Shown here: positions 1-64,000 of the stretch, in pieces | Numbering within the stretch: the stretch's first letter is position 1 | Layout of the letters: every line of letters begins with the position of its first letter | Origin: Gammaproteobacteria bacterium | Lineage (GTDB): Bacteria; Pseudomonadota; Gammaproteobacteria; Legionellales; Legionellaceae | Assembly (NCBI GenBank): GCA_022600575.1 | Contig: JAHZKF010000100.1 | Coordinates: forward strand, 1 to 64,000 | Reading direction: 5' to 3' | Length of the DNA: 64,000 nt | Made by a program: the position numbers and the translations under genes | Notes under the pieces: model-generated | Seen by the model: the letters and a program-made list of their open reading frames with translations, nothing else | The model's database searches: none | What the model was told of the DNA's origin: nothing

Positions 1-9
1 AAAGGATGC

Positions 10-1818
10 ATGTACGTATGGAAAAAAGGCGACCAATGGTCATTTAAAACAAATTTTTTAGAAAGTATAAAAACAGGGATATTTGATACTCAGTTAGATA
101 AGGATGTGATTACCACATTAAACACTCAGCCTTTAGGTGATATCACTTCCGAAATAAGCTCAATCCGCCATGGCCTTAATAGACCTTATTTAAATTTAAC
201 ACCTTATCAACAAGCGATACTGGTTGCGGCAATGTCTCTTGATTGGCCACTCAATGATAAACTGAGTTCTGATGAACAAATTCAAGCCTGCCACGCAATT
301 ATAGAAGGCGGCCCCCTTCCTGAAAGCATTGCGAACAATGAAAAATTAAATAGTGATATTAATGCCTTTAGGCCCTATTTATTTCCATCAACCATCAATA
401 ACTTGTATGAAAATAACCCTCACTTTACCTCAAAACCTGCTCCAACGATTGCTGATATTGTTCTATTTACTGACTACTTGCTCATAGGGGCCGCCCAAAC
501 ATTAGGTGATAAACTCCCTATCAATATCAATCCGCCACCCAAAAGTAGCGAGGTGATGTGCGGGCAATTAGAAGATGTTAGCAACCAATCTAGGCTTTTA
601 TACCAGGGCCTTTCTGAAGGGCAAAGCGAACTGTTTCAACTCATCATGAATGCACAAATGCAAGGCTTAGAGGCTATGCCTGTCGAACAATTAGTGCGGC
701 TCCCAGCCCTACTTTATGCTGTTATGGAACCATCAGGAGAAGGGCATGAACTCATTGAACTTTCAAGCGATTTAATTGCTTCTATTGCTGCTCAACAAAA
801 TATCTTACAAGAAGAAGCTAAAAAGAAACTCAAAGAAACATGTGGAAATATGATAAGACAGGCAAATAAAATTGCACGTAGAAAATTAATAAGTCTGCTA
901 CAAGAAGAAGCGCTTGCATTAAATCCAAATGAAACACTTAAAGTATTGGCAGAGTGGTTTTTTAAATCAGATAACTTAACACAAGCGAACCGTGATGCTG
1001 TTACTCAACATCAAAACCCAGAATCTGTTGCAGATGCCCTGATAACGCTTCATCAAGCAGGCCTACTAAAAGGTGAAGCGGCACAAGCTAATCTTGATAC
1101 TGTCATTCAACATCAAAACCCATACAAAGTTGCAGATGCCCTAATAACGCTTCATCAAGCAGGCCTGCTAAAAGGTGAAGCAGCACAAGCTAACCGTAAT
1201 GCTATCACTCAACATCAAGACCTAAAAGATGTTACATATGCCCTGAAAATGCTTCATCATGAAGGCCCACTACAAGATGAAGCGGCACAGGCTAATTTTA
1301 ATGCTGTCGTTCAACATCAAGACCCATGGATGGTTGCAGATGCCCTGATAACGCTTCATCAAGCAAACCTGCTAAAAGGTGAAGCAGCACAGGCTAATCG
1401 TGAGGCTATCACTCAACATCAAAACCCAGAATCTGTTGCAGGTGCCCTGATAATACTTCATCAAGCAGACCTACTAAAAGGTGAAGCAGCACAGGCTAAT
1501 TTTAATGCTGTCGTTCAACATCAAGACCCATGCAAAGTTGCAGATGCCCTGATAATACTTCATCAAGCAGGCCTACTAACAGGTGAAGCAGCACAAGCTA
1601 ACCGTGAAGCTTTAGCTCAACATGAAGACCCTATGTCATTTGCAAATGAACTTATTATGCGTCATGAAACTGAAACGCTAGCAGATAACACTACGCAAAC
1701 TAATCATAACGCTGCGTCTCAAAAACAACTAAAAGAAGATTTAAATAACTTAAAACCCTCCTCCAAACCAGAACAAAATGAAGGACCCGAAGCAGAATTA
1801 AACGCTCGTAAACCTTAA
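10..1818 (+). CDS. Helical tandem-repeat protein, seven 34-residue repeats (candidate effector)
   Basis: Protein of 602 residues if translation starts at the ATG at 10, preceded by AAAGG. The frame is open to the window edge, so the true start may lie upstream. Residues 1-325 are a largely helical region with no family I recognise. Residues 326-563 are seven uninterrupted 34-residue units of the form AN..A..QHQ(N/D)P..VADALI.LHQ.GLLKGEAAQ, each probably two helices. Residues 13-14 of the unit change in nearly every copy (ES, YK, KD, WM, ES, CK, MS) while the frame is kept. The tail is polar (K, E, N, P) with no signal peptide or membrane helix. Similar repeats occur in large Legionellales proteins thought to be effectors; that link is from memory and the function is unknown. 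Confidence 0.85.
   Translation: MYVWKKGDQWSFKTNFLESIKTGIFDTQLDKDVITTLNTQPLGDITSEISSIRHGLNRPYLNLTPYQQAILVAAMSLDWPLNDKLSSDEQIQACHAIIEGGPLPESIANNEKLNSDINAFRPYLFPSTINNLYENNPHFTSKPAPTIADIVLFTDYLLIGAAQTLGDKLPININPPPKSSEVMCGQLEDVSNQSRLLYQGLSEGQSELFQLIMNAQMQGLEAMPVEQLVRLPALLYAVMEPSGEGHELIELSSDLIASIAAQQNILQEEAKKKLKETCGNMIRQANKIARRKLISLLQEEALALNPNETLKVLAEWFFKSDNLTQANRDAVTQHQNPESVADALITLHQAGLLKGEAAQANLDTVIQHQNPYKVADALITLHQAGLLKGEAAQANRNAITQHQDLKDVTYALKMLHHEGPLQDEAAQANFNAVVQHQDPWMVADALITLHQANLLKGEAAQANREAITQHQNPESVAGALIILHQADLLKGEAAQANFNAVVQHQDPCKVADALIILHQAGLLTGEAAQANREALAQHEDPMSFANELIMRHETETLADNTTQTNHNAASQKQLKEDLNNLKPSSKPEQNEGPEAELNARKP
985..1698 (+). repeat. Seven tandem 102-bp coding repeats
   Basis: Seven in-frame units of 102 bp encode the 34-residue repeats. 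Units 1, 2, 4, 5 and 6 are very similar at the DNA level around the segment encoding VADALITLHQ. Unit 3 (ALKMLHHEGPLQDE) and unit 7 (ANELIMRHETETL) have diverged. Such similarity implies expansion by recombination or slippage, so copy number may vary between strains. Confidence 0.9.
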
Positions 1819-2134
1819 GGTGATCTTAATATCTTCATAAAGCACCGTAATGTCTTAAACCATTACTCTAAATTTTATTCACTTTTACAACTAGTTCCTT
1901 TGGATACCTGTCAGTTTGCTAAGCTCATTCCAACCTTATACGCGCGATCTTTGCCAAGCAATACTTGCACATAACCAAATAATTAATGCGGGTAATCCAA
2001 AAGACAGTAAATTAGTAATTTTTTTGATGCTCCCATGTGAACCTTATGGGATTTTTGAGATACATGCTACACCATGACAACACCAAACCAAGCTCTAGTG
2101 CCCAACCTAACCCACTGTCCGTTTAATAAATTAA

Positions 2135-2163
2135 TTGTTTTATCTTGAACAATCTCCTACAAT
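2135..2163 (+). promoter_or_regulatory. Probable sigma-70 promoter of the MscS gene; only feature in the 1819-2195 gap
   Basis: TTGTTT at 2135-2140 and TACAAT at 2158-2163 are separated by 17 bp, about 32 bp before the MscS start codon. The rest of the 1819-2195 gap is A+T-rich and shows no ORF, tRNA or clear hairpin. Confidence 0.5.
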
Positions 2164-2195
2164 ACAAGCTGTATTAAAATAAACCTAAGGTGCCC

Positions 2196-3275
2196 ATGGA
2201 CTATTTAGAAAATTTTTTTGGTGCACATATGTGGACCTTACATGTTATCGTCGTCTTATTTTGCACGCTCGTAGTCCATTTTACTTCTTCCCGTCTTACT
2301 CGAAAGCTCGCCACTCAAGCCGAAAAAAAACGCGTTCTTTATGCCGAAGCCTTTTTACGTGCCATTCACAAACCGCTCGTTCTCGTCATATGGCTCATTG
2401 GTTTATCTATTGCATCTATGCTGAGCTTTCCAAAACAACATGATTTATGGCTTTTTGCCTATCTTATTCCCATCAAAAAAGCAGGCATTATTTTCGCACT
2501 CACCTGGGCTGCCGTGCGCTTTATTCGAAAAGTAGAAAAACTAACCATTCAGAATGCAAGCAAACGCGGTAAGCGTGGTAAAGAAGTCGATGAAACCATG
2601 GTACACGCCTTTGCACTCTTGCTTACCATCGCCATTATTGTGATAGGTGGCATGAGTATGATGCAAATATTTGGCCTCCCCCTTTCTGGTTTACTTGCTT
2701 TTGGTGGTATTGGTGGTGCAGGGATTGCTTTTGCATCGAAAGATTTGCTAGCCAACTTTTTTGGTGGCCTTGTAGTTTATATGGACAAACCCTTTAAAGT
2801 AGGCCATTTTATTCGCTCCCCTGATAAAAACATTGAGGGCACTGTTGAACACATTGGCTGGCGCGTAACACGCATCCGCACATTCGATAAACGAGCACTT
2901 TATGTCCCTAATAGCTTTTTCTTAAATATCAGTGTTGAAAATGGCTCTCGCATGCTCAATCGGCGTATTAAAACAATGGTTGGCGTACGCTACGAAGATG
3001 CATCTAAAATTAATGCCATTACAAAAGATGTAAATGACATGCTAACCAATCATCCCGACATCGATACAAAGCAACCTATCTTGGTCACCCTAACCGAATT
3101 TGGTGCCTCCTCACTCGATATCTTGGTTGATGCCTTCACCAAAACCATCAAACGCGCTGAGTATCAAGCCGTACGTCATGATGTTTTTATGCAAATATTA
3201 GAGATTATTGAATCACACAAAGCTGAATGCGCTTTTCCAACACGAACCCTCTTTTTAAACTCAGAAAACACATAG
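2196..3275 (+). CDS. MscS-family mechanosensitive ion channel
   Basis: Small-conductance mechanosensitive channel of the inner membrane, expected to open under membrane tension and release solutes after osmotic downshock. About 359 residues. Hydrophobic segments lie near residues 12-30, 55-75 and 85-105. The pore-lining helix around residues 155-185 is rich in Gly and Ala (GLLAFGGIGGAGIAFASKD), followed by the conserved FFGG and the beta-domain (KPFKVGHFI...GTVEHIGWRVTRIRT). I chose the ATG at 2196 because TAAGG ends 5 bases before it; a GTG two codons upstream would overlap that ribosome-binding site. It is longer than E. coli MscS by an N-terminal extension, as in YnaI-like members. The DMT transporter follows 10 bp downstream. 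Confidence 0.93.
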   Translation: MDYLENFFGAHMWTLHVIVVLFCTLVVHFTSSRLTRKLATQAEKKRVLYAEAFLRAIHKPLVLVIWLIGLSIASMLSFPKQHDLWLFAYLIPIKKAGIIFALTWAAVRFIRKVEKLTIQNASKRGKRGKEVDETMVHAFALLLTIAIIVIGGMSMMQIFGLPLSGLLAFGGIGGAGIAFASKDLLANFFGGLVVYMDKPFKVGHFIRSPDKNIEGTVEHIGWRVTRIRTFDKRALYVPNSFFLNISVENGSRMLNRRIKTMVGVRYEDASKINAITKDVNDMLTNHPDIDTKQPILVTLTEFGASSLDILVDAFTKTIKRAEYQAVRHDVFMQILEIIESHKAECAFPTRTLFLNSENT

Positions 3276-3285
3276 AGCTGTACCC

Positions 3286-4209
3286 ATGCCAACAACAATT
3301 GCGTCTCCTACACAAACTGCTTCCGACATAAAAAAAGGCTTAACCTTTCTTATACTCGCACAAATCATGACAGCCATTAACATTGTGCTCGCAAAATACT
3401 TACTCTCATCTATTTCGCTCACCTTTATGATCACCACTCGCTTTGTGCTTGCAGCCTTAATGTTGTTTCCAATGCATCTGTTAACGTCCAAAAAAGAGAC
3501 AACTATCAAACAGTATCTTTCATCACTGAACCGCAAAGATTGGTTTTTTGTGACAATACAAGCCCTCTGTGGCGGTATTTTATTTAACTTATTTATGTTC
3601 TTAGGCTTAAAATATACCGATGCCAACTTAGCCGGCATTATTACCAGCGCCTTACCTGCCATCATCGCTATCATGGCCTGGTTTATTTTAGGTGTTAAAC
3701 TCACCCGAAAAAAAATGCTATGCATCCTTTCAGCATGCGCAGGACTTGTGATCATTTCCTTAGGAAAAAAACATGTCCCAGGTATGCCTCATTCATTTTT
3801 AGGGGATTTTTTAATCTTTTTCGCCCTCATTCCTGAAGGACTGTATTATGTATTATGCAAAATTCATCCTAATCGCTTACCCGCATTTTTAGTCTCTGCC
3901 TTAATCAATGCTATTAACGCTTTAATCATGCTCGTTGTATTTGCTTTCATACCGTTTAACCCCGCAAACATTTCACCCTTCAATTGGATTATTCTCATTG
4001 TCAGTGCGCTAAGCTCCGGACTTTTTTATGCCTTTTTCTTTCTTGGTAGTCAACGTGTTGATAGTATCATGGCCTCAATCACAACCGCTGTCATGCCAAT
4101 TGCAACCGTCATATTTGCCTGGATTATTTTAAACGAAGATTTAACCTTAATTGAATGCGCTGGCATGATACTGGTTATTTTCTCAATTATTGTTTATGCA
4201 AAGCGCTAA
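3286..4209 (+). CDS. EamA/DMT-family transporter
   Basis: Inner-membrane permease of the drug/metabolite transporter superfamily, 307 residues, with about ten hydrophobic helices arranged as two EamA halves. The first half contains LAKYLLSSISLTFMITTRFVLAALML and the second ends with ITTAVMPIATVIFAWIILNEDLTLIE, the usual closing motif of an EamA repeat. Such proteins export amino acids or other small metabolites, and the substrate cannot be read from the sequence. It lies 10 bp after the mscS gene on the same strand, so the two are probably cotranscribed. The N-terminal 15 residues are polar and cytoplasmic. Confidence 0.9.
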   Translation: MPTTIASPTQTASDIKKGLTFLILAQIMTAINIVLAKYLLSSISLTFMITTRFVLAALMLFPMHLLTSKKETTIKQYLSSLNRKDWFFVTIQALCGGILFNLFMFLGLKYTDANLAGIITSALPAIIAIMAWFILGVKLTRKKMLCILSACAGLVIISLGKKHVPGMPHSFLGDFLIFFALIPEGLYYVLCKIHPNRLPAFLVSALINAINALIMLVVFAFIPFNPANISPFNWIILIVSALSSGLFYAFFFLGSQRVDSIMASITTAVMPIATVIFAWIILNEDLTLIECAGMILVIFSIIVYAKR

Positions 4210-4223
4210 ATAAAGTTATCCTA

Positions 4224-5117
4224 CTATTCAATCTCATCTGAAAAAGTAATTCTATTTCGTCCATTTTCTTTAGAAAAATACATCGCCCTATCTGCCTTAG
4301 CCAGTAAATCTGCCGAAGTTTCACCTTGACTAAATAATTGGATTCCAATACTCACACCCACCTGATATTGATCTCCTTCAATCACAATAGGATGTGTTAT
4401 TTTTTTAAATAACTTACTTGCTAAAGCCAAACAGTCACTTCTATTTTTTAAATGACCTAGCACAACAATAAATTCATCTCCACCAAGTCGTGCAACAATA
4501 TCTTGTTTTCTAACAGCAGCAACCAATCGTTTTGCAGTAATGGTTAACACTTTATCTCCAATTCGGTGTCCATATTGATCGTTGATATTTTTAAAATAAT
4601 CAAGATCCATAAAAAAGACAGCGCCTAACTTATTTTCATCTAGCTGCTCTAAAATAAATTCAAATTTATTCATACAACCACGACGATTCAAAAGACCGGT
4701 TAGTGGATCTTTAAATGCATAAGATTTAAGCTGCTTCTCTTGCTGTTTACGATGCGTAATATCATAAAAGCGACCAATATAATAATCAGACTTAACATGC
4801 TGATGTGTAGATATGACACTGACAGATAACCACTCAGGATATATTTCGCCTGCTTTAGACCGGTTCCAAACTTCTCCCTCCCAACGGCCTTCTTCCGTTA
4901 TGGCTTGCCAAAATTTTTTATAAAACGTTTGAGTTTGTTTTCCCGAATGTAAAAAATTAGGATTTTTTCCTAAAACTTCTTCGCGCGAATACCCTGTTAT
5001 TTGAGTAAAGCTGTCATTAACATCAATAATATGAGCTTCACTATCGGTTATCATCATCCCCTCGGATGATTCTTGAAACATTAAATAAAATAAATCACTA
5101 TCCTTTGTTTTTAGCAT
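4224..5117 (-). CDS. PAS-GGDEF diguanylate cyclase
   Basis: Predicted cytoplasmic diguanylate cyclase making cyclic-di-GMP from two GTP. The N-terminal PAS domain (about residues 8-125) contains FQESSEGMMITD and DVNDSFTQITGYSREEVLG, followed by a PAC-like segment. The C-terminal GGDEF domain (about 135-297) has DPLTGLLNRRG, the active site RLGGDEF, and an RKQD inhibitory-site motif five residues before GGDEF, so product inhibition is likely. There is no EAL domain. I chose the ATG at 5117, which has GAGG about six bases upstream and overlaps the end of the decarboxylase gene by 20 bp. An in-frame start at 5162 would overlap more. The overlap suggests translational coupling. Confidence 0.9.
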   Translation of the reverse strand: MLKTKDSDLFYLMFQESSEGMMITDSEAHIIDVNDSFTQITGYSREEVLGKNPNFLHSGKQTQTFYKKFWQAITEEGRWEGEVWNRSKAGEIYPEWLSVSVISTHQHVKSDYYIGRFYDITHRKQQEKQLKSYAFKDPLTGLLNRRGCMNKFEFILEQLDENKLGAVFFMDLDYFKNINDQYGHRIGDKVLTITAKRLVAAVRKQDIVARLGGDEFIVVLGHLKNRSDCLALASKLFKKITHPIVIEGDQYQVGVSIGIQLFSQGETSADLLAKADRAMYFSKENGRNRITFSDEIE

Positions 5118-6756
5118 CACAGGCCTCACCAAGCTTTCGTAATGTTTCAGGGCAATCTTCACGCGTAAGCTTTAATTCAATAAAACATAGCTTATCTTGG
5201 TGTGTCTCACATGCTAATAAAACATCTTCCAACTCATCTTCTGTTTTAACAATACTTGAAAATACAGCTTCTCCAAAAATATTGGGTAATGCTGCATAAT
5301 TCCAGGGTTGAACATCGTTATAAGGCATCTTCATCCCATGAATCACGCGTTCAATCGTATAACCATCGTTATTAAGTAAAAAAATGATAGGCGTTAACTT
5401 ATGCCGCAACATGGTTGAAACTTCTTGTGCGGTTAATTGAAACGACCCATCACCTATAAACAAAATAGAACGACGCTTTCTATCCGCTAAAGCAGCACCC
5501 AGTAAACCACCCACTGTATATCCAATAGAGGCCCAAAGCGGTTGTGTAATCACAGTAACAGGATGCAAAATAGGAGCGTCTAAAAGACCAAACATACTCG
5601 TTCCTGTTTCTGCCAAAATAATATCTTGTGGCTTGAAATAATTCGCCATTCGATCCCAAAAACGCTGCTGCGTTAATAATTCAGGAGATGGCTTATATTC
5701 TGGCATTTTTAAAGGTGTTATCTGTTCTGTATGTTGATATTTACCAAGCGCCTTAATCAATGCCGGAATCACCGCATCAAAATAGACATCAGGATAAAGT
5801 GCATGTTTAATTTTGACGTAGTTACTATGAATTTCTATCGTTGCACTCGCATCTAAATGACAGGTAAATCCACCTGTATTAAAATCTGAAAGCATTGAAC
5901 CAAACGCCAAAATACAATCCGCACCTTCAATCCGTGCTTGAACCCCTGGCGTACTGTAATCGCCCTTATATCCTCCCAAAAAATAAGGGTGTGATTCATC
6001 AAAGATGCCTTTAGCCATATTCATGGTTGCAAGTGGCAAACCGGTATTGCTTAATAACGTTTTAATGGAATCTTTCATGGGATGACGCACAGCGCATAAA
6101 TCTGCAAGCACAACGGGAGCCTTAGCAGCACAGATTAAACTTGCCGCACGTTCAGCTAACTCATCTACAACCTTTTGATTTGATTTTGGATAAGCAAGAT
6201 GTAATTTATTTTGAGGCGCATCAATTAAAACATCGATATGATTACTGGGTAGGCCAATATAAACTGGCTGTTTTTTTATCCAACCAATCTCAAGCGCTTT
6301 ATCTAATTCACGTGCTGCGTGCTCTGGCGTATCTAAAATAGCAACAGCAGCTGACACTTTCTTAAACATCTCTAAGAAAACACCAAAATCTCCTGTTCCA
6401 AGCGTGTGATGCATCAGCATCCCTGCTTTCTCAACGGTTGTTGCAGGCCAACCAACTATATTAATGACCGGCAAATACTCTGCAAAACTACCTGCAATAC
6501 CATTGATAGCACTCAGTTCACCAACCCCAAACGTCGTAATCAAAGCGGCTGTTCCGTTAACACGTGCATAACCATCTGCAGCATATGACGCATTCAACTC
6601 ATTGCAATTTCCTACCCATTCAAGGCCATCAGAAGCCACAACCTTATCAAGTAATGCTAAATTATAATCTCCCGGAACCCCAAATATTTCATCAATACCG
6701 AGCTCTTTTAAACGCTGCAATAAATAATCCGCAATACTGATTTGTTTGATTGCCAC
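5098..6756 (-). CDS. Pyruvate/indolepyruvate decarboxylase family ThDP enzyme
   Basis: Thiamine-diphosphate-dependent 2-oxo acid decarboxylase converting pyruvate, phenylpyruvate or indolepyruvate to the aldehyde; 552 residues, normal for the family. Visible motifs are the ThDP-activating glutamate in NCNELNASYAADGYAR (about residue 53), the adjacent catalytic histidines in LMHHTLGTGDF (116-117), and the Mg-ThDP motif beginning GDGSFQ and ending NNDGYTIE. The start is GTG at 6756, supported by AGGAG eight bases upstream. The substrate is unresolved: sequence alone does not separate PDC from IpdC/KdcA types. The PAS-GGDEF gene overlaps its 3' end. Confidence 0.92.
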   Translation of the reverse strand: MAIKQISIADYLLQRLKELGIDEIFGVPGDYNLALLDKVVASDGLEWVGNCNELNASYAADGYARVNGTAALITTFGVGELSAINGIAGSFAEYLPVINIVGWPATTVEKAGMLMHHTLGTGDFGVFLEMFKKVSAAVAILDTPEHAARELDKALEIGWIKKQPVYIGLPSNHIDVLIDAPQNKLHLAYPKSNQKVVDELAERAASLICAAKAPVVLADLCAVRHPMKDSIKTLLSNTGLPLATMNMAKGIFDESHPYFLGGYKGDYSTPGVQARIEGADCILAFGSMLSDFNTGGFTCHLDASATIEIHSNYVKIKHALYPDVYFDAVIPALIKALGKYQHTEQITPLKMPEYKPSPELLTQQRFWDRMANYFKPQDIILAETGTSMFGLLDAPILHPVTVITQPLWASIGYTVGGLLGAALADRKRRSILFIGDGSFQLTAQEVSTMLRHKLTPIIFLLNNDGYTIERVIHGMKMPYNDVQPWNYAALPNIFGEAVFSSIVKTEDELEDVLLACETHQDKLCFIELKLTREDCPETLRKLGEACDAKNKG

Positions 6757-6887
6757 AAAAAAATCTCCTGAATCAAAATAATTAATTTAGGTTATTTTTA
6801 AGCTTAGCAGGAAAAAAAAATAAGGCCCTTTTTCTATGCAATAAAAAAGAGCCTCAAAAAACACGTGGTAACCATTTAACTTTGAAT

Positions 6888-7556
6888 TTACCCAGGCGCA
6901 TTCTGACGAATATGCTGAGCTGCATCTGCATCACCTCTTTGCGTCCAAGCCTGTGCAAGAATATCTGTTAAATCAATTTGGGTCTTTTTCAAATCAGCCT
7001 TAGCATCACTTGGTAAATCTTTTTCAGAAGGTGATACAAATTGCTGAATAATGGTTGCCAGCGGAATAACCGTCAATGCAAGTAATAATGTCAGACTAAT
7101 AACAGCTGTATCTCGTATTATTTCTAACGGTATTGCAACCATCCATGCCAAAACATTAAGCACATGAGCATCTTTACGTGATTCTAGATACGTGTCAGCC
7201 ATTAATTTACGGGCAAGTAATGGAAAAATTAGAAAATCAAACAACCCTTTACTGCCTGTTTCAATATCACTCTCTTTATCCGCATGGTTAACAACATAAT
7301 TCCTTATTGCGCCATCAAATAACGGGTGATGTGCACCCCCTATTAAACCGACCATATGAAAAATATTAACAACATAGTCAAGCCCTAACCCACGTCTTAC
7401 TTTTAAAAAGTAATCTGCTTTATCTTGAATCAACTCATAAAAAGTAAGATCTTCTACATCAAATACTTCTGCATACATTTTACCTGGTACTTTTCCTTTC
7501 ATTTGAAGGCCAGCATCTTTTGAGCAAGGATTTAAGGCAGTAAAAAATTTAGTCAC
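6888..7556 (-). CDS. Unrecognised protein with paired membrane helices
   Basis: Protein of 222 residues matching no family I know. Residues 1-110 are mixed and polar, with YDV- and DYVVNIFHMVGLIGG-like stretches. Two adjacent hydrophobic segments around residues 135-175 (VLAWMVAIPLEII...AVISLTLLLALTVIPLATII) suggest a membrane hairpin. The C-terminal 45 residues are hydrophilic (DLPSDAKADLKKTQIDLTD). There is no signal peptide. A single-gene unit with its own promoter just upstream. Two-helix membrane proteins with soluble flanks are common among secreted effectors of intracellular bacteria, but nothing here proves secretion. Confidence 0.7.
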   Translation of the reverse strand: MTKFFTALNPCSKDAGLQMKGKVPGKMYAEVFDVEDLTFYELIQDKADYFLKVRRGLGLDYVVNIFHMVGLIGGAHHPLFDGAIRNYVVNHADKESDIETGSKGLFDFLIFPLLARKLMADTYLESRKDAHVLNVLAWMVAIPLEIIRDTAVISLTLLLALTVIPLATIIQQFVSPSEKDLPSDAKADLKKTQIDLTDILAQAWTQRGDADAAQHIRQNAPG

Positions 7557-7586
7557 AACTCAGTCTCAAGAATAATAAGTTGGCAC

Positions 7587-7614
7587 ATTGTATCATAAGT
7601 GACTTAATGAACAA
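7587..7614 (-). promoter_or_regulatory. Probable promoter of the 222-residue membrane protein gene
   Basis: Read on the minus strand, TTGTTC (7609-7614) and TACAAT (7587-7592) are separated by 16 bp and lie about 30 bp upstream of the start codon at 7556. Confidence 0.45.
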
Positions 7615-7648
7615 GAGGGCTAACTTTTTAAGCAAAGTATAAAAGCTT

Positions 7649-9253
7649 TTACTCAAGCGTTTTTTCAAACGTTTTATAACGTCCTTGATGGTCTAATATC
7701 ACACCACCCGGCTTAAAATATAAAATACGTTTCGCAATCTTATCAATAAAATGTCGATTATGACTAACAGCCAAAAGAGTACCTTTATACTGCGATAAAG
7801 CCTCACCTAACGCCTCAATGGTTTCTAAATCCAAATGGTTAGTTGGCTCATCAAGCAAAATAATATTAGGAGATTCAAGCATGACTTTAGCAAGCAACAA
7901 ACGGGCAGCTTCACCCCCGCTCAAGGTCAAAACATCTTTCTCAACATCATCTTTAACGAACAGCATACGGCCTAGCATTTTACGAATTTGTTGGTCATTT
8001 GCACCACGTGTTTCATCCGTTAGCCACTGCAATACACTAATATGACGATTCAATAACTCATGATGGTCTTGCGAAAAATAACTAATGCGTGCTTCATGTC
8101 CCCAGGTAATCTTACCTTCGTCTTGCTCTAAGTGCCCTGCCAATAACTTCATCATGGTTGATTTACCAATACCATTTACCCCCATGATGGCTACTTTCTC
8201 ACCACGAGCAACCTGAAAGCGTACTTTTTCAAACAAGGTTTTATCTTTAAAGCTTTTTGCCAAATTCTCTACTTGAAGCACGTGCTTACCTGAAGGACGT
8301 GATTCAGTAAATTGAAAACCAGGTGCAATACGAGAAGAATGCTTAATATCTGGAATTTCTACTTTTTCAATCATCTTCATACGAGAGCGCGCTTGTGCCG
8401 CCTTCGATGCTTTTGCACCAAACCTATCTACAAAACGCTGCATATCTGCAATTTTGCTCTCAGCCGATTTTTTTTCAACTGCTTTTTGTTCTTCAACTAA
8501 TTTCTTCGCTTCTAAAAACTTAACATAAGGGCCTTTATAAGAACGCACTTCACCATAATCAATATCTAAAATATGATTCGAAACATGATCGATAAAATCC
8601 ACATCATGTGAAATAAAAACGAGCAAGCCTTGAAACTCAGTTTTAAGAAACTTCTCAAGCCAACGAATGGATAAAATATCTAGATGATTGGTCGGCTCAT
8701 CTAAAAGCAAAATAGCTGGATTTTGAAACAAAGTTTGTGCAAGCAATACTCGAAGCTTATACCCACCCGATAAAGCTTTAAGTGGTTTATCAAAGTATTG
8801 CGGCAAAATGCCTAACCCTTCTAAAATACTTTCAGCATCTGATTCAGCCGTGTACCCATCATAGTGCGCGACAATTTCTTCTAGCTCAGCAAGACGAAAT
8901 CCTTTCTCATCCGTCCATTCTTCATCAACAAACAGCGCATCACGTTCTTTAAAAGCATCCCAAAGCGCTTTTTTACCTTGCAACACAATATCGCGAATAG
9001 GCGTATTTTCATAACGAAATTGATCTTGCTTAAGCCAACCAACACTTGCATGCTTTGGAATCATGACCTCACCTGAAGTGAGCTCTTCTTCGCCGGTCAG
9101 TAATCTGAAAAAAGTTGATTTACCAGCACCATTGGCGCCAACAAGCGCATAGGAATTTCCTGAATTAAGATGTAAATTAACATCCAAAAAAAGCAGCTTT
9201 CTCCCATAAGCCATACCCACTTGTCTTAAGGCAACTGTACACGGTTCGTTCAT
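7649..9253 (-). CDS. ybiT: ABC-F ATPase, YbiT type
   Basis: Soluble ABC-F protein of 534 residues with two nucleotide-binding domains and no membrane domain. Members act on the ribosome. Walker A motifs are GANGAGKST (about 38-46) and GVNGIGKST (about 355). Signatures are LSGGYKLRVLLAQ and LSGGEAARLLL, and both Walker B regions read LLLDEPTNHLD. The linker is rich in K, E and A. Length, the VGWLKQDQF segment and the Y in place of Q in the first signature match YbiT rather than EttA, Uup or YheS; I make this assignment from remembered sequence. It lies 15 bp downstream of the cytochrome b561 gene and is probably cotranscribed. Confidence 0.9.
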   Translation of the reverse strand: MNEPCTVALRQVGMAYGRKLLFLDVNLHLNSGNSYALVGANGAGKSTFFRLLTGEEELTSGEVMIPKHASVGWLKQDQFRYENTPIRDIVLQGKKALWDAFKERDALFVDEEWTDEKGFRLAELEEIVAHYDGYTAESDAESILEGLGILPQYFDKPLKALSGGYKLRVLLAQTLFQNPAILLLDEPTNHLDILSIRWLEKFLKTEFQGLLVFISHDVDFIDHVSNHILDIDYGEVRSYKGPYVKFLEAKKLVEEQKAVEKKSAESKIADMQRFVDRFGAKASKAAQARSRMKMIEKVEIPDIKHSSRIAPGFQFTESRPSGKHVLQVENLAKSFKDKTLFEKVRFQVARGEKVAIMGVNGIGKSTMMKLLAGHLEQDEGKITWGHEARISYFSQDHHELLNRHISVLQWLTDETRGANDQQIRKMLGRMLFVKDDVEKDVLTLSGGEAARLLLAKVMLESPNIILLDEPTNHLDLETIEALGEALSQYKGTLLAVSHNRHFIDKIAKRILYFKPGGVILDHQGRYKTFEKTLE

Positions 9254-9268
9254 TTAAAATGTCAATCC

Positions 9269-9802
9269 TCATGGCATCATGCGATCTAACACATCATCTT
9301 TCTGGATAAGCCAGTGCTTTAAAGCACCCGCTACATGTAAACCAACCAAGCCTAATAATATCCAAGCAATGGTTTCATGTGTGCTATACATCCAATCGGC
9401 CAATCTTTCATTTGGTGATAGGGCTGGGAATGGTACACGGAACCAGCCAAAATAGACAGGGATTTTATTTGAGGCTGTCGCCATTAACCAGCCAGACAGT
9501 GCCATAGCAATTAAAAAGACATACAACGCATATTGCACACTGCTTGCTAAAAAACACTCCCATTTAGGAATGCTACCAGGTAATTTAGGTTTACCTGAAG
9601 CAATAATCCAAACAGCACGAATCAACATTAATGCTAAAATAGTAAGCCCTATTGATTTATGCAACATATAAGCTGTCGGTTTAAACGCGCTTGGTAAATC
9701 ACCCAGAAAAAAACCCAACCCAAGCATACCTAATACTAAACAAGCCACCAACCAATGTAACCATTTAAAGCCCGTTGAATACTCCGCTACATCCTTGTTC
9801 AT
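9269..9802 (-). CDS. Cytochrome b561 family protein
   Basis: Di-heme b-type cytochrome of the inner membrane, 177 residues, four predicted transmembrane helices. It would take electrons from quinol, and some relatives act as superoxide:quinone oxidoreductases. Likely heme-ligand histidines are visible in the first helix (FKWLHWLVACLVLG), in MLHKSIGL, in STHETIAWILLGLVGLHVAGAL and close to the C-terminus (KHWLIQKDD). The final MMP follows a short soluble tail. Upstream lies a palindromic repeat element, then the NAD-glutamate dehydrogenase gene. The ybiT-type gene follows 15 bp downstream. Confidence 0.9.
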   Translation of the reverse strand: MNKDVAEYSTGFKWLHWLVACLVLGMLGLGFFLGDLPSAFKPTAYMLHKSIGLTILALMLIRAVWIIASGKPKLPGSIPKWECFLASSVQYALYVFLIAMALSGWLMATASNKIPVYFGWFRVPFPALSPNERLADWMYSTHETIAWILLGLVGLHVAGALKHWLIQKDDVLDRMMP

Positions 9803-9836
9803 GCATTCCCCTTATCCCTAAAATATCCTCATCAAT

Positions 9837-9925
9837 CTGTCATTCCCGCGTAGGGGGAATCTATTTTTATACAAAAACTAAGTGCTAATCCTTAGGATAA
9901 ATTCCCGCTTTCGCGGGAATGACAG
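9837..9925. mobile_element. MITE-like palindromic element with 14-bp terminal inverted repeats
   Basis: An 89-bp element bounded by perfect 14-bp inverted repeats, CTGTCATTCCCGCG at 9837-9850 and its reverse complement at 9912-9925. It contains an additional inner copy, ATTCCCGC...GCGGGAAT, at 9901-9920. It carries no ORF. Elements built on the ATTCCCGC...GCGGGAAT palindrome are dispersed in many gammaproteobacteria. It lies between the gdhB stop and the cytochrome b561 start and could also terminate gdhB-side readthrough. Confidence 0.7.
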
Positions 9926-9948
9926 GCTTTAAGATCTTTATCGTTCTA

Positions 9949-12900
9949 TCAAACCACACACACCTCATCACTTGTTTCTTGTAACGTCGTTTCCGTTAAG
10001 TCTAATAACTCACGAATCGCCACAAAAAACATGGTGTAATTCAAAACGCTACTTGAGCGAAGCTCCGCCACAACTTGATGCCAACGCGCAATTAAAGTTT
10101 CATGAGCTGTTGCCCAAGTTTCAAGCCCACCACTCTTTTTACTCACTTTCTCTTCAAGTTTTAAAATAGCAGCTGTTAACTTACGCTGTTGCCAATCTAA
10201 ATCATCACGAAGTGCTTCTCTGGATAACGCCTCCCAATGTGTTTCTGTTGGATGTTCAACCAAATGCACTCGTACCCACGTTAAATCTAAAAAAGTACCC
10301 ACATCAAAATATAGTTTTCCGACCCGTGCAACGGCTATATTCTGCTCTTCAGAAATTTCAATGATATCCATTGCAAAAAACAGTGTTCGATTTGATGTCA
10401 GCTCTTTTGCCATCGCGTCAGGTAGACCTAATGCACGATAATGCGCCTCTTGCGCAACATAGGTTTTTTGAAGCCCTTCATTCAATAACTCAGGAAGTGC
10501 TTTCTTTAAAATTGAAACACCTTCTGCGTAACGATCAATTGTATCTGTCATATCAAGATGCATTCGCTTACAACGCAAAAACCAACGTGTTGTACGTCTT
10601 AACAAACGAATACAACTAACCTGTACTTCTATTTGGTGTGTCGCTTTAATTAATACATCTAGCTCTTCAATTTTTTGCCAAACTGAACCCATGTTGAAAA
10701 TATTTCGGGCAATCATATATGCACGTACAATCGCAGATACCGGAGCACCTGTTTCATCTTGCAAACGATAAACAAAACTAAAACCCATTTCATTCACAAT
10801 GATATTACTAAGCCTTGTCGCAATAATTTCACGTCTTAGGGGATGTATCTTAATTGAGTCTTTAAACTTAACCTGTAAAGGCTTTGGCAGGGTTTGAACT
10901 AAATAAGGTAATAAATACGAATCCTCTGGAATATCAGACTCTAAAATAGAAGTCTTCAAATCAATTTTACTGTAACAAAGTAAAATACTAATTTCTGGAC
11001 TGGTTAGCCCTTTTCCTAGCAGTTTTCGCTCACTTAAAACCTTTTCAGTGGGTATAAATTCAAGCGCTCTATCAAGCTTACCTTCTTGCTCAAGCATGTT
11101 TAAATAACGATTGTTCAAATCAGTCGTACGTCCTGCTTGTGCAACCAATAAACTAATAGCACGGGTCTGTAAAATATTATCTCGCAACACTAAATAGGAT
11201 ACTTCTTCCGTCATCGATGCAAGTAACGCATTTCGCTTTTTAAGCGTCAATTGATTACTGTCAACTAAATGATTTAATAAAATTTTAATATTAACTTCTT
11301 TATCCGAGCAATCTACACCTGCCGAATTATCAATAAAATCAGTATAAATTAAGCCACCTTTAAGCGCATATTCAATCCGTGCTAACTGAGTTAAACCTAG
11401 GTTTCCACCTTCACCTACCACACGACAACGCAGTTTATCTGCATTCACACGAATCATATCATTGGTACGATCGCCTACCTCAAAATGATTTTCTGAAGTC
11501 GCTTTAACAAAAGTTCCAACCCCACCACTCCACAATAAATCTACTTCAGCCGTTAACATCGCCTGAATTAGTTCATTAGGCTCAACGAGTTTTTGCTCCA
11601 GTCCAAATAATAATTTCATTTCTTTGCTAACAGGAATCGATTTAGCAGTCCTGGAAAAAACACCACCTCCTTTTGAAATCAACTGACTCTTATAATCACT
11701 CCAGCTTGAACGTGGCAAATGAAATAAACGCTCACGCTCTTTAAAGCTGCTCGCAGCATCTGGTGTCGGATCAATAAAAATATGCATATGATTAAATGCT
11801 GCAACCAATCGAATGTGTTTTGAAAGCAACATGCCATTTCCAAAAACATCTCCTCCCATATCCCCCACACCAACCACAGTAAAATCGGTGCTCATAACAT
11901 CAATGCCCATTTCATAAAAATGACGTTTCACAGACTCCCAAGCACCTCGTGCTGTAATACCCATTTTTTTGTGGTCATATCCTATCGAGCCACCTGAGGC
12001 AAAAGCATCTCCTAACCAAAAGTGATATTCTTTTGAAATATCATTCGCAATATCTGAAAACGTAGCAGTTCCTTTATCTGCGGCAACTACAAGATATGGA
12101 TCATCTTCGTCATAACACACCACTGATTGAGGCTTTATTAAATCATGCTCATGATAATTATCAGTAATATCGAGTAAAGCACGAATAAATTGCTGATAAC
12201 ATGCAATACCTTCCGCTAAAATATCTTCTCGTGAACCAGATACAGGCAAACGTTTAGTTACAAATCCCCCTTTTGCACCACTTGGTACAATCACAGCATT
12301 TTTAACTTGTTGCGCTTTCATAAGACCAAGCACTTCTGTGCGGAAATCCTCTTTTCTATCAGACCATCGAAGTCCCCCACGTGCAACTTTCGCGCATCGA
12401 AGATGAATACCTTCAAACGCAGGCGAATAAACAAAAATCTCAAACAAAGGATAAGGTCGTGGCATACCTGAAATTGCTTTACTATCCAATTTAATAGCAA
12501 TGTAATTTTTAAAGCCACCTTCCGCTGTCTCTTGATAATAATTAGTTCGCAAAGTTTTCATAATAACTTGCACAAACTGTCGGATAATTTTATCTTCATC
12601 TAAATTGGTTACATGTTCCAACTCATTAAAAATGGCTTTTTTGAGCGCTTTTATTTTTCTATCACGTTGTGCAACGCTTCCTGGACGAAAACGCGTCTCA
12701 AATAACTGAACAATTTTTGTAGTCACCACATTGTGGTTTACGAGGGCTGATTCCATATAATCTTGACTGAAAGCTGAACCTATCTGCTTAAAATACTTGG
12801 CATACGTTCGTATCATTGCAACTTGTCGCCACCCGAGTCCTGCCGCAAGCACTAAACGATTAAATCCGTCATTTTCAGCATCTTCAAACCAAACACGCTT

Positions 12901-14829
12901 AAAAGCTTCTTGAAAACAAACTTGGAGCACTTCCATATCCAAAGAAGTATCATGCGTATATTGCATCACAAATTCATTAATCCAAGCAGTTGTGCCATCT
13001 TCTAAATTTAGGGCATAAGGTCGCTCACTAATGGCTCGCATACCCAAACATTCTAAAATAGGTAACACATCAGACAAAACAAGCGTAAATTCATGCTGAT
13101 ACAGTTTTAATCTAAATTTCTCATCACCCTCATTTTCTAACTCATAAAAATGCATACCCAGCAAATTGTCTTTTGAAAGCGCTTCAACATGCTTGATATC
13201 TGATATGGCAACCTTAGGTAAAAAACGACTGGTATAAGACGGAGGAAAAGCGTTTTTATAACGTGAAAATAAATAACTGGCTTCATCTTCATTCAAAGCT
13301 TTATCTTCTAAAAGAAAATACTGTAAATCATCCGTCCAGGAGCGACCCACTTCAATGAGACGTTTCTCAAGTGCTGCAAAATCATATTCTTTATCATCTG
13401 ATGTATTTAATCGAACAACAAAATGAATACGTGCTAATACTGACTCAGAAAAATAAGTCGAAAACATAATGCTGTCTGTATCAAATGTCTCGCTTAATAC
13501 CCCTTGCATCACTTTTCGAACATCCGTATTAAAACGATCTCTTGGAATATAAACCAAACAAGAAACAAAGCGCCGATAAACATCCATACGAGCAAACATC
13601 CTAATACGTCGACGCTCTTGCATATGAAAAATACCCATCGACATTTCAAGTAACTCATCTTCTGAGCCTTGAATTAAATCATCTCGTGGTAACGTTTCTA
13701 AAATATTGAGTAATACTTTTCCTGCATGACTACGAGGATTAAGCATTGAGTTTTGCATCACACAAGCAACTTTATGACGCAAAAAAGGAATATGTCTTGG
13801 ATTGGTATTATATGCCGCAGAAGTATATAAGCCTAAAACACGCCGCTCTCCAATCACTTCACCTTTTAAATTAAACCGTTTAATACCAATGTAATCCATG
13901 TAAGTATCACGATGTACACTCGATAAACGATTAATTTTAGACATCACTAAAATACAAGAAGACAAAGTCATTTTTTGTGCTTCAGGCGTTAGGTCTGAAA
14001 GCGTGCGCTTATCCGATTTATTCAAAGACTCACGTAATACCCCGAGGCCTGTCTTAAGCAAAGGCTTTAAAAAAGTCTCACGGCCTATATGTGTCAGCTC
14101 ATAATCACGAATACCTAAAAACGTAAAGTGATGATCTTCAATCCACTTCAAGAATAACTGCGTTTCTTCTATTTCAAATGCATCAAGCGTTGCTGGTGCA
14201 TGTTCCAACTCCTCAATACTTGCACGTACACGCTCTCGCATAGTAGACCAATCTTCAATCACTGCTCGATTAACTTTAAGCACACTTTGAAGTTCAGCTT
14301 TTAATTCACTCAACGCCTTTGCATCTGCTTCTTTATCAATCTCCATGAGAATAGCAGCTTCAACAATCACCTCAGGACGTGATTCTCCAAGCCGCGGGAA
14401 AATATCTGTCACCGTGCGATCTTCTGCACGTTCAAGTCGCATGCCTCCCATGTACATAATCAAATGCGAAGAAAATCCCATTCGATTGACAATCATTCGA
14501 ACTGTATCGACTAAAAAAGGCTCATCATCCGCCACAACCTCAAGCACTGTATGTGTCGTTTTCCAACCATCTTTCTCTAGTGAAGGGTTATAAAGCCTAA
14601 TTTTAGGCTTGCCAACCTCTCGCATTTGAATCGTTGACCAAAAATGAACACCTGCACAACTCAAACTCTCGATTGTCCAATCTTGCAAATCTTCCAATCC
14701 AACCGTATTTAAAAACTGGCACATAAATTCAGCACAAAGCCTAGCTTCTTTTTTCCCAAGCTTTTTATTGATGCACTTCACCACGTTTTTAATAATACGC
14801 TCTTTTCCCATCTCAAATTTATGCGTCAT
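9949..14829 (-). CDS. gdhB: NAD-specific glutamate dehydrogenase, large (180-kDa) class
   Basis: Oxidatively deaminates L-glutamate to 2-oxoglutarate with NAD+, feeding amino-acid carbon into the TCA cycle. About 1,626 residues, the length typical of the large bacterial NAD-GDH class. The N-terminal half holds the ACT-like regulatory region (HTVLEVVADDEPFLVDTVRM). The catalytic core is near the middle, with KVARGGLRWSDRKEDFRTEVLGLM and VPSGAKGGFV, followed by the Rossmann region (VGVGDMGGDVFGNGMLLS). I chose the ATG at 14829, preceded by GAGGGG. It starts only 4 bases after the stop of the L,D-transpeptidase gene, which indicates coupling. A TTG at 14844 would lack a ribosome-binding site. 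Confidence 0.96.
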   Translation of the reverse strand: MTHKFEMGKERIIKNVVKCINKKLGKKEARLCAEFMCQFLNTVGLEDLQDWTIESLSCAGVHFWSTIQMREVGKPKIRLYNPSLEKDGWKTTHTVLEVVADDEPFLVDTVRMIVNRMGFSSHLIMYMGGMRLERAEDRTVTDIFPRLGESRPEVIVEAAILMEIDKEADAKALSELKAELQSVLKVNRAVIEDWSTMRERVRASIEELEHAPATLDAFEIEETQLFLKWIEDHHFTFLGIRDYELTHIGRETFLKPLLKTGLGVLRESLNKSDKRTLSDLTPEAQKMTLSSCILVMSKINRLSSVHRDTYMDYIGIKRFNLKGEVIGERRVLGLYTSAAYNTNPRHIPFLRHKVACVMQNSMLNPRSHAGKVLLNILETLPRDDLIQGSEDELLEMSMGIFHMQERRRIRMFARMDVYRRFVSCLVYIPRDRFNTDVRKVMQGVLSETFDTDSIMFSTYFSESVLARIHFVVRLNTSDDKEYDFAALEKRLIEVGRSWTDDLQYFLLEDKALNEDEASYLFSRYKNAFPPSYTSRFLPKVAISDIKHVEALSKDNLLGMHFYELENEGDEKFRLKLYQHEFTLVLSDVLPILECLGMRAISERPYALNLEDGTTAWINEFVMQYTHDTSLDMEVLQVCFQEAFKRVWFEDAENDGFNRLVLAAGLGWRQVAMIRTYAKYFKQIGSAFSQDYMESALVNHNVVTTKIVQLFETRFRPGSVAQRDRKIKALKKAIFNELEHVTNLDEDKIIRQFVQVIMKTLRTNYYQETAEGGFKNYIAIKLDSKAISGMPRPYPLFEIFVYSPAFEGIHLRCAKVARGGLRWSDRKEDFRTEVLGLMKAQQVKNAVIVPSGAKGGFVTKRLPVSGSREDILAEGIACYQQFIRALLDITDNYHEHDLIKPQSVVCYDEDDPYLVVAADKGTATFSDIANDISKEYHFWLGDAFASGGSIGYDHKKMGITARGAWESVKRHFYEMGIDVMSTDFTVVGVGDMGGDVFGNGMLLSKHIRLVAAFNHMHIFIDPTPDAASSFKERERLFHLPRSSWSDYKSQLISKGGGVFSRTAKSIPVSKEMKLLFGLEQKLVEPNELIQAMLTAEVDLLWSGGVGTFVKATSENHFEVGDRTNDMIRVNADKLRCRVVGEGGNLGLTQLARIEYALKGGLIYTDFIDNSAGVDCSDKEVNIKILLNHLVDSNQLTLKKRNALLASMTEEVSYLVLRDNILQTRAISLLVAQAGRTTDLNNRYLNMLEQEGKLDRALEFIPTEKVLSERKLLGKGLTSPEISILLCYSKIDLKTSILESDIPEDSYLLPYLVQTLPKPLQVKFKDSIKIHPLRREIIATRLSNIIVNEMGFSFVYRLQDETGAPVSAIVRAYMIARNIFNMGSVWQKIEELDVLIKATHQIEVQVSCIRLLRRTTRWFLRCKRMHLDMTDTIDRYAEGVSILKKALPELLNEGLQKTYVAQEAHYRALGLPDAMAKELTSNRTLFFAMDIIEISEEQNIAVARVGKLYFDVGTFLDLTWVRVHLVEHPTETHWEALSREALRDDLDWQQRKLTAAILKLEEKVSKKSGGLETWATAHETLIARWHQVVAELRSSSVLNYTMFFVAIRELLDLTETTLQETSDEVCVV

Positions 14830-14833
14830 TCGC

Positions 14834-15319
14834 TCACCCCTCAATCAAAACTGGCGTACCTACTTTTACCCAGTCGGCCAATGTAATCATTTCTCGATTA
14901 CGCATACGAATACATCCATGAGAACCAGGCACACCAAGCGGTGTTGAATCAGGTGTGCCATGAATATAAATAAAACGCTTTAATGTATCTACATCACCAC
15001 CCTTATTTCGTCCAGGTTCAAGACCATCCAACCTTACAATACGCGTTAAAATCCAATCACGTTCAGGGTATTCACGTGCCAATGCTTCTGTATAAATTTC
15101 ACCAGTCCATTCGCGCGCCACAAATACACTATTCTCTTCATGTTCAAGTCCAATAATGTCATGAACACAATGCTTACCTCTAGGCGTGCATTCACTGTTT
15201 AACTGCTCACCCACACCTTTTTTACCTGTTGATACAGAATAGGTCTGCACCAACGCATCATCTTCATAACAGTGTAAAGCTTGTGCTTTCACCGAAATAA
15301 TGATTTTTTGTTCAAGCAT
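14834..15319 (-). CDS. L,D-transpeptidase (YkuD domain), no obvious signal peptide
   Basis: YkuD-fold enzyme that in its family forms 3-3 peptidoglycan cross-links or attaches lipoprotein to peptidoglycan. The catalytic motif is HGT...GVPGSHGCIRMRN, with the nucleophilic cysteine in SHGCIRM near residue 136. The protein is only about 161 residues, essentially the catalytic domain, and begins MLEQKIIISVKAQAL with no hydrophobic export signal, which is unusual for an enzyme that should act in the periplasm. Start ATG at 15319 overlaps the aldehyde dehydrogenase stop by 8 bp, and the gdhB gene starts 4 bp after its own stop. Confidence 0.9.
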   Translation of the reverse strand: MLEQKIIISVKAQALHCYEDDALVQTYSVSTGKKGVGEQLNSECTPRGKHCVHDIIGLEHEENSVFVAREWTGEIYTEALAREYPERDWILTRIVRLDGLEPGRNKGGDVDTLKRFIYIHGTPDSTPLGVPGSHGCIRMRNREMITLADWVKVGTPVLIEG

Positions 15320-16682
15320 ACCCAATGCCCACTGTTTTCATATTCACAAATGCTAAAATACCTTCACGTGCAAGCTCACGTCCAAATCCTGAATGCTTAA
15401 TACCACCAAAGGGCATGCGGGGATCGGAGCTTACTTTTCCATTCACAAAACAAGTGCCGGCTTCAATTTCATCCGCTGCAAGCAGCTCGCCTCGTACTTC
15501 ATCTTGTGTAAATATCGAGGCGCCTAAACCATACTCCGTTTGATTTGCAAGTTTAATGGCTTCGGACTCATCACACGCTTCAATCAGTGCAATAACAGGT
15601 CCAAATAATTCTTCATCAAAAGCCGGCATCCCAGGAACTACATCCGTTAAAATAGTCACCGGATAATAAAACCCTTTGCCTTTTGGTATCACACCGCCCA
15701 TCTTTAAGTGAGCACCTTTCAGCACAGAAGCCTCTACTTGTGCATGCACAGTATTGCGCAAGTCAGCTCGCGCCATAGGCCCCATTACTGTATTTTCATC
15801 CAATGGATTTCCTAAAGGATACTGTTTAACTGTTTCTATAATTGCTTCTAATAACTTTTCTTTAACAGATGCAACTGCAATAATCCGTTTAGCTGAAATA
15901 CACACCTGCCCCGTGTTATTTAACCTTGATGCAACGATGACATCCGCTGCCAATTGAATATCTGCATCAGCCAATACAACAGCCGGGTCACTCCCACCGA
16001 GTTCAAGTACCACACGCTTTAAATGCCGCCCTGCATGTGCTGCAATTTCAGCACCTGCACCCGCACTTCCGGTAAAAGTCACACCGACAACAGCTTCGTG
16101 CGCAATCACCTCAGCCGCAACTGTATTATCAAGGACTAAGTGCTGAAACACATGTTTAGGAAATCCTGCTTCGATAAACAATTTTGCAAGGGTCTCCCCC
16201 GTACCGCTCGAAATAGGGGCATGCTTTAATATCGTGGTATTTCCTGCTGCAATCGTCGGTACTGCGTATCTTATCACCTGCCAAAATGGGAAATTCCAAG
16301 GCATAATTGCAAAAACCACTCCCAATGGGCGATACACCACTTTCGTATCTTTCATATCCGTTTTAACACATTCAGGCGCAAGATACGCTTCTGCATGCTC
16401 CGCATAATGCTCACACACCCAAGCGCACTTTTCAATTTCACTTAAACCTGCCTGTATTGGCTTTCCCATCTCTTGTGCCATTAAACGCGCATACGCTTCT
16501 TTTTTAGCACGTAGACCTGCCGCCAGACGCAATAAGCACGCACAACGTTCCTTCCAAGATGTTTTACGCCACGTTTGATAAGCTTTATGTGCATCTGAGA
16601 CATGAGCATATGCTGCTTCTTTTGTCAGTTCCGGATACGACTGAATCACTTCCTCAGTTACAGGGTTAACCGTTTGGATCAT
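15312..16682 (-). CDS. NAD(P)-dependent succinate-semialdehyde/aldehyde dehydrogenase
   Basis: Aldehyde dehydrogenase superfamily enzyme, 456 residues, most like short GabD/Sad-type succinate-semialdehyde dehydrogenases. Visible signatures are MPWNFPFWQVIR, the cofactor region TFTGSAGAGAEIA, the general-base glutamate in VLELGGSDP, and the catalytic cysteine in NNTGQVCISAKR. The C-terminus carries PFGGIKHSGFGRELA. It is the first gene of a tight three-gene set with the L,D-transpeptidase and gdhB. Its product succinate and the 2-oxoglutarate from gdhB would both feed the TCA cycle. Exact substrate is inferred only. Confidence 0.93.
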   Translation of the reverse strand: MIQTVNPVTEEVIQSYPELTKEAAYAHVSDAHKAYQTWRKTSWKERCACLLRLAAGLRAKKEAYARLMAQEMGKPIQAGLSEIEKCAWVCEHYAEHAEAYLAPECVKTDMKDTKVVYRPLGVVFAIMPWNFPFWQVIRYAVPTIAAGNTTILKHAPISSGTGETLAKLFIEAGFPKHVFQHLVLDNTVAAEVIAHEAVVGVTFTGSAGAGAEIAAHAGRHLKRVVLELGGSDPAVVLADADIQLAADVIVASRLNNTGQVCISAKRIIAVASVKEKLLEAIIETVKQYPLGNPLDENTVMGPMARADLRNTVHAQVEASVLKGAHLKMGGVIPKGKGFYYPVTILTDVVPGMPAFDEELFGPVIALIEACDESEAIKLANQTEYGLGASIFTQDEVRGELLAADEIEAGTCFVNGKVSSDPRMPFGGIKHSGFGRELAREGILAFVNMKTVGIGYA

Positions 16683-16830
16683 TGTAAAACCTAAATAAAA
16701 GTCAATCCTTAAATTTTATGCTACCTACGGAAGGACATCAATCGAAACTTGAGGTAAAATGCGTTTTATTGCACCATTCAGAATATGCTATTATCCAATA
16801 ATAATCCCATTGATACTTTATTCTTAACTT

Positions 16831-17310
16831 ATGACTTCACTTCGACCCATTTTATACCGCTTAATCACCCTTTTATTCATCTCAAATACAGCTTTCGCTT
16901 TTCCTCATGGCTGTGAATCCAGTGGTTTTGGTTTTAACGACCCTTATGTCATTTTTAATGATACCGGCCGCCAAACTTTTTTTCTTATCCAGAATCACTC
17001 AGATATCAAAATTGAACTCCAAAGAGTTGAAACAGAAGATACATTTATGAGCCCTAAATTACGAAGCAACTTAAACCCAGACAAATGGTCTGCATTTGCC
17101 TCTGATACAAGTGATGTTCACTTTCAATGCCTCACCTACTCAAATGAAAAACCGATTCGTATTAATTGTCGTGAAACTTTGACCATTTGCCAATACCCCC
17201 GCGCCAAGTTTGCCTTAAGTAATATGGGCAGCTACTGGGTTTCAACCAACAAACCTCAAAAACAAGTGATTAGAGATTCAATTAAGAAAGGTATTTTATT
17301 GCGCTGGTAA
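16831..17310 (+). CDS. Secreted/periplasmic protein of unknown function
   Basis: 159 residues with a clear signal peptide: basic start (MTSLRPILYR), hydrophobic LITLLFISNTAFA, likely cleaved before FPHG. The mature part contains five cysteines (in GCESS, FQCLTY, NCRETLTICQY and nearby), suggesting disulfides, and looks beta-rich. I do not recognise a family. The gene is monocistronic or paired with the thioredoxin-fold gene starting 51 bp downstream on the same strand. A cysteine-rich periplasmic protein beside a thioredoxin-like one is suggestive, but no functional link is shown. Confidence 0.75.
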   Translation: MTSLRPILYRLITLLFISNTAFAFPHGCESSGFGFNDPYVIFNDTGRQTFFLIQNHSDIKIELQRVETEDTFMSPKLRSNLNPDKWSAFASDTSDVHFQCLTYSNEKPIRINCRETLTICQYPRAKFALSNMGSYWVSTNKPQKQVIRDSIKKGILLRW

Positions 17311-17360
17311 TTCTATTTATAATACCTTTAATCAACATAAACCAGATGTAAGGACAAGCC

Positions 17361-17933
17361 ATGGCCAAAACACCTTCCTCCATGCTTCCCCTCGGAACGC
17401 AAGCACCAGGATTTTCACTCACAGATGTGATGACTGAACTACCTGTTAATTTACACCAATCAGATAATCAAGAAGCTGCAACCGTTATCTTTTTTATTTG
17501 TAATCATTGCCCCTATGTGAAACATATCAACCAGGCTATTACCGAACTGGCTCATGACTATCTTCCTCAAAATATAAGATTCATTGCAATTAATGCCAAC
17601 GATACCAATAAGTATCCCGATGATTCACCTGAAAACATGAAAATCACAGCAAAAGAAGAAGGCTACCCTTTTCCTTATTTATTTGATGAAACACAAGAAG
17701 TCGCTAAAGCTTACCACGCCGCATGCACACCTGATTTTTTTGTATTTGATCAAGATTTGCTGCTTGCTTATCGCGGACAATTAGATGATTCAAGACCCGG
17801 AAATGGTTTAAAACCAGATGGGAGCTCAATTCGTGAAGCACTTGACTGCTTAATAAGAGGCGCTGCTGTGCCTCACCATCAAAAACCGAGTATCGGTTGT
17901 AATATTAAATGGAAAGAGGCACAAGCCATATAA
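17361..17933 (+). CDS. Thioredoxin-fold (AhpC/TSA-like) redox protein
   Basis: Cytosolic thioredoxin-like protein of 190 residues. The fold begins LGTQAPGFSLTDV, and the likely active site is FFICNHCPYVKHI, a C-N-H-C variant of the CxxC motif near residues 50-53. It also has NANDTNKYPDDSPENM and ACTPDFFVFDQ, the latter supplying the cis-proline region. This is the widespread thioredoxin family often annotated near resA/peroxiredoxins, and substrates are not defined. There is no signal peptide. It is followed by a palindrome at 17943-17995 and the convergent chitinase gene. Confidence 0.88.
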   Translation: MAKTPSSMLPLGTQAPGFSLTDVMTELPVNLHQSDNQEAATVIFFICNHCPYVKHINQAITELAHDYLPQNIRFIAINANDTNKYPDDSPENMKITAKEEGYPFPYLFDETQEVAKAYHAACTPDFFVFDQDLLLAYRGQLDDSRPGNGLKPDGSSIREALDCLIRGAAVPHHQKPSIGCNIKWKEAQAI

Positions 17934-17942
17934 TTTGCTGGA

Positions 17943-17995
17943 TGCCGCGCGAACAAGTCCTGAAAGTGAGAAACGCTCAGGAGCAAGTCGCGGCA
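17943..17995. repeat. Palindromic repeat between convergent genes
   Basis: Outer arms TGCCGCG (17943-17949) and CGCGGCA (17989-17995) and inner arms TCCTGA / TCAGGA form an interrupted hairpin. It sits in the 72-bp gap between two convergent stop codons and may stop transcription from either side, although no long T-run follows. Confidence 0.5.
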
Positions 17996-18005
17996 CGTAG
18001 GCTAT

Positions 18006-19472
18006 CTAGTTGCTACAATCCCCTTCTACAACACAGGGATATAAACCTTTAGAAAAGGCATAATTATTATCCGCATCAAAATTCAATGTCCAATCAAACA
18101 CGCCCCCGATATCGGGATACGAATTAGGGGCCGTATAACTACGACATGCCTCTCCTGTTCGTAAACATTGAATCGCATCTTTTACGATAGGAATAACAGC
18201 CGCAGGCGACCCATCACTGGCCCCTGAACCATTCTTCGAAGCATAACCAAGTACAACCTGTGAAGGCGTTAAAAGACTTTTATAGGGTTGAAAGTTTGAA
18301 GGCCAGTCTTCTAACAAATCAGCTGCAACAGCAACTGCTGTATCAGGATATGCTGTCAATGCATCCTCGTCACTTTCAAGAGGATAACAACGCCCATCAA
18401 GCCCCAAAACACACCCCGAGTTATAAATTTGAAAGCCCACCCAGGTAAGTGATGGAGCCGTTTGCATCACAAGTGATGCGTAATTCCCCCAAAATGAAGC
18501 AAAAGTTGCCGTGGCCGCAACATTAGCAAGCTGAGGGGCTAACGTTAGCAAACTATCTGGCGACTGTTCGTGGAAGCTATTGATAATGGTAGAAAGTGTG
18601 GCAATATCGCAGTTGGGATTATAGACCGTGCCATCACCACAACCCTCAGTTGGGTCACTAAATGACAACCCTGGATTAAGGCCTGATTCAATATCAAAAT
18701 CAAACCCATCAAGCCCATAATCAGTTACCAATTTAGCCATTGAGTCATTAAACTTCCCGATAAACTCATTCGGGCTTGCTGCAAGACTGATAGCTTGCGT
18801 AAAGCTAACCGTTGTATCAGGTATGCTCGTTGATGCACCACCAAGCGATAATAAGACTTTAACACCTACCGCATGCAACTCATCAACATACGTTTTTAAA
18901 TCAAACCCACTCACTGCCTCAATGTTAATGGTGCCGGGATCGGTTGTACTAAACAAACCAAACGCAATTAAAACATGAGTATAATGAGCTGCGACAACGT
19001 CTTCAGCCTTTGGAGGCTCTACCCAACCATATAAATAACCAATGATTCTACCGGGTGTCACGGCCAAAGCTTTTATCTTTTGAACTGAAATAGGTTGGCT
19101 TCGCGCATTCAGAGCTAGCTGAAACTCAATTTCTTCTTTTTCAACAACTCTATTTGTCCCTCTAGCAACTCTAAAAGATTGAACCGCATTGTCTTTTGCT
19201 GGAAAAAGACACCAATTATTTTGAGGGTTAACCTTACAAGCCCTATTATCACCTGAAAGAGAAAAATCAGGATGAGAGATTTGTAGCCCTGCACTATTAT
19301 AAGTAAAGCCTGGTGTTTTTGTGTGAACAATTAAAGTTCTCCCGGAACCACCATCTGCATCTTTTACAAAAGACACATACGCAAACGGTTGCACAGCAGC
19401 ATAAGCAGACAATACAAAACCACCAAAGCCCATTAAAAGCCCTAATTTTGCATACAAAAACATCTTTTTCAT
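18006..19472 (-). CDS. Secreted GH18 chitinase
   Basis: Glycoside hydrolase family 18 enzyme expected to cut beta-1,4-linked N-acetylglucosamine polymers. 488 residues. The signal peptide MKKMFLYAKLGLLMGFGGFVLSAYA is followed by a beta-rich domain to about residue 130, then the GH18 barrel. Catalytic motif YGLDGFDFDIES carries the D-x-x-D-x-D-x-E pattern intact, and KVLLSLGGAS is the typical SxGG strand. The end is DIGGVFDWTLNFD. The OMP-like gene lies 36 bp upstream on the same strand, so they may be cotranscribed. Chitin of protist cysts, arthropods or fungi is a possible target. Confidence 0.92.
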   Translation of the reverse strand: MKKMFLYAKLGLLMGFGGFVLSAYAAVQPFAYVSFVKDADGGSGRTLIVHTKTPGFTYNSAGLQISHPDFSLSGDNRACKVNPQNNWCLFPAKDNAVQSFRVARGTNRVVEKEEIEFQLALNARSQPISVQKIKALAVTPGRIIGYLYGWVEPPKAEDVVAAHYTHVLIAFGLFSTTDPGTINIEAVSGFDLKTYVDELHAVGVKVLLSLGGASTSIPDTTVSFTQAISLAASPNEFIGKFNDSMAKLVTDYGLDGFDFDIESGLNPGLSFSDPTEGCGDGTVYNPNCDIATLSTIINSFHEQSPDSLLTLAPQLANVAATATFASFWGNYASLVMQTAPSLTWVGFQIYNSGCVLGLDGRCYPLESDEDALTAYPDTAVAVAADLLEDWPSNFQPYKSLLTPSQVVLGYASKNGSGASDGSPAAVIPIVKDAIQCLRTGEACRSYTAPNSYPDIGGVFDWTLNFDADNNYAFSKGLYPCVVEGDCSN

Positions 19473-19508
19473 ATCACATTCCTATTGATAACGTTCAATT
19501 GAGTTCAA

Positions 19509-20345
19509 TCAAATTAAGATTGAACACATCAGTGCATTCGAATAAAGATTCCCTGTTTTAAGGGTTGTTTGAATCTGATCATTTAATACTTTAAATTTTC
19601 CTTCCCCCAAATAGAAAAATTGATATCCGCACTCCAGGGGTACTTTCGCAAAAAAGTCAGATATCTGTATACCAAAACCTGCCGTCGCACTAAAAGTTGT
19701 GGTGGTTTTACCTGCAAATGTTTCTGTCACTACCGGAACAACTCGACCTTCTCTCACAATAGGTCGCTGATTAAAATCACTGGTTTTCATAAAATTAGGC
19801 CCAATACCCGCATTTAAGGTTAAAGAAGTTCTTGGAACAACCAAATCAATGGTTGATTTTGCTTCAGCATAAAGGGGGTATTGTGTTGTTTTGTAATCAT
19901 AAAGCAAATTTTCATAAATGTTTTCTTGTCTTATAATGCCACCTGACTCCACAGCAGAAAGATAAAACCAATTAAGACCATAACTCATTTTCACACGCCC
20001 ATACGTGTGACCATCAACAAAATAACCAGCCCCTAAAAAATAATTAGCATCCTTAACCGAATGATCTCCAAGAAAACCACCATCAGGATTAGCATGTGAC
20101 ACGATAAAACGGTCACCAATCAAATCTCTAATATTAATAAACTGCTCACTGCTTTCATTACGCCAATAACCACCTATCTGGAATATAAAATGACCTTGGG
20201 TCAAACAACGAATATAATCTGGCTTTGATTCACTAGAATCCATTGTTCCTGCAAAAATAGTTTGAGAAAAAACGCTTAAAATAATCGAGTAACACAGTAC
20301 TTTAACAGCCTTTAATGATTTAAATTTCAATATAAAAGGCATCAT
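19509..20345 (-). CDS. Outer-membrane beta-barrel-like protein
   Basis: 278 residues from the ATG at 20345, which has GAGA about seven bases before it; a TTG at 20357 is less likely. The signal peptide includes LCYSIILSVFSQTIFA, probably cleaved before GTMDSS. The mature sequence alternates polar and aromatic residues with Gly (YFLGAGYFVDGHTYGRVKMSYGLNWFYLSAV, TTTTFSATAGFGIQISDFF) as in small beta-barrel outer-membrane proteins. Two cysteines near the ends (IRCLTQ, ECGYQ) may form a disulfide. I cannot place it in a named family. Upstream of the chitinase gene on the same strand. Confidence 0.75.
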   Translation of the reverse strand: MMPFILKFKSLKAVKVLCYSIILSVFSQTIFAGTMDSSESKPDYIRCLTQGHFIFQIGGYWRNESSEQFINIRDLIGDRFIVSHANPDGGFLGDHSVKDANYFLGAGYFVDGHTYGRVKMSYGLNWFYLSAVESGGIIRQENIYENLLYDYKTTQYPLYAEAKSTIDLVVPRTSLTLNAGIGPNFMKTSDFNQRPIVREGRVVPVVTETFAGKTTTTFSATAGFGIQISDFFAKVPLECGYQFFYLGEGKFKVLNDQIQTTLKTGNLYSNALMCSILI

Positions 20346-20379
20346 GGTTATTCTCAAGTAAATAAATGAATAACAATAA

Positions 20380-20406
20380 ACTATAGAATCAATAAAACAG
20401 TGTCAA
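20380..20406 (-). promoter_or_regulatory. Candidate promoter for the OMP-chitinase pair
   Basis: On the minus strand, a perfect TTGACA (20401-20406) is followed after 15 bp by TATAGT (20380-20385), about 35 bp before the OMP start. Spacing is shorter than ideal. Confidence 0.4.
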
Positions 20407-20501
20407 CAAACAAAAATCATTAAGCTGAATATGAAATTCGCATTTCAAATATTACTTATATATATTATTCATACTTTATACGATAAAAAAGGCTCTGTAA
20501 T

Positions 20502-22583
20502 ATGTTTAAAGTAAATGACATGATAAAAATAATACTTTACTTTTCCCCTTTTCTTTTGACTACAATAACCATTGCAGCACCTAAACAAAAAACAACAGCG
20601 CAAGCAAATCCACTTTTTGAAATTACCCTTCTTGAAAAAAACACAAATCACATTCAAATATCAGAAAAAGCAAGCAAAGATGTTGATTACCGCGTTTGTA
20701 ACCGCACCAAAATATCCCGAACCATTTCTGTTCCTAGTATCACTGGAATAGAACCCATGAATATAGGCCCTCTTTCTTGTCTTAACGAACTAAATAACGA
20801 GGTTGGCTTACATCCAAACACATGTTGTTTTTTAAAACTAAGAGTTGACCTACGTGCAAAAGCTGCTCTTAAACGTTTTTCAAGAAGTGGTAAAAATAAC
20901 TTCCCTCAAGTTCGCCACGGCGATTTTTTAGCTTCCCAGGCCTCCAGTACCGATGCCCTAACCGTTACAGAAACAACCTCTGTTGAACCGCCTATAGTGC
21001 TATCAGGTCTATTTCAGACCACAGCTTCTGAAGGAAATTTCTTATACTACCCCCTAATAGAAGTAAGTACCGATAATGGAAGCTCTTGGAGTGTGTCCAG
21101 CTCAACAACAAGCCCATCTACAACGCCTCCTTTCGGTGGAGAGGTAAACAACATTTTTACAAACTCAATAAGTTGTAGCAGTAGTGGTGTGTGTGTTGTT
21201 CCAGGCGCTTATAACCCTCAGGGTAGTGATAACACGAATCCTTTTTTAGCGGTTACACTTAATGCTGGAAGTACTTGGTTCTCTCCTATGGCTATCACAA
21301 ACCCAGCAATAACACCTTCATATGAAGCAGAGTATGCATTTACCGGGTTACTTAGTTCCAGTTGTACAACTTCATTTTGTGCTGCTACAGGAAATTATTT
21401 TGGACAATATAATGGCGCTGTGATAAACCTTCCTTTAACCGCAATCGGTACCAATAATAATGGCACTTGGTCTTGGCAGTATCTTTCAGGAACAGAAAAT
21501 TTACGTGAAATAGAGCCTGCATATTCATCATATGCTTTTTCTAGCTCTTTCTCTAACAGAACAAGTTGCCTTGACTCATCGACCAGTAGTACCAGCTCAT
21601 TTTGTATCAATGCAGCTCAATATGAAAGTAACAATATTATTTATCCTTTAATATCTGTTATCAGCAACGCTACTGGCTCATGGATTCAAAATTATGTTAA
21701 AACCAGCAGTTATATTAATTCAATCCCTAACTATGCTTCTTTTCAATTTAATGATTTAAATGGAGCATCCTGTACCAATGAAAACTATTGCTTCGTTATC
21801 GGTAATTATGAGGATACCTCAGGGCACACTAACCCTCTATTACTACAAAGCGCTGATGCCTCTGATGTGACTAGCGCTTGGACTTATCCTGCTGGTATTA
21901 GCACCAGCAATATAACACCTGCATTTGTATCTGATGGCTCTTTAAATGACGCCAGTTGCAGCGGAAACATTTGTATTGCTGCAGGAAGCTTTATAGGAAA
22001 CTATACCAATGCTGCTGGCGTTACTGCTCATACCGAGCTTCCCTTAGTTACACTCACTAATAATGCAGGCACCACTTGGAACTATCAAACTGATATTACC
22101 TCATCAACAATATTACCGGATTCATTTGTATCTGATGGTACGTTGACAGGTACAAGTTGTAGTGGAAGCAGTCCTGTTGTTTGTGTGGCTGTAGGTAGCT
22201 TTATAGGTAACTATACCAATAGTGTAGGTATTACTGTAGAGACGCAGCTCCCCTTAATTGCACTCACCGGTAATGCCGCTGGTACTTCTGGCACGACAAC
22301 CTGGCGTTACCCAGAACAATCTTATTTGGCCAATATAGATGGCTTTATTAAAGGCTCTTTAAGTGCTGTAAGCTGTAATAACAACGGTGAAGTTTGTGTC
22401 GCAGCAGGTAGTTACACAGCAGAAAAAACAACTAGTACCGGCCATCCTACGATAAGCGAATATCCTTTAGCTCTCATCAGTACAGACGGAGGAAGTTCTT
22501 GGGTTTATAACTCTGCTGTCATCCCTTCTGCTTCATTAGGCGCAACAGCATCTTCTTTCAACAGTGCGGCAAGCTCATCATAA
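20502..22583 (+). CDS. Large secreted Asp-box repeat protein, probable beta-propeller
   Basis: 693 residues. Residues 1-26 look like a signal peptide (IILYFSPFLLTTITIAAPK). Residues 35-125 are a Cys-containing N-terminal domain (VCNRTK, LSCLNE, NTCCFLK). From about residue 150 there are repeating blocks: SC....(V)C(V/I)A.G.Y (about seven copies, for example SSSGVCVVPGAY, SGNICIAAGSF, NGEVCVAAGSY), each followed by a strand and an Asp-box-like S.D.GSSW (for example VSTDNGSSW, TLNAGSTW, STDGGSSW). This suggests a propeller with a disulfide per blade. It is very rich in S and T, including a low-complexity end. No catalytic motif is evident. Similar repeat proteins are common in Legionellales genomes (from memory). 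Confidence 0.8.
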   Translation: MFKVNDMIKIILYFSPFLLTTITIAAPKQKTTAQANPLFEITLLEKNTNHIQISEKASKDVDYRVCNRTKISRTISVPSITGIEPMNIGPLSCLNELNNEVGLHPNTCCFLKLRVDLRAKAALKRFSRSGKNNFPQVRHGDFLASQASSTDALTVTETTSVEPPIVLSGLFQTTASEGNFLYYPLIEVSTDNGSSWSVSSSTTSPSTTPPFGGEVNNIFTNSISCSSSGVCVVPGAYNPQGSDNTNPFLAVTLNAGSTWFSPMAITNPAITPSYEAEYAFTGLLSSSCTTSFCAATGNYFGQYNGAVINLPLTAIGTNNNGTWSWQYLSGTENLREIEPAYSSYAFSSSFSNRTSCLDSSTSSTSSFCINAAQYESNNIIYPLISVISNATGSWIQNYVKTSSYINSIPNYASFQFNDLNGASCTNENYCFVIGNYEDTSGHTNPLLLQSADASDVTSAWTYPAGISTSNITPAFVSDGSLNDASCSGNICIAAGSFIGNYTNAAGVTAHTELPLVTLTNNAGTTWNYQTDITSSTILPDSFVSDGTLTGTSCSGSSPVVCVAVGSFIGNYTNSVGITVETQLPLIALTGNAAGTSGTTTWRYPEQSYLANIDGFIKGSLSAVSCNNNGEVCVAAGSYTAEKTTSTGHPTISEYPLALISTDGGSSWVYNSAVIPSASLGATASSFNSAASSS

Positions 22584-22595
22584 TACTTATAAGGT

Positions 22596-22654
22596 ATAAA
22601 GCCTTGGGAAGCCTCGTTAGAGGCTGTTATCTTCCCTACATACCCTGGCTTTAT
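22596..22654. repeat. Nested palindrome downstream of the Asp-box gene
   Basis: Three nested inverted arms share one centre: ATAAAGCC/GGCTTTAT, GGGAAG/CTTCCC and GCCTC/GAGGC. It is too long for a standard terminator and lacks a terminal T-run. It may be an RNA hairpin ending the upstream transcript or a repeat element. Confidence 0.5.
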
Positions 22655-22712
22655 GCCTGAGCGATCCTCACTTTTTTCATGAGAATGATTTTATTCAAAT
22701 AACACACAAAAT

Positions 22713-22738
22713 GCCGTCGTTGCGAACGTAGCGACGGC
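22713..22738. repeat. Short REP-like palindrome (GCCGTCG/CGACGGC)
   Basis: Arms GCCGTCG and CGACGGC flank TTGCGAACGTAG. The core resembles the TTGCGA.GAACGTAG repeats near 61.3 and 62.4 kb, so it probably belongs to the same dispersed family. The surrounding 22655-22865 shows no gene. Confidence 0.5.
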
Positions 22739-22865
22739 AAAATAAAGGCTGGCAATTAAAAGTAATCTTAAAAATAGCAGCATCTAAAAAAGTGACCATC
22801 TCTCAGGAATAAATCAGGCCACGTAGACCGACAGATGAGTTGCCAGCAGCCCCTAAAAAAATCTC

Positions 22866-22906
22866 AAAAAAAAACCGGCCACTCCTAAATCAATAAGAAT
22901 GGCCGG
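22866..22906 (-). terminator. Rho-independent terminator of the rpsF-rplI operon
   Basis: On the minus strand, CCGGCCA...TGGCCGG forms a GC-rich stem (22875-22906) followed by an uninterrupted run of nine Ts, 21 bp beyond the rplI stop codon. Confidence 0.85.
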
Positions 22907-22927
22907 CTGGGGATATACTAAAGCGTT

Positions 22928-23380
22928 TTACTTCTCTTTAGTTACCACTGAGATTTGTAAATTTGCGCTTACTTCGCTGTGAAGCTGAAGTGCAAGTGTA
23001 TATTCACCAATTGATTGTAATGGGCCTTCTGGCATCATCACTTCACGCTTGTCTACTTCAATTGAACGAGCAGCTAAAGCTTCGCTTACTTCGGCCACAC
23101 CAATCGAACCATACAATTTACCCTCGTCAGTAGCTTGTACTTCAATCACTAAAGTTACATCATTCAATTGTGCAGCACGTTGCTCTGCTTTTGCAAATTC
23201 TTGCTGTGCTTTCTTTTCAAATTCAGCGCGACGCTTTTCGAAAACAACTTTATTTTCTGGTGTTGCAAACACGGCTTTCTTTTCTGGAATTAAAAAGTTT
23301 CGGCCATATCCTGCTTTCACATCAACCACATCACCTAAATTTCCTAAGTTTTTCACTTTATCTAACAAAATCACATGCAT
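22928..23380 (-). CDS. rplI: 50S ribosomal protein L9
   Basis: L9 of the large ribosomal subunit, 150 residues, the usual length. The N-terminal domain [32 protein letters not shown] is diagnostic, followed by the long connecting helix ([16 protein letters not shown]) and the C-terminal domain with GKLYGSIG. Last gene of the rpsF-rpsR-DUF2232-rplI operon, followed by a strong terminator. Confidence 0.98.
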
Positions 23381-23392
23381 GTCATGCCCTCT

Positions 23393-24304
23393 TTACGTTG
23401 CTTTCCCAGCCTTTGCTGACAGGTATAAGCGAAAATTAAATAAACTATCAAATGCTCCAAGCAAAACATAGAGCGGTAAAATAACCCAAGATAAAAATAT
23501 CATAGGAACAATCAGTAATAGCATTAATGCAAGTGGCCGTAGGTTTGAAAACGCATAAGCACAGAGACTTAAACCAGCCAGTATGAAATAAAACAACACC
23601 AGTGGTAAGCTATTAATACCTAAAAAACGCTCAAAATAAACGGCGACGAGTAATATCATTAACACAGCAAAGCTCGTTTTATCTCCTCGGAAGTGAAGCA
23701 TTTCTTCACGAAAACCACCAGGATAAAACAACTGAGACTGAAGCGAACGTGCGAAAAGTAATGGCATGATAGCTGAGAAAACCACTGATACAGCTTGAAT
23801 CCCTAATAAACAATTAGCCAAAACAAGCGTTGAAACCCCCTGCTTTGTCCAAAATTCTAGGGCATTCGTCTGACTTGAAGCCATGGTTCGTATTGCCGTT
23901 TCCAAATGTGCATATTGTTGCAAGATAAAATCGGGAGAAAAAAACTGGATGACGGTTGTTCCTATCACCACACCGCCCAATAATACAACCGAAACAGCCC
24001 GCCAACTTGAAGTGGTCCTCAATGTGTACGCCGCCAAATAACAGGGCAATACATTAAGAAAAATCGACATCACAGCTGCTGACAGCGAAACAGTAAATAC
24101 TGACACCAGTACATACACCAAGGACACCGGTAAGAACAACTTAAAACCTGCTCTTGCACCATGACGCAAAGTAACCAAAGCCATCAACACAAGCGAAAGC
24201 CAACCCACATATGGGATGGCCGCAAGCACGGTTGCTAACAACAATGCATGTTTTTCTTGTTCAAGCGCTTGACGCACTTGTTGTTGAAAAAAACCTTTTC
24301 GCAC
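23393..24304 (-). CDS. DUF2232 (YybS-like) integral membrane protein
   Basis: 303 residues with about eight hydrophobic helices and a short cytoplasmic start (MRKGFFQQQVRQALEQEKHALL). Position between rpsR and rplI, 12 bp from rplI and 9 bp from rpsR, is the typical location of the DUF2232/YybS membrane family in many gammaproteobacteria. Function is unknown. It would be expressed with the ribosomal genes. No catalytic motif is visible. Confidence 0.8.
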   Translation of the reverse strand: MRKGFFQQQVRQALEQEKHALLLATVLAAIPYVGWLSLVLMALVTLRHGARAGFKLFLPVSLVYVLVSVFTVSLSAAVMSIFLNVLPCYLAAYTLRTTSSWRAVSVVLLGGVVIGTTVIQFFSPDFILQQYAHLETAIRTMASSQTNALEFWTKQGVSTLVLANCLLGIQAVSVVFSAIMPLLFARSLQSQLFYPGGFREEMLHFRGDKTSFAVLMILLVAVYFERFLGINSLPLVLFYFILAGLSLCAYAFSNLRPLALMLLLIVPMIFLSWVILPLYVLLGAFDSLFNFRLYLSAKAGKAT

Positions 24305-24313
24305 AATCTTTAC

Positions 24314-24541
24314 CTATTTGTGGCTATCGCAATAAGGCAGAAGCGCCAAAAAACGTGCCAATTTAATTGCACGCGTAATTTGACGTTGCATGCCTGCAGG
24401 TACACCTGTAATCCGGCTGGGAACAATTTTTCCACTTTCCGAAACAAAACCTTTTAGCAAACCAATATCTTTATAATCAACCCCTGTTACAGCATCAACT
24501 GTAGGGCGGGCCATTTTTTTACGACGGTAATATGTTGACAT
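24314..24541 (-). CDS. rpsR: 30S ribosomal protein S18
   Basis: Small-subunit protein S18, 75 residues, normal length. Hallmarks: YYRRKK at the start, [25 protein letters not shown] in the middle and [15 protein letters not shown] at the end. It forms a heterodimer with S6, whose gene lies 14 bp upstream. Confidence 0.98.
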
Positions 24542-24555
24542 ATTAAATTCTCCCT

Positions 24556-24906
24556 TTATGCATCACGCGCATCGCGAGTTTCGCGTGCATCTTTTTTAAT
24601 CATTGCAGACTCTTCTGTAACCGCTGCTTTACGGGTAATAATTAAGTGTCTTAAAACAGCATCGTTATACTTAAGCGTTGATTTAAGTTCATCGAGAGCT
24701 TCTTGGTTACACTCAATGTTCAACAAAAGATAATGTGCTTTATGCAAATCATTAATGGGGTACGCAAGTGGTCTTCTGCCCCAATCTTCATTACGATGAA
24801 CAACGCCTGCATGTTTTGAAAGAATGGCAAGATAACGCTCAAGCATGTTAGGTACTTGTTCGCTTCTGTCAGGGTGAATCATGAACACGATTTCATAGTG
24901 TCTCAT
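24556..24906 (-). CDS. rpsF: 30S ribosomal protein S6
   Basis: Small-subunit protein S6, 116 residues from the ATG at 24906, which has a strong AGGAG six bases before it. The longer frame to 24978 is the mRNA leader and not coding. Core motifs [28 protein letters not shown] and HYLLLNIE are typical. The C-terminal tail ([14 protein letters not shown]) is charged. First gene of the S6-S18-L9 operon. Confidence 0.97.
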
Positions 24907-24978
24907 GTGATCTCCTTTAGGGTTAAAGCCTCCGCTGATCACGACATCTGCGTAAGGCAAGGTTATATAAGCGGGCAC

Positions 24979-25007
24979 ATGATAACCGAACTAACATCAA
25001 GAATCAA
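24979..25007 (-). promoter_or_regulatory. Promoter of the rpsF operon
   Basis: Minus strand: TTGATT (25002-25007), 17-bp spacer, TATCAT (24979-24984), about 72 bp upstream of rpsF. The resulting leader ends with GTGATC...GATCAC arms that enclose the rpsF Shine-Dalgarno sequence. Confidence 0.6.
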
Positions 25008-25033
25008 TGAAACTGTAAGCGCTAGCGAGATTT

Positions 25034-25402
25034 TTATGGGGCTGACCCGGAACGTAAAGATAATAAATTATGTAATACATCATACAGTTTTGAAAGGCCT
25101 TCTTCAGGTAAGTAAATCTTTAACAGTTTATCTACTTCTTCTCCTCTTAACAGTCTATACTCCTCCTCCTCCTCCGACTCCAATCTCATACATGCCTGAA
25201 CTGTGATGCCGTTTTCTTCCAGCTTCTCTTGAAGCTCTTCCATCTCCTCTTGGCTTATCGACACTTCAAAATGGTCAATATCCGCCTCACACTCAAAGGA
25301 CGTGGCACCCACCACTTGAACAGAAGAACCGGAAGTAGAGCTAAAGTTAGAAAAAGCATCTAAAACTTCTTCTATTTGCTCTTCAAATGTAATATCTACC
25401 AT
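25034..25402 (-). CDS. Small highly acidic protein, unknown
   Basis: 122 residues from the ATG at 25402 (GAGAGA six bases upstream); a longer in-frame start at 25462 is possible but overlaps the antiporter gene. The sequence is strongly acidic, with FEEQIEEVLDAF at the start, QEEMEELQEKLEENG as a probable coiled helix and LESEEEEEYRLLRGEE. The end is DVLHNLLSLRSGSAP. I recognise no family. Clustered glutamates near the C-terminal half resemble the E-block signals of Dot/Icm substrates, but that is a weak indicator. Confidence 0.65.
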   Translation of the reverse strand: MVDITFEEQIEEVLDAFSNFSSTSGSSVQVVGATSFECEADIDHFEVSISQEEMEELQEKLEENGITVQACMRLESEEEEEYRLLRGEEVDKLLKIYLPEEGLSKLYDVLHNLLSLRSGSAP

Positions 25403-25448
25403 ATTATTTCTCTCTCGTAGCTTAAATTTTAAATTGATAAAAAAGTTA

Positions 25449-26636
25449 TTAATGGCAATCAAAATTTTTCTGCTTTAATCGACTGAGACCAAGAACAGGA
25501 AAAATGAGAACAGATAAAACGCCCGCACCAACCAGTGCTACGGCATTAACAGACAATATTTTACCACTCATGCTACCAAGATGAGTCATCACGACAATTA
25601 AAGGCAATCCAGTCGCCGAAAAACAAATCAAGGCTTGTTGTTCCACTTTTTCTATCTCATGACGGAAAAATATAAAAACAGGCACCGCACGAACAATTAA
25701 CAAACAAACAAAGAAAAAAAGCACGCGACTGATAGCATCAAACGAAGCAAGCGTTTGAATATCAAACCTCAAACCACTTACAATAAAAAATAACGGAATA
25801 ATAAAGCTATACCCAACTGCTTTTAATTTACTATCAACTGTTTCTCTATCTTTTTCTGCAATAAAAAGCTGGACAATAATACCTGCGGAAAAAGCACCCA
25901 TCAGAACATTCAACTTCAGGGTGATTGCTAAACAAACAAGGCAAAAAATTAAAAAGATTGAAATCCTAATAGGAAGCTGACTACTTAAATTAAGATGATT
26001 ACTAATAAATTGACTCGATTTCCATTTCTTCATTTTCGCCACAAATACAGCTGAAATGACAGTGAATGTAATAAAAAATACAAGAAATAACACCGTCACT
26101 TCCGGTTTTGCCTCAGTAAATAAAAGAGAAATAATAACAATAGGTGCAAACTGGCTTATTGCTCCCATTGCCAATACAAATACCCCAAATTTTGACACTA
26201 GGTTTTGGCTATCTTGTAATATTGGGAGTAATGCACCAAGTGCTGTTGTTGTCAGTGCAAGCGCAATGATACCCCTTTCCAAGGTTAAATCCATACTGGC
26301 CACTAGAGCCAGTGCAATCAATAGCGACACAAGCCAGCTAATACACGCTAAAAAAAGTGGTCTGCCTCTTATTTTTTGAAGATCAATATTTAATCCTGCA
26401 AGAAAAATAAGAAAGATAAGCCCAACTGTGGAAAGCCCATTTAGCCTAGGATCTAACTGAACAAGATCTAATATTTGAGGACCTATAATAATACCAAGCA
26501 TCAGTTCAAATACGATGGACGGCACAAAAATCCATTTTATTTTTTCTGAAAGAATAGGGGCTATTACCGATGCTAAACTAATAATTAAAAGCTTTACTAC
26601 TAAGAGCTGTCGCAAAACATCAATCATATGAGCCAT
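25449..26636 (-). CDS. Cation:proton antiporter (CPA2, KefB-like membrane domain)
   Basis: Inner-membrane Na+/K+:H+ exchanger of the monovalent cation:proton antiporter-2 family. About 395 residues, all membrane domain, about 12 helices, and no C-terminal TrkA-N/RCK domain. Motifs: FVPSIVFELMLGIIIGP, STVGLIFLIFLAGLNIDL (membrane aspartate) and PLFFIVSGLRFD. The start is uncertain among the ATGs at 26636 and 26627; a TTG at 26642 is less likely. It lies just upstream of the acidic-protein gene on the same strand. Confidence 0.88.
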   Translation of the reverse strand: MAHMIDVLRQLLVVKLLIISLASVIAPILSEKIKWIFVPSIVFELMLGIIIGPQILDLVQLDPRLNGLSTVGLIFLIFLAGLNIDLQKIRGRPLFLACISWLVSLLIALALVASMDLTLERGIIALALTTTALGALLPILQDSQNLVSKFGVFVLAMGAISQFAPIVIISLLFTEAKPEVTVLFLVFFITFTVISAVFVAKMKKWKSSQFISNHLNLSSQLPIRISIFLIFCLVCLAITLKLNVLMGAFSAGIIVQLFIAEKDRETVDSKLKAVGYSFIIPLFFIVSGLRFDIQTLASFDAISRVLFFFVCLLIVRAVPVFIFFRHEIEKVEQQALICFSATGLPLIVVMTHLGSMSGKILSVNAVALVGAGVLSVLIFPVLGLSRLKQKNFDCH

Positions 26637-26671
26637 CAGCAATATCCATATTAGAAAATCATTATTTTGGT

Positions 26672-27394
26672 CTACTCAGCAAATGCTGCGTTACTATAGA
26701 CCTCTTGTACATCATCCAAATCCTCTAAAAAATCAATTAATTTTTCGAGTGTTTCTAATTGCTCAGGCTTTAACTCAACAGCTGTTTGTGCGCGCATGGT
26801 CAAATGCGACTGATCCACTTCGAACCCTGCAGCCGCCAATGCTGACAGTATTGTGTGATAACCATCTGGCGGCGTAATCACTTCAAGCTGCTCTCCATCT
26901 AAAATCACATCTTCAGCACCTGCTTCAATCGCAACATCCATTGCTTTTTCATGATCAGGTGTGGAAACCAATAATATTTCGCCTTGCTTATCAAACAAAT
27001 ATGCAACAGAGCCATCGGTTCCTAAATTTCCACCATATTTTGTAAATGCGTGACGTACCTCCGATACCGTTCGATTTTTGTTATCTGATAAACAATCCAC
27101 CAAAATAGCAACACCACCAGGCCCATATCCTTCGTAACGCATAACAATCATATCAGCGCCATCTAAACCACCAGCACCACGCTTAATCGCATTATCAATG
27201 GTGTCACGCTTCATATTAGCCTTCAATGCTTTTAAAACAGCATCTCTAAGCCGTGCATTTCCTGCTTCATCAGCCCCACCTTCACGTGCTGCAACTGAAA
27301 TTTCACGTATTAATTTTGTAAAAATTTTTCCGCGCTTAGCATCTTGTGCTCCTTTTCTATGACGAATATTTGCCCATTTACTATGTCCAGCCAC
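26672..27394 (-). CDS. yebC: YebC/PmpR family regulatory/translation factor
   Basis: 240-residue cytoplasmic protein of the YebC/TACO1 family, which acts as a transcription regulator or relieves ribosome stalling depending on the member. The N-terminus MAGHSKWANIRHRKGAQDAKRGKIFTKL is diagnostic, and the middle contains YEGYGPGGVAILVDCLSDNKNR. Upstream and divergent from hmgA; the ruvC/ruvA partners usual in many genomes are absent here. Confidence 0.97.
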   Translation of the reverse strand: MAGHSKWANIRHRKGAQDAKRGKIFTKLIREISVAAREGGADEAGNARLRDAVLKALKANMKRDTIDNAIKRGAGGLDGADMIVMRYEGYGPGGVAILVDCLSDNKNRTVSEVRHAFTKYGGNLGTDGSVAYLFDKQGEILLVSTPDHEKAMDVAIEAGAEDVILDGEQLEVITPPDGYHTILSALAAAGFEVDQSHLTMRAQTAVELKPEQLETLEKLIDFLEDLDDVQEVYSNAAFAE

Positions 27395-27501
27395 AATTTA
27401 GTCCTCTTTGATCAACATTCAAAATAAAAAATAAAAATTTAAAGCGAAGTATAGTATGCTTTGGCCAAAGGATGAAGCAGAAACAATTCTAGGAGAACAA
27501 T

Positions 27502-28731
27502 ATGACTTTAAGTGGTTTTGGAAATTATCACGCAACGGAAGCCACACCAGGCGCCCTACCTCCTAATCAAAACGCCCCTCAACATTGCTCTCATGATTTA
27601 TATGCAGAACAATTAAGTGGTAGTGCCTTTACTCAACCGAGACATCAAAACCTTTATAGCTGGCTTTATCGCACCAAACCCTCTGTCAATCAAAATGATT
27701 TTACGCCTTATACCAGTACACCACGACAGCCTTTTGCCGCAGCACAGCCCCCAAACCCTTTCCGTTGGTCACCTTTCCCAACCCCAAGTACCCCTCAAGA
27801 TTTTCTTGAAGGTCTATTCCATGTTGCCGGAAATCAAGGCCTTAATACTTATATCTATCGATGTACAACATCTATGAACAAAAAGTTTTTTAATAACCGT
27901 GATGGCGAACTTTTATTTGTCCCTTACCAAGGTGAATTGCTACTCAGAACCGAATTTGGTGCTTTAACAATTCGTCCCGGTTGGATTGCTGTCATTCCTC
28001 GGGGAGTTAACTTTACCGTTGAACTGCTCACCAACTGTGCTTGTGGTTATCTTTGCGAGAATGGTGGCGCACCTTTGACCCTACCCCAATTAGGCCCTAT
28101 TGGTGCTAACGGACTTGCAAACCCACGACACTTTCTTTATCCAACCGCACTAGTCGATGAAAGTTTAGAAGACGTTGATATTATTTGTAAATATCAGCAA
28201 AACTTGTGGATTTCAGAAAATAATCATACCCCGCTCAACGTGGTTGCATGGCACGGGAGATATGCACCTTATGCCTACGACTTATCTCTTTTCAATACCA
28301 TCAATACCGTCAGCTTTGACCATCCAGATCCGTCTATATTTACAGTCTTAACCTCTGAGAGTCAGACCCCTGGTGTGGCACATCTTGATTTTGTGATTTT
28401 TCCACCACGTTGGATGGTCGCAGAGCATACGTTTAGACCACCTTACTTTCATCGAAATTTTATGAGTGAATTGATGGGGCTTATCCAAGGAGAGTACGAT
28501 GCAAAACAAGAAGGATTTTCTGTAGGAGGTGTGAGCATCCACAATTGCATGGCACCCCATGGACCAGATGCAGAAACACACAAAATGGCAACAACCGAAG
28601 CTCTAGAACCTAAACGATACGAAGATACCTTAGCCTTTATGTTTGAATCTCACCTGCCTTGGCTTGTGACAACAGATGCGCTTGCTCACCCTCTACGTCA
28701 ACTTGATTATACGTCTTGCTGGAGCTTTTAG
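27502..28731 (+). CDS. hmgA: Homogentisate 1,2-dioxygenase
   Basis: Fe(II) ring-cleaving dioxygenase of tyrosine/phenylalanine breakdown, converting homogentisate to maleylacetoacetate. 409 residues, slightly shorter than typical. The start [16 protein letters not shown] and [14 protein letters not shown] is characteristic. Iron ligands are expected in [15 protein letters not shown] (His and Glu) and in [12 protein letters not shown] (His). AGGAG precedes the ATG by eight bases, and TATAGT at 27450-27455 may be the -10. No maiA/fahA genes follow. Loss of this enzyme in Legionella leads to melanin pigmentation. Its 3' end overlaps the convergent O-antigen ligase gene by 95 bp. Confidence 0.96.
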
Positions 28732-29890
28732 GTAAGGTAGCAAAACAAAGCGCAATAAATAAAAAGAAAAAGTAGCCTGTTCCTGAATAAAGTAATAATG
28801 AATCTGTCAGGCTACCTATTATAAAGGGTAATAAACTAGCAAATGCCATTGCCCGCACTTCAATAAGTTGGTAGCTCTCCCACAGTAAACTTCCTAAAAA
28901 AACAACAAATAAAAATAAACCCAACACACCATAGTCTGCAGCAATAAGCCAATATTGACTGTGTGGTTCCCAAACCGTTAATTGCTTCCAATCAGAAACC
29001 GGCGTATCACGCTCAAATAAATAACTAAAACCACCCGTACCATTACCAACCCATGAGTGATATTTAAATAAATCATAAGCATAAGCATGGAACTGTAATC
29101 GTAATCCAAGGGAGGTGTTTTTATGATTCTGATGGTATGAAGTCCAGTCCTCCTCAACTTGATGCACCAAAAACTGCATGGTCGGATTCACTTGATAGCT
29201 CACAAAAAAACAGAGTAAAAATCCACTGCCCCAAAGCATTGCTTTCTTCCACGAAAAACACTGAAAAAACCAAATCAGCATCACAACTGTATATGCCACA
29301 TAAGCCATACGGCCAGTACAAATAAACAGGACAGTATAACTTAATAAAAGCGTAAACAATCCATAAAGTGCTCGCTGTAAACCTTTTGTTTTTAAAGCAA
29401 AGAATGCTGTCAAATAAGCAGCAAAGGCAAGCATGTAACCTGTCATAATATGATTACGAAATAATTTTCCCGGATCTATGCCACCATAATGGATAAAACC
29501 CATTGCCTTGATGATTAACAAAACACTCGTAATCAACATAGCAAATAAAAACGCATGGGCGCCCGCGTTTCGAGCACGCTTATCCCGAAAACCAACCACA
29601 AAAAAGGGTAAATACAATAATTTCGTATATTTCTCAAGCACAGCCCATTTTGCATGCCATGTCGCAGGACTCCAAAAGCAGCCAAGCAAAGTCAAAACAA
29701 ATAAAGCCAAGGCCGAAAGCACCCAGGGGCATTTTAGAAGATGATGCAAATCAGCACGACAACCTGGATCTAACACTAAAAAAAACAGAGCTAAAGCAAC
29801 AAATACGCTTCTCGCCGTTGAACTAATCGGTAAAGCAAACAAAGACAATACAAGAAAAATAGAACCCCAGGAGGCAAACTTCGCCATCAT
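28637..29890 (-). CDS. O-antigen ligase family (WaaL/Wzy-C) membrane protein
   Basis: Polytopic inner-membrane protein of 417 residues with about 11-12 helices and the large periplasmic loop typical of WaaL/Wzy_C ligases. The loop (about residues 235-315) contains [15 protein letters not shown] and [15 protein letters not shown], the latter with the conserved ligase histidine. Such proteins join O-antigen to lipid A-core. The next gene, overlapping by 4 bp upstream, is a lipopolysaccharide-type glycosyltransferase, consistent with an LPS role. The hydrophilic C-terminal tail lies in the part overlapping hmgA. Confidence 0.87.
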
Positions 29891-30657
29891 TTATGTACTC
29901 CATCCACATCAAGCACAACTTTATCTTGATAAATTTGTTTAATGCCCCGAAAAAAACTACCTTGCGCATTTAAAATTGCAAGCATGAGCCCTGCCTTACC
30001 ATCTAAAAATCCTCGTTGAAACACATAACAACGCAAAAACATCCAAAGGGCTCCTGAAAAACTTCGTGTAAAACCTGAGTGACGTTTTTCATCTAAACGA
30101 ATTTTAGCAGAATAAGAGGAGTATTTATCCATTTTTTGAATGGCATGACTAATATCCAAAAACGAATCATGAAAAAGTGGCGCTTTAAGTTGTTGAATGC
30201 GTGTATTTTTAGGCAGTACAATTTTTTCATGCACCACATCATCACTGAATTTTGCCCCTTCACGCTTAAAAAAACGTGCGTGACGTGTTGGGCTAGATGA
30301 AAACCGAAGCGGTTTATCATAAAAACATAACCGTATCGGTACACGACAAGCGTCGACTTTATCTTCTTTCATAACCTGTAATAATTTTATTTTGAGCGCT
30401 TCATCAACCCATTCATCCGCGTCTAAATGAAGCACCCATTTCCCTGTTGCGTAGGACAAAGCGCGTTGTTTTTGAATACCATACCCTTGCCAATCTGTAT
30501 TTATAAAAACATTTTGAGTATACGTTTTAGCAATCTCAACCGTATTATCAGTGCTCCCTGAGTCAAGCACAATTATTTCATCTGCCCACTTAACCGAATC
30601 TAAACAACGTATGATTCGACGAGCTTCATTTTTTGTAATAATAATAACACTGAGCAT
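29887..30657 (-). CDS. Family 2 glycosyltransferase, LPS core (WaaE/KdtX type)
   Basis: GT-A fold glycosyltransferase, 256 residues, transferring a sugar from a nucleotide donor to the LPS core or another envelope glycan. Motifs: LSVIIITKNEARRIIRCLDSVKWADEIIVLDSGSTDNT (donor binding), then HLDADEWV carrying the DxD metal site. The C-terminal half contains HDSFLDISHAIQKMDKYSSYSA, common in WaaE-like members. Overlaps the ligase gene by 4 bp; the ligase starts as this one ends, so they form an operon. Confidence 0.9.
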   Translation of the reverse strand: MLSVIIITKNEARRIIRCLDSVKWADEIIVLDSGSTDNTVEIAKTYTQNVFINTDWQGYGIQKQRALSYATGKWVLHLDADEWVDEALKIKLLQVMKEDKVDACRVPIRLCFYDKPLRFSSSPTRHARFFKREGAKFSDDVVHEKIVLPKNTRIQQLKAPLFHDSFLDISHAIQKMDKYSSYSAKIRLDEKRHSGFTRSFSGALWMFLRCYVFQRGFLDGKAGLMLAILNAQGSFFRGIKQIYQDKVVLDVDGVHK

Positions 30658-30765
30658 AAATTTGTTAACACATCAATCGGTTGGTTATTCTAAGCAAAAT
30701 TAGATTAAGCTGATAAAAGATAAATATAACATTTTTAGTAATCATAGGGAAAAAAAACATAAAAA

Positions 30766-30790
30766 AATCCCGTGTTTAAAACACGGGATT
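30766..30790 (-). terminator. Rho-independent terminator of clpSA
   Basis: Perfect inverted repeat AATCCCGTG...CACGGGATT with a short loop and A/T runs on both sides, 28 bp after the clpA stop. The symmetric runs would allow action in both directions. Confidence 0.85.
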
Positions 30791-30817
30791 AAAAATATTC
30801 AAACGTCAATTAAAGCT

Positions 30818-33085
30818 TTAACACACCCCTTCTCGATAGTCAGAAGTATCAAAATTTAATTTATCATCTTTGAGTGTCAACAGAGCATGTCCACCCTTTG
30901 AAAGCTTTCCAAATAAGAGCTCCTCGGCAAGCGGTTGTTTCACCTCATCTTGAATCAAGCGCGCCATAGGACGTGCTCCCATGCTTTTATCGTAACCATT
31001 CTCAATGAGCCAGGTACGCGCGGCTTTATCAACCTTTAACGAGACGCCCTTTTGACTCAATTGCTCTTCGAGTTCCATAATAAATTTATCAACAATTAAA
31101 CCAATGGTATGTGTATCTAGCGTTGAGAAGTTAATAACGGCATCTAGACGATTTCTAAACTCTGGCGTAAATTGCCGCTTCAACACTTCTGTACCATCTA
31201 AATTATTATCTTGCTCTGAGAAGCCAATTGAATTACGACTCATTTCTTGAGCACCCACATTACTTGTCATCACTAAAATCACATGTCTAAAATCAACAGA
31301 CCGCCCATTTGTATCGGTCAGTGTACCGTGATCCATAATCTGTAACAGTAGATTAAATACATCTGGATGCGCTTTTTCAATTTCATCTAAAAGTAATACT
31401 GCATGTGGATGTTTATTTACTTCTTCTGTTAATAATCCACCTTGGTCATAGCCAACATATCCTGGAGGTGCACCAATGAGTCGTGACACCGTATGTTTCT
31501 CCATGTACTCAGACATGTCAAAGCGTAACAAATCAACCCCTAAAACATTCGCTAATTGCCGTGTTACCTCTGTTTTACCGACCCCTGTTGGACCCGTAAA
31601 CAAGAAGCTTCCAACCGGTTTCGTTTCTTCTCTAAGACCTGATCTTGCTAGGCAGACAGCTGATGATAGTGCCGTAATTGCTTCATCTTGCCCGTAAACC
31701 AGAAGTTTTAAATCACGCTCTAAGTGTCTTAAAACATCTTTATCGCGTGTGGAAATTTTTGTAACTGGGATGCGTGCAATTTTAGCAACCACTTCTTCAA
31801 CTTCTGTGACACTAATAATTTTTTTACGTTTTGATGCTGTTAATAAATTCTGATAAGCACCTGCTTCATCAACTACATCAATTGCTTTGTCTGGCAAGAA
31901 ACGCTCATGAATATGTTTTGATGATAACTCTGCTGCGGCACGCAGAGAAGGAACAGAGAACTTAACGCCATGATGCTCTTCAAGACGTCCTTTTAACCCT
32001 TTTAAAATATCAAAAGTTTCCTCAATGGTTGGTTCAACCACATCAATTTTTTGGAACCGTCTTGCAAGTGCGCGGTCTTTCTCAAAAATACCTCGATATT
32101 CTTGGTACGTAGTAGACCCCATACATTTAAGTTCACCATTAGCCAGTAACGGTTTAATTAAATTAGAAGCGTCCATGACCCCACCTGACGCGGCTCCCGC
32201 ACCAATAATCGTGTGAATTTCATCAATAAACAAAATACCACCATCTTGTTCACTGAGTTGTTTTAAGACTGATTTTAAACGTTTTTCAAAATCACCTCGA
32301 TATTTTGTCCCTGCAAGTAATGCGCCTAAATCTAGAGCATACACCACACAGTGCTGAATCGCTTCTGGCACTTCTTCATCGACAATCCGTCGTGCAAGGC
32401 CTTCTGCAATCGCCGTTTTCCCAACACCTGCTTCACCCACCAATAAAGGGTTATTTTTACGTCGACGACAGAGCACTTGAATACTACGCTGCAACTCTTC
32501 ATTCCGCCCAATCAGTGGATCAATTTTACCGGCTTTGGCGCGTTTGTTTAGATTTAAACAATAACTTTCTAGAGGGGACTCTTGAACTTCTCCCCCCATC
32601 ATTTCTTCATCAAACGCAGGATTCATGTTTTCATGGAAGCTCTGACGCTGCTGCTTTGATATACCATGAGAAATGTAATTAATCACATCTAAACGTGTGA
32701 TATTTTCTCGCCTTAAAAAGTAAACGGCTTGGCTTTCTTGTTCACTAAAAATGGCCGCTAATACATTAGCGCCACTGACTTCTGTTTTACCGGCAGATTG
32801 CACATGAAACACCGCTCGCTGCAACACCCGTTGAAATCCAAGGGTTGGTTGCGTTTCACGCTCTAGCTCCCCTTCAGGAATTTTAGGTGTTGTTTCATCG
32901 ATGAATTCGATTAAATCACGTCTTAATGTTTCAATATCAGTATCACAAGCTTGCAGCACATTACCTGCAGCTGGGTTGTCTAACAATGAAAGAAGCAGAT
33001 GTTCAACTGTCATAAACTCATGTCGTTTTTCTCGAGCCTCTTTAAAGGCAAGATTTAACGTGAACTCAAGCTCTTTATTTAACAT
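30818..33085 (-). CDS. clpA: ATP-dependent Clp protease ATP-binding subunit ClpA
   Basis: Hsp100 unfoldase that feeds substrates to ClpP; 755 residues, standard length. N-domain residues 1-145 bind ClpS. The first AAA+ module has [15 protein letters not shown] and [13 protein letters not shown]. The second has [15 protein letters not shown] and [14 protein letters not shown]. The NSIGFSEQ segment carries the IGF tripeptide expected to dock on ClpP. Directly downstream of clpS (31 bp), as in most gammaproteobacteria. A strong terminator follows. Confidence 0.98.
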
Positions 33086-33116
33086 AATCTTTGCTCCTAT
33101 CTGGCTTAAGCCAAGT

Positions 33117-33440
33117 TCAAACAGCCTCCATCAAACACAACAATGGATACTCATTTAACTTGGCATACTCATTAACCAACCCCACAATGGTTTCGGCTAC
33201 ATCATGAGTAAACACACCGCAAACTGCGCGACCTTCTACATGTACTTGCATCATTACGCGTGTCGCTACATCTTCTGTTAAATGGAAAAAACGCTGTACA
33301 ACCTCAACTACAAATTCCATTGGCGTATAATCATCGTTATACAAAACCACTTGGTACTGCTTTGGTGTTTGTACTGCCAGTTCAACTGATGCCTCAGTAA
33401 CCATTTCCCCTTCAGTTTCTGTTGGCACCTGTCTTGGCAT
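33117..33440 (-). CDS. clpS: ClpS adaptor for N-end-rule degradation
   Basis: Adaptor delivering N-degron substrates to ClpA; 107 residues from the ATG at 33440 with AGGAG seven bases upstream. The core YQVVLYNDDYTPMEFVVEVVQRFF is diagnostic, and the later HVEGRAVCGVFTHDVAETIV completes the domain. The N-terminal tail is longer than the conserved core, as is usual. Confidence 0.97.
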   Translation of the reverse strand: MPRQVPTETEGEMVTEASVELAVQTPKQYQVVLYNDDYTPMEFVVEVVQRFFHLTEDVATRVMMQVHVEGRAVCGVFTHDVAETIVGLVNEYAKLNEYPLLCLMEAV

Positions 33441-33540
33441 AAACAAACTCCTGTTACTTTTTTTATAGTCTTTGAAAACAGATTTAGCCAGTAAATCAGT
33501 AAGAGAATTTCCGATTAAATGTGTAAGGAAAAAGAAAAAA

Positions 33541-33574
33541 GAAAAAAAGCCAAGGAAAATTGGGTCTCCTTAGC
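33541..33574 (-). terminator. Probable terminator downstream of the longer TALE-like gene
   Basis: On the minus strand, GCTAAGGA pairs with TCCTTGGC (one G-T) around a 10-base loop, followed by seven Ts, about 115 bp past the stop codon at 33691. The rest of the 33441-33690 gap is A+T-rich, with no ORF. Confidence 0.65.
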
Positions 33575-33690
33575 CTTTAACAACGTACACCATACAAAAA
33601 CTATTTCATATTAAATAGGTAAACATGCTATAAAAAAATAACTTTAACAGTGTTATTATTTCCTAATCTATATAATTTAAAGTGAATGAC

Positions 33691-35013
33691 CTAGCCACCC
33701 ATTCTTACATTGCGCTCTCTCGGCTGTTGCGTTCTATCAGTACAAACACCTTCTTCACCTGGCATACTGGGACTCGAAAAAATACTATAGTCAAGTACGG
33801 CACCACGTGCTGCATCAGCTTCCTTCGCTGCATCAGCTTCATCAAGGAGGGTGACTAATGTAGGAATGAGATCATCTTCTCCATCACCCCACACAGCCTC
33901 TTCATGATTGGAAGGAGCAATTGGGTTCATTTGACGAGGTAAGCTCGCCTCTATATTCGGCGTACCATCTAAAGGACTACTGGTGGCTTCAGATAAATCA
34001 CCAAAAATAGCAATATCATCTAAAAAATCGTCACCTCCAAAAGCGTCATAAAAGCTTCTTTTTTGATTTAACTTCCCGCCCCCCCCCGCTGCAGAAACTA
34101 TTTTTAAAATAGATTCACGTGAGTGTCCAGAAGAAAAAAGCATTTTACTGTGCTCAAGCACAGCCTCAAGATTCTTGGAACCTCCGCTATGCGAGACCAT
34201 ACGAACGAGGTCTTCTGAATTAAATTCAAGCGCCATTAAAGCAGCCTGATATCTCGCAACAGCCTCAAGATTCTTGCTTCCCCCATTATGCGAGACCATA
34301 CGAACGATTTGTTCTGAATTAAACCCAAGCGTCATTAAAGCAGCCTGATATCTCGCAACAACCTCAAGGTTCTTACTTCCCCCACCATGCGAGACCATAC
34401 GAACGATTTCTTCTGAACTAAATCCAAGCGTCATTAAAGCAGCCTGATGTGTCACAACAGCCTCAAGGTTCTTACCCCCCCCACCATGCGAAACCATGCG
34501 AATCACTTGCTCTGAATTAAGCCCAAGCTCCATTAAAGCAGCCTGATATCTCGCAACAGCCTCAAGATTTTTGCTTCCCCCAATATGTGAGACAATACGA
34601 ATCACTTGCTCTGAATTAAGCCCAAGCTCCATTAAAGCAGCCTGATGCGTCACAACAGCCTCAAGATTCTTGGAACCGCCAATATGTGAGACCATGCGAA
34701 CGAGGTCTTCTGAATTAAATCCAAGCGTCATTAAAGCAGTATGATATCTCGCAACAGTCTCAAGATTCTTGGACCCCCCAATATGTGATGCAATACGAAT
34801 AATTTGAGCACGTGTTAAGTGATGAGGCGCATCCATTAAAACAGGGTAACAAGCAAGAACTGTACGAACTGTATTAAAAGACGATTTTCGAATAATCAGT
34901 TTTTCAGCTTCTAACGCTGAAAAGCCTGCTTCTTGTAATGATGATTTTTCATCATTAAAACGCGTCTCTGATATACCATACTTGCTTAAGCGTGCTGTCA
35001 AATCTGAATGCAT
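33691..35013 (-). CDS. TALE-like DNA-binding repeat protein, seven full repeats
   Basis: 440 residues from the ATG at 35013; a GTG at 35022 is also in frame. Residues 1-30: helical start. Residues 31-65: degenerate repeat whose end VLMDAPHHLTRAQ matches, from memory, the Xanthomonas TALE repeat-0 boundary (ALTGAPLNLTPEQ). Residues 66-296: seven exact 33-residue repeats, each S11-H12-x13-G14-G15 with K17, L19, E20, V22, A28-L29. Residue pairs 12-13 are HI, HI, HI, HG, HG, HN, HS. A half repeat (HSRESILKIVSAAGG) follows, then a basic patch (KLNQKR) and a roughly 120-residue acidic tail with FGGDDFLDDIAIFGDL and GDGEDDLIPTLVTLLDEADAA. The family wraps DNA, one base per repeat. Host-directed regulation is inference. 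Two poly-G tracts lie in the gene. Confidence 0.93.
   Translation of the reverse strand: MHSDLTARLSKYGISETRFNDEKSSLQEAGFSALEAEKLIIRKSSFNTVRTVLACYPVLMDAPHHLTRAQIIRIASHIGGSKNLETVARYHTALMTLGFNSEDLVRMVSHIGGSKNLEAVVTHQAALMELGLNSEQVIRIVSHIGGSKNLEAVARYQAALMELGLNSEQVIRMVSHGGGGKNLEAVVTHQAALMTLGFSSEEIVRMVSHGGGSKNLEVVARYQAALMTLGFNSEQIVRMVSHNGGSKNLEAVARYQAALMALEFNSEDLVRMVSHSGGSKNLEAVLEHSKMLFSSGHSRESILKIVSAAGGGGKLNQKRSFYDAFGGDDFLDDIAIFGDLSEATSSPLDGTPNIEASLPRQMNPIAPSNHEEAVWGDGEDDLIPTLVTLLDEADAAKEADAARGAVLDYSIFSSPSMPGEEGVCTDRTQQPRERNVRMGG
34079..34087 (-). repeat. Homopolymeric G9 tract inside the TALE-like gene
   Basis: Nine consecutive Gs on the coding strand encode Gly residues between the half repeat and the basic/acidic tail. 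Gain or loss of one base would shift frame and remove the C-terminal region while leaving the repeat array intact. Confidence 0.8.
34126..34818 (-). repeat. Array of seven 99-bp TALE-like repeats
   Basis: Seven in-frame units of 99 bp with nearly invariant DNA around the codons for GGSKNLEAV. Differences concentrate on codon 13, codons 2-7 and the end of each unit. Repeat 4 carries G8 (34475-34482) where the others have GGAAG-type sequence. Confidence 0.93.
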
Positions 35014-35018
35014 TTCTA

Positions 35019-35049
35019 TCACTCAAAAAAAAATAAGAGTGACATTATA
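35019..35049 (-). promoter_or_regulatory. TATAAT -10 box and inverted repeat TCACTC-N12-GAGTGA before the longer TALE-like gene
   Basis: Minus strand: TATAAT at 35044-35049, then GTCACTC, a T-rich spacer, and GAGTGA ending six bases before the ATG at 35013. The right arm supplies the only Shine-Dalgarno-like GAG. The repeat would span the predicted transcription start and is therefore a candidate operator. The same arrangement precedes the shorter gene. Confidence 0.6.
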
Positions 35050-35113
35050 AAACAATTATGATTCAAATAGAATCTTTTTGTTTTTATTTAATTCATTTGT
35101 GAGGTTTTATCTC

Positions 35114-36037
35114 TCATCCGCCTGGTGCACTGTTGTTATATCTCGATGCTTGCACGCCATAAGCACAAGAACCTTCCTCAGCAGGCATAATGGGACTCGA
35201 AAAAATACTATGTTTAAATACGGCATATGCTACATCAGCTTCCTTCGCTGAATGCACTTCATCAAGGAGGGTGACTAATGTAGGAATAAGATCATCTTCC
35301 CCATCACTCCACACAGCCTCTTCATGATTGGAAGGAGGAACTGGGTTCATTTGACGAGGTAAGCTCGCCTCTATATTCGGCGTACCATCTAAAGGACTAC
35401 TGGTGGCTTCAGATAAATCACCAAAAATAGCAATATCCTCTAAAAAATCGTCACCTCCAAAAGCGTCACAAAAGCTTCGTTTTTGATTGTGTTTTTTTGA
35501 GCCCCCCGATGCAGAAACGATTTTTAAAATAGATTCACGTGAGTGTCCAGAAGAAAGAAGCATTTTACTGTGCTCAAGCACAGCCTCAAGATTCTTGCTT
35601 CCCCCATCATGTGAGACCATACGAATCACTTGCTCTAAACTAAATCCAAGCGTCATTAAAGCAGCCTGATATCTCGCAACAGCCTCAAGATTCTTGCTTC
35701 CCCCATTATGCGAGGCCATACAAATCACTTGCTCTAAACTAAATCCAAGCGTCATTAAAGCAGTCTGATATCTCGCAACAGCCTCAAGATTTTTGGAACC
35801 TCCGCTATGCGATGCGATACAAACAATTTGAGCACGTGTTAAGTGATGAGGTGCCTCTATTAAAACAGGGGAATAAGCAATAACTGCACGAACTGTATTA
35901 AAAGACGACTCTCGGATGATCAGTTTTTCAGCTTCTAACGCTGAAAAGCCTGCTTCTTGTAATGATGATTTTTCATCATTAAAACGCGTCTCTGATATAC
36001 CATACTTGCTTAAGCGTGCTGTCAAATCTGAATGCAT
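35114..36037 (-). CDS. TALE-like protein, three full repeats (short paralog)
   Basis: 307 residues from the ATG at 36037; a GTG at 36046 is in frame. The first 65 residues are nearly identical to the longer paralog, including the repeat-0-like segment ending APHHLTRAQ. Three 33-residue repeats follow with residue pairs HS, HN and HD, then a half repeat (IVSASGG), a stronger basic patch (KKHNQKR) and the same acidic tail (FGGDDFLEDIAIFGDL, GEDDLIPTLVTLLDE). The final 20 residues differ from the paralog. Xanthomonas TALEs need roughly six or more repeats to activate transcription, so this form may bind weakly, pair with the longer protein, or be a contracted allele. Tandem upstream neighbour of the longer gene with its own promoter. 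Confidence 0.9.
   Translation of the reverse strand: MHSDLTARLSKYGISETRFNDEKSSLQEAGFSALEAEKLIIRESSFNTVRAVIAYSPVLIEAPHHLTRAQIVCIASHSGGSKNLEAVARYQTALMTLGFSLEQVICMASHNGGSKNLEAVARYQAALMTLGFSLEQVIRMVSHDGGSKNLEAVLEHSKMLLSSGHSRESILKIVSASGGSKKHNQKRSFCDAFGGDDFLEDIAIFGDLSEATSSPLDGTPNIEASLPRQMNPVPPSNHEEAVWSDGEDDLIPTLVTLLDEVHSAKEADVAYAVFKHSIFSSPIMPAEEGSCAYGVQASRYNNSAPGG
35546..35842 (-). repeat. Array of three 99-bp TALE-like repeats
   Basis: Three 99-bp units. Repeats 2 and 3 both begin FSLEQVI, suggesting recent duplication or conversion. At the position matching the G9 tract of the paralog the coding strand here has only G6. Confidence 0.9.
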
Positions 36038-36042
36038 TTCTA

Positions 36043-36072
36043 TCACTCAAAAAAAATAAGAGTGACATTATA
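36043..36072 (-). promoter_or_regulatory. Duplicate TATAAT box and TCACTC-N11-GAGTGA inverted repeat
   Basis: Minus strand: TATAAT at 36067-36072, TCACTC and GAGTGA arms at 36060-36065 and 36043-36048, with the same distance to the ATG as in the longer paralog. The conserved stretch runs about 30 bp and ends just upstream of the -10, so it was retained through the gene duplication. Confidence 0.6.
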
Positions 36073-36137
36073 AAACATAAAAGCTTAAAAGAAAATCTTG
36101 TTGTCCTTTATTTAACCATACATGCAGAGCAATAAAT

Positions 36138-36166
36138 TTACCCCTGCGCATACTATACAGGGGCAA
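36138..36166 (-). terminator. Hairpin downstream of icd
   Basis: Minus strand TTGCCCCTG...CAGGGGTAA, a 9-bp stem with one G-T pair, followed by ATTTATT, 8 bp after the icd stop. The T-run is weak, but the hairpin separates icd from the TALE-like genes. Confidence 0.55.
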
Positions 36167-36173
36167 ATAAAGA

Positions 36174-37430
36174 TTATGCCATATGCTGAACCATTGCAGC
36201 TGCAAATTCAGAACATTTCAACTGTTTTGCATCAGACATTAAGCGCTCTAAATCATAAGTCACGGTTTTGGCACGAATGGCATCTTCCATACCTTTGATA
36301 ATCAAATCAGCAGCCTCATGCCAACCCAAATGCCGTAACATCATTTCAGCCGATAAAATAAGCGAGCCAGGATTCACTTTATCTTGCCCTGCATATTTAG
36401 GCGCTGTTCCATGTGTTGCTTCAAACACAGCAACCTCATCACTTAAGTTTGCACCTGGTGCAATTCCAATTCCACCAACCTGTGCTGCAAGCGCATCAGA
36501 AATATAATCACCATTCAAGTTAAGTGTTGCAATCACATCATAATCTTCAGGACGCAATAGAATTTGCTGTAAAAATGCATCTGCAATCACATCTTTAATA
36601 ATAATATTACGATTGGTTTTAGGGTTTTTTAAAACCATCCAAGGACCACCTTCATGAAGTTTCGCACCAAACTGCTCTTTTGCAACTTGATAGCCCCAAT
36701 CTTTAAAGGCCCCTTCTGTGAACTTCATGATATTGCCTTTATGTACAAGCGTTACAGAGTCGCGATCTTGATCAATAGCATACTGAATAGCGGCTTTCAC
36801 CAAACGCGTTGTTCCCGCTTGTGACACAGGTTTGACCCCAATTCCACAGTTTTCAGGAAAACGAATTTTTTGAACCTGCATGGTATTTTTCAAAAAATCA
36901 ATCACTTGATTTGCTTCAGATGTACCTGCTTGCCACTCAATACCTGCATAAATATCTTCTGAATTTTCACGAAAAATCACCATGTTAGTTTTCCATGGCT
37001 CTTTTAATGGGCTAGGTGTACCGTCAAAATAACGAACGGGTCTTAAACACGTATATAAATCCAGCTTTTGACGAATCGCAACATTCAATGAACGAATGCC
37101 ACCCCCAACAGGTGTTGTTAAAGGTCCTTTAATAGAAACCACAAACGCTTGAATAGCTTTTAAGGTTTCTTCAGGTAACCAATCATCTGAACCATAGTGC
37201 TTGGTCGCTTTCTCGCCTGCATAAATTTCCATCCAGGCAATGCGTTTGGTATCGCCATACGCTTTTTCAACAGCTGCATCAACCACAGTGCGCATCGCAG
37301 GTGTCACATCAACCCCAATCCCATCTCCTTCAATGAAAGGAATAATCGGTTGGTTAGGCACGTTTAAAGACCAATCCGCATTCACTGTAATGGCTTCGCC
37401 TGCTTCAGGCACCTGAATTTTTTCGTACAT
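36174..37430 (-). CDS. icd: NADP-dependent isocitrate dehydrogenase
   Basis: TCA-cycle enzyme converting isocitrate to 2-oxoglutarate, CO2 and NADPH. 418 residues, normal for the bacterial homodimeric type. The substrate-binding loop [13 protein letters not shown] holds the serine that AceK phosphorylates in E. coli. Other motifs: [34 protein letters not shown] and [29 protein letters not shown] precedes the ATG. It follows ccmB but has its own spacing (51 bp). Confidence 0.97.
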
Positions 37431-37481
37431 GGGTCACTCCGTTTGCTGCAATCAATTTTAAAGGCACCTATCATAGCATCG

Positions 37482-38159
37482 CTATCGACCCACGTCAGCC
37501 ACACTCACACGAATAACGGCTGAAATAGCATAAGGTACACCCCAAACCGCAATGATTGCGACAGCCAGTAAAAGTGCTAAATGCCCACTCACGGCTAATC
37601 CTTGCATCGCACTGGTTAATACACCCCCACCGAAAATCATCACCGGTAACGTGAGCGGCAATACAATCAATGCTGTAAAAAGTCCTTGGCTTTTTAAACT
37701 TAAGCCAAAGGCAGCTGAAAATGCGCACAGCATATAAAGCGTTGGCGTGCCAGCAATAAGACTTAGCATCAACACCCCCATCTCTGTGCCATTCAAGTCA
37801 AATAATAAAGCAATTAAAAAACATAATAATAAAAGAGGTATGACATAACTCAACCAATGAATTAAAAGCTTCACACGAATACGTGTATGCATTGAGACAG
37901 AAGACAATAACCATTGCTCGAGCACCCCGTCTTCACTTTCTTCTTGAAACACCCCTTCAGCCGAAAGAAAAAAAGCAAATAATGCTGCAATCCAAACCAA
38001 GCCTGGTAGAATTTTTTTAAGTAGTAGAGGATTGGCTTCAAAACCAAGCGGAAACAACAGTAGTACCATTAAAAAAAATAAACTCGCATTCACAATTCCT
38101 CTGCGTGCACGCCATTGAAGAACTGTTTCTCTGGCAATGATTTGTTTGATTGTACTCAT
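37482..38159 (-). CDS. ccmB: Heme exporter protein B (cytochrome c maturation)
   Basis: Six-helix membrane subunit of the CcmAB heme-handling ABC complex; 225 residues. It starts with MSTIKQIIARETVLQWRARRGIVNASLFFLMVLLLFPL and contains DGVLEQWLLSS, both typical of CcmB. Its ATG overlaps the ccmA stop by 4 bp. The next gene is icd, not ccmC, so the rest of the cytochrome c maturation set must lie elsewhere. Confidence 0.93.
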   Translation of the reverse strand: MSTIKQIIARETVLQWRARRGIVNASLFFLMVLLLFPLGFEANPLLLKKILPGLVWIAALFAFFLSAEGVFQEESEDGVLEQWLLSSVSMHTRIRVKLLIHWLSYVIPLLLLCFLIALLFDLNGTEMGVLMLSLIAGTPTLYMLCAFSAAFGLSLKSQGLFTALIVLPLTLPVMIFGGGVLTSAMQGLAVSGHLALLLAVAIIAVWGVPYAISAVIRVSVADVGR

Positions 38160-38725
38160 AAATTCAATTCCTTGAGCACGTTCACATCCAAACCAAACGG
38201 TAAGGCTTGGTGAGACGTTAATACAATACTGCCATTCTGATTCAAATGCTGTTTAATTAAATCGGTCAATACTTGCATTCCCGCGTCATCAAGACCCACC
38301 AATGGTTCATCTAAGAGCCATAGTTCAGCCTTTGCAACCAACAGCCGTAATAACCCCACGCGACGCTTCTGACCTGCAGATAATAATCCTGAAGGCATGT
38401 CACATATATCTTGCAAATTAAGGCGCGTCAGTAATTTTATAAGTAACTTTTCATCAGTTACCCCTAAATCAAAACGCATATGTTCAGAGGGTGTTAAACG
38501 CATATTAACCCCATGTTGATGGCCTACGTAGCACAACTGATCGCCAAAAGAGATCTTACCTGAAAGCGGATGCAAGAGACCTGCTAATAATTTTAATAAA
38601 GTTGTTTTTCCTGCACCATTTTCACCTTTCACGTGTAAAGCGATGCCTTTTTTGACCGAAAAGCTCACATCTTGCAGTAATCGTTTATCAGGATAATCAA
38701 ATACAAGATCTGTTACATGTAACAT
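38156..38725 (-). CDS. ccmA: Heme exporter ATP-binding protein CcmA
   Basis: ATPase of the CcmAB complex that releases heme-loaded CcmE. 189 residues, slightly short. Walker A GENGAGKTTLLKLLAGL, signature LLSAGQKRRVGLLRLL (SAGQ variant typical of CcmA), Walker B LWLLDEPLVGLD and H-loop LTSHQ. A perfect 14-bp palindrome (38711-38724) overlaps codons 1-5, probably by chance. Confidence 0.94.
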   Translation of the reverse strand: MLHVTDLVFDYPDKRLLQDVSFSVKKGIALHVKGENGAGKTTLLKLLAGLLHPLSGKISFGDQLCYVGHQHGVNMRLTPSEHMRFDLGVTDEKLLIKLLTRLNLQDICDMPSGLLSAGQKRRVGLLRLLVAKAELWLLDEPLVGLDDAGMQVLTDLIKQHLNQNGSIVLTSHQALPFGLDVNVLKELNL

Positions 38726-38742
38726 CTAGATTTCACTCAATA

Positions 38743-38757
38743 TAACCGTTATGGTTA
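38743..38757. promoter_or_regulatory. Candidate HipB operator TAACC-N5-GGTTA
   Basis: A 15-bp inverted repeat between divergent ccmA and hipB, 34 bp before the hipB ATG. HipB proteins bind short palindromes in their own promoter (TATCC-N8-GGATA in E. coli), so this is a plausible but untested operator. Confidence 0.4.
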
Positions 38758-38790
38758 AGCATACCAGTTAATTAGAAAAAGCTCATAATT

Positions 38791-39042
38791 ATGTTTATTT
38801 GCTCACCAAAGGAGCTCGCTCTCCTCATTGCAAATCGCAGAAAAAACTTAAAGCTGAGTCAAGCTGCTGTTGGCAAGCTCGTTGGACTCAAACAACAAAC
38901 CATTTCAGAATTCGAAAAAAGGCCTGAAGGCACCAAGCTTGAAACACTTTTCAGAATTTTGTCTGCTGTTAAATTAGATGCCACCATCCTCACAAAAGAC
39001 GAACAAACCCCGAAAGAATCACAATGGAACGAAGAATGGTAA
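38791..39042 (+). CDS. hipB: HipB-like antitoxin, XRE helix-turn-helix
   Basis: 83-residue DNA-binding antitoxin. The helix-turn-helix spans about residues 20-60 (NLKLSQAAVGKLVGLKQQTISEFEKRP, with the typical LETLFRILSAV after it). It should neutralise HipA and repress the operon. The stop lies 18 bp inside the hipA frame, giving tight coupling of toxin and antitoxin. The C-terminal tail is acidic and polar. Confidence 0.9.
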   Translation: MFICSPKELALLIANRRKNLKLSQAAVGKLVGLKQQTISEFEKRPEGTKLETLFRILSAVKLDATILTKDEQTPKESQWNEEW

Positions 39043-40364
39043 CTCAAAAAACACCCCGTCAAAGCCTCCATGTTTTAATGAACGGCCGTCTCATTGGCTC
39101 TGTCAAAAAAACAACGCATGATAATCTTAATTTTACCTATGCAAAAACCTGGCTCGATACCCCAGGTGCGCGTCCTATTTCTCTCTCATTACCCCTACTC
39201 AATAAACCATTCAAAACAAATCAAGTACAACACTTTTTTGATAACCTCCTGCCAGACAACCCCAAAATAAAGTCGCGCATTCAAGCCAAGTTTAAAACCA
39301 AAAGTGGACATACCTTTGATTTACTCGCTGCCATCGGCAAAGAGTGTGCCGGTGCGCTCCAATTTATCCCTGGCCGCATCCCGATTTTTAACCCAAAAAT
39401 ACGATTTGAACCCCTTAAGGACACAACGATTGCAGCGCGTCTACGTGACATTAAAAATTACCCTCTCGGTATGGCAGCAGGCCTTGATACCTTTTGCTTG
39501 ACATTATCTGGCTCAAAAGAAAAAGCGGCTTTCTTATATCATAGCGATACTTGGGCAAGACCACGTGATAAAACCCCCACAAGCCATATTTTAAAATTAC
39601 CCACAACAATACCCAATCAACTTGAAAACGAGTGGCTTTGCTTAAAAATAACCGAAGCATTCGGCTTACCTGTTGCTCACGCGCATCTGCTTCATTTTGA
39701 AGATATTCAAACACTCGCCATTAAACGTTTCGACCGTCAATATTCAAGTGATAAAAGCTGGCTCATGCGCCTCCCAACAGAAGATCTTTGTCAAGCACTT
39801 GGGGTCCCATCCCTTTCAAAATATACTCAAGATGGCGGGCCTGACATTAAAACCATTATGCGTTTCCTACTTGGCTCAGCAAACCCCATTCATGATCGAG
39901 ATGTTTTTTATTGCAGTCAAATTTTGTTTTGGCTGCTTGCTGCAACCGACGGCCACGCAAAAAACTTCAGTATTTTTATTCAACCAGAAGGAAAATATCA
40001 TCTCACCCCTCTTTATGATATTTCATCAAGCTATCCGCTCATGGCTCAAAAAAGCATTCACCCTGAAAAGATTCAAATGGCCATGCCTTTGCATACGAAA
40101 CCAGCAACGCTTCATTGGCATCAAATCAAGCGCCAACATTTCTTAGAAACAGCCAAAAGCATTCATTATTCCGTTGAACGCGCTGAGGCTATTCTTGATG
40201 ATATGTTAACGCGCGTTGATTCTGTCATCGAACAGGTTGCTATCAATTTACCGCTTCATTTTCCTAAAGGCGTATCTGAGCCTATTTTTGAGGGGATGCG
40301 ATTTGTGAAAAACAAATTAAGCAAAACACATTCAAAGAAAGTAAAAGCGAGCACCTTGGCTTGA
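39024..40364 (+). CDS. hipA: HipA-family serine/threonine kinase toxin
   Basis: 446-residue kinase toxin. In E. coli HipA phosphorylates glutamyl-tRNA synthetase and halts translation, favouring persistence. N-terminal module: LHVLMNGRLIGSVKK and FFDNLLPDN. Core: LSLTLSGSKEKAAFLY-type segment (ATP/activation-loop region), KRFDRQY, and the catalytic ATDGHAKNFSIF followed by LTPLYDISS (the DxSS metal site). All key residues appear intact. Start could be the ATG at 39024 or 39036; both overlap hipB. The C-terminal 20 residues are basic. Confidence 0.93.
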   Translation: MERRMVTQKTPRQSLHVLMNGRLIGSVKKTTHDNLNFTYAKTWLDTPGARPISLSLPLLNKPFKTNQVQHFFDNLLPDNPKIKSRIQAKFKTKSGHTFDLLAAIGKECAGALQFIPGRIPIFNPKIRFEPLKDTTIAARLRDIKNYPLGMAAGLDTFCLTLSGSKEKAAFLYHSDTWARPRDKTPTSHILKLPTTIPNQLENEWLCLKITEAFGLPVAHAHLLHFEDIQTLAIKRFDRQYSSDKSWLMRLPTEDLCQALGVPSLSKYTQDGGPDIKTIMRFLLGSANPIHDRDVFYCSQILFWLLAATDGHAKNFSIFIQPEGKYHLTPLYDISSSYPLMAQKSIHPEKIQMAMPLHTKPATLHWHQIKRQHFLETAKSIHYSVERAEAILDDMLTRVDSVIEQVAINLPLHFPKGVSEPIFEGMRFVKNKLSKTHSKKVKASTLA

Positions 40365-40372
40365 TTGAATGC

Positions 40373-40834
40373 TTAAACCGATACACGCAGCAACGCTCGA
40401 AGCAGGCGACTTTCATCTGCATACAATTGATCTTGAAACACCAACACATGCGTGCGTGATGACTGCCTCGTCTCTAATTGATTTTGGAAAACAAGCCACA
40501 TCAGCCAGCCAAAATCAAAACGAATACGTACAAGTTGATAACACTCAAACTGCTCTCGTTTGTTATAAATCCGCCACTGTTGTTCTAGATATTGTATTTG
40601 AACACAAGGTGAACCTGGTGTTTGCATACGCCATAAAAAAATAAAATAGGCGCTCATTACCCCTATTAAAAACACGTCAAATACCCAATAAAAATGAGAT
40701 TGAAATAATGCAATCACTAAAACAACATACATCAACACCAAAAGCTTTTGATAATCCTTTGAAGCTTTAAGGTGTACCGTAACGTTGGATAAGGGTGACC
40801 ATATGTTTGAACGCTTCGTCTTCAACGGTTTCAT
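40373..40834 (-). CDS. YgfX-like membrane protein
   Basis: Small membrane protein paired with SdhE as in many gammaproteobacteria (YgfX/CptA). Two hydrophobic helices (LLVLMYVVLVIALFQ and FDVFLIGVMSAYFIFLW) follow the typical VTVHLKASKDYQ segment, then a soluble C-terminal domain with RFDFGWLMWLVFQNQ. No ATG, GTG or TTG lies immediately before VTVHLKAS. The nearest start codons (ATG at 40834, TTG at 40825) are inside sdhE, giving an overlap of about 68 bp. E. coli YgfX was described as a cytoskeleton-targeting toxin, but this is disputed. Confidence 0.75.
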   Translation of the reverse strand: MKPLKTKRSNIWSPLSNVTVHLKASKDYQKLLVLMYVVLVIALFQSHFYWVFDVFLIGVMSAYFIFLWRMQTPGSPCVQIQYLEQQWRIYNKREQFECYQLVRIRFDFGWLMWLVFQNQLETRQSSRTHVLVFQDQLYADESRLLRALLRVSV

Positions 40835-41042
40835 ACCCCATAAACCAAGCATATAAATTAGGATCAGGCTCATGCAGCAAACGCTCAAACGTGGTTTGCT
40901 CGTTACGCGTCAGTGCATCCCAATGTGTTTTTAAAAAACGAGATAAAATTAAATCAAGTTCAAGCATGCCACGCCTGCAACGCCACACAAGCTTTGCTTT
41001 CTCATCAGCTATTGTTTGACTCAAAGTCATTGTATTAATCAC
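40767..41042 (-). CDS. sdhE: SdhE, FAD assembly factor
   Basis: Assists covalent flavinylation of succinate dehydrogenase (SdhA). About 91 residues, normal size. The hallmark RCRRGMLELDLIL (RGxxE motif) is present, followed by EQTTFERLLHEPDPNLYAWFMG. An internal ATG (MTLSQT) four codons downstream could also be the start. Followed in overlap by the ygfX-like gene. Confidence 0.93.
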   Translation of the reverse strand: MINTMTLSQTIADEKAKLVWRCRRGMLELDLILSRFLKTHWDALTRNEQTTFERLLHEPDPNLYAWFMGYETVEDEAFKHMVTLIQRYGTP

Positions 41043-41107
41043 GCCCAGAACTAAAAAACAACTATGTTACACTGTCACATATCTTTAAAACAAGCACGCA
41101 TGAACAC

Positions 41108-41812
41108 ATGCATAGAATCATTTTTATACTGCTCAGTACCTTTTTTTATATCTCTGCTCATGCAGCCCACGAAACAAATTGCGTGGTGCTATTACATGGA
41201 CTCGGACGCTCACATCATGCCATGTCGGGTGTAGAAGCCACTCTTAAAAAACATCATTACTTAGTGGTCAATCAAAGTTATCCGTCAACCAAGCTATCTA
41301 TCAACACACTCGCCAACCAGTATATTGAACCCATGATAAATCAATGCCTAGCTCAGCAACCTAAACATATCATGTTTATCACACATTCCCTTGGTGGCAT
41401 CATACTCGAAAAGTACCTAGAAAATCATACCATACCCCGTTTATCACGTATTGTGATGTTAAGCCCACCCCATCATGGCAGCCCACTTGCAGATTTATTG
41501 CATCATACCTGGTTATTTCAAAAAATAATGGGGCCTGCAGGCCAAGAATTGACAACCCATCTCATCCATACCCCGCCCCACTCCAAGGTTCAACTCGGTA
41601 TTATTGCCGGTAGTTTTAATTTAATACCGTTTTCAAATTATTTTTTTCATGGCAAAAACGATGGAAAGGTCTCTATTTCAAGTGCTAAAACAGAGCGTAT
41701 GACAGACTTTATTGTATTACCTGTAAACCATACTTTCATGATGAATAATTACTTTGTGCAACAACAAATATTAACTTTTCTATACTCAGGAAAATTTTTA
41801 CATTCACATTAA
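41108..41812 (+). CDS. Secreted alpha/beta-hydrolase, lipase-like
   Basis: 234 residues with a signal peptide (MHRIIFILLSTFFYISAHA). The fold starts NCVVLLHGLGRSHHAM (oxyanion region), and the nucleophile elbow is ITHSLGGIIL (G-x-S-x-G variant T-H-S-L-G). A catalytic histidine is probably in PVNHTFMM near the C-terminus. The PPHHGSPLADLL segment resembles lipases/PGAP1-like esterases. No dedicated chaperone gene is nearby. Substrate unknown; host lipid hydrolysis is a possibility for an intracellular bacterium. Confidence 0.85.
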   Translation: MHRIIFILLSTFFYISAHAAHETNCVVLLHGLGRSHHAMSGVEATLKKHHYLVVNQSYPSTKLSINTLANQYIEPMINQCLAQQPKHIMFITHSLGGIILEKYLENHTIPRLSRIVMLSPPHHGSPLADLLHHTWLFQKIMGPAGQELTTHLIHTPPHSKVQLGIIAGSFNLIPFSNYFFHGKNDGKVSISSAKTERMTDFIVLPVNHTFMMNNYFVQQQILTFLYSGKFLHSH

Positions 41813-41902
41813 ATCAAAAAAAATGACCATATCATAAGGCGTCTCATAACAACATAAAGACAGGATGTCATATCATTTTCCACTACAAATCAATTGGATA
41901 TG

Positions 41903-41931
41903 TTGCCAAATTAGGCATAAGCCTATAAAAT
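41903..41931 (+). promoter_or_regulatory. Candidate promoter of the MFS symporter gene
   Basis: TTGCCA at 41903-41908, a 17-bp spacer, and TAAAAT at 41926-41931, about 65 bp before the ATG. Confidence 0.4.
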
Positions 41932-41995
41932 GGCTCGTTTGGTGAAAACAACAAACTATTAGACTTGTTGTAAACGGACTTAGAGATTTAAATTC

Positions 41996-43285
41996 ATGAA
42001 AGCACGTTTAATTGATACAAAAAATCGCATTAAATCTATTTTGGGTGGTGCATTAGGTAACCTCATCGAATGGTATGATTGGTATATTTACTCAGCCTTT
42101 TCTTTATACTTTGCACAATCTTTTTTCCCAAAAGGTAACTTAACCGCACAATTACTTAATACAGCTGCTATCTTTGCCGTAGGCTTTTTAATGCGACCTG
42201 TTGGTGGTTTACTGATGGGCGTTTATGCAGACAAATATGGTCGAAAAAAGGCCCTTACGTTTTCCGTTATTCTGATGTGCTTTGGTTCATTACTCATAGC
42301 ACTCGCCCCCACTTACGATATGGTTGGCATGCTATCACCCGCCATCCTCATTTTTGCACGCCTTATACAAGGCATTAGTGTTGGTGGTGAATATGGTGTC
42401 AGTGCAACTTATTTAAGTGAAATGGCAACCAGTCGTTACCGTGGTTTTTATTCAAGCTTTCAATATGTCACATTGATTATGGGACAACTCATAGCACTCT
42501 CTGTCCTTATTCTCTTACAACGTTACTTACTCACAACAGAAGAACTTTACAGCTGGGGCTGGAGAATCCCTTTCTTAATTGGCGCATTAGGTGCATATAT
42601 TGGCTTTTATCTGCGCTGCCGCATCAAAGAAACGGACTCTTTTGTCAATGAAGATCCAAAAACATTGAAGAAAAATCCAATTGTCGGACTCTTAAAACAT
42701 CCTAAAGAAGTACTTATCGTCATTGGACTCACCATGGGAGGAACCTTAGCTTTTTATACCTATTCCACCTATATGCAAAAATTTATCGTCAATACCATTG
42801 GTTTAAGCCGTGATACAGCCACCACGCTTTCGGCATCAACGCTCTTTGTTTTTATGCTAGTTCAACCTTTATTTGGACTGCTGTCTGACTATATTGGTCG
42901 CAGACCCTTACTGATTACTTTTGGTATTTTAGGCGCACTAACCACTGTTCCTATTCTGACAACGCTCAGCACAACACAAAACTACTGGATGATTTTTGCG
43001 CTTATCACAACAGCACTACTTATCGTCGCAAATTATACTTCTATTAACGCCATCGTAAAAGCTGAGTTATTTCCTGTAGAAATCCGCGCATTAGGTGTCA
43101 GTTTACCTTATGCTATTGCTGTTTCTTTTTTTGGTGGCACAGCTGAATATTTAGCGCTTTGGCTAAAAAAAATTGGACATGAACCCTGGTTTTTTTGGTA
43201 TGTCTCTGGCTGTATCACACTCTCACTCATTGTATACATCATTATGCCTGACACAAAAGCACATTCTCGCCTTGATGAAGATTAG
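41996..43285 (+). CDS. MFS metabolite:H+ symporter (ProP/KgtP-like)
   Basis: Twelve-helix inner-membrane symporter of the metabolite:H+ symporter family, 429 residues. Typical features: GNLIEWYDWYIYSAFSLYFAQSFFP in helix 1, RPVGGLLMGVYADKYGRKKAL (loop 2-3), and IQGISVGGEYGVSATYLSEM. The family takes up proline/betaine, 2-oxoglutarate, citrate or shikimate, and the substrate is not resolved. Intracellular Legionellales encode many such nutrient importers. The paralogous pair of membrane proteins follows 32 bp downstream on the same strand. Confidence 0.92.
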   Translation: MKARLIDTKNRIKSILGGALGNLIEWYDWYIYSAFSLYFAQSFFPKGNLTAQLLNTAAIFAVGFLMRPVGGLLMGVYADKYGRKKALTFSVILMCFGSLLIALAPTYDMVGMLSPAILIFARLIQGISVGGEYGVSATYLSEMATSRYRGFYSSFQYVTLIMGQLIALSVLILLQRYLLTTEELYSWGWRIPFLIGALGAYIGFYLRCRIKETDSFVNEDPKTLKKNPIVGLLKHPKEVLIVIGLTMGGTLAFYTYSTYMQKFIVNTIGLSRDTATTLSASTLFVFMLVQPLFGLLSDYIGRRPLLITFGILGALTTVPILTTLSTTQNYWMIFALITTALLIVANYTSINAIVKAELFPVEIRALGVSLPYAIAVSFFGGTAEYLALWLKKIGHEPWFFWYVSGCITLSLIVYIIMPDTKAHSRLDED

Positions 43286-43317
43286 ATATCTTACATCCTG
43301 TTTTAGTAGGAGGACAT

Positions 43318-44613
43318 ATGTCTAATACAACTTTATCATTGCATTTTTTATCTGAAGAGATACTGACAGACCTCGGTCTCTCTTCAAGTGATATTATAGA
43401 TAATAATCAATGGAACTTTGCTGACAGGTTAAAAAAACTATCTTCTACACAACTCTCGTCTGCTTACACTAATCACACCCTTTTAAAAATAAAATATCAA
43501 ACTTTATGTGCTGAACTTATTAAAAATGCTAACCATTATGATGAAGAAAAACAAACCAGTCGTATTGCTTCTATCTTAATGTTTGCTCAATTACTCGAGC
43601 ACACGCAACTTCATAGTACAAAAGCAGAATTACATGCACTACAACACACAGAGGCCATTTGCCGAAACTATTTACAAGCACTTGGCCTAACCGTTCCCAA
43701 ATACCGTCCTAAACAAAATCCTAAAGATATTCTGGACTTAAACGAAGACACCATTAAAACCACAACCACACAGTTAGATTTTTGGAGACTCATCATCCTT
43801 CGCGGGCGTCGTGTCTTATTTTGGTCTATCGCCCTCATCAACAACGAATCTTACAGTTATTATGCAGCCCCTTTAGAAAGCTTGCTACGAACCCTTATAT
43901 TCTTTCAAGCCTGTTTATTAGTCCCTCGTTTCATGACTAATGTCTTGCACCTGTTAAAACACGCATGGTCACCAAACAAAAACGAACGGGATTTGTCTGC
44001 CTTAGAACGTCAGCAAGTGCATCTCAACATGAATGGACGCTGGTGGGAAATAGCTTATGATTTTGGTTGGATAACGGCCGGATTATTGAATGCTTTCGTA
44101 CTCACAGGCCCATTGGCACCCTTTGCTATTTATGCTGCAGTTGTATTACCTTCATACAATCTATTTTTACACTCAACGCGTCTTTTTATAGAAGATAATC
44201 GCTTTAAAGAACTGGAACGCATCTATAAAAACAAGCTTCTTCAGCCATCCTCAAATCAAGAGGAATTAAATGCATTTTTAGAACAATTAAATCAACGCCG
44301 TCGATACAATCAAAATACATTGTTATTACGCGTATCCGTATGCGTTAGTATCATCTCAACAGGTGTCTTTGCAGTATGGACCGTATCAGCACCTCTTATC
44401 CCCTTCATAGCTGCTATCATCTCCGTTTTAGCAACCATTGCAGGGAAACTTATTCCAGCCTATTTACCTAAACAACAAGACAAACTACAAGCATCAGATC
44501 TGAAACCTTCTCCACTTTTGAGTCATACTTTATTTTCAAATAGACACACCTCATCTCAAGCGCTTGCAGAACAAATAGTACCCGATGCAGTAGAAGAAGG
44601 CTTAGTGATATAA
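43318..44613 (+). CDS. Membrane protein of unknown family, tandem paralog A
   Basis: 431 residues, preceded by an excellent AGGAGG. Residues 1-160 are soluble and helical (LSLHFLSEEILTDLGL, LLKIKYQTLCAELIKNANHYDEEK). Then come about four hydrophobic segments (around residues 180-205, 250-285, 335-375), separated by a charged loop with WSPNKNERDLSALERQQ. The polar C-terminus ends VEEGLVI. I know no family. Its neighbour is a clear paralog. A soluble N-domain plus several helices and no signal peptide would suit an effector inserted into host membranes, but this is inference. Confidence 0.75.
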   Translation: MSNTTLSLHFLSEEILTDLGLSSSDIIDNNQWNFADRLKKLSSTQLSSAYTNHTLLKIKYQTLCAELIKNANHYDEEKQTSRIASILMFAQLLEHTQLHSTKAELHALQHTEAICRNYLQALGLTVPKYRPKQNPKDILDLNEDTIKTTTTQLDFWRLIILRGRRVLFWSIALINNESYSYYAAPLESLLRTLIFFQACLLVPRFMTNVLHLLKHAWSPNKNERDLSALERQQVHLNMNGRWWEIAYDFGWITAGLLNAFVLTGPLAPFAIYAAVVLPSYNLFLHSTRLFIEDNRFKELERIYKNKLLQPSSNQEELNAFLEQLNQRRRYNQNTLLLRVSVCVSIISTGVFAVWTVSAPLIPFIAAIISVLATIAGKLIPAYLPKQQDKLQASDLKPSPLLSHTLFSNRHTSSQALAEQIVPDAVEEGLVI

Positions 44614-44724
44614 AAATAACCGTCACAAATGACCAACAATAAAATGATTAATTATATACTGAAAAAATACTAAGCCCAGATAAATAACAGGTATCATCTC
44701 CATGATTTATTATTAGAGTAATAT

Positions 44725-46023
44725 ATGCCTAATATAAACTTTTCATTACATTTTTTAACCAAAGAGGTACTACTCGACCTTGCTCTCTCTCCAAATGATA
44801 TCATGGAAAATGAACAATGGAACTTTTCTGACAGATTAGAAAAACTACCTTATAAACAACTTTCATCTAGCTATACAAACCACACCTTTTTAAAAATAAA
44901 ATATCAAGCTTTATGTGCTGAACTCATTAAAAACGCTAAACAGTACGAAGAAGATAAACAAACAAACCATATCATCTCTATCTTAATGCTTACCCAATTA
45001 CTCGAACACATGCAACTTCATGGCACAGATGCAGAACTAACTGCGTTACAGCATACAGAAGCTATTTGTCGAAATCACTTACAAAAGCTTGGGATAACCG
45101 TTCCAAAATACCGTTTCAAACAAAAGCCTAAAGATATTTTAGATATAAATGAAGACACCATTAAAGCAACAACAACACAATTAGATTTTTGGCGATTAAT
45201 CATAAATCGCGGTCGTCGTGCTCTATTCTGGTCTATTCCTCTTATTAATAATTTTGATTATTACGGGCGCTTTGCAATCCCTTTAAACGATTTCTTACGA
45301 ACAGTTGTGCTCTTTCAAGCCTGTGTATTAATCCCTCGATTTATAACGAATATTTTGCATCTTTTTAAACACGCATGGTCACCAAATAAAAATGAACTAT
45401 GTTTATCTGCCTTAGAGCGCCATCAGATACGTCTTAACATGAATGGACGTTGGTCAGAAATTGCCTATGATTTTGGCTGGATAACAAATGGTCTATTAAA
45501 CGCGTTTGTACTTACAGGTTCATTAGCACCCTTTGCTATTTATACATCTATTTTATCATCTTCATACAATCTATTTTTACACACAACTCGTCTTTATGTA
45601 GAAGATAATCGATTCAAAAAACTTGAAGACTTTTATAAAAGAAAACGCTATCAATCTACATCAGACCAAGAAGCATTAAAGACATTTTTAGAACAACTAA
45701 GCCAACATCGAAAATACAATAAAAATGCACTTTCATTACGCGTTGCTGTCTCCATTGTTGTTGTCTCAACAGGTATCTTTACAACATGGATTGTATCCGC
45801 ACCTCTTATTCCCTTTATAGCTGCTATTTTTTCCGTTTTAGCAACCATTGCAGGAAAAATCATTCCTGCTTATTTACCTAAACAACAAGACAAATTAAAA
45901 GCATCAGATCTGAAACCTTCTTCACTTTTGAATCATACTTTATTTTCAAACAGACATCCCTCATCTCAAGCGCTTGCAGAACAAATAGTACCTGATGTAA
46001 CAGAAGAGGGCTTAGTGATATAA
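44725..46023 (+). CDS. Membrane protein of unknown family, tandem paralog B
   Basis: 432 residues, colinear with the gene 111 bp upstream and visibly about 70% identical by eye. Shared blocks include HTEAICR, PKDILD.NEDTIK, RGRR.LFWSI and KHAWSPNKNE, and both end with EEGLVI. The differences cluster in the N-terminal 40 residues and in the loop after the first helix. The ribosome-binding site is weaker (GAG). Recent tandem duplication; function unknown. Confidence 0.75.
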   Translation: MPNINFSLHFLTKEVLLDLALSPNDIMENEQWNFSDRLEKLPYKQLSSSYTNHTFLKIKYQALCAELIKNAKQYEEDKQTNHIISILMLTQLLEHMQLHGTDAELTALQHTEAICRNHLQKLGITVPKYRFKQKPKDILDINEDTIKATTTQLDFWRLIINRGRRALFWSIPLINNFDYYGRFAIPLNDFLRTVVLFQACVLIPRFITNILHLFKHAWSPNKNELCLSALERHQIRLNMNGRWSEIAYDFGWITNGLLNAFVLTGSLAPFAIYTSILSSSYNLFLHTTRLYVEDNRFKKLEDFYKRKRYQSTSDQEALKTFLEQLSQHRKYNKNALSLRVAVSIVVVSTGIFTTWIVSAPLIPFIAAIFSVLATIAGKIIPAYLPKQQDKLKASDLKPSSLLNHTLFSNRHPSSQALAEQIVPDVTEEGLVI

Positions 46024-46051
46024 GCGTACGATAGACAATGAGGATAACCCC

Positions 46052-46879
46052 TTAAGCGTTATTTGAATGAGATGACGCTCTATAATCAAAATCTTGGACT
46101 AACTTATCAATAACCGCTTGATTTTCTGAATGCTCTGCTGCCTGTAAAACAAATTGCCCTGTTGGAACTAAGCCTTTATCAATGAGTAATTCAAACATTT
46201 TACCATCACTCGTAGAGGCTGCTACAGTTAAATGTTCTGGTGAAGCTTGTAGATGATGCTCGTCAAGAAGTGCTCTTAATACATCCACATTTTCTGATCG
46301 AATCGCATAACGAATAGCATTATAGGTCGGCTGACAAGCATTCGTAAAATAGGCTAACCCATCTCCCGCATACTGACCTGAAACAATCGCCATATTAAGT
46401 ACTTCAGTATCTATTTCAAACGCATGCTCAGCTGAAAGCATCTCAAAAACACGCTGTGAACCAAACAAAGCGGCTAGAATAGATAACTCTTTACACTCAT
46501 CATGCGTGTATTCTTTATCTGCCAAACGTGCTTCTAACAATACAATGTTATCATCCAAAACGGCAAGAAAAAGCTGATTAAAGCCAATCTTCTCAACAAA
46601 CAATAGCGTATGTATTGGTAAAAGAGAGCCCCTTGCAAGCTTATTAAAAAAGTATATTTTTTTATAAAGCGCCTCGTAATCATGAGTTAACCCCGTTAAA
46701 GCATCGGCATCAACTTTAAAATCTTCGACTAGACTATTATGCCAAAAATCTACAACATTACGCCAAAAACCAGGTTCTGCTCCACGCGCATTAAACCACC
46801 TGTCTTCAAGTCTTTGAATGGTTTGATTATCAAAAACTTCAGGCCAATCTGGACGGGCTGTGCTATCTTCGGCCATCAT
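46052..46879 (-). CDS. Ankyrin-repeat-like protein
   Basis: 275 residues. The N-terminal 90 residues (RPDWPEVFDNQTIQRLEDRWFNARGAEPGFWRNVVDFW) are unlike known domains. From about residue 100 there are degenerate ankyrin-like helix pairs: GFNQLFLAVLDDNIVLLEARLAD, AIRYAIRSENVDVLRALLDEHHL, LTVAASTSDGKMFELLIDKGL and FVLQAAEHSENQAVIDKLVQD. Such proteins are typical effectors in Legionella, Coxiella and Anaplasma, where they bind host proteins. A good GAGG precedes the ATG at 46879. It lies immediately downstream of the FAD gene. Confidence 0.75.
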   Translation of the reverse strand: MMAEDSTARPDWPEVFDNQTIQRLEDRWFNARGAEPGFWRNVVDFWHNSLVEDFKVDADALTGLTHDYEALYKKIYFFNKLARGSLLPIHTLLFVEKIGFNQLFLAVLDDNIVLLEARLADKEYTHDECKELSILAALFGSQRVFEMLSAEHAFEIDTEVLNMAIVSGQYAGDGLAYFTNACQPTYNAIRYAIRSENVDVLRALLDEHHLQASPEHLTVAASTSDGKMFELLIDKGLVPTGQFVLQAAEHSENQAVIDKLVQDFDYRASSHSNNA

Positions 46880-46912
46880 AATGACACCTCTTTCTTTAAA
46901 ATAAATAAGCTT

Positions 46913-48730
46913 TTAATTTCCTGTACTATCAGGTCCTTTTCTCGGTGTAGATGCTCCGTCATCACTTCTAATACTTACAACTACATCTTGAAAACGCTGA
47001 GATATACTACGCTTCTCTGTCAACCCAAGCAGATTCTCAGATAAACTTTTAAAATCATTATAAGCCCCTGTAACCTGGCGCCGCGTATTAGGATCAGGTA
47101 AAGCTGTAAAAAGCGCCTCTTCATTTGGATATTGAGCCAATATATCTTGATGAATTTCTGCTAACGCTTCAAGCATTTCTTGAACACGTATTTCCTGATA
47201 ACTAAACAAATCCTCTTCATAATGCGCATGGCTAAAAATAGCAATATAATCACTTTCCATCTCTCGTAAGTTTGTACATATATCCTGAATAAACTGAGGT
47301 GGATTTCTACCCTCCATCGAGGTCAACATCCCATTTACCCTTCCTATATATTCGTCTAAGGCTAATATTTCTGCTTTATGCTGTTTAAAAAGATCGCAAT
47401 TTTCTTTTGCTTCACCTTCTTTCTGGTTTCGTCCTGAAATCCAATTATTTTGCACTTCTGTAATATTATCTAAAACACGTCTGGTATCAGCATGATACCG
47501 CCCAATACGATCTTCCAAGCTAGAATCACTTCCACTACTGGTTAAGGTTGAGGCTTCACTCTCACTTTCTAAAAAAGTATTAAACGAAAGCACTTCTCTA
47601 ATACCTGTCTGAACACCTGTTCCTGTCGTATATAAAGGATTTTTACGTGCATCCCCCATAAAAAATATAACGCTTGTATCTTCCTCGGACGTCATATGGC
47701 CACAAGGCAAAACCGTTCTATTGATATCACCAAGTTCTATATCAAAAATCGATACAGATAATTGTTTTTGCTTTTTACCGAAAGCTGTACCCATATCACA
47801 CGAAATATCACTAACAGCCGATACATATTCATCTGGCATAGAGTCTCTCATAAGGGTACGTGCATATTCACGGGCCTTTTCACGCGGTAATTGTGGTGGC
47901 ATTTCTGCACCAATATAAACCACATCTTTTGTTGAGTAAATTTGAGAATAAGGACGTATGTGTCCCTCCCAGCCATAGTCTTCTTTAAGCTCTCTAAGAG
48001 AAGAAACACTGGCTACTTCTTCCTCGTGCATCAATTTTGCAATATCTTTTTGCCGATAACACATCTCAGGCGTGGTTTCTGCTGGAAGCTGAAACACAGC
48101 CACAACATGTTTTGTATGGTGTAATGGTTCTTGTGTTGCTTCAAAAGCAACTGTATCTGTGCCTAATGCATTCACAATACTTCGCTTAGCACCATCTGCG
48201 GCAACCAAATGTTTAAAGCTTAATGTAACGGTTTGAGCTGAGTTATCAGAGCTATAACAGGCATCATTACAGGAAAGTCCCTGTAGCGAAATCGTACTTT
48301 CATCCAAATCAATTTGAATACTGTCTGAAACTGCTTTTCCGGGCCTTATTTTTTCACTTTGAATAAGGTCATACTGTACACCTCGTTCATATTCTCTTAA
48401 GGCATCATAAAATAGTCTTTCTAGATCACCGGTAGTAATATAATATCCAGCCCCCCCGGTAGCTTCAGTCAAGGCTAAGTTAGCAATATATTCTTGCATG
48501 AGCTCGGACCCAACAATGTTTTGCATAAACTGAAAAACATCTTCTTCAATCCATAGAACTTGCTGCCTCATACCAAGCTCATCAATCCTATCTGCCACGA
48601 TGGCTACTTTTTCATCACTATCTTCGCACTCTTTTAGTGCACACAAAGCCGACAATAATCCAATAGGACCTGCTCCAATCACAACTGTATTATATCTAGA
48701 AGTCTCTGCCCTTTCTCGCCCTTCTTCCAT
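46913..48730 (-). CDS. FAD-dependent monooxygenase-like protein
   Basis: 605 residues from the ATG at 48730 with GGGGA six bases upstream. The N-terminal Rossmann motif is VVIGAGPIGLLSALCAL, followed by DELGMRQQVLWIEEDVF. The second FAD motif is FFMGDARKNPLYTTGTGVQTGIRE, so the flavin site looks intact. Residues 400-560 are helical (RRVLDNITEVQNNWISG, MEGRNPPQFIQDI). The layout (an FAD hydroxylase domain plus a helical extension) recalls MICAL/UbiH-type monooxygenases, but I cannot name a family. The end is basic and Ser/Pro-rich (STPRKGPDSTGN). Substrate unknown. Confidence 0.75.
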   Translation of the reverse strand: MEEGRERAETSRYNTVVIGAGPIGLLSALCALKECEDSDEKVAIVADRIDELGMRQQVLWIEEDVFQFMQNIVGSELMQEYIANLALTEATGGAGYYITTGDLERLFYDALREYERGVQYDLIQSEKIRPGKAVSDSIQIDLDESTISLQGLSCNDACYSSDNSAQTVTLSFKHLVAADGAKRSIVNALGTDTVAFEATQEPLHHTKHVVAVFQLPAETTPEMCYRQKDIAKLMHEEEVASVSSLRELKEDYGWEGHIRPYSQIYSTKDVVYIGAEMPPQLPREKAREYARTLMRDSMPDEYVSAVSDISCDMGTAFGKKQKQLSVSIFDIELGDINRTVLPCGHMTSEEDTSVIFFMGDARKNPLYTTGTGVQTGIREVLSFNTFLESESEASTLTSSGSDSSLEDRIGRYHADTRRVLDNITEVQNNWISGRNQKEGEAKENCDLFKQHKAEILALDEYIGRVNGMLTSMEGRNPPQFIQDICTNLREMESDYIAIFSHAHYEEDLFSYQEIRVQEMLEALAEIHQDILAQYPNEEALFTALPDPNTRRQVTGAYNDFKSLSENLLGLTEKRSISQRFQDVVVSIRSDDGASTPRKGPDSTGN

Positions 48731-48803
48731 CTTCAATCCCCAGCATCAATTATATATACAACTATAGACCTAAATGACCTATTTTCAACCTAATTGGTAA
48801 TCG

Positions 48804-48838
48804 GTGATGAGTGATGAGTGATGAGTGATGAGTGATGA
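48804..48838. repeat. Tandem 7-bp repeat (GTGATGA)x5
   Basis: Five perfect GTGATGA units plus one degenerate copy (GTGATTA) in the 117-bp gap upstream of the FAD gene, ending at the stop codon of the CaaX gene. A heptamer does not preserve frame, but here it would alter promoter or leader spacing by slippage. Confidence 0.85.
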
Positions 48839-48847
48839 GTGATTATG

Positions 48848-49831
48848 CTACATAATTGAACAACGACCTGGTGACTCTGTTTCAGCTAAATTGTTTGAGT
48901 GATTTAAATGAGATTCATCAGGTAGTGTAACCTGATTTTGAACAACAACAGCTTCTTCTTCGCTCTTCGTTTCTTCAGTCCAAAAAGACAAATCAGACAA
49001 AAACATACCTGCTGTTTCTTGCCCTCTCATCTCCAATACAAAAGTATCAAACCCCTCTTCATTTTCTAAAGAAAAATGGGGCTCTAAATCCCATCCTTGT
49101 CGCTTAAAAAAATCCTCCAACATCAGTTCAGCAGTAAATCCACTCAGTAAATTTCCCCCTTTTAAAATAGGGTGAAACATACAATCAGGCACGTAATCCC
49201 AAAAGTAACTGAGTATAAAAGCATCTTTAAAAGCGGGTAACTTAAGGCGCTGAATATATTTTCTATCCGTTTCACTTAGACAAGGCATCAATGATTGCAG
49301 TTTTCCATGTATTAAGACGTCATTTTTGGGAAAAATACTCTGTTTCAAAAAGAATGTTTCTGCTGCCTCTGCCAGATAAGGAATACCTATATAAAGCGTA
49401 AAATCTGTCCGAGAAACATTGTCTTTAAATGCTTGTAAAACACGAATTTGCTGCGTCGCATTAAACGCTGCGTTATCTAACAGCAATACATGCTTCACTT
49501 TTTTATGAGCTCGAAGATACTCAGAAATCCCTGAAGGACCGACCACAACTTTAGGGGGATGCACACCAGCTTGGGTGAATAATGGCAATATCTGCTCACT
49601 TAACCAAACATCATGCCCTTCTCTATGTGGTTCGTTCTCAGCAAGTAAGATGACATATGATTGTCTGTTTATTTTTTGAGAAAAATCAGCAACCATCATA
49701 CGTACTTGCGCAAAATACATCTCTTCTGAAACACATTCAGTATGATTTATGATTGTACGTGCAACTTGACGCAAGATTGGGGTTTTTTGACCTAAAACCC
49801 ATTCATCAAGTGCTACTTTATCAGGAAACAT
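48848..49831 (-). CDS. Unknown protein with a C-terminal CaaX box (CSIM)
   Basis: 327 residues. A central alpha/beta region contains SYVILLAENEPHREGHDVWLSEQIL, PPKVVVGPSGISEYL and KHVLLLDNAAFNATQQIRVLQAF. This recalls a phosphoribosyltransferase-like fold, but the match is only suggestive. A glutamate-rich stretch (TEETKSEEEAVVVQNQ) and a polar tail precede the last residues GRCSIM. CSIM fits the eukaryotic C-a-a-X prenylation box, with Met in the X position favouring farnesyltransferase, and human prelamin A ends the same way. No signal peptide or membrane helix is present. Bacteria do not prenylate such boxes, so the tail points to action in a host cell. Confidence 0.8.
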   Translation of the reverse strand: MFPDKVALDEWVLGQKTPILRQVARTIINHTECVSEEMYFAQVRMMVADFSQKINRQSYVILLAENEPHREGHDVWLSEQILPLFTQAGVHPPKVVVGPSGISEYLRAHKKVKHVLLLDNAAFNATQQIRVLQAFKDNVSRTDFTLYIGIPYLAEAAETFFLKQSIFPKNDVLIHGKLQSLMPCLSETDRKYIQRLKLPAFKDAFILSYFWDYVPDCMFHPILKGGNLLSGFTAELMLEDFFKRQGWDLEPHFSLENEEGFDTFVLEMRGQETAGMFLSDLSFWTEETKSEEEAVVVQNQVTLPDESHLNHSNNLAETESPGRCSIM

Positions 49832-49952
49832 ATAACAGCCTACATAATATTAAATTGGGGCATAGTAAATAAATTAGGTTTTAGGATCAATTCTATAAAA
49901 GCAGACAGATAAGAAAGAGACAGTTATACTCTTTTCATTTTAAGTAAACGCC

Positions 49953-50876
49953 ATGAATCCCACCCAAAATACCTTATTTGATTTACCTAACCTTTCTATC
50001 CTTAAAATACTGGGAGATAATGCAGCAGCTTTCCTGCAAGGCCAGCTCAGTTGTGATGTTGAAGCAGTAAGCCCACAACAAATGCGTCAAAGTGCTTTTT
50101 GTAATTTAAAAGGCCGCGTATTAGCCCTACCCGATGTTTTAAAGTTTAATGATATACTTCACTTGATTTTACCAACCAACTTACTCGAAAAAACAACAAG
50201 ATCGCTATCAAAAACCGCTGCTTTATCACGGGTTACCCTTGAGTCTGACACAAATTATCATATCCTTGGCTTTTATCTCAAAGACATAAACCAACCATTA
50301 CCCATTAAAGGCGCCTGGCCCACCGAAAAACAAGCTATTATCTCAACAGAAGATAGCTGTGCTTACCACCTTGGTGATGGTTTTTATATTGTACTTGTTC
50401 ATAGCCATCATCTAGATGCCATAAAAACACCTTTTATTAAACAAAATATATTTGAAGATCAGCACGCCTGGCATGCATTGAGATTGGCACACCATGAAAT
50501 ACACATTTATCCTGAGTCACGCGGATTATTTTTGCCGCATCGATTAGGATTACACACATCAGGGCACTTAAATTTTGATAAGGGATGCTACCGAGGCCAG
50601 GAAATCATTGCACGTACCCACTACCGAGCTAAACTTAAACATACGCTTAAAATATTTATCATAGAAACCTCTGAAAAACTGCAGCCTGGACTACGCATAA
50701 TGACCGAAGATAACACGCGAGAAATCGGCGAGTTAATCGATTTCTGCGCGCTAAAAAATAATCAATATTTGATTGCTGCAAGTATTTTACTCGAACATCC
50801 AAGTGTTACATGTTTTGAGACTCATAACACATCGGTACAATTACAACCTATGATGGCGTACTCAAGTTTGGCATAA
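49953..50876 (+). CDS. ygfZ: YgfZ folate-binding/GcvT-like Fe-S protein
   Basis: Tetrahydrofolate-binding protein required for full activity of some iron-sulfur enzymes. 307 residues. The hallmark FDKGCYRGQEIIARTHYRAKLKHTL contains the conserved cysteine in K-G-C-Y-x-G-Q-E. The N-terminal region FLQGQLSCDVEAV is also typical. Convergent with murG. Confidence 0.93.
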   Translation: MNPTQNTLFDLPNLSILKILGDNAAAFLQGQLSCDVEAVSPQQMRQSAFCNLKGRVLALPDVLKFNDILHLILPTNLLEKTTRSLSKTAALSRVTLESDTNYHILGFYLKDINQPLPIKGAWPTEKQAIISTEDSCAYHLGDGFYIVLVHSHHLDAIKTPFIKQNIFEDQHAWHALRLAHHEIHIYPESRGLFLPHRLGLHTSGHLNFDKGCYRGQEIIARTHYRAKLKHTLKIFIIETSEKLQPGLRIMTEDNTREIGELIDFCALKNNQYLIAASILLEHPSVTCFETHNTSVQLQPMMAYSSLA

Positions 50877-50884
50877 TGACTACT

Positions 50885-51964
50885 TTATTGAGTATTTTGT
50901 ATCGTTTCTTGTATCAAGTTAATCAAAACAGGCGTTGCTGATTCAATTTTAAGTGCCTTTATTTTTTCTATCACTGACTCGCGCTTCGCGTACACCGTTT
51001 CTAAAGCATCACTCACAGCTTTAGCACTTAAATCCTCCGTATCATCTAATACGCGACTAATCCCTTTTTTTTGAAAATAACGTGCATTATCAATTTGATC
51101 ACCGCGACTATATCGACGAGACAATGGGACTAAAACATGAGGCTTAGCTAATGCTAAAATTTCATACAATGAATTAGCGCCCGCCCGTGATAATATAACA
51201 TCACTTGCAGCTAAAAAGTCAGGTAAACTATCTGTTGCATATTCAAACTGACAATAATCCGAATGGCCTAATAGCGTTTCATCAACCTTACCTTTTCCGC
51301 ACAAATGAATCACATGAAAGCGCGCACATAATACGTCTAATTGCTCTCGAACACATCGGTTGAGTACCTGTGCGCCTTGGCTCCCTCCTATCACCAATAA
51401 ACAAGGTTTACTGCCATCAAATTCGCAATATTTTAAACCTGCTTCTCGGCTGCCTTCAAATAATTCAGGTCGAATGGGTGTTCCTGTGACCAACACTTTA
51501 TCTTGCTTTTTAAAGTAATCTTTACCCGCATCAAATGTAACGCAAATTTTGCTTACAAATGGAAAGCTCAAACGATTAGCAAGTCCTGGACTCAAATCTG
51601 ATTCATGCGCTATTACAGGAATACGATTAAGCCATGCACCCACCACAACGGGTAAAGCAACAAATCCGCCCTTAGAAAACACAAGCTTTGGTTTTAAACG
51701 ACGTAAAAGACAAGCTGACTGAAAAATACCAATCATCAAGTTAAACGGATCACAAATATTTTGCCAACTAAAATAACGACGTAGTTTTCCAGAACGAACG
51801 GCATGGTAAGGTATCTTTTTAGATGCAATGATTTGATGCTCAACACCTTTTTTTGAACCAATATAAGCGATTTCAAACCGAGAGGCCAAAGCGTCCATTA
51901 AAGCTAGATTAGGCGTCACATGGCCTGCGGTTCCCCCACCGGTAAATACCAACGTTGGTTTCAT
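50885..51964 (-). CDS. murG: MurG UDP-GlcNAc transferase
   Basis: Makes lipid II from lipid I at the inner face of the inner membrane. 359 residues. The N-terminal GGTAGHVTPNLAL glycine loop and GGSQGAQVLN in the C-terminal domain are diagnostic, together with SRAGANSLYEILALAKPHVLVPL (donor binding). Its start overlaps the nadC stop by 4 bp. It is away from the usual dcw cluster, next to nadC. Confidence 0.95.
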   Translation of the reverse strand: MKPTLVFTGGGTAGHVTPNLALMDALASRFEIAYIGSKKGVEHQIIASKKIPYHAVRSGKLRRYFSWQNICDPFNLMIGIFQSACLLRRLKPKLVFSKGGFVALPVVVGAWLNRIPVIAHESDLSPGLANRLSFPFVSKICVTFDAGKDYFKKQDKVLVTGTPIRPELFEGSREAGLKYCEFDGSKPCLLVIGGSQGAQVLNRCVREQLDVLCARFHVIHLCGKGKVDETLLGHSDYCQFEYATDSLPDFLAASDVILSRAGANSLYEILALAKPHVLVPLSRRYSRGDQIDNARYFQKKGISRVLDDTEDLSAKAVSDALETVYAKRESVIEKIKALKIESATPVLINLIQETIQNTQ

Positions 51965-52800
51965 GCCACCTCTTCTAATAATAAACTCAAATCAATCGCA
52001 CGGACTGATTTTGTCATTGCACCGACAGAAATATAATCCACACCTGTTTTAGCAACACTTGCGATATTTAATAAGCTAATACCACCTGACGCCTCTAAAA
52101 TAATCTTTTGAGCGCTATTGAGTGCAACCGCTTTTGTGAGCATTTCATTATCAAAATTATCCAGTAAAATTCTATCAGGAAGCGCTTTAAGCGCTTCTTT
52201 AAACTCATCTAAACTTTCAACTTCGACTTCAATCCACGATCCTTTACCAAGCTCACGAGCAGTGTGCACTGCTTTTTTGATAGAGCCACACGCCTTAATG
52301 TGATTTTCTTTGATTAATATCGCGTCATATAAACCTAAGCGATGATTAACCCCACCTCCACAAACCACTGCATACTTTTGCGCGACTCTTAAACCTGGTA
52401 ACGTTTTTCGAGTATCCAGTACTTGCGCTTTAGTACCTTGCAAACACACCACATAACGCCGTGTTTCAGTTGCAACCCCTGATAAAGTTTGTAAAAAATT
52501 AAGTGCTGCACGTTCTGCTGTCAAAATACTACGAACAGGACCTGTCAGTTTTGCTAACGTCATGGGCTTAGTTAAATAATCGCCTTCAGCAACTTGCCAT
52601 TCAATTTTAATATTTGGATCAACTGCTAAAAAAACCTGATTGACCCAGGGAATACCGCACATCACCATGGGTTCACGAGATAAAATAACAGCGTGCGTTA
52701 GTGTCTCTTCTGAAATTAAATCAACTGTAATATCACCCGAACCAATATCTTCTTTTAAGGCGCGCGTTACATCATCAAGTACTCGGGCTACATCAAGCAT
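51961..52800 (-). CDS. nadC: Nicotinate-nucleotide pyrophosphorylase (QPRTase)
   Basis: Makes nicotinate mononucleotide from quinolinate and PRPP in NAD synthesis. 279 residues, standard. Motifs include DIGSGDITVDLI, DTRKTLPGLRVAQKYAVVCGGGVNHRLGLYDAILIKENH and EVEVESLDEFKEAL, typical of NadC. Overlaps the antiporter gene by 8 bp and murG by 4 bp. nadB lies about 5 kb away on the other strand. Confidence 0.96.
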   Translation of the reverse strand: MLDVARVLDDVTRALKEDIGSGDITVDLISEETLTHAVILSREPMVMCGIPWVNQVFLAVDPNIKIEWQVAEGDYLTKPMTLAKLTGPVRSILTAERAALNFLQTLSGVATETRRYVVCLQGTKAQVLDTRKTLPGLRVAQKYAVVCGGGVNHRLGLYDAILIKENHIKACGSIKKAVHTARELGKGSWIEVEVESLDEFKEALKALPDRILLDNFDNEMLTKAVALNSAQKIILEASGGISLLNIASVAKTGVDYISVGAMTKSVRAIDLSLLLEEVA

Positions 52801-54283
52801 GCGTTGCCTTTTTAGGTTTTACAGTCGATTTTACAGGATGATGCTTAGCATAACGCCGTTTTAACCAAGGAGGCGCCATAAATGTTGTAATAATAACCAT
52901 CAAAATAATTGCAGAAAAAAGTTCATCAGAAAGAACACCTAGTGTGCGTCCAATTGAAGCAAACACAAGCCCTACTTCTCCTCTTGGTAACATACCAATA
53001 CCGATTAATAAACGATCATCTTTTTTAGCCCCTCCAACCCCACTCACAAGCTTTCCAAGCACTGCCGCAAGTGTTAATCCTGCCGAAATTAAAAGCACAT
53101 GCCAATCCAAAAAGGCTTCAAGCTTGACTTGAATCCCAATCAACATAAAAAATAAAGGCGCTAAAAGTGACTCAAGCGGTGCCACTAACTCTCTAATTTG
53201 TGTGTCACGCTTTCCTTCAAACGCATGTCCATCAAAAAAACCATCATGAATAATCAATCCTGCTGCAAAGGCACCAATAATACTTGCCAATTGAACAACG
53301 GTTGCAAGCCATGCAAGTGACATCACAAACACAAAAGAAATCACAAGCTTTGATTCCCAAGGCTCTAAAAACTGGAATAATCCAACCATCCGACGCAGAG
53401 CCCATGGCCCCATCAGCAATACACCTGTAAAAAAAAGAATAACTTGAATCAACACCCGTCCAAGCGTTGGTAAATCAACAATGCCAGTTAATACAACACT
53501 GCTCACCATTGCCAAAATAATCAGACCCAGCACATCGTCAATCATGGCAGCACCCAAAATCGTTTTAGCTTCTCGGGTTTTTAATTTTTTTAATTCCTTT
53601 AACACACGCGCAGTAATACCAACACTGGTTGCAGATAAAGTCGCCGCTAAAAATAAATCCGTTTTAAGAGATGCACTTGGAACCAAGAGTAGTGTCACTA
53701 GAAACCCACAAATAATAGGTGCTAACACGCCAAGCAAAGCAACACGAATAGACTCTTGCCCTGTATGTTTTATTTCATCAATTGACGTTTCCAAACCCAC
53801 CATAAACAATAAAAAAATAACCCCATAGCGTGAAAAACTATCAACAACATACGCAACACGAATTAAATCCATACCTTCTTTGCTTTGCAAAACAGCAGTC
53901 ACTTGCTTTGCTTCTGGAACCGGCAGTGCTGTATACACGGCTTTTGCAACAGAAGAGCCTAACAAGACATCTCCCATAATATCAAAAATAGCCCCCCCTT
54001 CACGGAGTACAACAGCAAGCGGTAAACCAAAGAAATAACACAAATTACCGATCAAAACGCCCATCAATAATTCACCCAAAACACCGGGCTGATTTAAAAT
54101 CTGTGCGGCATAACGCCCCATAACACCAAAGAAAAAAATCAAAGTAACCCAGAGCACCACCGATGCGACTGGGTCAGAATGTCCGCTTGTACCACTTGCA
54201 AAAGCAAATTTTGGCACAAACAAACACCCAAGTAATAACAGAAAAACTAAAAAAACGAGTCGCCGTTTCATGAGGTCACTCAT
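52793..54283 (-). CDS. Cation:proton antiporter (CPA2/NapA-like)
   Basis: Inner-membrane antiporter, 496 residues, about 12-13 helices after an N-terminal signal-like helix ([22 protein letters not shown]). Motifs: [58 protein letters not shown] and [12 protein letters not shown] (adjacent aspartates). The end is [17 protein letters not shown], typical of the family. There is no RCK domain. The ATG overlaps the ppsA stop (4 bp); an internal ATG four codons on could also serve. The second such antiporter in this window. Confidence 0.9.
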
Positions 54284-56694
54284 GATAATACATCTAATGG
54301 TTCAGCTTGCTGTTTGGCTAGCATCAAACTGGTCTCAAGCACTGTATCAGGATTAAGCGAAACACTCTCAATCCCTCTTTGCATCAACCATAAAGCTAAA
54401 TCAGGATGATCTGATGGCCCTTGACCACAAATACCAACGTATTTTCCGGCACGCTTACAAGCATCAATTGCCATATGAAGCAACGCTTTAACCGCTGGAT
54501 CACGCTCATCAAACTGCTCAGCAACCAAACCTGAATCACGATCAAGACCAAGCGTTAACTGGGTTAAATCATTCGAGCCTATCGAGAAACCATCAAAATA
54601 CTCTAAAAATGCATCGGCTAATAATGCATTTGAAGGCAGCTCACACATCATAATCACTCGTAAACCCTGCTCTCCACGTACAAGTCCATTCCTTTTGAGC
54701 ACATCAATTACATTAGAGGCCTCGCTCACTGTGCGAACAAAAGGAATCATGACTTCTACATTACTAAGCCCCATCGTTTCACGAACCGCTTTTACTGCTT
54801 GGCACTCAAGTGCAAAACAATCAGAAAAAGAAGGGGATACATAACGTGAAGCACCACGAAACCCAAGCATAGGATTTTCTTCATCCGGCTCATACAACGG
54901 ACCACCCAATAAGTTCGCATATTCATTCGATTTAAAATCAGACAAACGCACAATCACAGGTTTTGGATAAAAAGCAGCCGCAATCGTTGCAATCCCTTCT
55001 TTTAAACGTTCGACATAATAAGCAACCGGAGAATCATACGCTGCTGTTTTATCCGCAATTTCTTGCTTTAAATCTGTATCTTTTAAATCATCAAATTGCA
55101 ATAAAGCTTTAGGGTGAATACCAATCGTATTCGAAATTAAAAATTCCAACCGTGCAAGTCCAACCCCTGCATTTGGAATAGACTGAAACGTAAATGCCCT
55201 ATCAGGATTTCCAACATTAAGCATGACCTTCATCGGCAAATCAGGCAAAGTTTCTACATCAAGTACCGAGCGTTCAAACGGCAAAAGACCTTGATAAACA
55301 TAACCTGTGTCTCCTTCTGCACAACTGACGGTGACTTCTACCCCATCAGCAATCATCCGTGTTGCATTACCACACCCAACAACAGCAGGAATACCAAGTT
55401 CTCGTGCAATGATTGCTGCATGACAAGTACGGCCACCACGATTCGTAACAATCGCAGACGCACGCTTCATCACAGGTTCCCAATCCGGATCAGTCATATC
55501 AGAAACCAATACATCGCCCGGTTCAACACGGTGCATCTCTGAAACATCTTTAATCACCCGAACACGACCCTGCCCAATCCGTTGCCCAATACTTCGGCCT
55601 TCAACGAGCGTTGGTGAGGTTGCTTTTAAGGCATATCTTTCAATCACTTGTTTATCTGAGTTTAACCGCTGGCTTTGGACGGTTTCAGGACGTGCTTGTA
55701 ATAAATAAATCGAACCATCTACACCGTCTTTACCCCACTCAATATCCATAGGACGACCGTAATGCTCTTCAATAATAACAGCCTGACGCGCTAAATATTC
55801 CACATCTTCCGCGGTTAAAGAAAAGCTCAAACGCCTTTTTGTATCAACTGCTTGCGTCATCACACGTGAGGAGGCACTTGGATCGTCGTTATATACCATC
55901 TCAAGCGCTTTCTCACCTAAATTCCGACGAATAATGGCCTCACGCCCCGCACGAAGGGCTGGTTTGTATACATAAAATTCATCCGGATTCACAGCACCCT
56001 GAACCACCATCTCACCTAACCCATAAGATGAGGTAATAAAAACCACTTGATCAAAACCAGATTCGGTATCAAGCGTAAACATCACGCCACTTGCAGCACA
56101 ATCACTTCGAACCATTTGTTGCACACCAACCGACAGTGCCACATCATCATGCGAAAACCCATGGTGTACTCGATATGCAATAGCGCGATCGTTATAAAGT
56201 GATGCAAACACTTCTTTCATAGCGGTTAATACTGCGTCCACCCCTTTTACATTTAACAAAGTCTCTTGTTGCCCTGCAAATGAGGCATCCGGTAAATCCT
56301 CTGCTGTTGCAGAAGAACGAACCGCGACAGTAAATTGATCATGTCCAATCGCTTGTTGAAGCATCGCGTATGCATCATGAACAGCTGATTCAAACGCTTT
56401 GGTAAACGAAGCATTCATCATCATTTCACGAATACTTGCGCCAACCTTTGCAAGCGCTTTAACATCATCAACATCTAACCCTTTAAGTGCTGCTTCGATA
56501 TTCGTTCGAAGATTGTCTTGCGCTAAAAAATCATTAAAAGCGTCTGCCGTTGTCGCAAAACCACCCGGAACCCGAACACCCATTTCACTTAAATTACTAA
56601 TCATCTCACCTAGCGAGGCATTTTTACCACCCACGCGATCAAGCTCGTCCATGCCAAGACGTTGAAAATCCATCGTATATACTATGTCAGTCAT
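54280..56694 (-). CDS. ppsA: Phosphoenolpyruvate synthase
   Basis: Converts pyruvate and ATP to PEP, AMP and phosphate for gluconeogenesis. 804 residues, the usual size. The phosphohistidine domain is [25 protein letters not shown], with the catalytic His in RTCHAA. The N-terminal ATP-binding domain has [11 protein letters not shown] and [23 protein letters not shown]. The C-terminal PEP domain has [19 protein letters not shown] and [14 protein letters not shown]. First gene of the ppsA-antiporter-nadC-murG run. Confidence 0.97.
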
Positions 56695-56824
56695 AAATCC
56701 TCTCGATTCCTTCGAAAATAAGCCTCATTCTACTGAAATTCATGCCACGTGCAACTTCTATCATACAGCGTAATCGTCTATCATAAGGGCCTTAATCACA
56801 TAATTACCTTTAATTGCCCCTAAT

Positions 56825-58195
56825 ATGACCTTATCTGCCCTTAATTCTATCTCACCTGTCGATGGACGGTATCTTAAAAAAACACGTGCATTAAGCCCAT
56901 TTTTTAGTGAATTTGGCCTCATTTACTATCGTTTGGTCGTTGAAATTCGATGGTTTGAGTCTTTGGCTAATAACCCTAAAATTGCTGAAGTGCCCCCTTT
57001 AACCGAAACGTCTAAAACGTTTTTAAATCAACTCATCACTCAATTTGATGAAAACGAAGCAAAAACAATTAAAGCCTTTGAGAAAAAAACGAACCACGAT
57101 GTCAAAGCTGTTGAGTATTATCTGCGAGAAAAATTTGAAACTTCTCAAGAATTAAAATCCATCACAAGCTTTATTCACTTTGCTTGTACTTCTGAAGATG
57201 TAAATAACCTGGCGTATGCCTTTATGGTCAAAGAAGCGCTTGCTGAAGTGGTTCAACCTACTTTAGCTGAAATTATTGGCGGTGTGACACTTCTTGGTAA
57301 GCAGCACGGTGAAGCTGCTATGCTTGGCCGAACCCATGGACAACCAGCAACCCCAACCACGCTAGGTAAAGAACTTATTAACTTTTCAGCACGCTTAAAG
57401 CGTCCTCTGCAGCAGCTCGCTGAGGTTTTAATTTCTGCAAAATGCAATGGTGCTGTCGGAAACTATAATGCACACATTGTTGCTTACCCCAAAGTAAACT
57501 GGCGAAAACACTGTATGCGTTTTATTACTGATCTTGGACTTTCTTTCAGCGCTTACACCACCCAAATTGAGCCTCATGATGGGCTTGCTGAAGTCTCACA
57601 TTTAATGATTCGTATTAATAATATTTTACTCGATTACACGCGTGATATTTGGTCTTATATTTCTCTTGGTTATTTCAAACAAAAAACGGTCGCAGGCGAG
57701 GTAGGTTCGTCCACCATGCCGCATAAAGTGAATCCCATTGATTTTGAAAATGCTGAAGGTAACCTTGGATTATCAAATACCTTATTTGATCACTTTGCCA
57801 ACAAGCTCACACAATCTCGCTTGCAACGCGATTTATCTGACTCTACCGTCCTTAGAAACCTAGGGGTTGCCTTTGCCTATGCCTTTATCGCTTATCAAGC
57901 CATTGCTAAAGGAAACGAAAAACTCGAAATTAACCCCAATGCACTCAAGGCAGATCTTGATGATAAATGGGAAGTCATTACAGAAGCCATTCAAATGGTC
58001 ATGCGACGTCATCAACTACCTAATGCCTATGAAGCACTACGCGACTTTTCACGAGGTCAGGAAATTAACAAAGATACCCTACAAAGCTTTATTGAAACCC
58101 TTAAGCTACCTGACGATGCTAAGGCGGACCTTTTAGCACTCACGCCTAATGCTTATACAGGGCTTGCTGGCGCGTTGGTTAAAGCCTTCTCATGA
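56825..58195 (+). CDS. purB: Adenylosuccinate lyase
   Basis: Catalyses two fumarate-releasing steps in purine synthesis. 456 residues. The signature GSSTMPHKVNPIDFENAEG holds the catalytic serine, and TSEDVNNLAYAFM and MLGRTHGQPATPTT are typical. The stop overlaps the nadB ATG by 4 bp, so the two are translated from one mRNA. Confidence 0.97.
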   Translation: MTLSALNSISPVDGRYLKKTRALSPFFSEFGLIYYRLVVEIRWFESLANNPKIAEVPPLTETSKTFLNQLITQFDENEAKTIKAFEKKTNHDVKAVEYYLREKFETSQELKSITSFIHFACTSEDVNNLAYAFMVKEALAEVVQPTLAEIIGGVTLLGKQHGEAAMLGRTHGQPATPTTLGKELINFSARLKRPLQQLAEVLISAKCNGAVGNYNAHIVAYPKVNWRKHCMRFITDLGLSFSAYTTQIEPHDGLAEVSHLMIRINNILLDYTRDIWSYISLGYFKQKTVAGEVGSSTMPHKVNPIDFENAEGNLGLSNTLFDHFANKLTQSRLQRDLSDSTVLRNLGVAFAYAFIAYQAIAKGNEKLEINPNALKADLDDKWEVITEAIQMVMRRHQLPNAYEALRDFSRGQEINKDTLQSFIETLKLPDDAKADLLALTPNAYTGLAGALVKAFS

Positions 58196-59856
58196 CAGCT
58201 TCTGATTTATCACAGCAAGGCCAAACCATTGAAGTTGATGTACTGGTCATTGGTGGTGGTTTAGCCGGTCTACAGTATTGCCTTGATATCTTAAAACATG
58301 CACCTAAAACAAAACTTGCCCTTATCAGCAAAACAGCTTTTGGTGAGTGCAACAGCCGATATGCTCAAGGAGGTATCGCCACAGCTTTGTCTCCTGAAGA
58401 TTCTATCACCTCACATATTCAAGACACCTTAAAAGCAGGCGATGGTTTATGTTATCGCACTCATGTTGAATCTATTATTCAAAAAAGTCCTGAGGCCATT
58501 AAACAACTCGAACAACACACCGTTCGATTTGACCAAACTGAAACAAATCAATATGCCTTAGGCCACGAAGGTGGGCATAGCCACCGACGTATTTTACATG
58601 CAGGAGATCAAACAGGGTTTGCGATGATTGATGCATTACTCACACAAATCCGTGAGCACCCAAACATTCAATGCCTTGAACATCACACTGCCGTTAACTT
58701 AATTACGCAATATTATCCACATCGCACCAATCACCAAGGTGAAGTGCTGGGCGCTTATATTTTAGATAGCAATACCCATCAAATTCATACGTACCTTGCA
58801 CGTTGTGTCGTGCTTGCAACCGGAGGTGCTGGTAAAACCTATCGTTATACCAGTAATAGTATGGTCGCAACAGGCGACGGCGTTGCCATGGCGTATCGTG
58901 CAGGTGCACGTATCGGCAATATGGAATTTTACCAATTTCACCCAACGCTGCTTTATCATCCAGATGTCAGTAGCTTTTTAATTTCTGAGGCAGTTCGCGG
59001 AGAAGGAGGGGTGTTACGCAATGCTGATACGCATGCACCATTTATGATAAATTACGCACCCGAGCAACAAGACCTTGCCACACGTGATATTGTTTCACGC
59101 GCTATTTTTAACGAAATTGAACAAGGCGAAAATCCTTTTGTTTATTTAGATATTACACACCAACCCAAAGCATTCTTACAAAAACGCTTTCCTCAAATTT
59201 ATCAAACCCTTGAATCTATCGGCATTGATATGGCCGAAGATATGATTCCTGTTGTCCCTGCTGCTCATTACCAATGTGGTGGCATACTCGCAACACCTGA
59301 CGGGAAAACCGATTTAGAGCGCCTGTATGCTATTGGAGAAGTGGCTTTCACCGGTTTACATGGCGCCAATCGCCTGGCAAGTAACTCTTTGCTTGAGGCC
59401 GCTGTCATGGCTTCAAACGCGGCACTTAAAAGCCTAGATGCCATCAAAACGCCTTGGACCTTAAAGCATGACCTCCCCACCTGGCATTCTCCCCGAGAAG
59501 TAAACCATCGGCGTGCAAGCCAAATTAATGCGCACTGGCGAGGGCTACGCGGCGAGATGATGTCATATGCTGGTATTGTACGTACCGAGGCAGGCTTAAA
59601 TGATTTATTGCAACTGATTCAAAAGCGAAAAGAAATCATCGAAGACTATTACTGGACTCATTGTATTACCCGGGACTTTATCGAACTTCGAAATATTATT
59701 TTAAATGCTGAACTCATTGTCAGTTCAGCATTATCAAGACGCGAATCACGTGGCGGACATTTTCGGGATGATTTCCCGAATAAAAACCCAAACGCACAAG
59801 AAAGTATTGTACGACTTAATGCCTCTCACTGGACACTCAACAGCGTCCTTCAATAA
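58192..59856 (+). CDS. nadB: L-aspartate oxidase
   Basis: FAD enzyme oxidising aspartate to iminoaspartate, the first step of NAD synthesis. 554 residues. FAD motif VLVIGGGLAGLQYCLDIL, then CNSRYAQGGIATAL, GREGGHSHRRILHA-type segment (GHEGGHSHRRI), and GEVAFTGLHGANRLASNSLLEA. It overlaps purB and ends 4 bp from the convergent paralog gene. The nadA partner is not in the window, while nadC is about 5 kb upstream. Confidence 0.96.
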   Translation: MTASDLSQQGQTIEVDVLVIGGGLAGLQYCLDILKHAPKTKLALISKTAFGECNSRYAQGGIATALSPEDSITSHIQDTLKAGDGLCYRTHVESIIQKSPEAIKQLEQHTVRFDQTETNQYALGHEGGHSHRRILHAGDQTGFAMIDALLTQIREHPNIQCLEHHTAVNLITQYYPHRTNHQGEVLGAYILDSNTHQIHTYLARCVVLATGGAGKTYRYTSNSMVATGDGVAMAYRAGARIGNMEFYQFHPTLLYHPDVSSFLISEAVRGEGGVLRNADTHAPFMINYAPEQQDLATRDIVSRAIFNEIEQGENPFVYLDITHQPKAFLQKRFPQIYQTLESIGIDMAEDMIPVVPAAHYQCGGILATPDGKTDLERLYAIGEVAFTGLHGANRLASNSLLEAAVMASNAALKSLDAIKTPWTLKHDLPTWHSPREVNHRRASQINAHWRGLRGEMMSYAGIVRTEAGLNDLLQLIQKRKEIIEDYYWTHCITRDFIELRNIILNAELIVSSALSRRESRGGHFRDDFPNKNPNAQESIVRLNASHWTLNSVLQ

Positions 59857-59860
59857 CCCA

Positions 59861-60502
59861 TTATTTATCATGCTTCTTATCATACGATGGCTTTTGTTCA
59901 GCTTCGCCCTCAGGTTGTCCATCCATTGCATCACCCGAAAAAAGCCCATGACTTGTATCCGTAAACGAGGTTACTTTTTCTTTAGCTTCTGATGCCTGAT
60001 GACTTACATCTGCACTAAGCGCAATCCCTACTCCTGTAGGAACCAGCTCTAATAAGACGAGTAATGATATACCTGCACTTGGTATCGCAAAAACAAGCGC
60101 AATCACCGTAAATGTAACCGCTAAAAACCCAAAAAAAGCACATTCAGCCGCTGCAGTGTTGGCCTCTCGACCTAAATCACGTGCCAACAATAAAGATTGC
60201 TGATTGTTTTCTTCATCAACAACCCCTTTTAATCCATCCTCAAGCGTCTGAATAGAACGCCCTAACATTTCTACCACATCCCTACAATCTCTTGGCATCG
60301 CTTTAATGGTGGCGCGTAGTTCATCTGCTCGACTTCTATAGAGTCCAATACATTCTTGTTGCTCTTTCGTGCCTTCTTTTCTTATTTTATCTATAACTAA
60401 CTCTAATTTCTCATCGAATTCTTTTAACAAGGATTTACGTGTTTTTTTACGATTACCAAAATCATATGCCTTATATTGTCCGTTTAATTTGGTATGACTC
60501 AT
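59861..60502 (-). CDS. Two-helix membrane protein of an unrecognised expanded family, copy 1
   Basis: 213 residues. Starts MSHTKLNGQYKAYDFGNRKKTRKSLLKEFDEKLELV, then a helical region (EGTKEQQECIGLYRSRADELR), the block DEENNQQSLLLARDLGREAN shared by the paralogs, and two hydrophobic segments around residues 122-165 (AFFGFLAVTFTVIALVFAIP and GISLLVLLELVPTGVGIAL). The tail ends DKKHDK. Downstream of copy 2 by 37 bp, so probably one transcript. It is most like copy 2 and slightly shorter. Function unknown. Confidence 0.8.
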   Translation of the reverse strand: MSHTKLNGQYKAYDFGNRKKTRKSLLKEFDEKLELVIDKIRKEGTKEQQECIGLYRSRADELRATIKAMPRDCRDVVEMLGRSIQTLEDGLKGVVDEENNQQSLLLARDLGREANTAAAECAFFGFLAVTFTVIALVFAIPSAGISLLVLLELVPTGVGIALSADVSHQASEAKEKVTSFTDTSHGLFSGDAMDGQPEGEAEQKPSYDKKHDK

Positions 60503-60539
60503 GACATTATCCCCGTTTTATATTAAATCTAAAACAAAC

Positions 60540-61217
60540 CTACTCATGCTTAGGATGCCTAGATTTACCACCATCAACCCCATGCCGCTCATCATGTTCA
60601 TCTTCCTGATGTAACGATGACATAGTCCCTGCACTTGAATCACCCGAAAAAAGCCCATGACTTGTATCCGTAAACGACTCTACTTTGTCTTCAGCTTCTG
60701 ATAACTGATGGCTAAAATATGCACCAAGACCAACCCCTACCCCTGTGGGAAACAGTTCTAATAAAAACAATAATGATATACCTGCAGTTGGTACTGCAAA
60801 AACAAGTGCAATCACCGTAAATGTAACCGCTAAAAACCCAAAAAAAGCACCTGCAGCCGCTTCACAATTGGCCTCTCGACCTAAATCACGTGCCAACAAT
60901 AAAGATTGCTGATTGTTTTCTTCATCAACAATCCCTTTTAATCCATCATCAAGGGTTTTAATAGAACGCGCTAACATTTCCACCCCATACCAATCATATT
61001 CAGATGGCATCGCTTTAATGGTGGCGCGTAGTTCATCTGCTCGACTTTGATAAAGCGCAATACATGCTTGTTGCTCTTTCGTGCCTTCTTTTCTTATTTT
61101 CTCTAAAACCAATTCTAATTTATCATCAAATTCTTCTAGTAATTTCTTACGTGATACACTTTTACCACCAGCAAAATAAAATGGCTGATATTCTCCGTTT
61201 AATTTTGTATAACTCAT
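60540..61217 (-). CDS. Two-helix membrane protein of the expanded family, copy 2
   Basis: 225 residues, nearly colinear with copy 1 through the membrane segments: MSYTKLNGEYQPFYFAGGKS, KKLLEEFDDKLELVLEKIRKEGTKEQQ, DEENNQQSLLLARDLGREAN. The tail is rich in Asp, Glu, His and Gly (HQEDEHDERHGVDGGKSRHPKHE). The GGGGATAATGTC leader before the ATG and a TATAAT box 50 bp upstream are shared with copy 3. No family recognised. Confidence 0.8.
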   Translation of the reverse strand: MSYTKLNGEYQPFYFAGGKSVSRKKLLEEFDDKLELVLEKIRKEGTKEQQACIALYQSRADELRATIKAMPSEYDWYGVEMLARSIKTLDDGLKGIVDEENNQQSLLLARDLGREANCEAAAGAFFGFLAVTFTVIALVFAVPTAGISLLFLLELFPTGVGVGLGAYFSHQLSEAEDKVESFTDTSHGLFSGDSSAGTMSSLHQEDEHDERHGVDGGKSRHPKHE

Positions 61218-61266
61218 GACATTATCCCCTTCTCAACAAAGGTTAAAAAAAGATCTTTATAGTTTA

Positions 61267-61272
61267 ATTATA
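61267..61272 (-). promoter_or_regulatory. Shared TATAAT promoter motif, copy 2
   Basis: Minus-strand TATAAT followed by TAAAC and a T-rich tract, 50 bp before the start of copy 2. Almost the same sequence stands before copy 3 (62307-62312) and copy 5 (63981-63986). No clear -35 is conserved. Confidence 0.5.
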
Positions 61273-61329
61273 GACTGATAAATAGGGTTTGGTTCCGAGT
61301 ATGCAAAAGGTATGACAATCAGCCCTTAC

Positions 61330-61452
61330 CGTCTTTGCGAGGAACGTAGTGACGCGGCAATCTACCTTTGCGTCTTTGCGAGCTGACTTCACGTCCCATG
61401 CAAGTTTTAGCCGTCGTTACGAACCCGAACGTAGTGAGTGGTGTGGCAATCC
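61330..61452. repeat. REP-like repeats (TTGCGAGGAACGTAGTGACG family)
   Basis: Three related units: GTCTTTGCGAGGAACGTAGTGACGCGGCAATC at 61330-61362 (shown here in two halves), a partial copy from 61371, and GTCGTTACGAAC...GTAGTGAG...GGCAATCC at 61411-61452. The same core occurs inverted at 62.45 kb. No coding capacity. The rest of the 61218-61574 gap is otherwise empty. Confidence 0.65.
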
Positions 61453-61574
61453 AGCGTCTTTTTTTTAATATTTAAAGTCTCTGGACTGCCGCACCTTCGG
61501 TGTGCCGTGACGGTATATGAACATAAAGTTATGCTCACAACATTTTTCATATCTTGTGTAATCACTCGCAAAAA

Positions 61575-62258
61575 CTAGTCATTCTTATGATGCCGAGACT
61601 TATCACCATCAGCCCCATGCTGCTCATCATGCTCATCTTCATGATGCAATGGATTTGACGTACCCCCTTCACCTGAACCCTTTGAAAACATACTATGACT
61701 TGCATCAATAAATGACGTTGCTTTTTCTTTGGTTTTTGATACTTCATGACTTTCATACGCAAAAAAACCGGCCACAGCAGCATATGGAACAAAATCAATA
61801 AGAAACAGCAGAGACAATCCTCCTGAAGGTATTGCAAATACAAGCGATATCACAAGAAATGAAAGCGCCATCAAGCCTATAAAAGCAGCTCCTACTGCTT
61901 CTAAGTTGGCATCTTGACCTAAATCACGCGCTAATAATAAAGATTGCTGATTATTTTCTTCATTCACTCTACCTGCCAATAAATCATCAAAGCTTTGAAT
62001 GGATCTCCCTAATATCTCTCTATCATACTGAACATAACCACCAGATTTAAACGTTTCAACAATGGTACGTAGTTCATCTGCTCGCCTCCGATAAAACACA
62101 GCATATTCCTGCTGTTCCTCCGTACCTTCACTTTTTATTTTGTCTAAAACCAACTCTAATTTCTTATCAAATTCTTTTAATAAGGCTTTGTGTGATGTAT
62201 TCCGACGGCCACCAAAATCATATCGCTTATATGTTCCGTTTAATTTGACATAACTCAT
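61575..62258 (-). CDS. Two-helix membrane protein of the expanded family, copy 3
   Basis: 227 residues beginning MSYVKLNGTYKRYDFGGRRNTSHKALLKEFDKKLELVLDKIKSEG. The shared block reads NEENNQQSLLLARDLGQDANLEAVG. Two hydrophobic segments follow (AFIGLMALSFLVISLVFAIP, LSLLFLIDFVPYAAVAGFFAY). The acidic His-rich tail HHEDEHDEQHGADGDKSRHHKND resembles copy 2. Isolated between repeat-filled gaps with its own promoter. Unknown function. Confidence 0.8.
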   Translation of the reverse strand: MSYVKLNGTYKRYDFGGRRNTSHKALLKEFDKKLELVLDKIKSEGTEEQQEYAVFYRRRADELRTIVETFKSGGYVQYDREILGRSIQSFDDLLAGRVNEENNQQSLLLARDLGQDANLEAVGAAFIGLMALSFLVISLVFAIPSGGLSLLFLIDFVPYAAVAGFFAYESHEVSKTKEKATSFIDASHSMFSKGSGEGGTSNPLHHEDEHDEQHGADGDKSRHHKND

Positions 62259-62306
62259 GACATTACCCCTTTACAGAAAAGATTAAAAAATGAATATTAT
62301 GGGTTA

Positions 62307-62312
62307 ATTATA
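62307..62312 (-). promoter_or_regulatory. Shared TATAAT promoter motif, copy 3
   Basis: Minus-strand TATAAT followed by TAACC, 49 bp before the start of copy 3, matching those before copies 2 and 5. Confidence 0.5.
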
Positions 62313-62334
62313 GGTTATGGAGTGAGGTTTTGCC

Positions 62335-62485
62335 GTCTTTGCGAGGAACTTCGTTCCGCGGCAATCTGCTTTTTTAGAATAGGCTTTTAACATAAAAATT
62401 TCTAACCCCTGGATTGCCGCGCTACGCTCGCAAAGACGCCAAGGACAAGGGCAGATTGCCACGTCACTACGTTCCTCGCAAAGAC
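62335..62485. mobile_element. MITE-like element, 151 bp, terminal inverted repeats of about 35 bp
   Basis: Left end GTCTTTGCGAGGAAC then CGGCAATCTGC; right end is the inverse (GCAGATTGCC... GTTCCTCGCAAAGAC) at 62451-62485. Between them is another half unit, GGATTGCCGCGCTACGCTCG (62411-62430). No ORF. The arms match the 61.33-kb repeats. Confidence 0.65.
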
Positions 62486-62521
62486 AGTAAAACCTAAATG
62501 ATATAACCACATAGACAAAAA

Positions 62522-63244
62522 CTACTCATTCTTATGATGCCCAGATTTATCATCATCACCATCAAAATCAACATCATATTGCTCATCTTTAGACTGTGGT
62601 ACATTTTGATCTGGAACAGAAGAGAAAAATCCACGGCCTTTTTCCGTAAATGAAGACAGCTGTTGATGCTGCTTTTCAAATTGAATACCCTTACCTGTCG
62701 CAGGAATAGCCTTACTTTCAGCAAGCAAAGTACCAAACAACAAAAATAAACTAGCTCCACTGGTTGGGCCTACAAATGCAATTGCAAGTACAACCGTTGT
62801 AATACTGACAAAATGATATAAGGCTGCCTCAACTTTTTCGTTCCGAGCGCGTTTGCCTACATCACGCGCTAAAATTAAAAGTTGCTTGCTATTATCATCA
62901 TTCTGTTTGTTTTCAAGTACATCATCAAAGCATTGAATGGAGCGCGCCAACACTTCTCTTATCCATGGAATACCTACTAACTCACCTTCTTTCCTGGTGC
63001 TCCAATCAGCTTCATAAATAAAATTTCTTAATTCAATTGCTTGCTCTTCATACAATGCTGCACATCCCTCTTGCCCGAGTCCATCTTCTTTTCTCATTTT
63101 CTCTAAACATTGCTCGAGCTTCGTATTAAACATACGCAAAAGTACGTAGTGCTCTGGATTCACATCCCCATATTTTTTTTCAAAATCATACATCTGATAA
63201 ACAGCACCAGCCGCTATAATATCCTTTGAAACTGAATGCACCAT
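62522..63244 (-). CDS. Two-helix membrane protein of the expanded family, copy 4 (divergent)
   Basis: 240 residues from the ATG at 63244, preceded by AGGGG; the longer frame to 63361 overlaps copy 5 and is not needed. It starts MVHSVSKDIIAAGAVYQMYDFEKKYGD, so it lacks the usual TKLNG start. Shared features are MYDF, the KLEQCLEKMRKE helix and NKQNDDNSKQLLILARDVGKRARNEKVE. The hydrophobic segments are VSITTVVLAIAFVGPTSGASLFLLFGTLL. The acidic tail is VDFDGDDDKSGHHKNE. Transcribed behind copy 5 (19 bp gap). Confidence 0.75.
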   Translation of the reverse strand: MVHSVSKDIIAAGAVYQMYDFEKKYGDVNPEHYVLLRMFNTKLEQCLEKMRKEDGLGQEGCAALYEEQAIELRNFIYEADWSTRKEGELVGIPWIREVLARSIQCFDDVLENKQNDDNSKQLLILARDVGKRARNEKVEAALYHFVSITTVVLAIAFVGPTSGASLFLLFGTLLAESKAIPATGKGIQFEKQHQQLSSFTEKGRGFFSSVPDQNVPQSKDEQYDVDFDGDDDKSGHHKNE

Positions 63245-63263
63245 AGCATAAACCCCTAAATAA

Positions 63264-63938
63264 TTACTTTTCGTGACGCTGCTGCTGTTCCAAATCCTTA
63301 TTATTGGTATCTTCCTGATGATCTGAATCTGATGAAAACAACCCTTGGCTTGTTTCAGCAAAAGATGTGATTTTCTCTTTTCTTGAAGTCGCTTTCTCTT
63401 TATTTTCTAAAATCTCATTTCGTTCTTCTAATAAAATGCCCGCAGCACAACCCGCAACAACCGTATCAATCAAGAACAACAACGAGATACCACCAGTTGG
63501 TATTGCAAGTACAAGTGCCACAACAAGACATCCAACCCCAAGAAAAGCCTCAACCGCTGCGCCAAAGGCAAATATATTAGCGCTCACGCCCTCAGTATGC
63601 GCAAGCTCCTCAAATCGACGCGCTAAAAGTAACAGTTGATAATTATTCTCATCATCTATTTTACCTACCAACAAATCATCAAAACTCTGAATAGCACGCG
63701 CCAACACCTGCTCATTTTTACTTTCTTTAATAAATCGGCGTAAATTAATCGCTTGCTCTTGATAAGCTGCTATTGCTTCTGGATTCTTTTGGTTATCAAC
63801 CTCATGGAGTTTATTCACACACGCCAATAATTGCGAATCAAACTCTTTTAGTAACTCAGTAAAACTTGGCTTTTTATCGCCATATTTTTCTTTAAAATCA
63901 TATAGCTGATAAACATCGTTCAATTTTAAATAAGTCAT
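63264..63938 (-). CDS. Two-helix membrane protein of the expanded family, copy 5
   Basis: 224 residues: MTYLKLNDVYQLYDFKEKYGDKKPSFTELLKEFDSQL, then NEQVLARAIQSFDDLLVGKIDDENNYQLLLLARRFEELAHTEG. Hydrophobic segments are AFLGVGCLVVALVLAIP and GISLLFLIDTVVAGCAAGILL. The tail (HQEDTNNKDLEQQQRHEK) is Gln-rich. First gene of the copy 5-copy 4 pair, with the shared TATAAT motif at 63981-63986. Confidence 0.8.
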   Translation of the reverse strand: MTYLKLNDVYQLYDFKEKYGDKKPSFTELLKEFDSQLLACVNKLHEVDNQKNPEAIAAYQEQAINLRRFIKESKNEQVLARAIQSFDDLLVGKIDDENNYQLLLLARRFEELAHTEGVSANIFAFGAAVEAFLGVGCLVVALVLAIPTGGISLLFLIDTVVAGCAAGILLEERNEILENKEKATSRKEKITSFAETSQGLFSSDSDHQEDTNNKDLEQQQRHEK

Positions 63939-63980
63939 GACATCACTCCAAAAAAGATAAAAAAAGACCTTTATGGTTTA

Positions 63981-63986
63981 ATTATA
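63981..63986 (-). promoter_or_regulatory. Shared TATAAT promoter motif, copy 5
   Basis: Minus-strand TATAAT followed by TAAACCATAAAGGTC, 43 bp before the ATG, close to the motif before copy 2. Any -35 box would lie beyond the window edge. Confidence 0.5.
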
Positions 63987-64000
63987 GACCATAAGGAAGA

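What the first reader, a model, noticed from the sequence alone, without database searches (positions are those of the whole stretch)
33691..36046. Two tandem TALE-like DNA-binding proteins in a probable intracellular gammaproteobacterium
The repeat unit is exactly 33 residues with S11-H12-x13-G14-G15, L19, E20 and V22. This is the Xanthomonas/Ralstonia/Burkholderia TALE-like fold, and all variation is focused on residue 13. A repeat-0-like segment aligns without gaps to the Xanthomonas one over about 26 residues (from memory). Known TALE-likes come from plant pathogens, Burkholderia/Mycetohabitans endosymbionts and marine metagenomes; I do not know of a well-characterised set from a Legionellales-type genome. 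A host-nucleus role is attractive because some Legionellales live in amoeba nuclei.
Basis: partly seen in the sequence, partly recalled or inferred. Interest (0 to 1): 0.97.

Follow-up and report, generated by a model that had tools for sequence, protein, structure and literature searches.

The report
Paired short TALE-like proteins in Legionellaceae
Two neighbouring genes in a Legionella-family bacterium encode short proteins built from the same 33-residue repeats as the DNA-reading TAL effectors of plant pathogens, and they are likely injected into a protist host and predicted to act on its genes, which would make them a test case for how few such repeats can still work.

Summary
Window 33691-35022 and 35114-36046 (both minus strand) encode proteins with 7 and 3 core repeats of exactly 33 residues. 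Both match Pfam TAL_effector (E 2.7e-25, 6.2e-17), and the AlphaFold2 model of the longer one matches TALE and BurrH structures far above other listed folds. Residue 13 is the most variable repeat position across the family and is mostly I, D, N or G, the residues of the TALE code (recalled). Cryptic repeats flank the core, as in Mycetohabitans Bat proteins. The pair is an insert between icd and clpS, absent there in 6 of 6 congeners. The genome has a Dot/Icm cluster and no FlhA/SctV homologue.

The kind is not new: TAL-like effectors were reported computationally in Legionella (2025) and in a choanoflagellate associate (2022). Added here: short tandem arrays, activation-domain-like acidic tails, a tail motif ([LIMVF]F) of the family, and a long-repeat branch with a predicted beta-hairpin per repeat. 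DNA binding, export and nuclear entry are untested. Seven, and especially three, repeats lie below what Bat proteins and TALEs needed for detectable binding or activity, so B may not read DNA alone.

The parts
33691..35022 (-). TALE-like protein A, 443 aa from GTG or 440 aa from the ATG at 35013; 7 core repeats, residues 12-13 HI HI HI HG HG HN HS
34819..35013 (-). A: N-terminal cap, residues 1-65, two cryptic repeats (-1, 0), two helices each
   Evidence: helices 5-11, 16-28, 33-40, 45-60 in the model; alignment to a TALE chain
34126..34818 (-). A: seven core repeats of 33 residues (residues 66-296)
   Evidence: pLDDT blocks 91-98
34027..34125 (-). A: degenerate C-terminal (+1) repeat, residues 297-329, with the basic KLNQKRSF stretch
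   Evidence: compare the +1 cryptic repeat of Bat proteins
33967..34026 (-). A: acidic-hydrophobic, activation-domain-like segment (residues 330-349)
   Evidence: function inferred
33811..33867 (-). A: second acidic segment, low-confidence predicted helix 383-401 in an otherwise disordered tail
   Evidence: pLDDT about 50
33772..33789 (-). A: YSIFSS, the [LIMVF]F tail motif 30 residues from the C-end
35114..36046 (-). TALE-like protein B, 310 aa from GTG or 307 aa from the ATG at 36037; 3 core repeats, residues 12-13 HS HN HD
35843..36037 (-). B: N-terminal cap, residues 1-65
   Evidence: close to A, pS 0.09
35546..35842 (-). B: three core repeats (residues 66-164), identical in P0003 from another contig
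35447..35545 (-). B: degenerate +1 repeat, residues 165-197, with KKHNQKR
35117..35446 (-). B: acidic tail with HSIFSS 30 residues from the C-end
35017..35049 (-). A: leader with -10-like TATAAT and the inverted repeat TCACTC..GAGTGA just before the start codon; B has the same
   Evidence: sequence read directly; A/B leader alignment
36041..36072 (-). B: the same leader and inverted repeat
33447..36173 (.). icd-clpS interval that carries the insert (2.7 kb here, about 140-210 bp in six congeners)

Best explanation
The window holds two tandem, recently duplicated genes for short TALE-like proteins (7 and 3 core repeats) that are likely exported by the bacterium's Dot/Icm system into a protist host, where they would bind short DNA sites at one base per repeat and likely raise nearby transcription through an acidic tail. 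Shown: the genes, the repeats, the residue-13 pattern, a predicted TALE superhelix for A, the cryptic cap repeats, the Dot/Icm cluster, the insert between icd and clpS, and the acidic tails. Inferred: export, nuclear entry, DNA binding by the TALE code, and activation. If the TALE code holds (recalled), A would favour a site like AAATTG plus one base and B a three-base site. These are too short to single out one gene, so the likely effect is action at many AT-rich sites, or B helping A or acting mainly through its tail.
Against: I found no binding data. Bat3 with six core repeats gave no clear shift, TALEs with fewer than 10 repeats had little activity, and Bat1 showed little tolerance to reduction below 18 (PMC4066763, passages); A has 7 repeats and B 3. 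The window's two proteins match none of my NLS patterns. The repeat domain of A is not net basic (25 K+R, 24 D+E). Codon 13 shows pN 0.49 against pS 0.63, so no excess of replacement changes is shown. No secretion predictor was run. The [LIMVF]F pattern and its position were chosen after looking at these tails; anywhere in the tail a near form ([LIMF]F) is barely over shuffles (41 of 45, mean 34.6, max 41), a stricter form is in 20 of 56 family proteins, and the loose form is not enriched in own-genome C-ends (64 of 192 against 623 of 1959 control segments, p 0.36). The family was collected with the window's own words, so positions 14-19 are biased towards it.
Confidence: 0.5

Rival explanations
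1. The pair (B above all) are TALE-derived proteins that no longer read DNA usefully and act in the host through protein contacts of the tail or repeats, as proposed for truncated TALEs and for six-repeat MTAL3/Bat3.
For: 3 and 7 repeats; Bat3 with 6 repeats shows no clear shift; PMC10746252 (passages) discusses DNA-independent action of MTAL3 and truncTALs. A long gene beside a short one is also the Bat2/Bat3 layout.
Against: B's three repeats and their residue-13 set are unchanged in P0003 while its tail drifts, which suggests that the array is used, though silent changes could not be counted; K17 and the loop glycines G14 and G15 are kept in 10 of 10 repeats.
Confidence: 0.27
2. The proteins act inside the bacterium, as regulators or on mobile DNA, and are not exported.
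For: DNA-binding fold without a proven export signal; the leaders share an inverted repeat that could serve regulation.
Against: NLS-like patterns are far over chance in family tails, 28 of 45 against at most 12 in shuffles, which a bacterial regulator does not need; patchy presence, 29 of 143 family genomes, and an empty site in 6 of 6 congeners fit accessory effectors. Published DeepLoc and T4SEpp predictions for related proteins point to the host.
Confidence: 0.12
3. They are RuvA-like or mTERF-like repeat proteins misread as TALEs.
For: PF07499 RuvA_C (49.2 bits) and PF02536 mTERF (32.9 bits) also pass their cut-offs for A; one source names relatives RuvABC subunits.
Confidence: 0.02
4. 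Array lengths are wrong because a draft assembly collapsed near-identical repeats, so the real proteins may be longer.
For: The genome is a 110-contig draft; the repeats are 99-bp units with 83-90% matches.
Against: B is found with the same three repeats on a separate contig (P0003); both frames are intact with full tails.
Confidence: 0.07

Closest known systems
Legionella TAL-like effectors (McGowan et al. 2025, PMC12482156; outline, section 8 and passages read)
   Same: 33-residue repeats, Legionellaceae, low repeat numbers (3-13 after their manual analysis), predicted TALE superhelix, proposed type IV export and nuclear action
   Different: The paper's focus is a 10-repeat L. quateirensis protein with an NLS. 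Here: a tandem pair with 7 and 3 repeats, no NLS by my patterns, and an acidic tail with an [LIMVF]F motif. I could not see its Table S6, so this genome may be among its unnamed species.
Bat/Btl/MTAL (BurrH) proteins of Mycetohabitans
   Same: two N-terminal and one C-terminal cryptic repeats, divergent repeats, residue 12 varying little, a long gene beside a short one (Bat2/Bat3); the best PDB sequence hit
   Different: 20, 26 and 6 core repeats in Bat1-3, T3SS delivery and a fungal host there; 7 and 3 repeats and a Dot/Icm genome here
Xanthomonas TALEs and Ralstonia RipTALs
   Same: fold, repeat length, residue-13 alphabet, modular tail
   Different: many more repeats (typically 17 in Xanthomonas), longer terminal regions, T3SS delivery, plant hosts; here no FHIPEP (FlhA/SctV) homologue was found
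TAL-like protein of Ca. Synchoanobacter (Comchoano-2) (PMC9418006, passages; locus L015)
   Same: SHxGGSKNLxAV repeats of 33 residues, 49% identity in the best segment, protist associate
   Different: 11-12 repeats, a short tail, a marine choanoflagellate partner, not a Legionellaceae

Membership tests
TALE-likes (TAL effector repeat superfamily) | tandem repeats of 33-35 residues matching PF03377 | tested here: met
TALE-likes (TAL effector repeat superfamily) | conserved residues around the loop plus V22 and L29 (consensus TALE-like repeat) | tested here: met
   G14, G15, V22, L29 in 10 of 10 repeats; feature described in PMC4066763, whose full list of ten residues was not visible to me
TALE-likes (TAL effector repeat superfamily) | base-specifying residue 13 is the variable one and uses the code residues | tested here: met
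   rank 1 of 33 in within-protein entropy; 190 of 242 I/D/N/G
TALE-likes (TAL effector repeat superfamily) | two-helix repeats stacked as a TALE superhelix | tested here: met
   predicted model of A only; rmsd 8-11 A, so the overall shape differs from the crystals; residue 13 placement in the groove was not measured
TALE-likes (TAL effector repeat superfamily) | cryptic repeats flanking the core | tested here: met
TALE-likes (TAL effector repeat superfamily) | sequence-specific DNA binding by the TALE code | not testable with these tools
   needs EMSA or SELEX
Xanthomonas-type TAL effector | type III secretion | tested here: not met
   no FHIPEP (FlhA/SctV) match in the 94%-complete own genome; 4 of 14 control genomes match
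Xanthomonas-type TAL effector | nuclear localisation signal | tested here: inconclusive
   28 of 45 family tails match NLS-like patterns, the window's two do not; they have only KR clusters
Xanthomonas-type TAL effector | acidic activation domain | tested here: inconclusive
   acidic-hydrophobic segments present by a score of my own; activity untested
Xanthomonas-type TAL effector | enough repeats for activity (about 10 or more) | tested here: not met
   7 and 3 repeats
Legionella TAL-like effectors (McGowan 2025) | TAL repeats in a Legionellaceae genome with Dot/Icm | tested here: met
   family placement inferred from kin
Legionella TAL-like effectors (McGowan 2025) | predicted type IV effector and nuclear localisation | not tested
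   T4SEpp and DeepLoc are not available here
mTERF | mTERF-type helical repeats as best fold match | tested here: inconclusive

The most novel reading that the evidence does not exclude
Legionellaceae hold a large, Dot/Icm-delivered branch of TALE-like host transcription activators that work as short, dense-site readers. Tandem pairs with 3-7 repeats would act together at many AT-rich sites of protist nuclear DNA, with a tail code of NLS, acidic activation segment and an [LIMVF]F export or host-binding motif that other window ORFs share, and the branch includes beta-hairpin-bearing long-repeat forms that Pfam mostly does not see.
Probability: 0.23. Interest if true: 0.85.

Novelty: new member of a known kind. 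Interest (0 to 1): 0.57.

Why it matters
The TALE-likes that have been studied by experiment and whose source is known come from plant pathogens and one genus of endofungal bacteria (recalled, and in line with passages of PMC11261895 and PMC5472282). A branch in protist-infecting Legionellaceae, with matches in 29 of 143 family genomes searched, would bear on where the TALE repeat arose and on whether bacteria reprogram protist nuclei by direct DNA reading. The 3- and 7-repeat pair makes the lower limit of a working array directly testable, and the N12 and H12 versions within one genus offer a natural swap experiment on residue 12. The long-repeat relatives would give a new repeat scaffold if they bind DNA.

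Tried and rejected
RuvA/Holliday-junction and mTERF identities: both appear in Pfam and RuvABC in database names; rejected on score and fold. No RuvA chain is among the 50 listed fold matches, which is no evidence by itself. Phage or plasmid origin: one viral-contig scan matched 1 stretch that encodes a relative but returned 0 distinct loci, and records of or near the window's genome may be left out, so carriage on mobile DNA is unresolved. Positive selection on residue 13: not supported by counts on ten repeats. A clear NLS in the window's own proteins: not found. The FxxxLxxxK LvgA motif (PMC7251119, passages): read about, not scanned for. The [LIMVF]F tail motif as a general export signal: the loose form is not enriched in own-genome C-ends; a tighter form is modestly enriched outside the window (18 of 192 against 74 of 1523 control segments, Fisher p 0.011) but was drawn up from these same tails and window ORFs, and protein A itself does not match it. 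A tree of the N-terminal cap (34 proteins, up to 95 residues) has weak support; it pairs A with B (0.997) and does not join them with the other same-genus proteins. RVD-code papers: one search returned 0 papers, so base preferences are recalled from the TALE code. Prior reports: searches (3 papers; 1; 5; 15 listed of 1,730) showed, besides the 2025 paper and the 2022 paper on a Coxiella-related lineage, no other listed title that announces TALE-likes in Legionellales; that is the held library and listings only.

Data handling: P0013, P0019, P0003 and L023 were dropped as duplicates, near-copy or fragment, leaving 56 proteins. Of these, 36 with at least 3 neighbouring 33-residue repeats entered, and 45 with at least 60 residues after the last repeat and no X entered. 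Whether each tail is complete was not checked. Some rows are related (P0006 with L014, the two L025 genes), so counts are not independent. The acidic-segment score is my own, not a published predictor.
Full report
OBSERVATION. Two minus-strand ORFs at 33691-35022 (A) and 35114-36046 (B) exist as stated. Each starts at GTG or, three codons later, at ATG; the protein database uses the ATG, giving 440 and 307 residues. A has seven core repeats and B three, spaced exactly 33 residues, each followed by one degenerate repeat. Residues 12-13 read HI HI HI HG HG HN HS in A and HS HN HD in B. Across the ten repeats S11, H12, G14, G15, K17, N18, L19, E20, V22 and L29 are invariant. Pfam TAL_effector scores 88.6 and 62.0 bits (cut-off 28), and BurrH is the best PDB sequence match at 1.2e-105. 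The one overstatement is that all variation sits at residue 13: other positions vary too.

THE CODE POSITION. Among 242 repeats from 36 family proteins, position 13 has the highest within-protein entropy of all 33 positions (1.84 bits; next 1.51), and 190 of 242 residues there are I, D, N or G (182 of 231 without the window's proteins); position 12 is H in 175 and N in 39. I, D, N and G are the residues that read A, C, G and T in TALEs (recalled). Within the window's own genus, G004 and G005 carry N12-type repeats (SNxGGAQALKTV) while the window carries H12-type repeats (SHxGGSKNLEAV), and both draw residue 13 from I, D, N, G and S, with K too in G004. That fits base reading by residue 13 alone. 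Limits: the collection was seeded with the window's own words, one scan pattern allowed only G, S or N at position 13 in its seed, and the ten window repeats show no excess of replacement over silent change at codon 13 (pN 0.49, pS 0.63; backbone 0.22 and 0.39).

GENOMIC SETTING. The pair sits between icd and clpS. In six of six congeners searched, icd and clpS are neighbours about 140-210 bp apart and neither TALE query matches there. Four of these six (G001, G003, G004, G005) have TALE-like matches elsewhere in their genomes, so the gene kind is common in the genus while this place is not. The alignment to the closest empty site (L031) runs from clpS, with gaps, to about 33611, past a hairpin-like stretch; on the icd side only 12 bp (L031) to 21 bp (L034) match. 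I infer that the pair entered between icd and that hairpin. A and B share a leader with a TATAAT box and an inverted repeat before the start codon, a close cap (pS 0.09) and a more diverged tail part (pS 0.20): a tandem duplication followed by change in array length. P0003, from another contig, is a near-copy of B with 0 of 132 differences in the repeats, 2 of 65 in the cap and 14 of 110 in the tail plus two small indels. The three-repeat array therefore looks maintained and is not an assembly accident of this genome alone; silent changes could not be counted.

FAMILY AND HOSTS. The protein search gave 40 proteins at E<=0.001, two of them the window's own, among the 7999 best-sharing candidates, a capped set. 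The scan of species genomes gave 18 loci, including Legionella quateirensis, L. yabuuchiae, Legionella sp. W10-070 and km772, Ca. Synchoanobacter, several Legionellaceae MAGs and one MAG labelled Paracaedibacteraceae on a 3.9-kb contig, which may be a binning error. With Pfam TAL_effector alone 4 of 52 relatives match, 3 over the cut-off; with a profile of the family 29 of 143 genomes of the window's family match, in 9 of 33 genera, including 5 of the 7 genus members listed. I place the family as Legionellaceae because open frames of handles G159, G095, G127 and G003 and the contig of G024 have the lengths of those in named Legionella or Legionellaceae records. The own genome has DotH/IcmK and, on the same contig, IcmQ, DotM, IcmL and IcmG over curated cut-offs and IcmN just under. 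FHIPEP, present in type III and flagellar systems, is absent, with 4 of 14 control genomes positive.

TAILS. I compared 45 tails of at least 60 residues. NLS-like patterns occur in 28 (shuffles mean 6.5, maximum 12 of 300 rounds), bipartite ones in 16 (mean 1.6, maximum 5). [LIMVF]F lies 19-50 residues from the C-end in 36 (shuffles mean 14.3, maximum 24 of 500), against 64 of 192 own-genome C-ends outside the window (p 1e-8). Against this: pattern and position were chosen after seeing the tails, and anywhere in the tail a near form ([LIMF]F) is barely over shuffles (41 of 45 against 34.6, maximum 41). Acidic-hydrophobic 20-mers of activation-domain type occur in 29 (shuffles mean 15.2, maximum 21; own-genome C-ends mean 8.4, maximum 14; 100 rounds each; my own score). 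A and B have the acidic segment and SIFSS but not the NLS patterns, only KR clusters. A similar [LIMF]F motif sits 25-38 residues from the end of seven other window ORFs at 43318-46023 and 59861-63938; two further window ORFs, at 9949 and 29887, match the strict pattern too. Outside the window the strict pattern is modestly enriched in C-ends (p 0.011), the loose one is not (p 0.36). I read it as a family feature, and as no more than a lead to a shared export or host-binding signal.

MECHANISM. The most likely reading is a pair of Dot/Icm effectors that carry a TALE-type DNA-reading array and an acidic tail into a protist. The weak point is array length. Bat3 with six core repeats gave no clear shift, TALEs under ten repeats had little activity, and Bat1 tolerated little shortening below 18. 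A would read about seven bases and B three. By arithmetic a seven-base site cannot single out a gene in a protist genome. Action at many AT-rich sites, cooperation of A and B, or tail-driven action without useful DNA reading all remain open; the last is the main rival.

Noticed in passing
L026 and proteins P0023, P0027, P0028, P0033-P0035, P0037-P0040: TALE-like relatives with long repeats (mostly 40-72 residues) keeping the GG loop; a model of P0033 shows the TALE loop plus an inserted beta-hairpin per repeat, and Pfam TAL_effector misses 5 of 6 scanned.
   Followed up: partly
window 59861-63938 (-): Five tandem paralogues, no Pfam match in the two scanned, with an [LIMF]F motif 25-38 residues from the C-end like the TALE-likes; a similar ORF follows at L059:85-762.
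   Followed up: partly
window 43318-44613 and 44725-46023 (+): Tandem paralogue pair, no Pfam match for the first, both with HTLFSNR, its LF 27 residues from the C-end.
   Followed up: partly
window 980-1631 (+), in ORF 10-1818: A different repeat protein with an exact 34-residue unit whose main variable site is the dipeptide between HQ[ND]P and VAD; no Pfam match. It looks like another repeat family with a focused variable site.
   Followed up: no
L037, L038 (G004) and L039 (G005): Same-genus TALE-likes of N12 type with GGAQALKTV repeats at other genome places; the G004 C35 protein has NLFTARPSKRSYDAF in its tail, close to the window's KRSFYDAF.
   Followed up: partly
L025:4642-5916 and 5929-7341: Another head-to-tail TALE-like pair, in Legionella sp. 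km772, with few recognisable repeats; tandem pairs recur.
   Followed up: no
L021: TALE-like gene on a 3.9-kb contig binned as Candidatus Paracaedibacteraceae; either transfer between protist symbionts or a binning error.
   Followed up: no
Viral-contig scan: One viral-collection stretch encodes a relative but was not returned as a locus; it may be a record near the window's genome or a mobile carrier.
   Followed up: no
database names of P0004, P0008: Relatives are named RuvABC DNA-binding subunit by one source, so TALE-likes can hide under a wrong name.
   Followed up: no
window 18006-19472 (-): Family 18 glycosyl hydrolase (chitinase-type, Pfam 1.3e-10).
   Followed up: no
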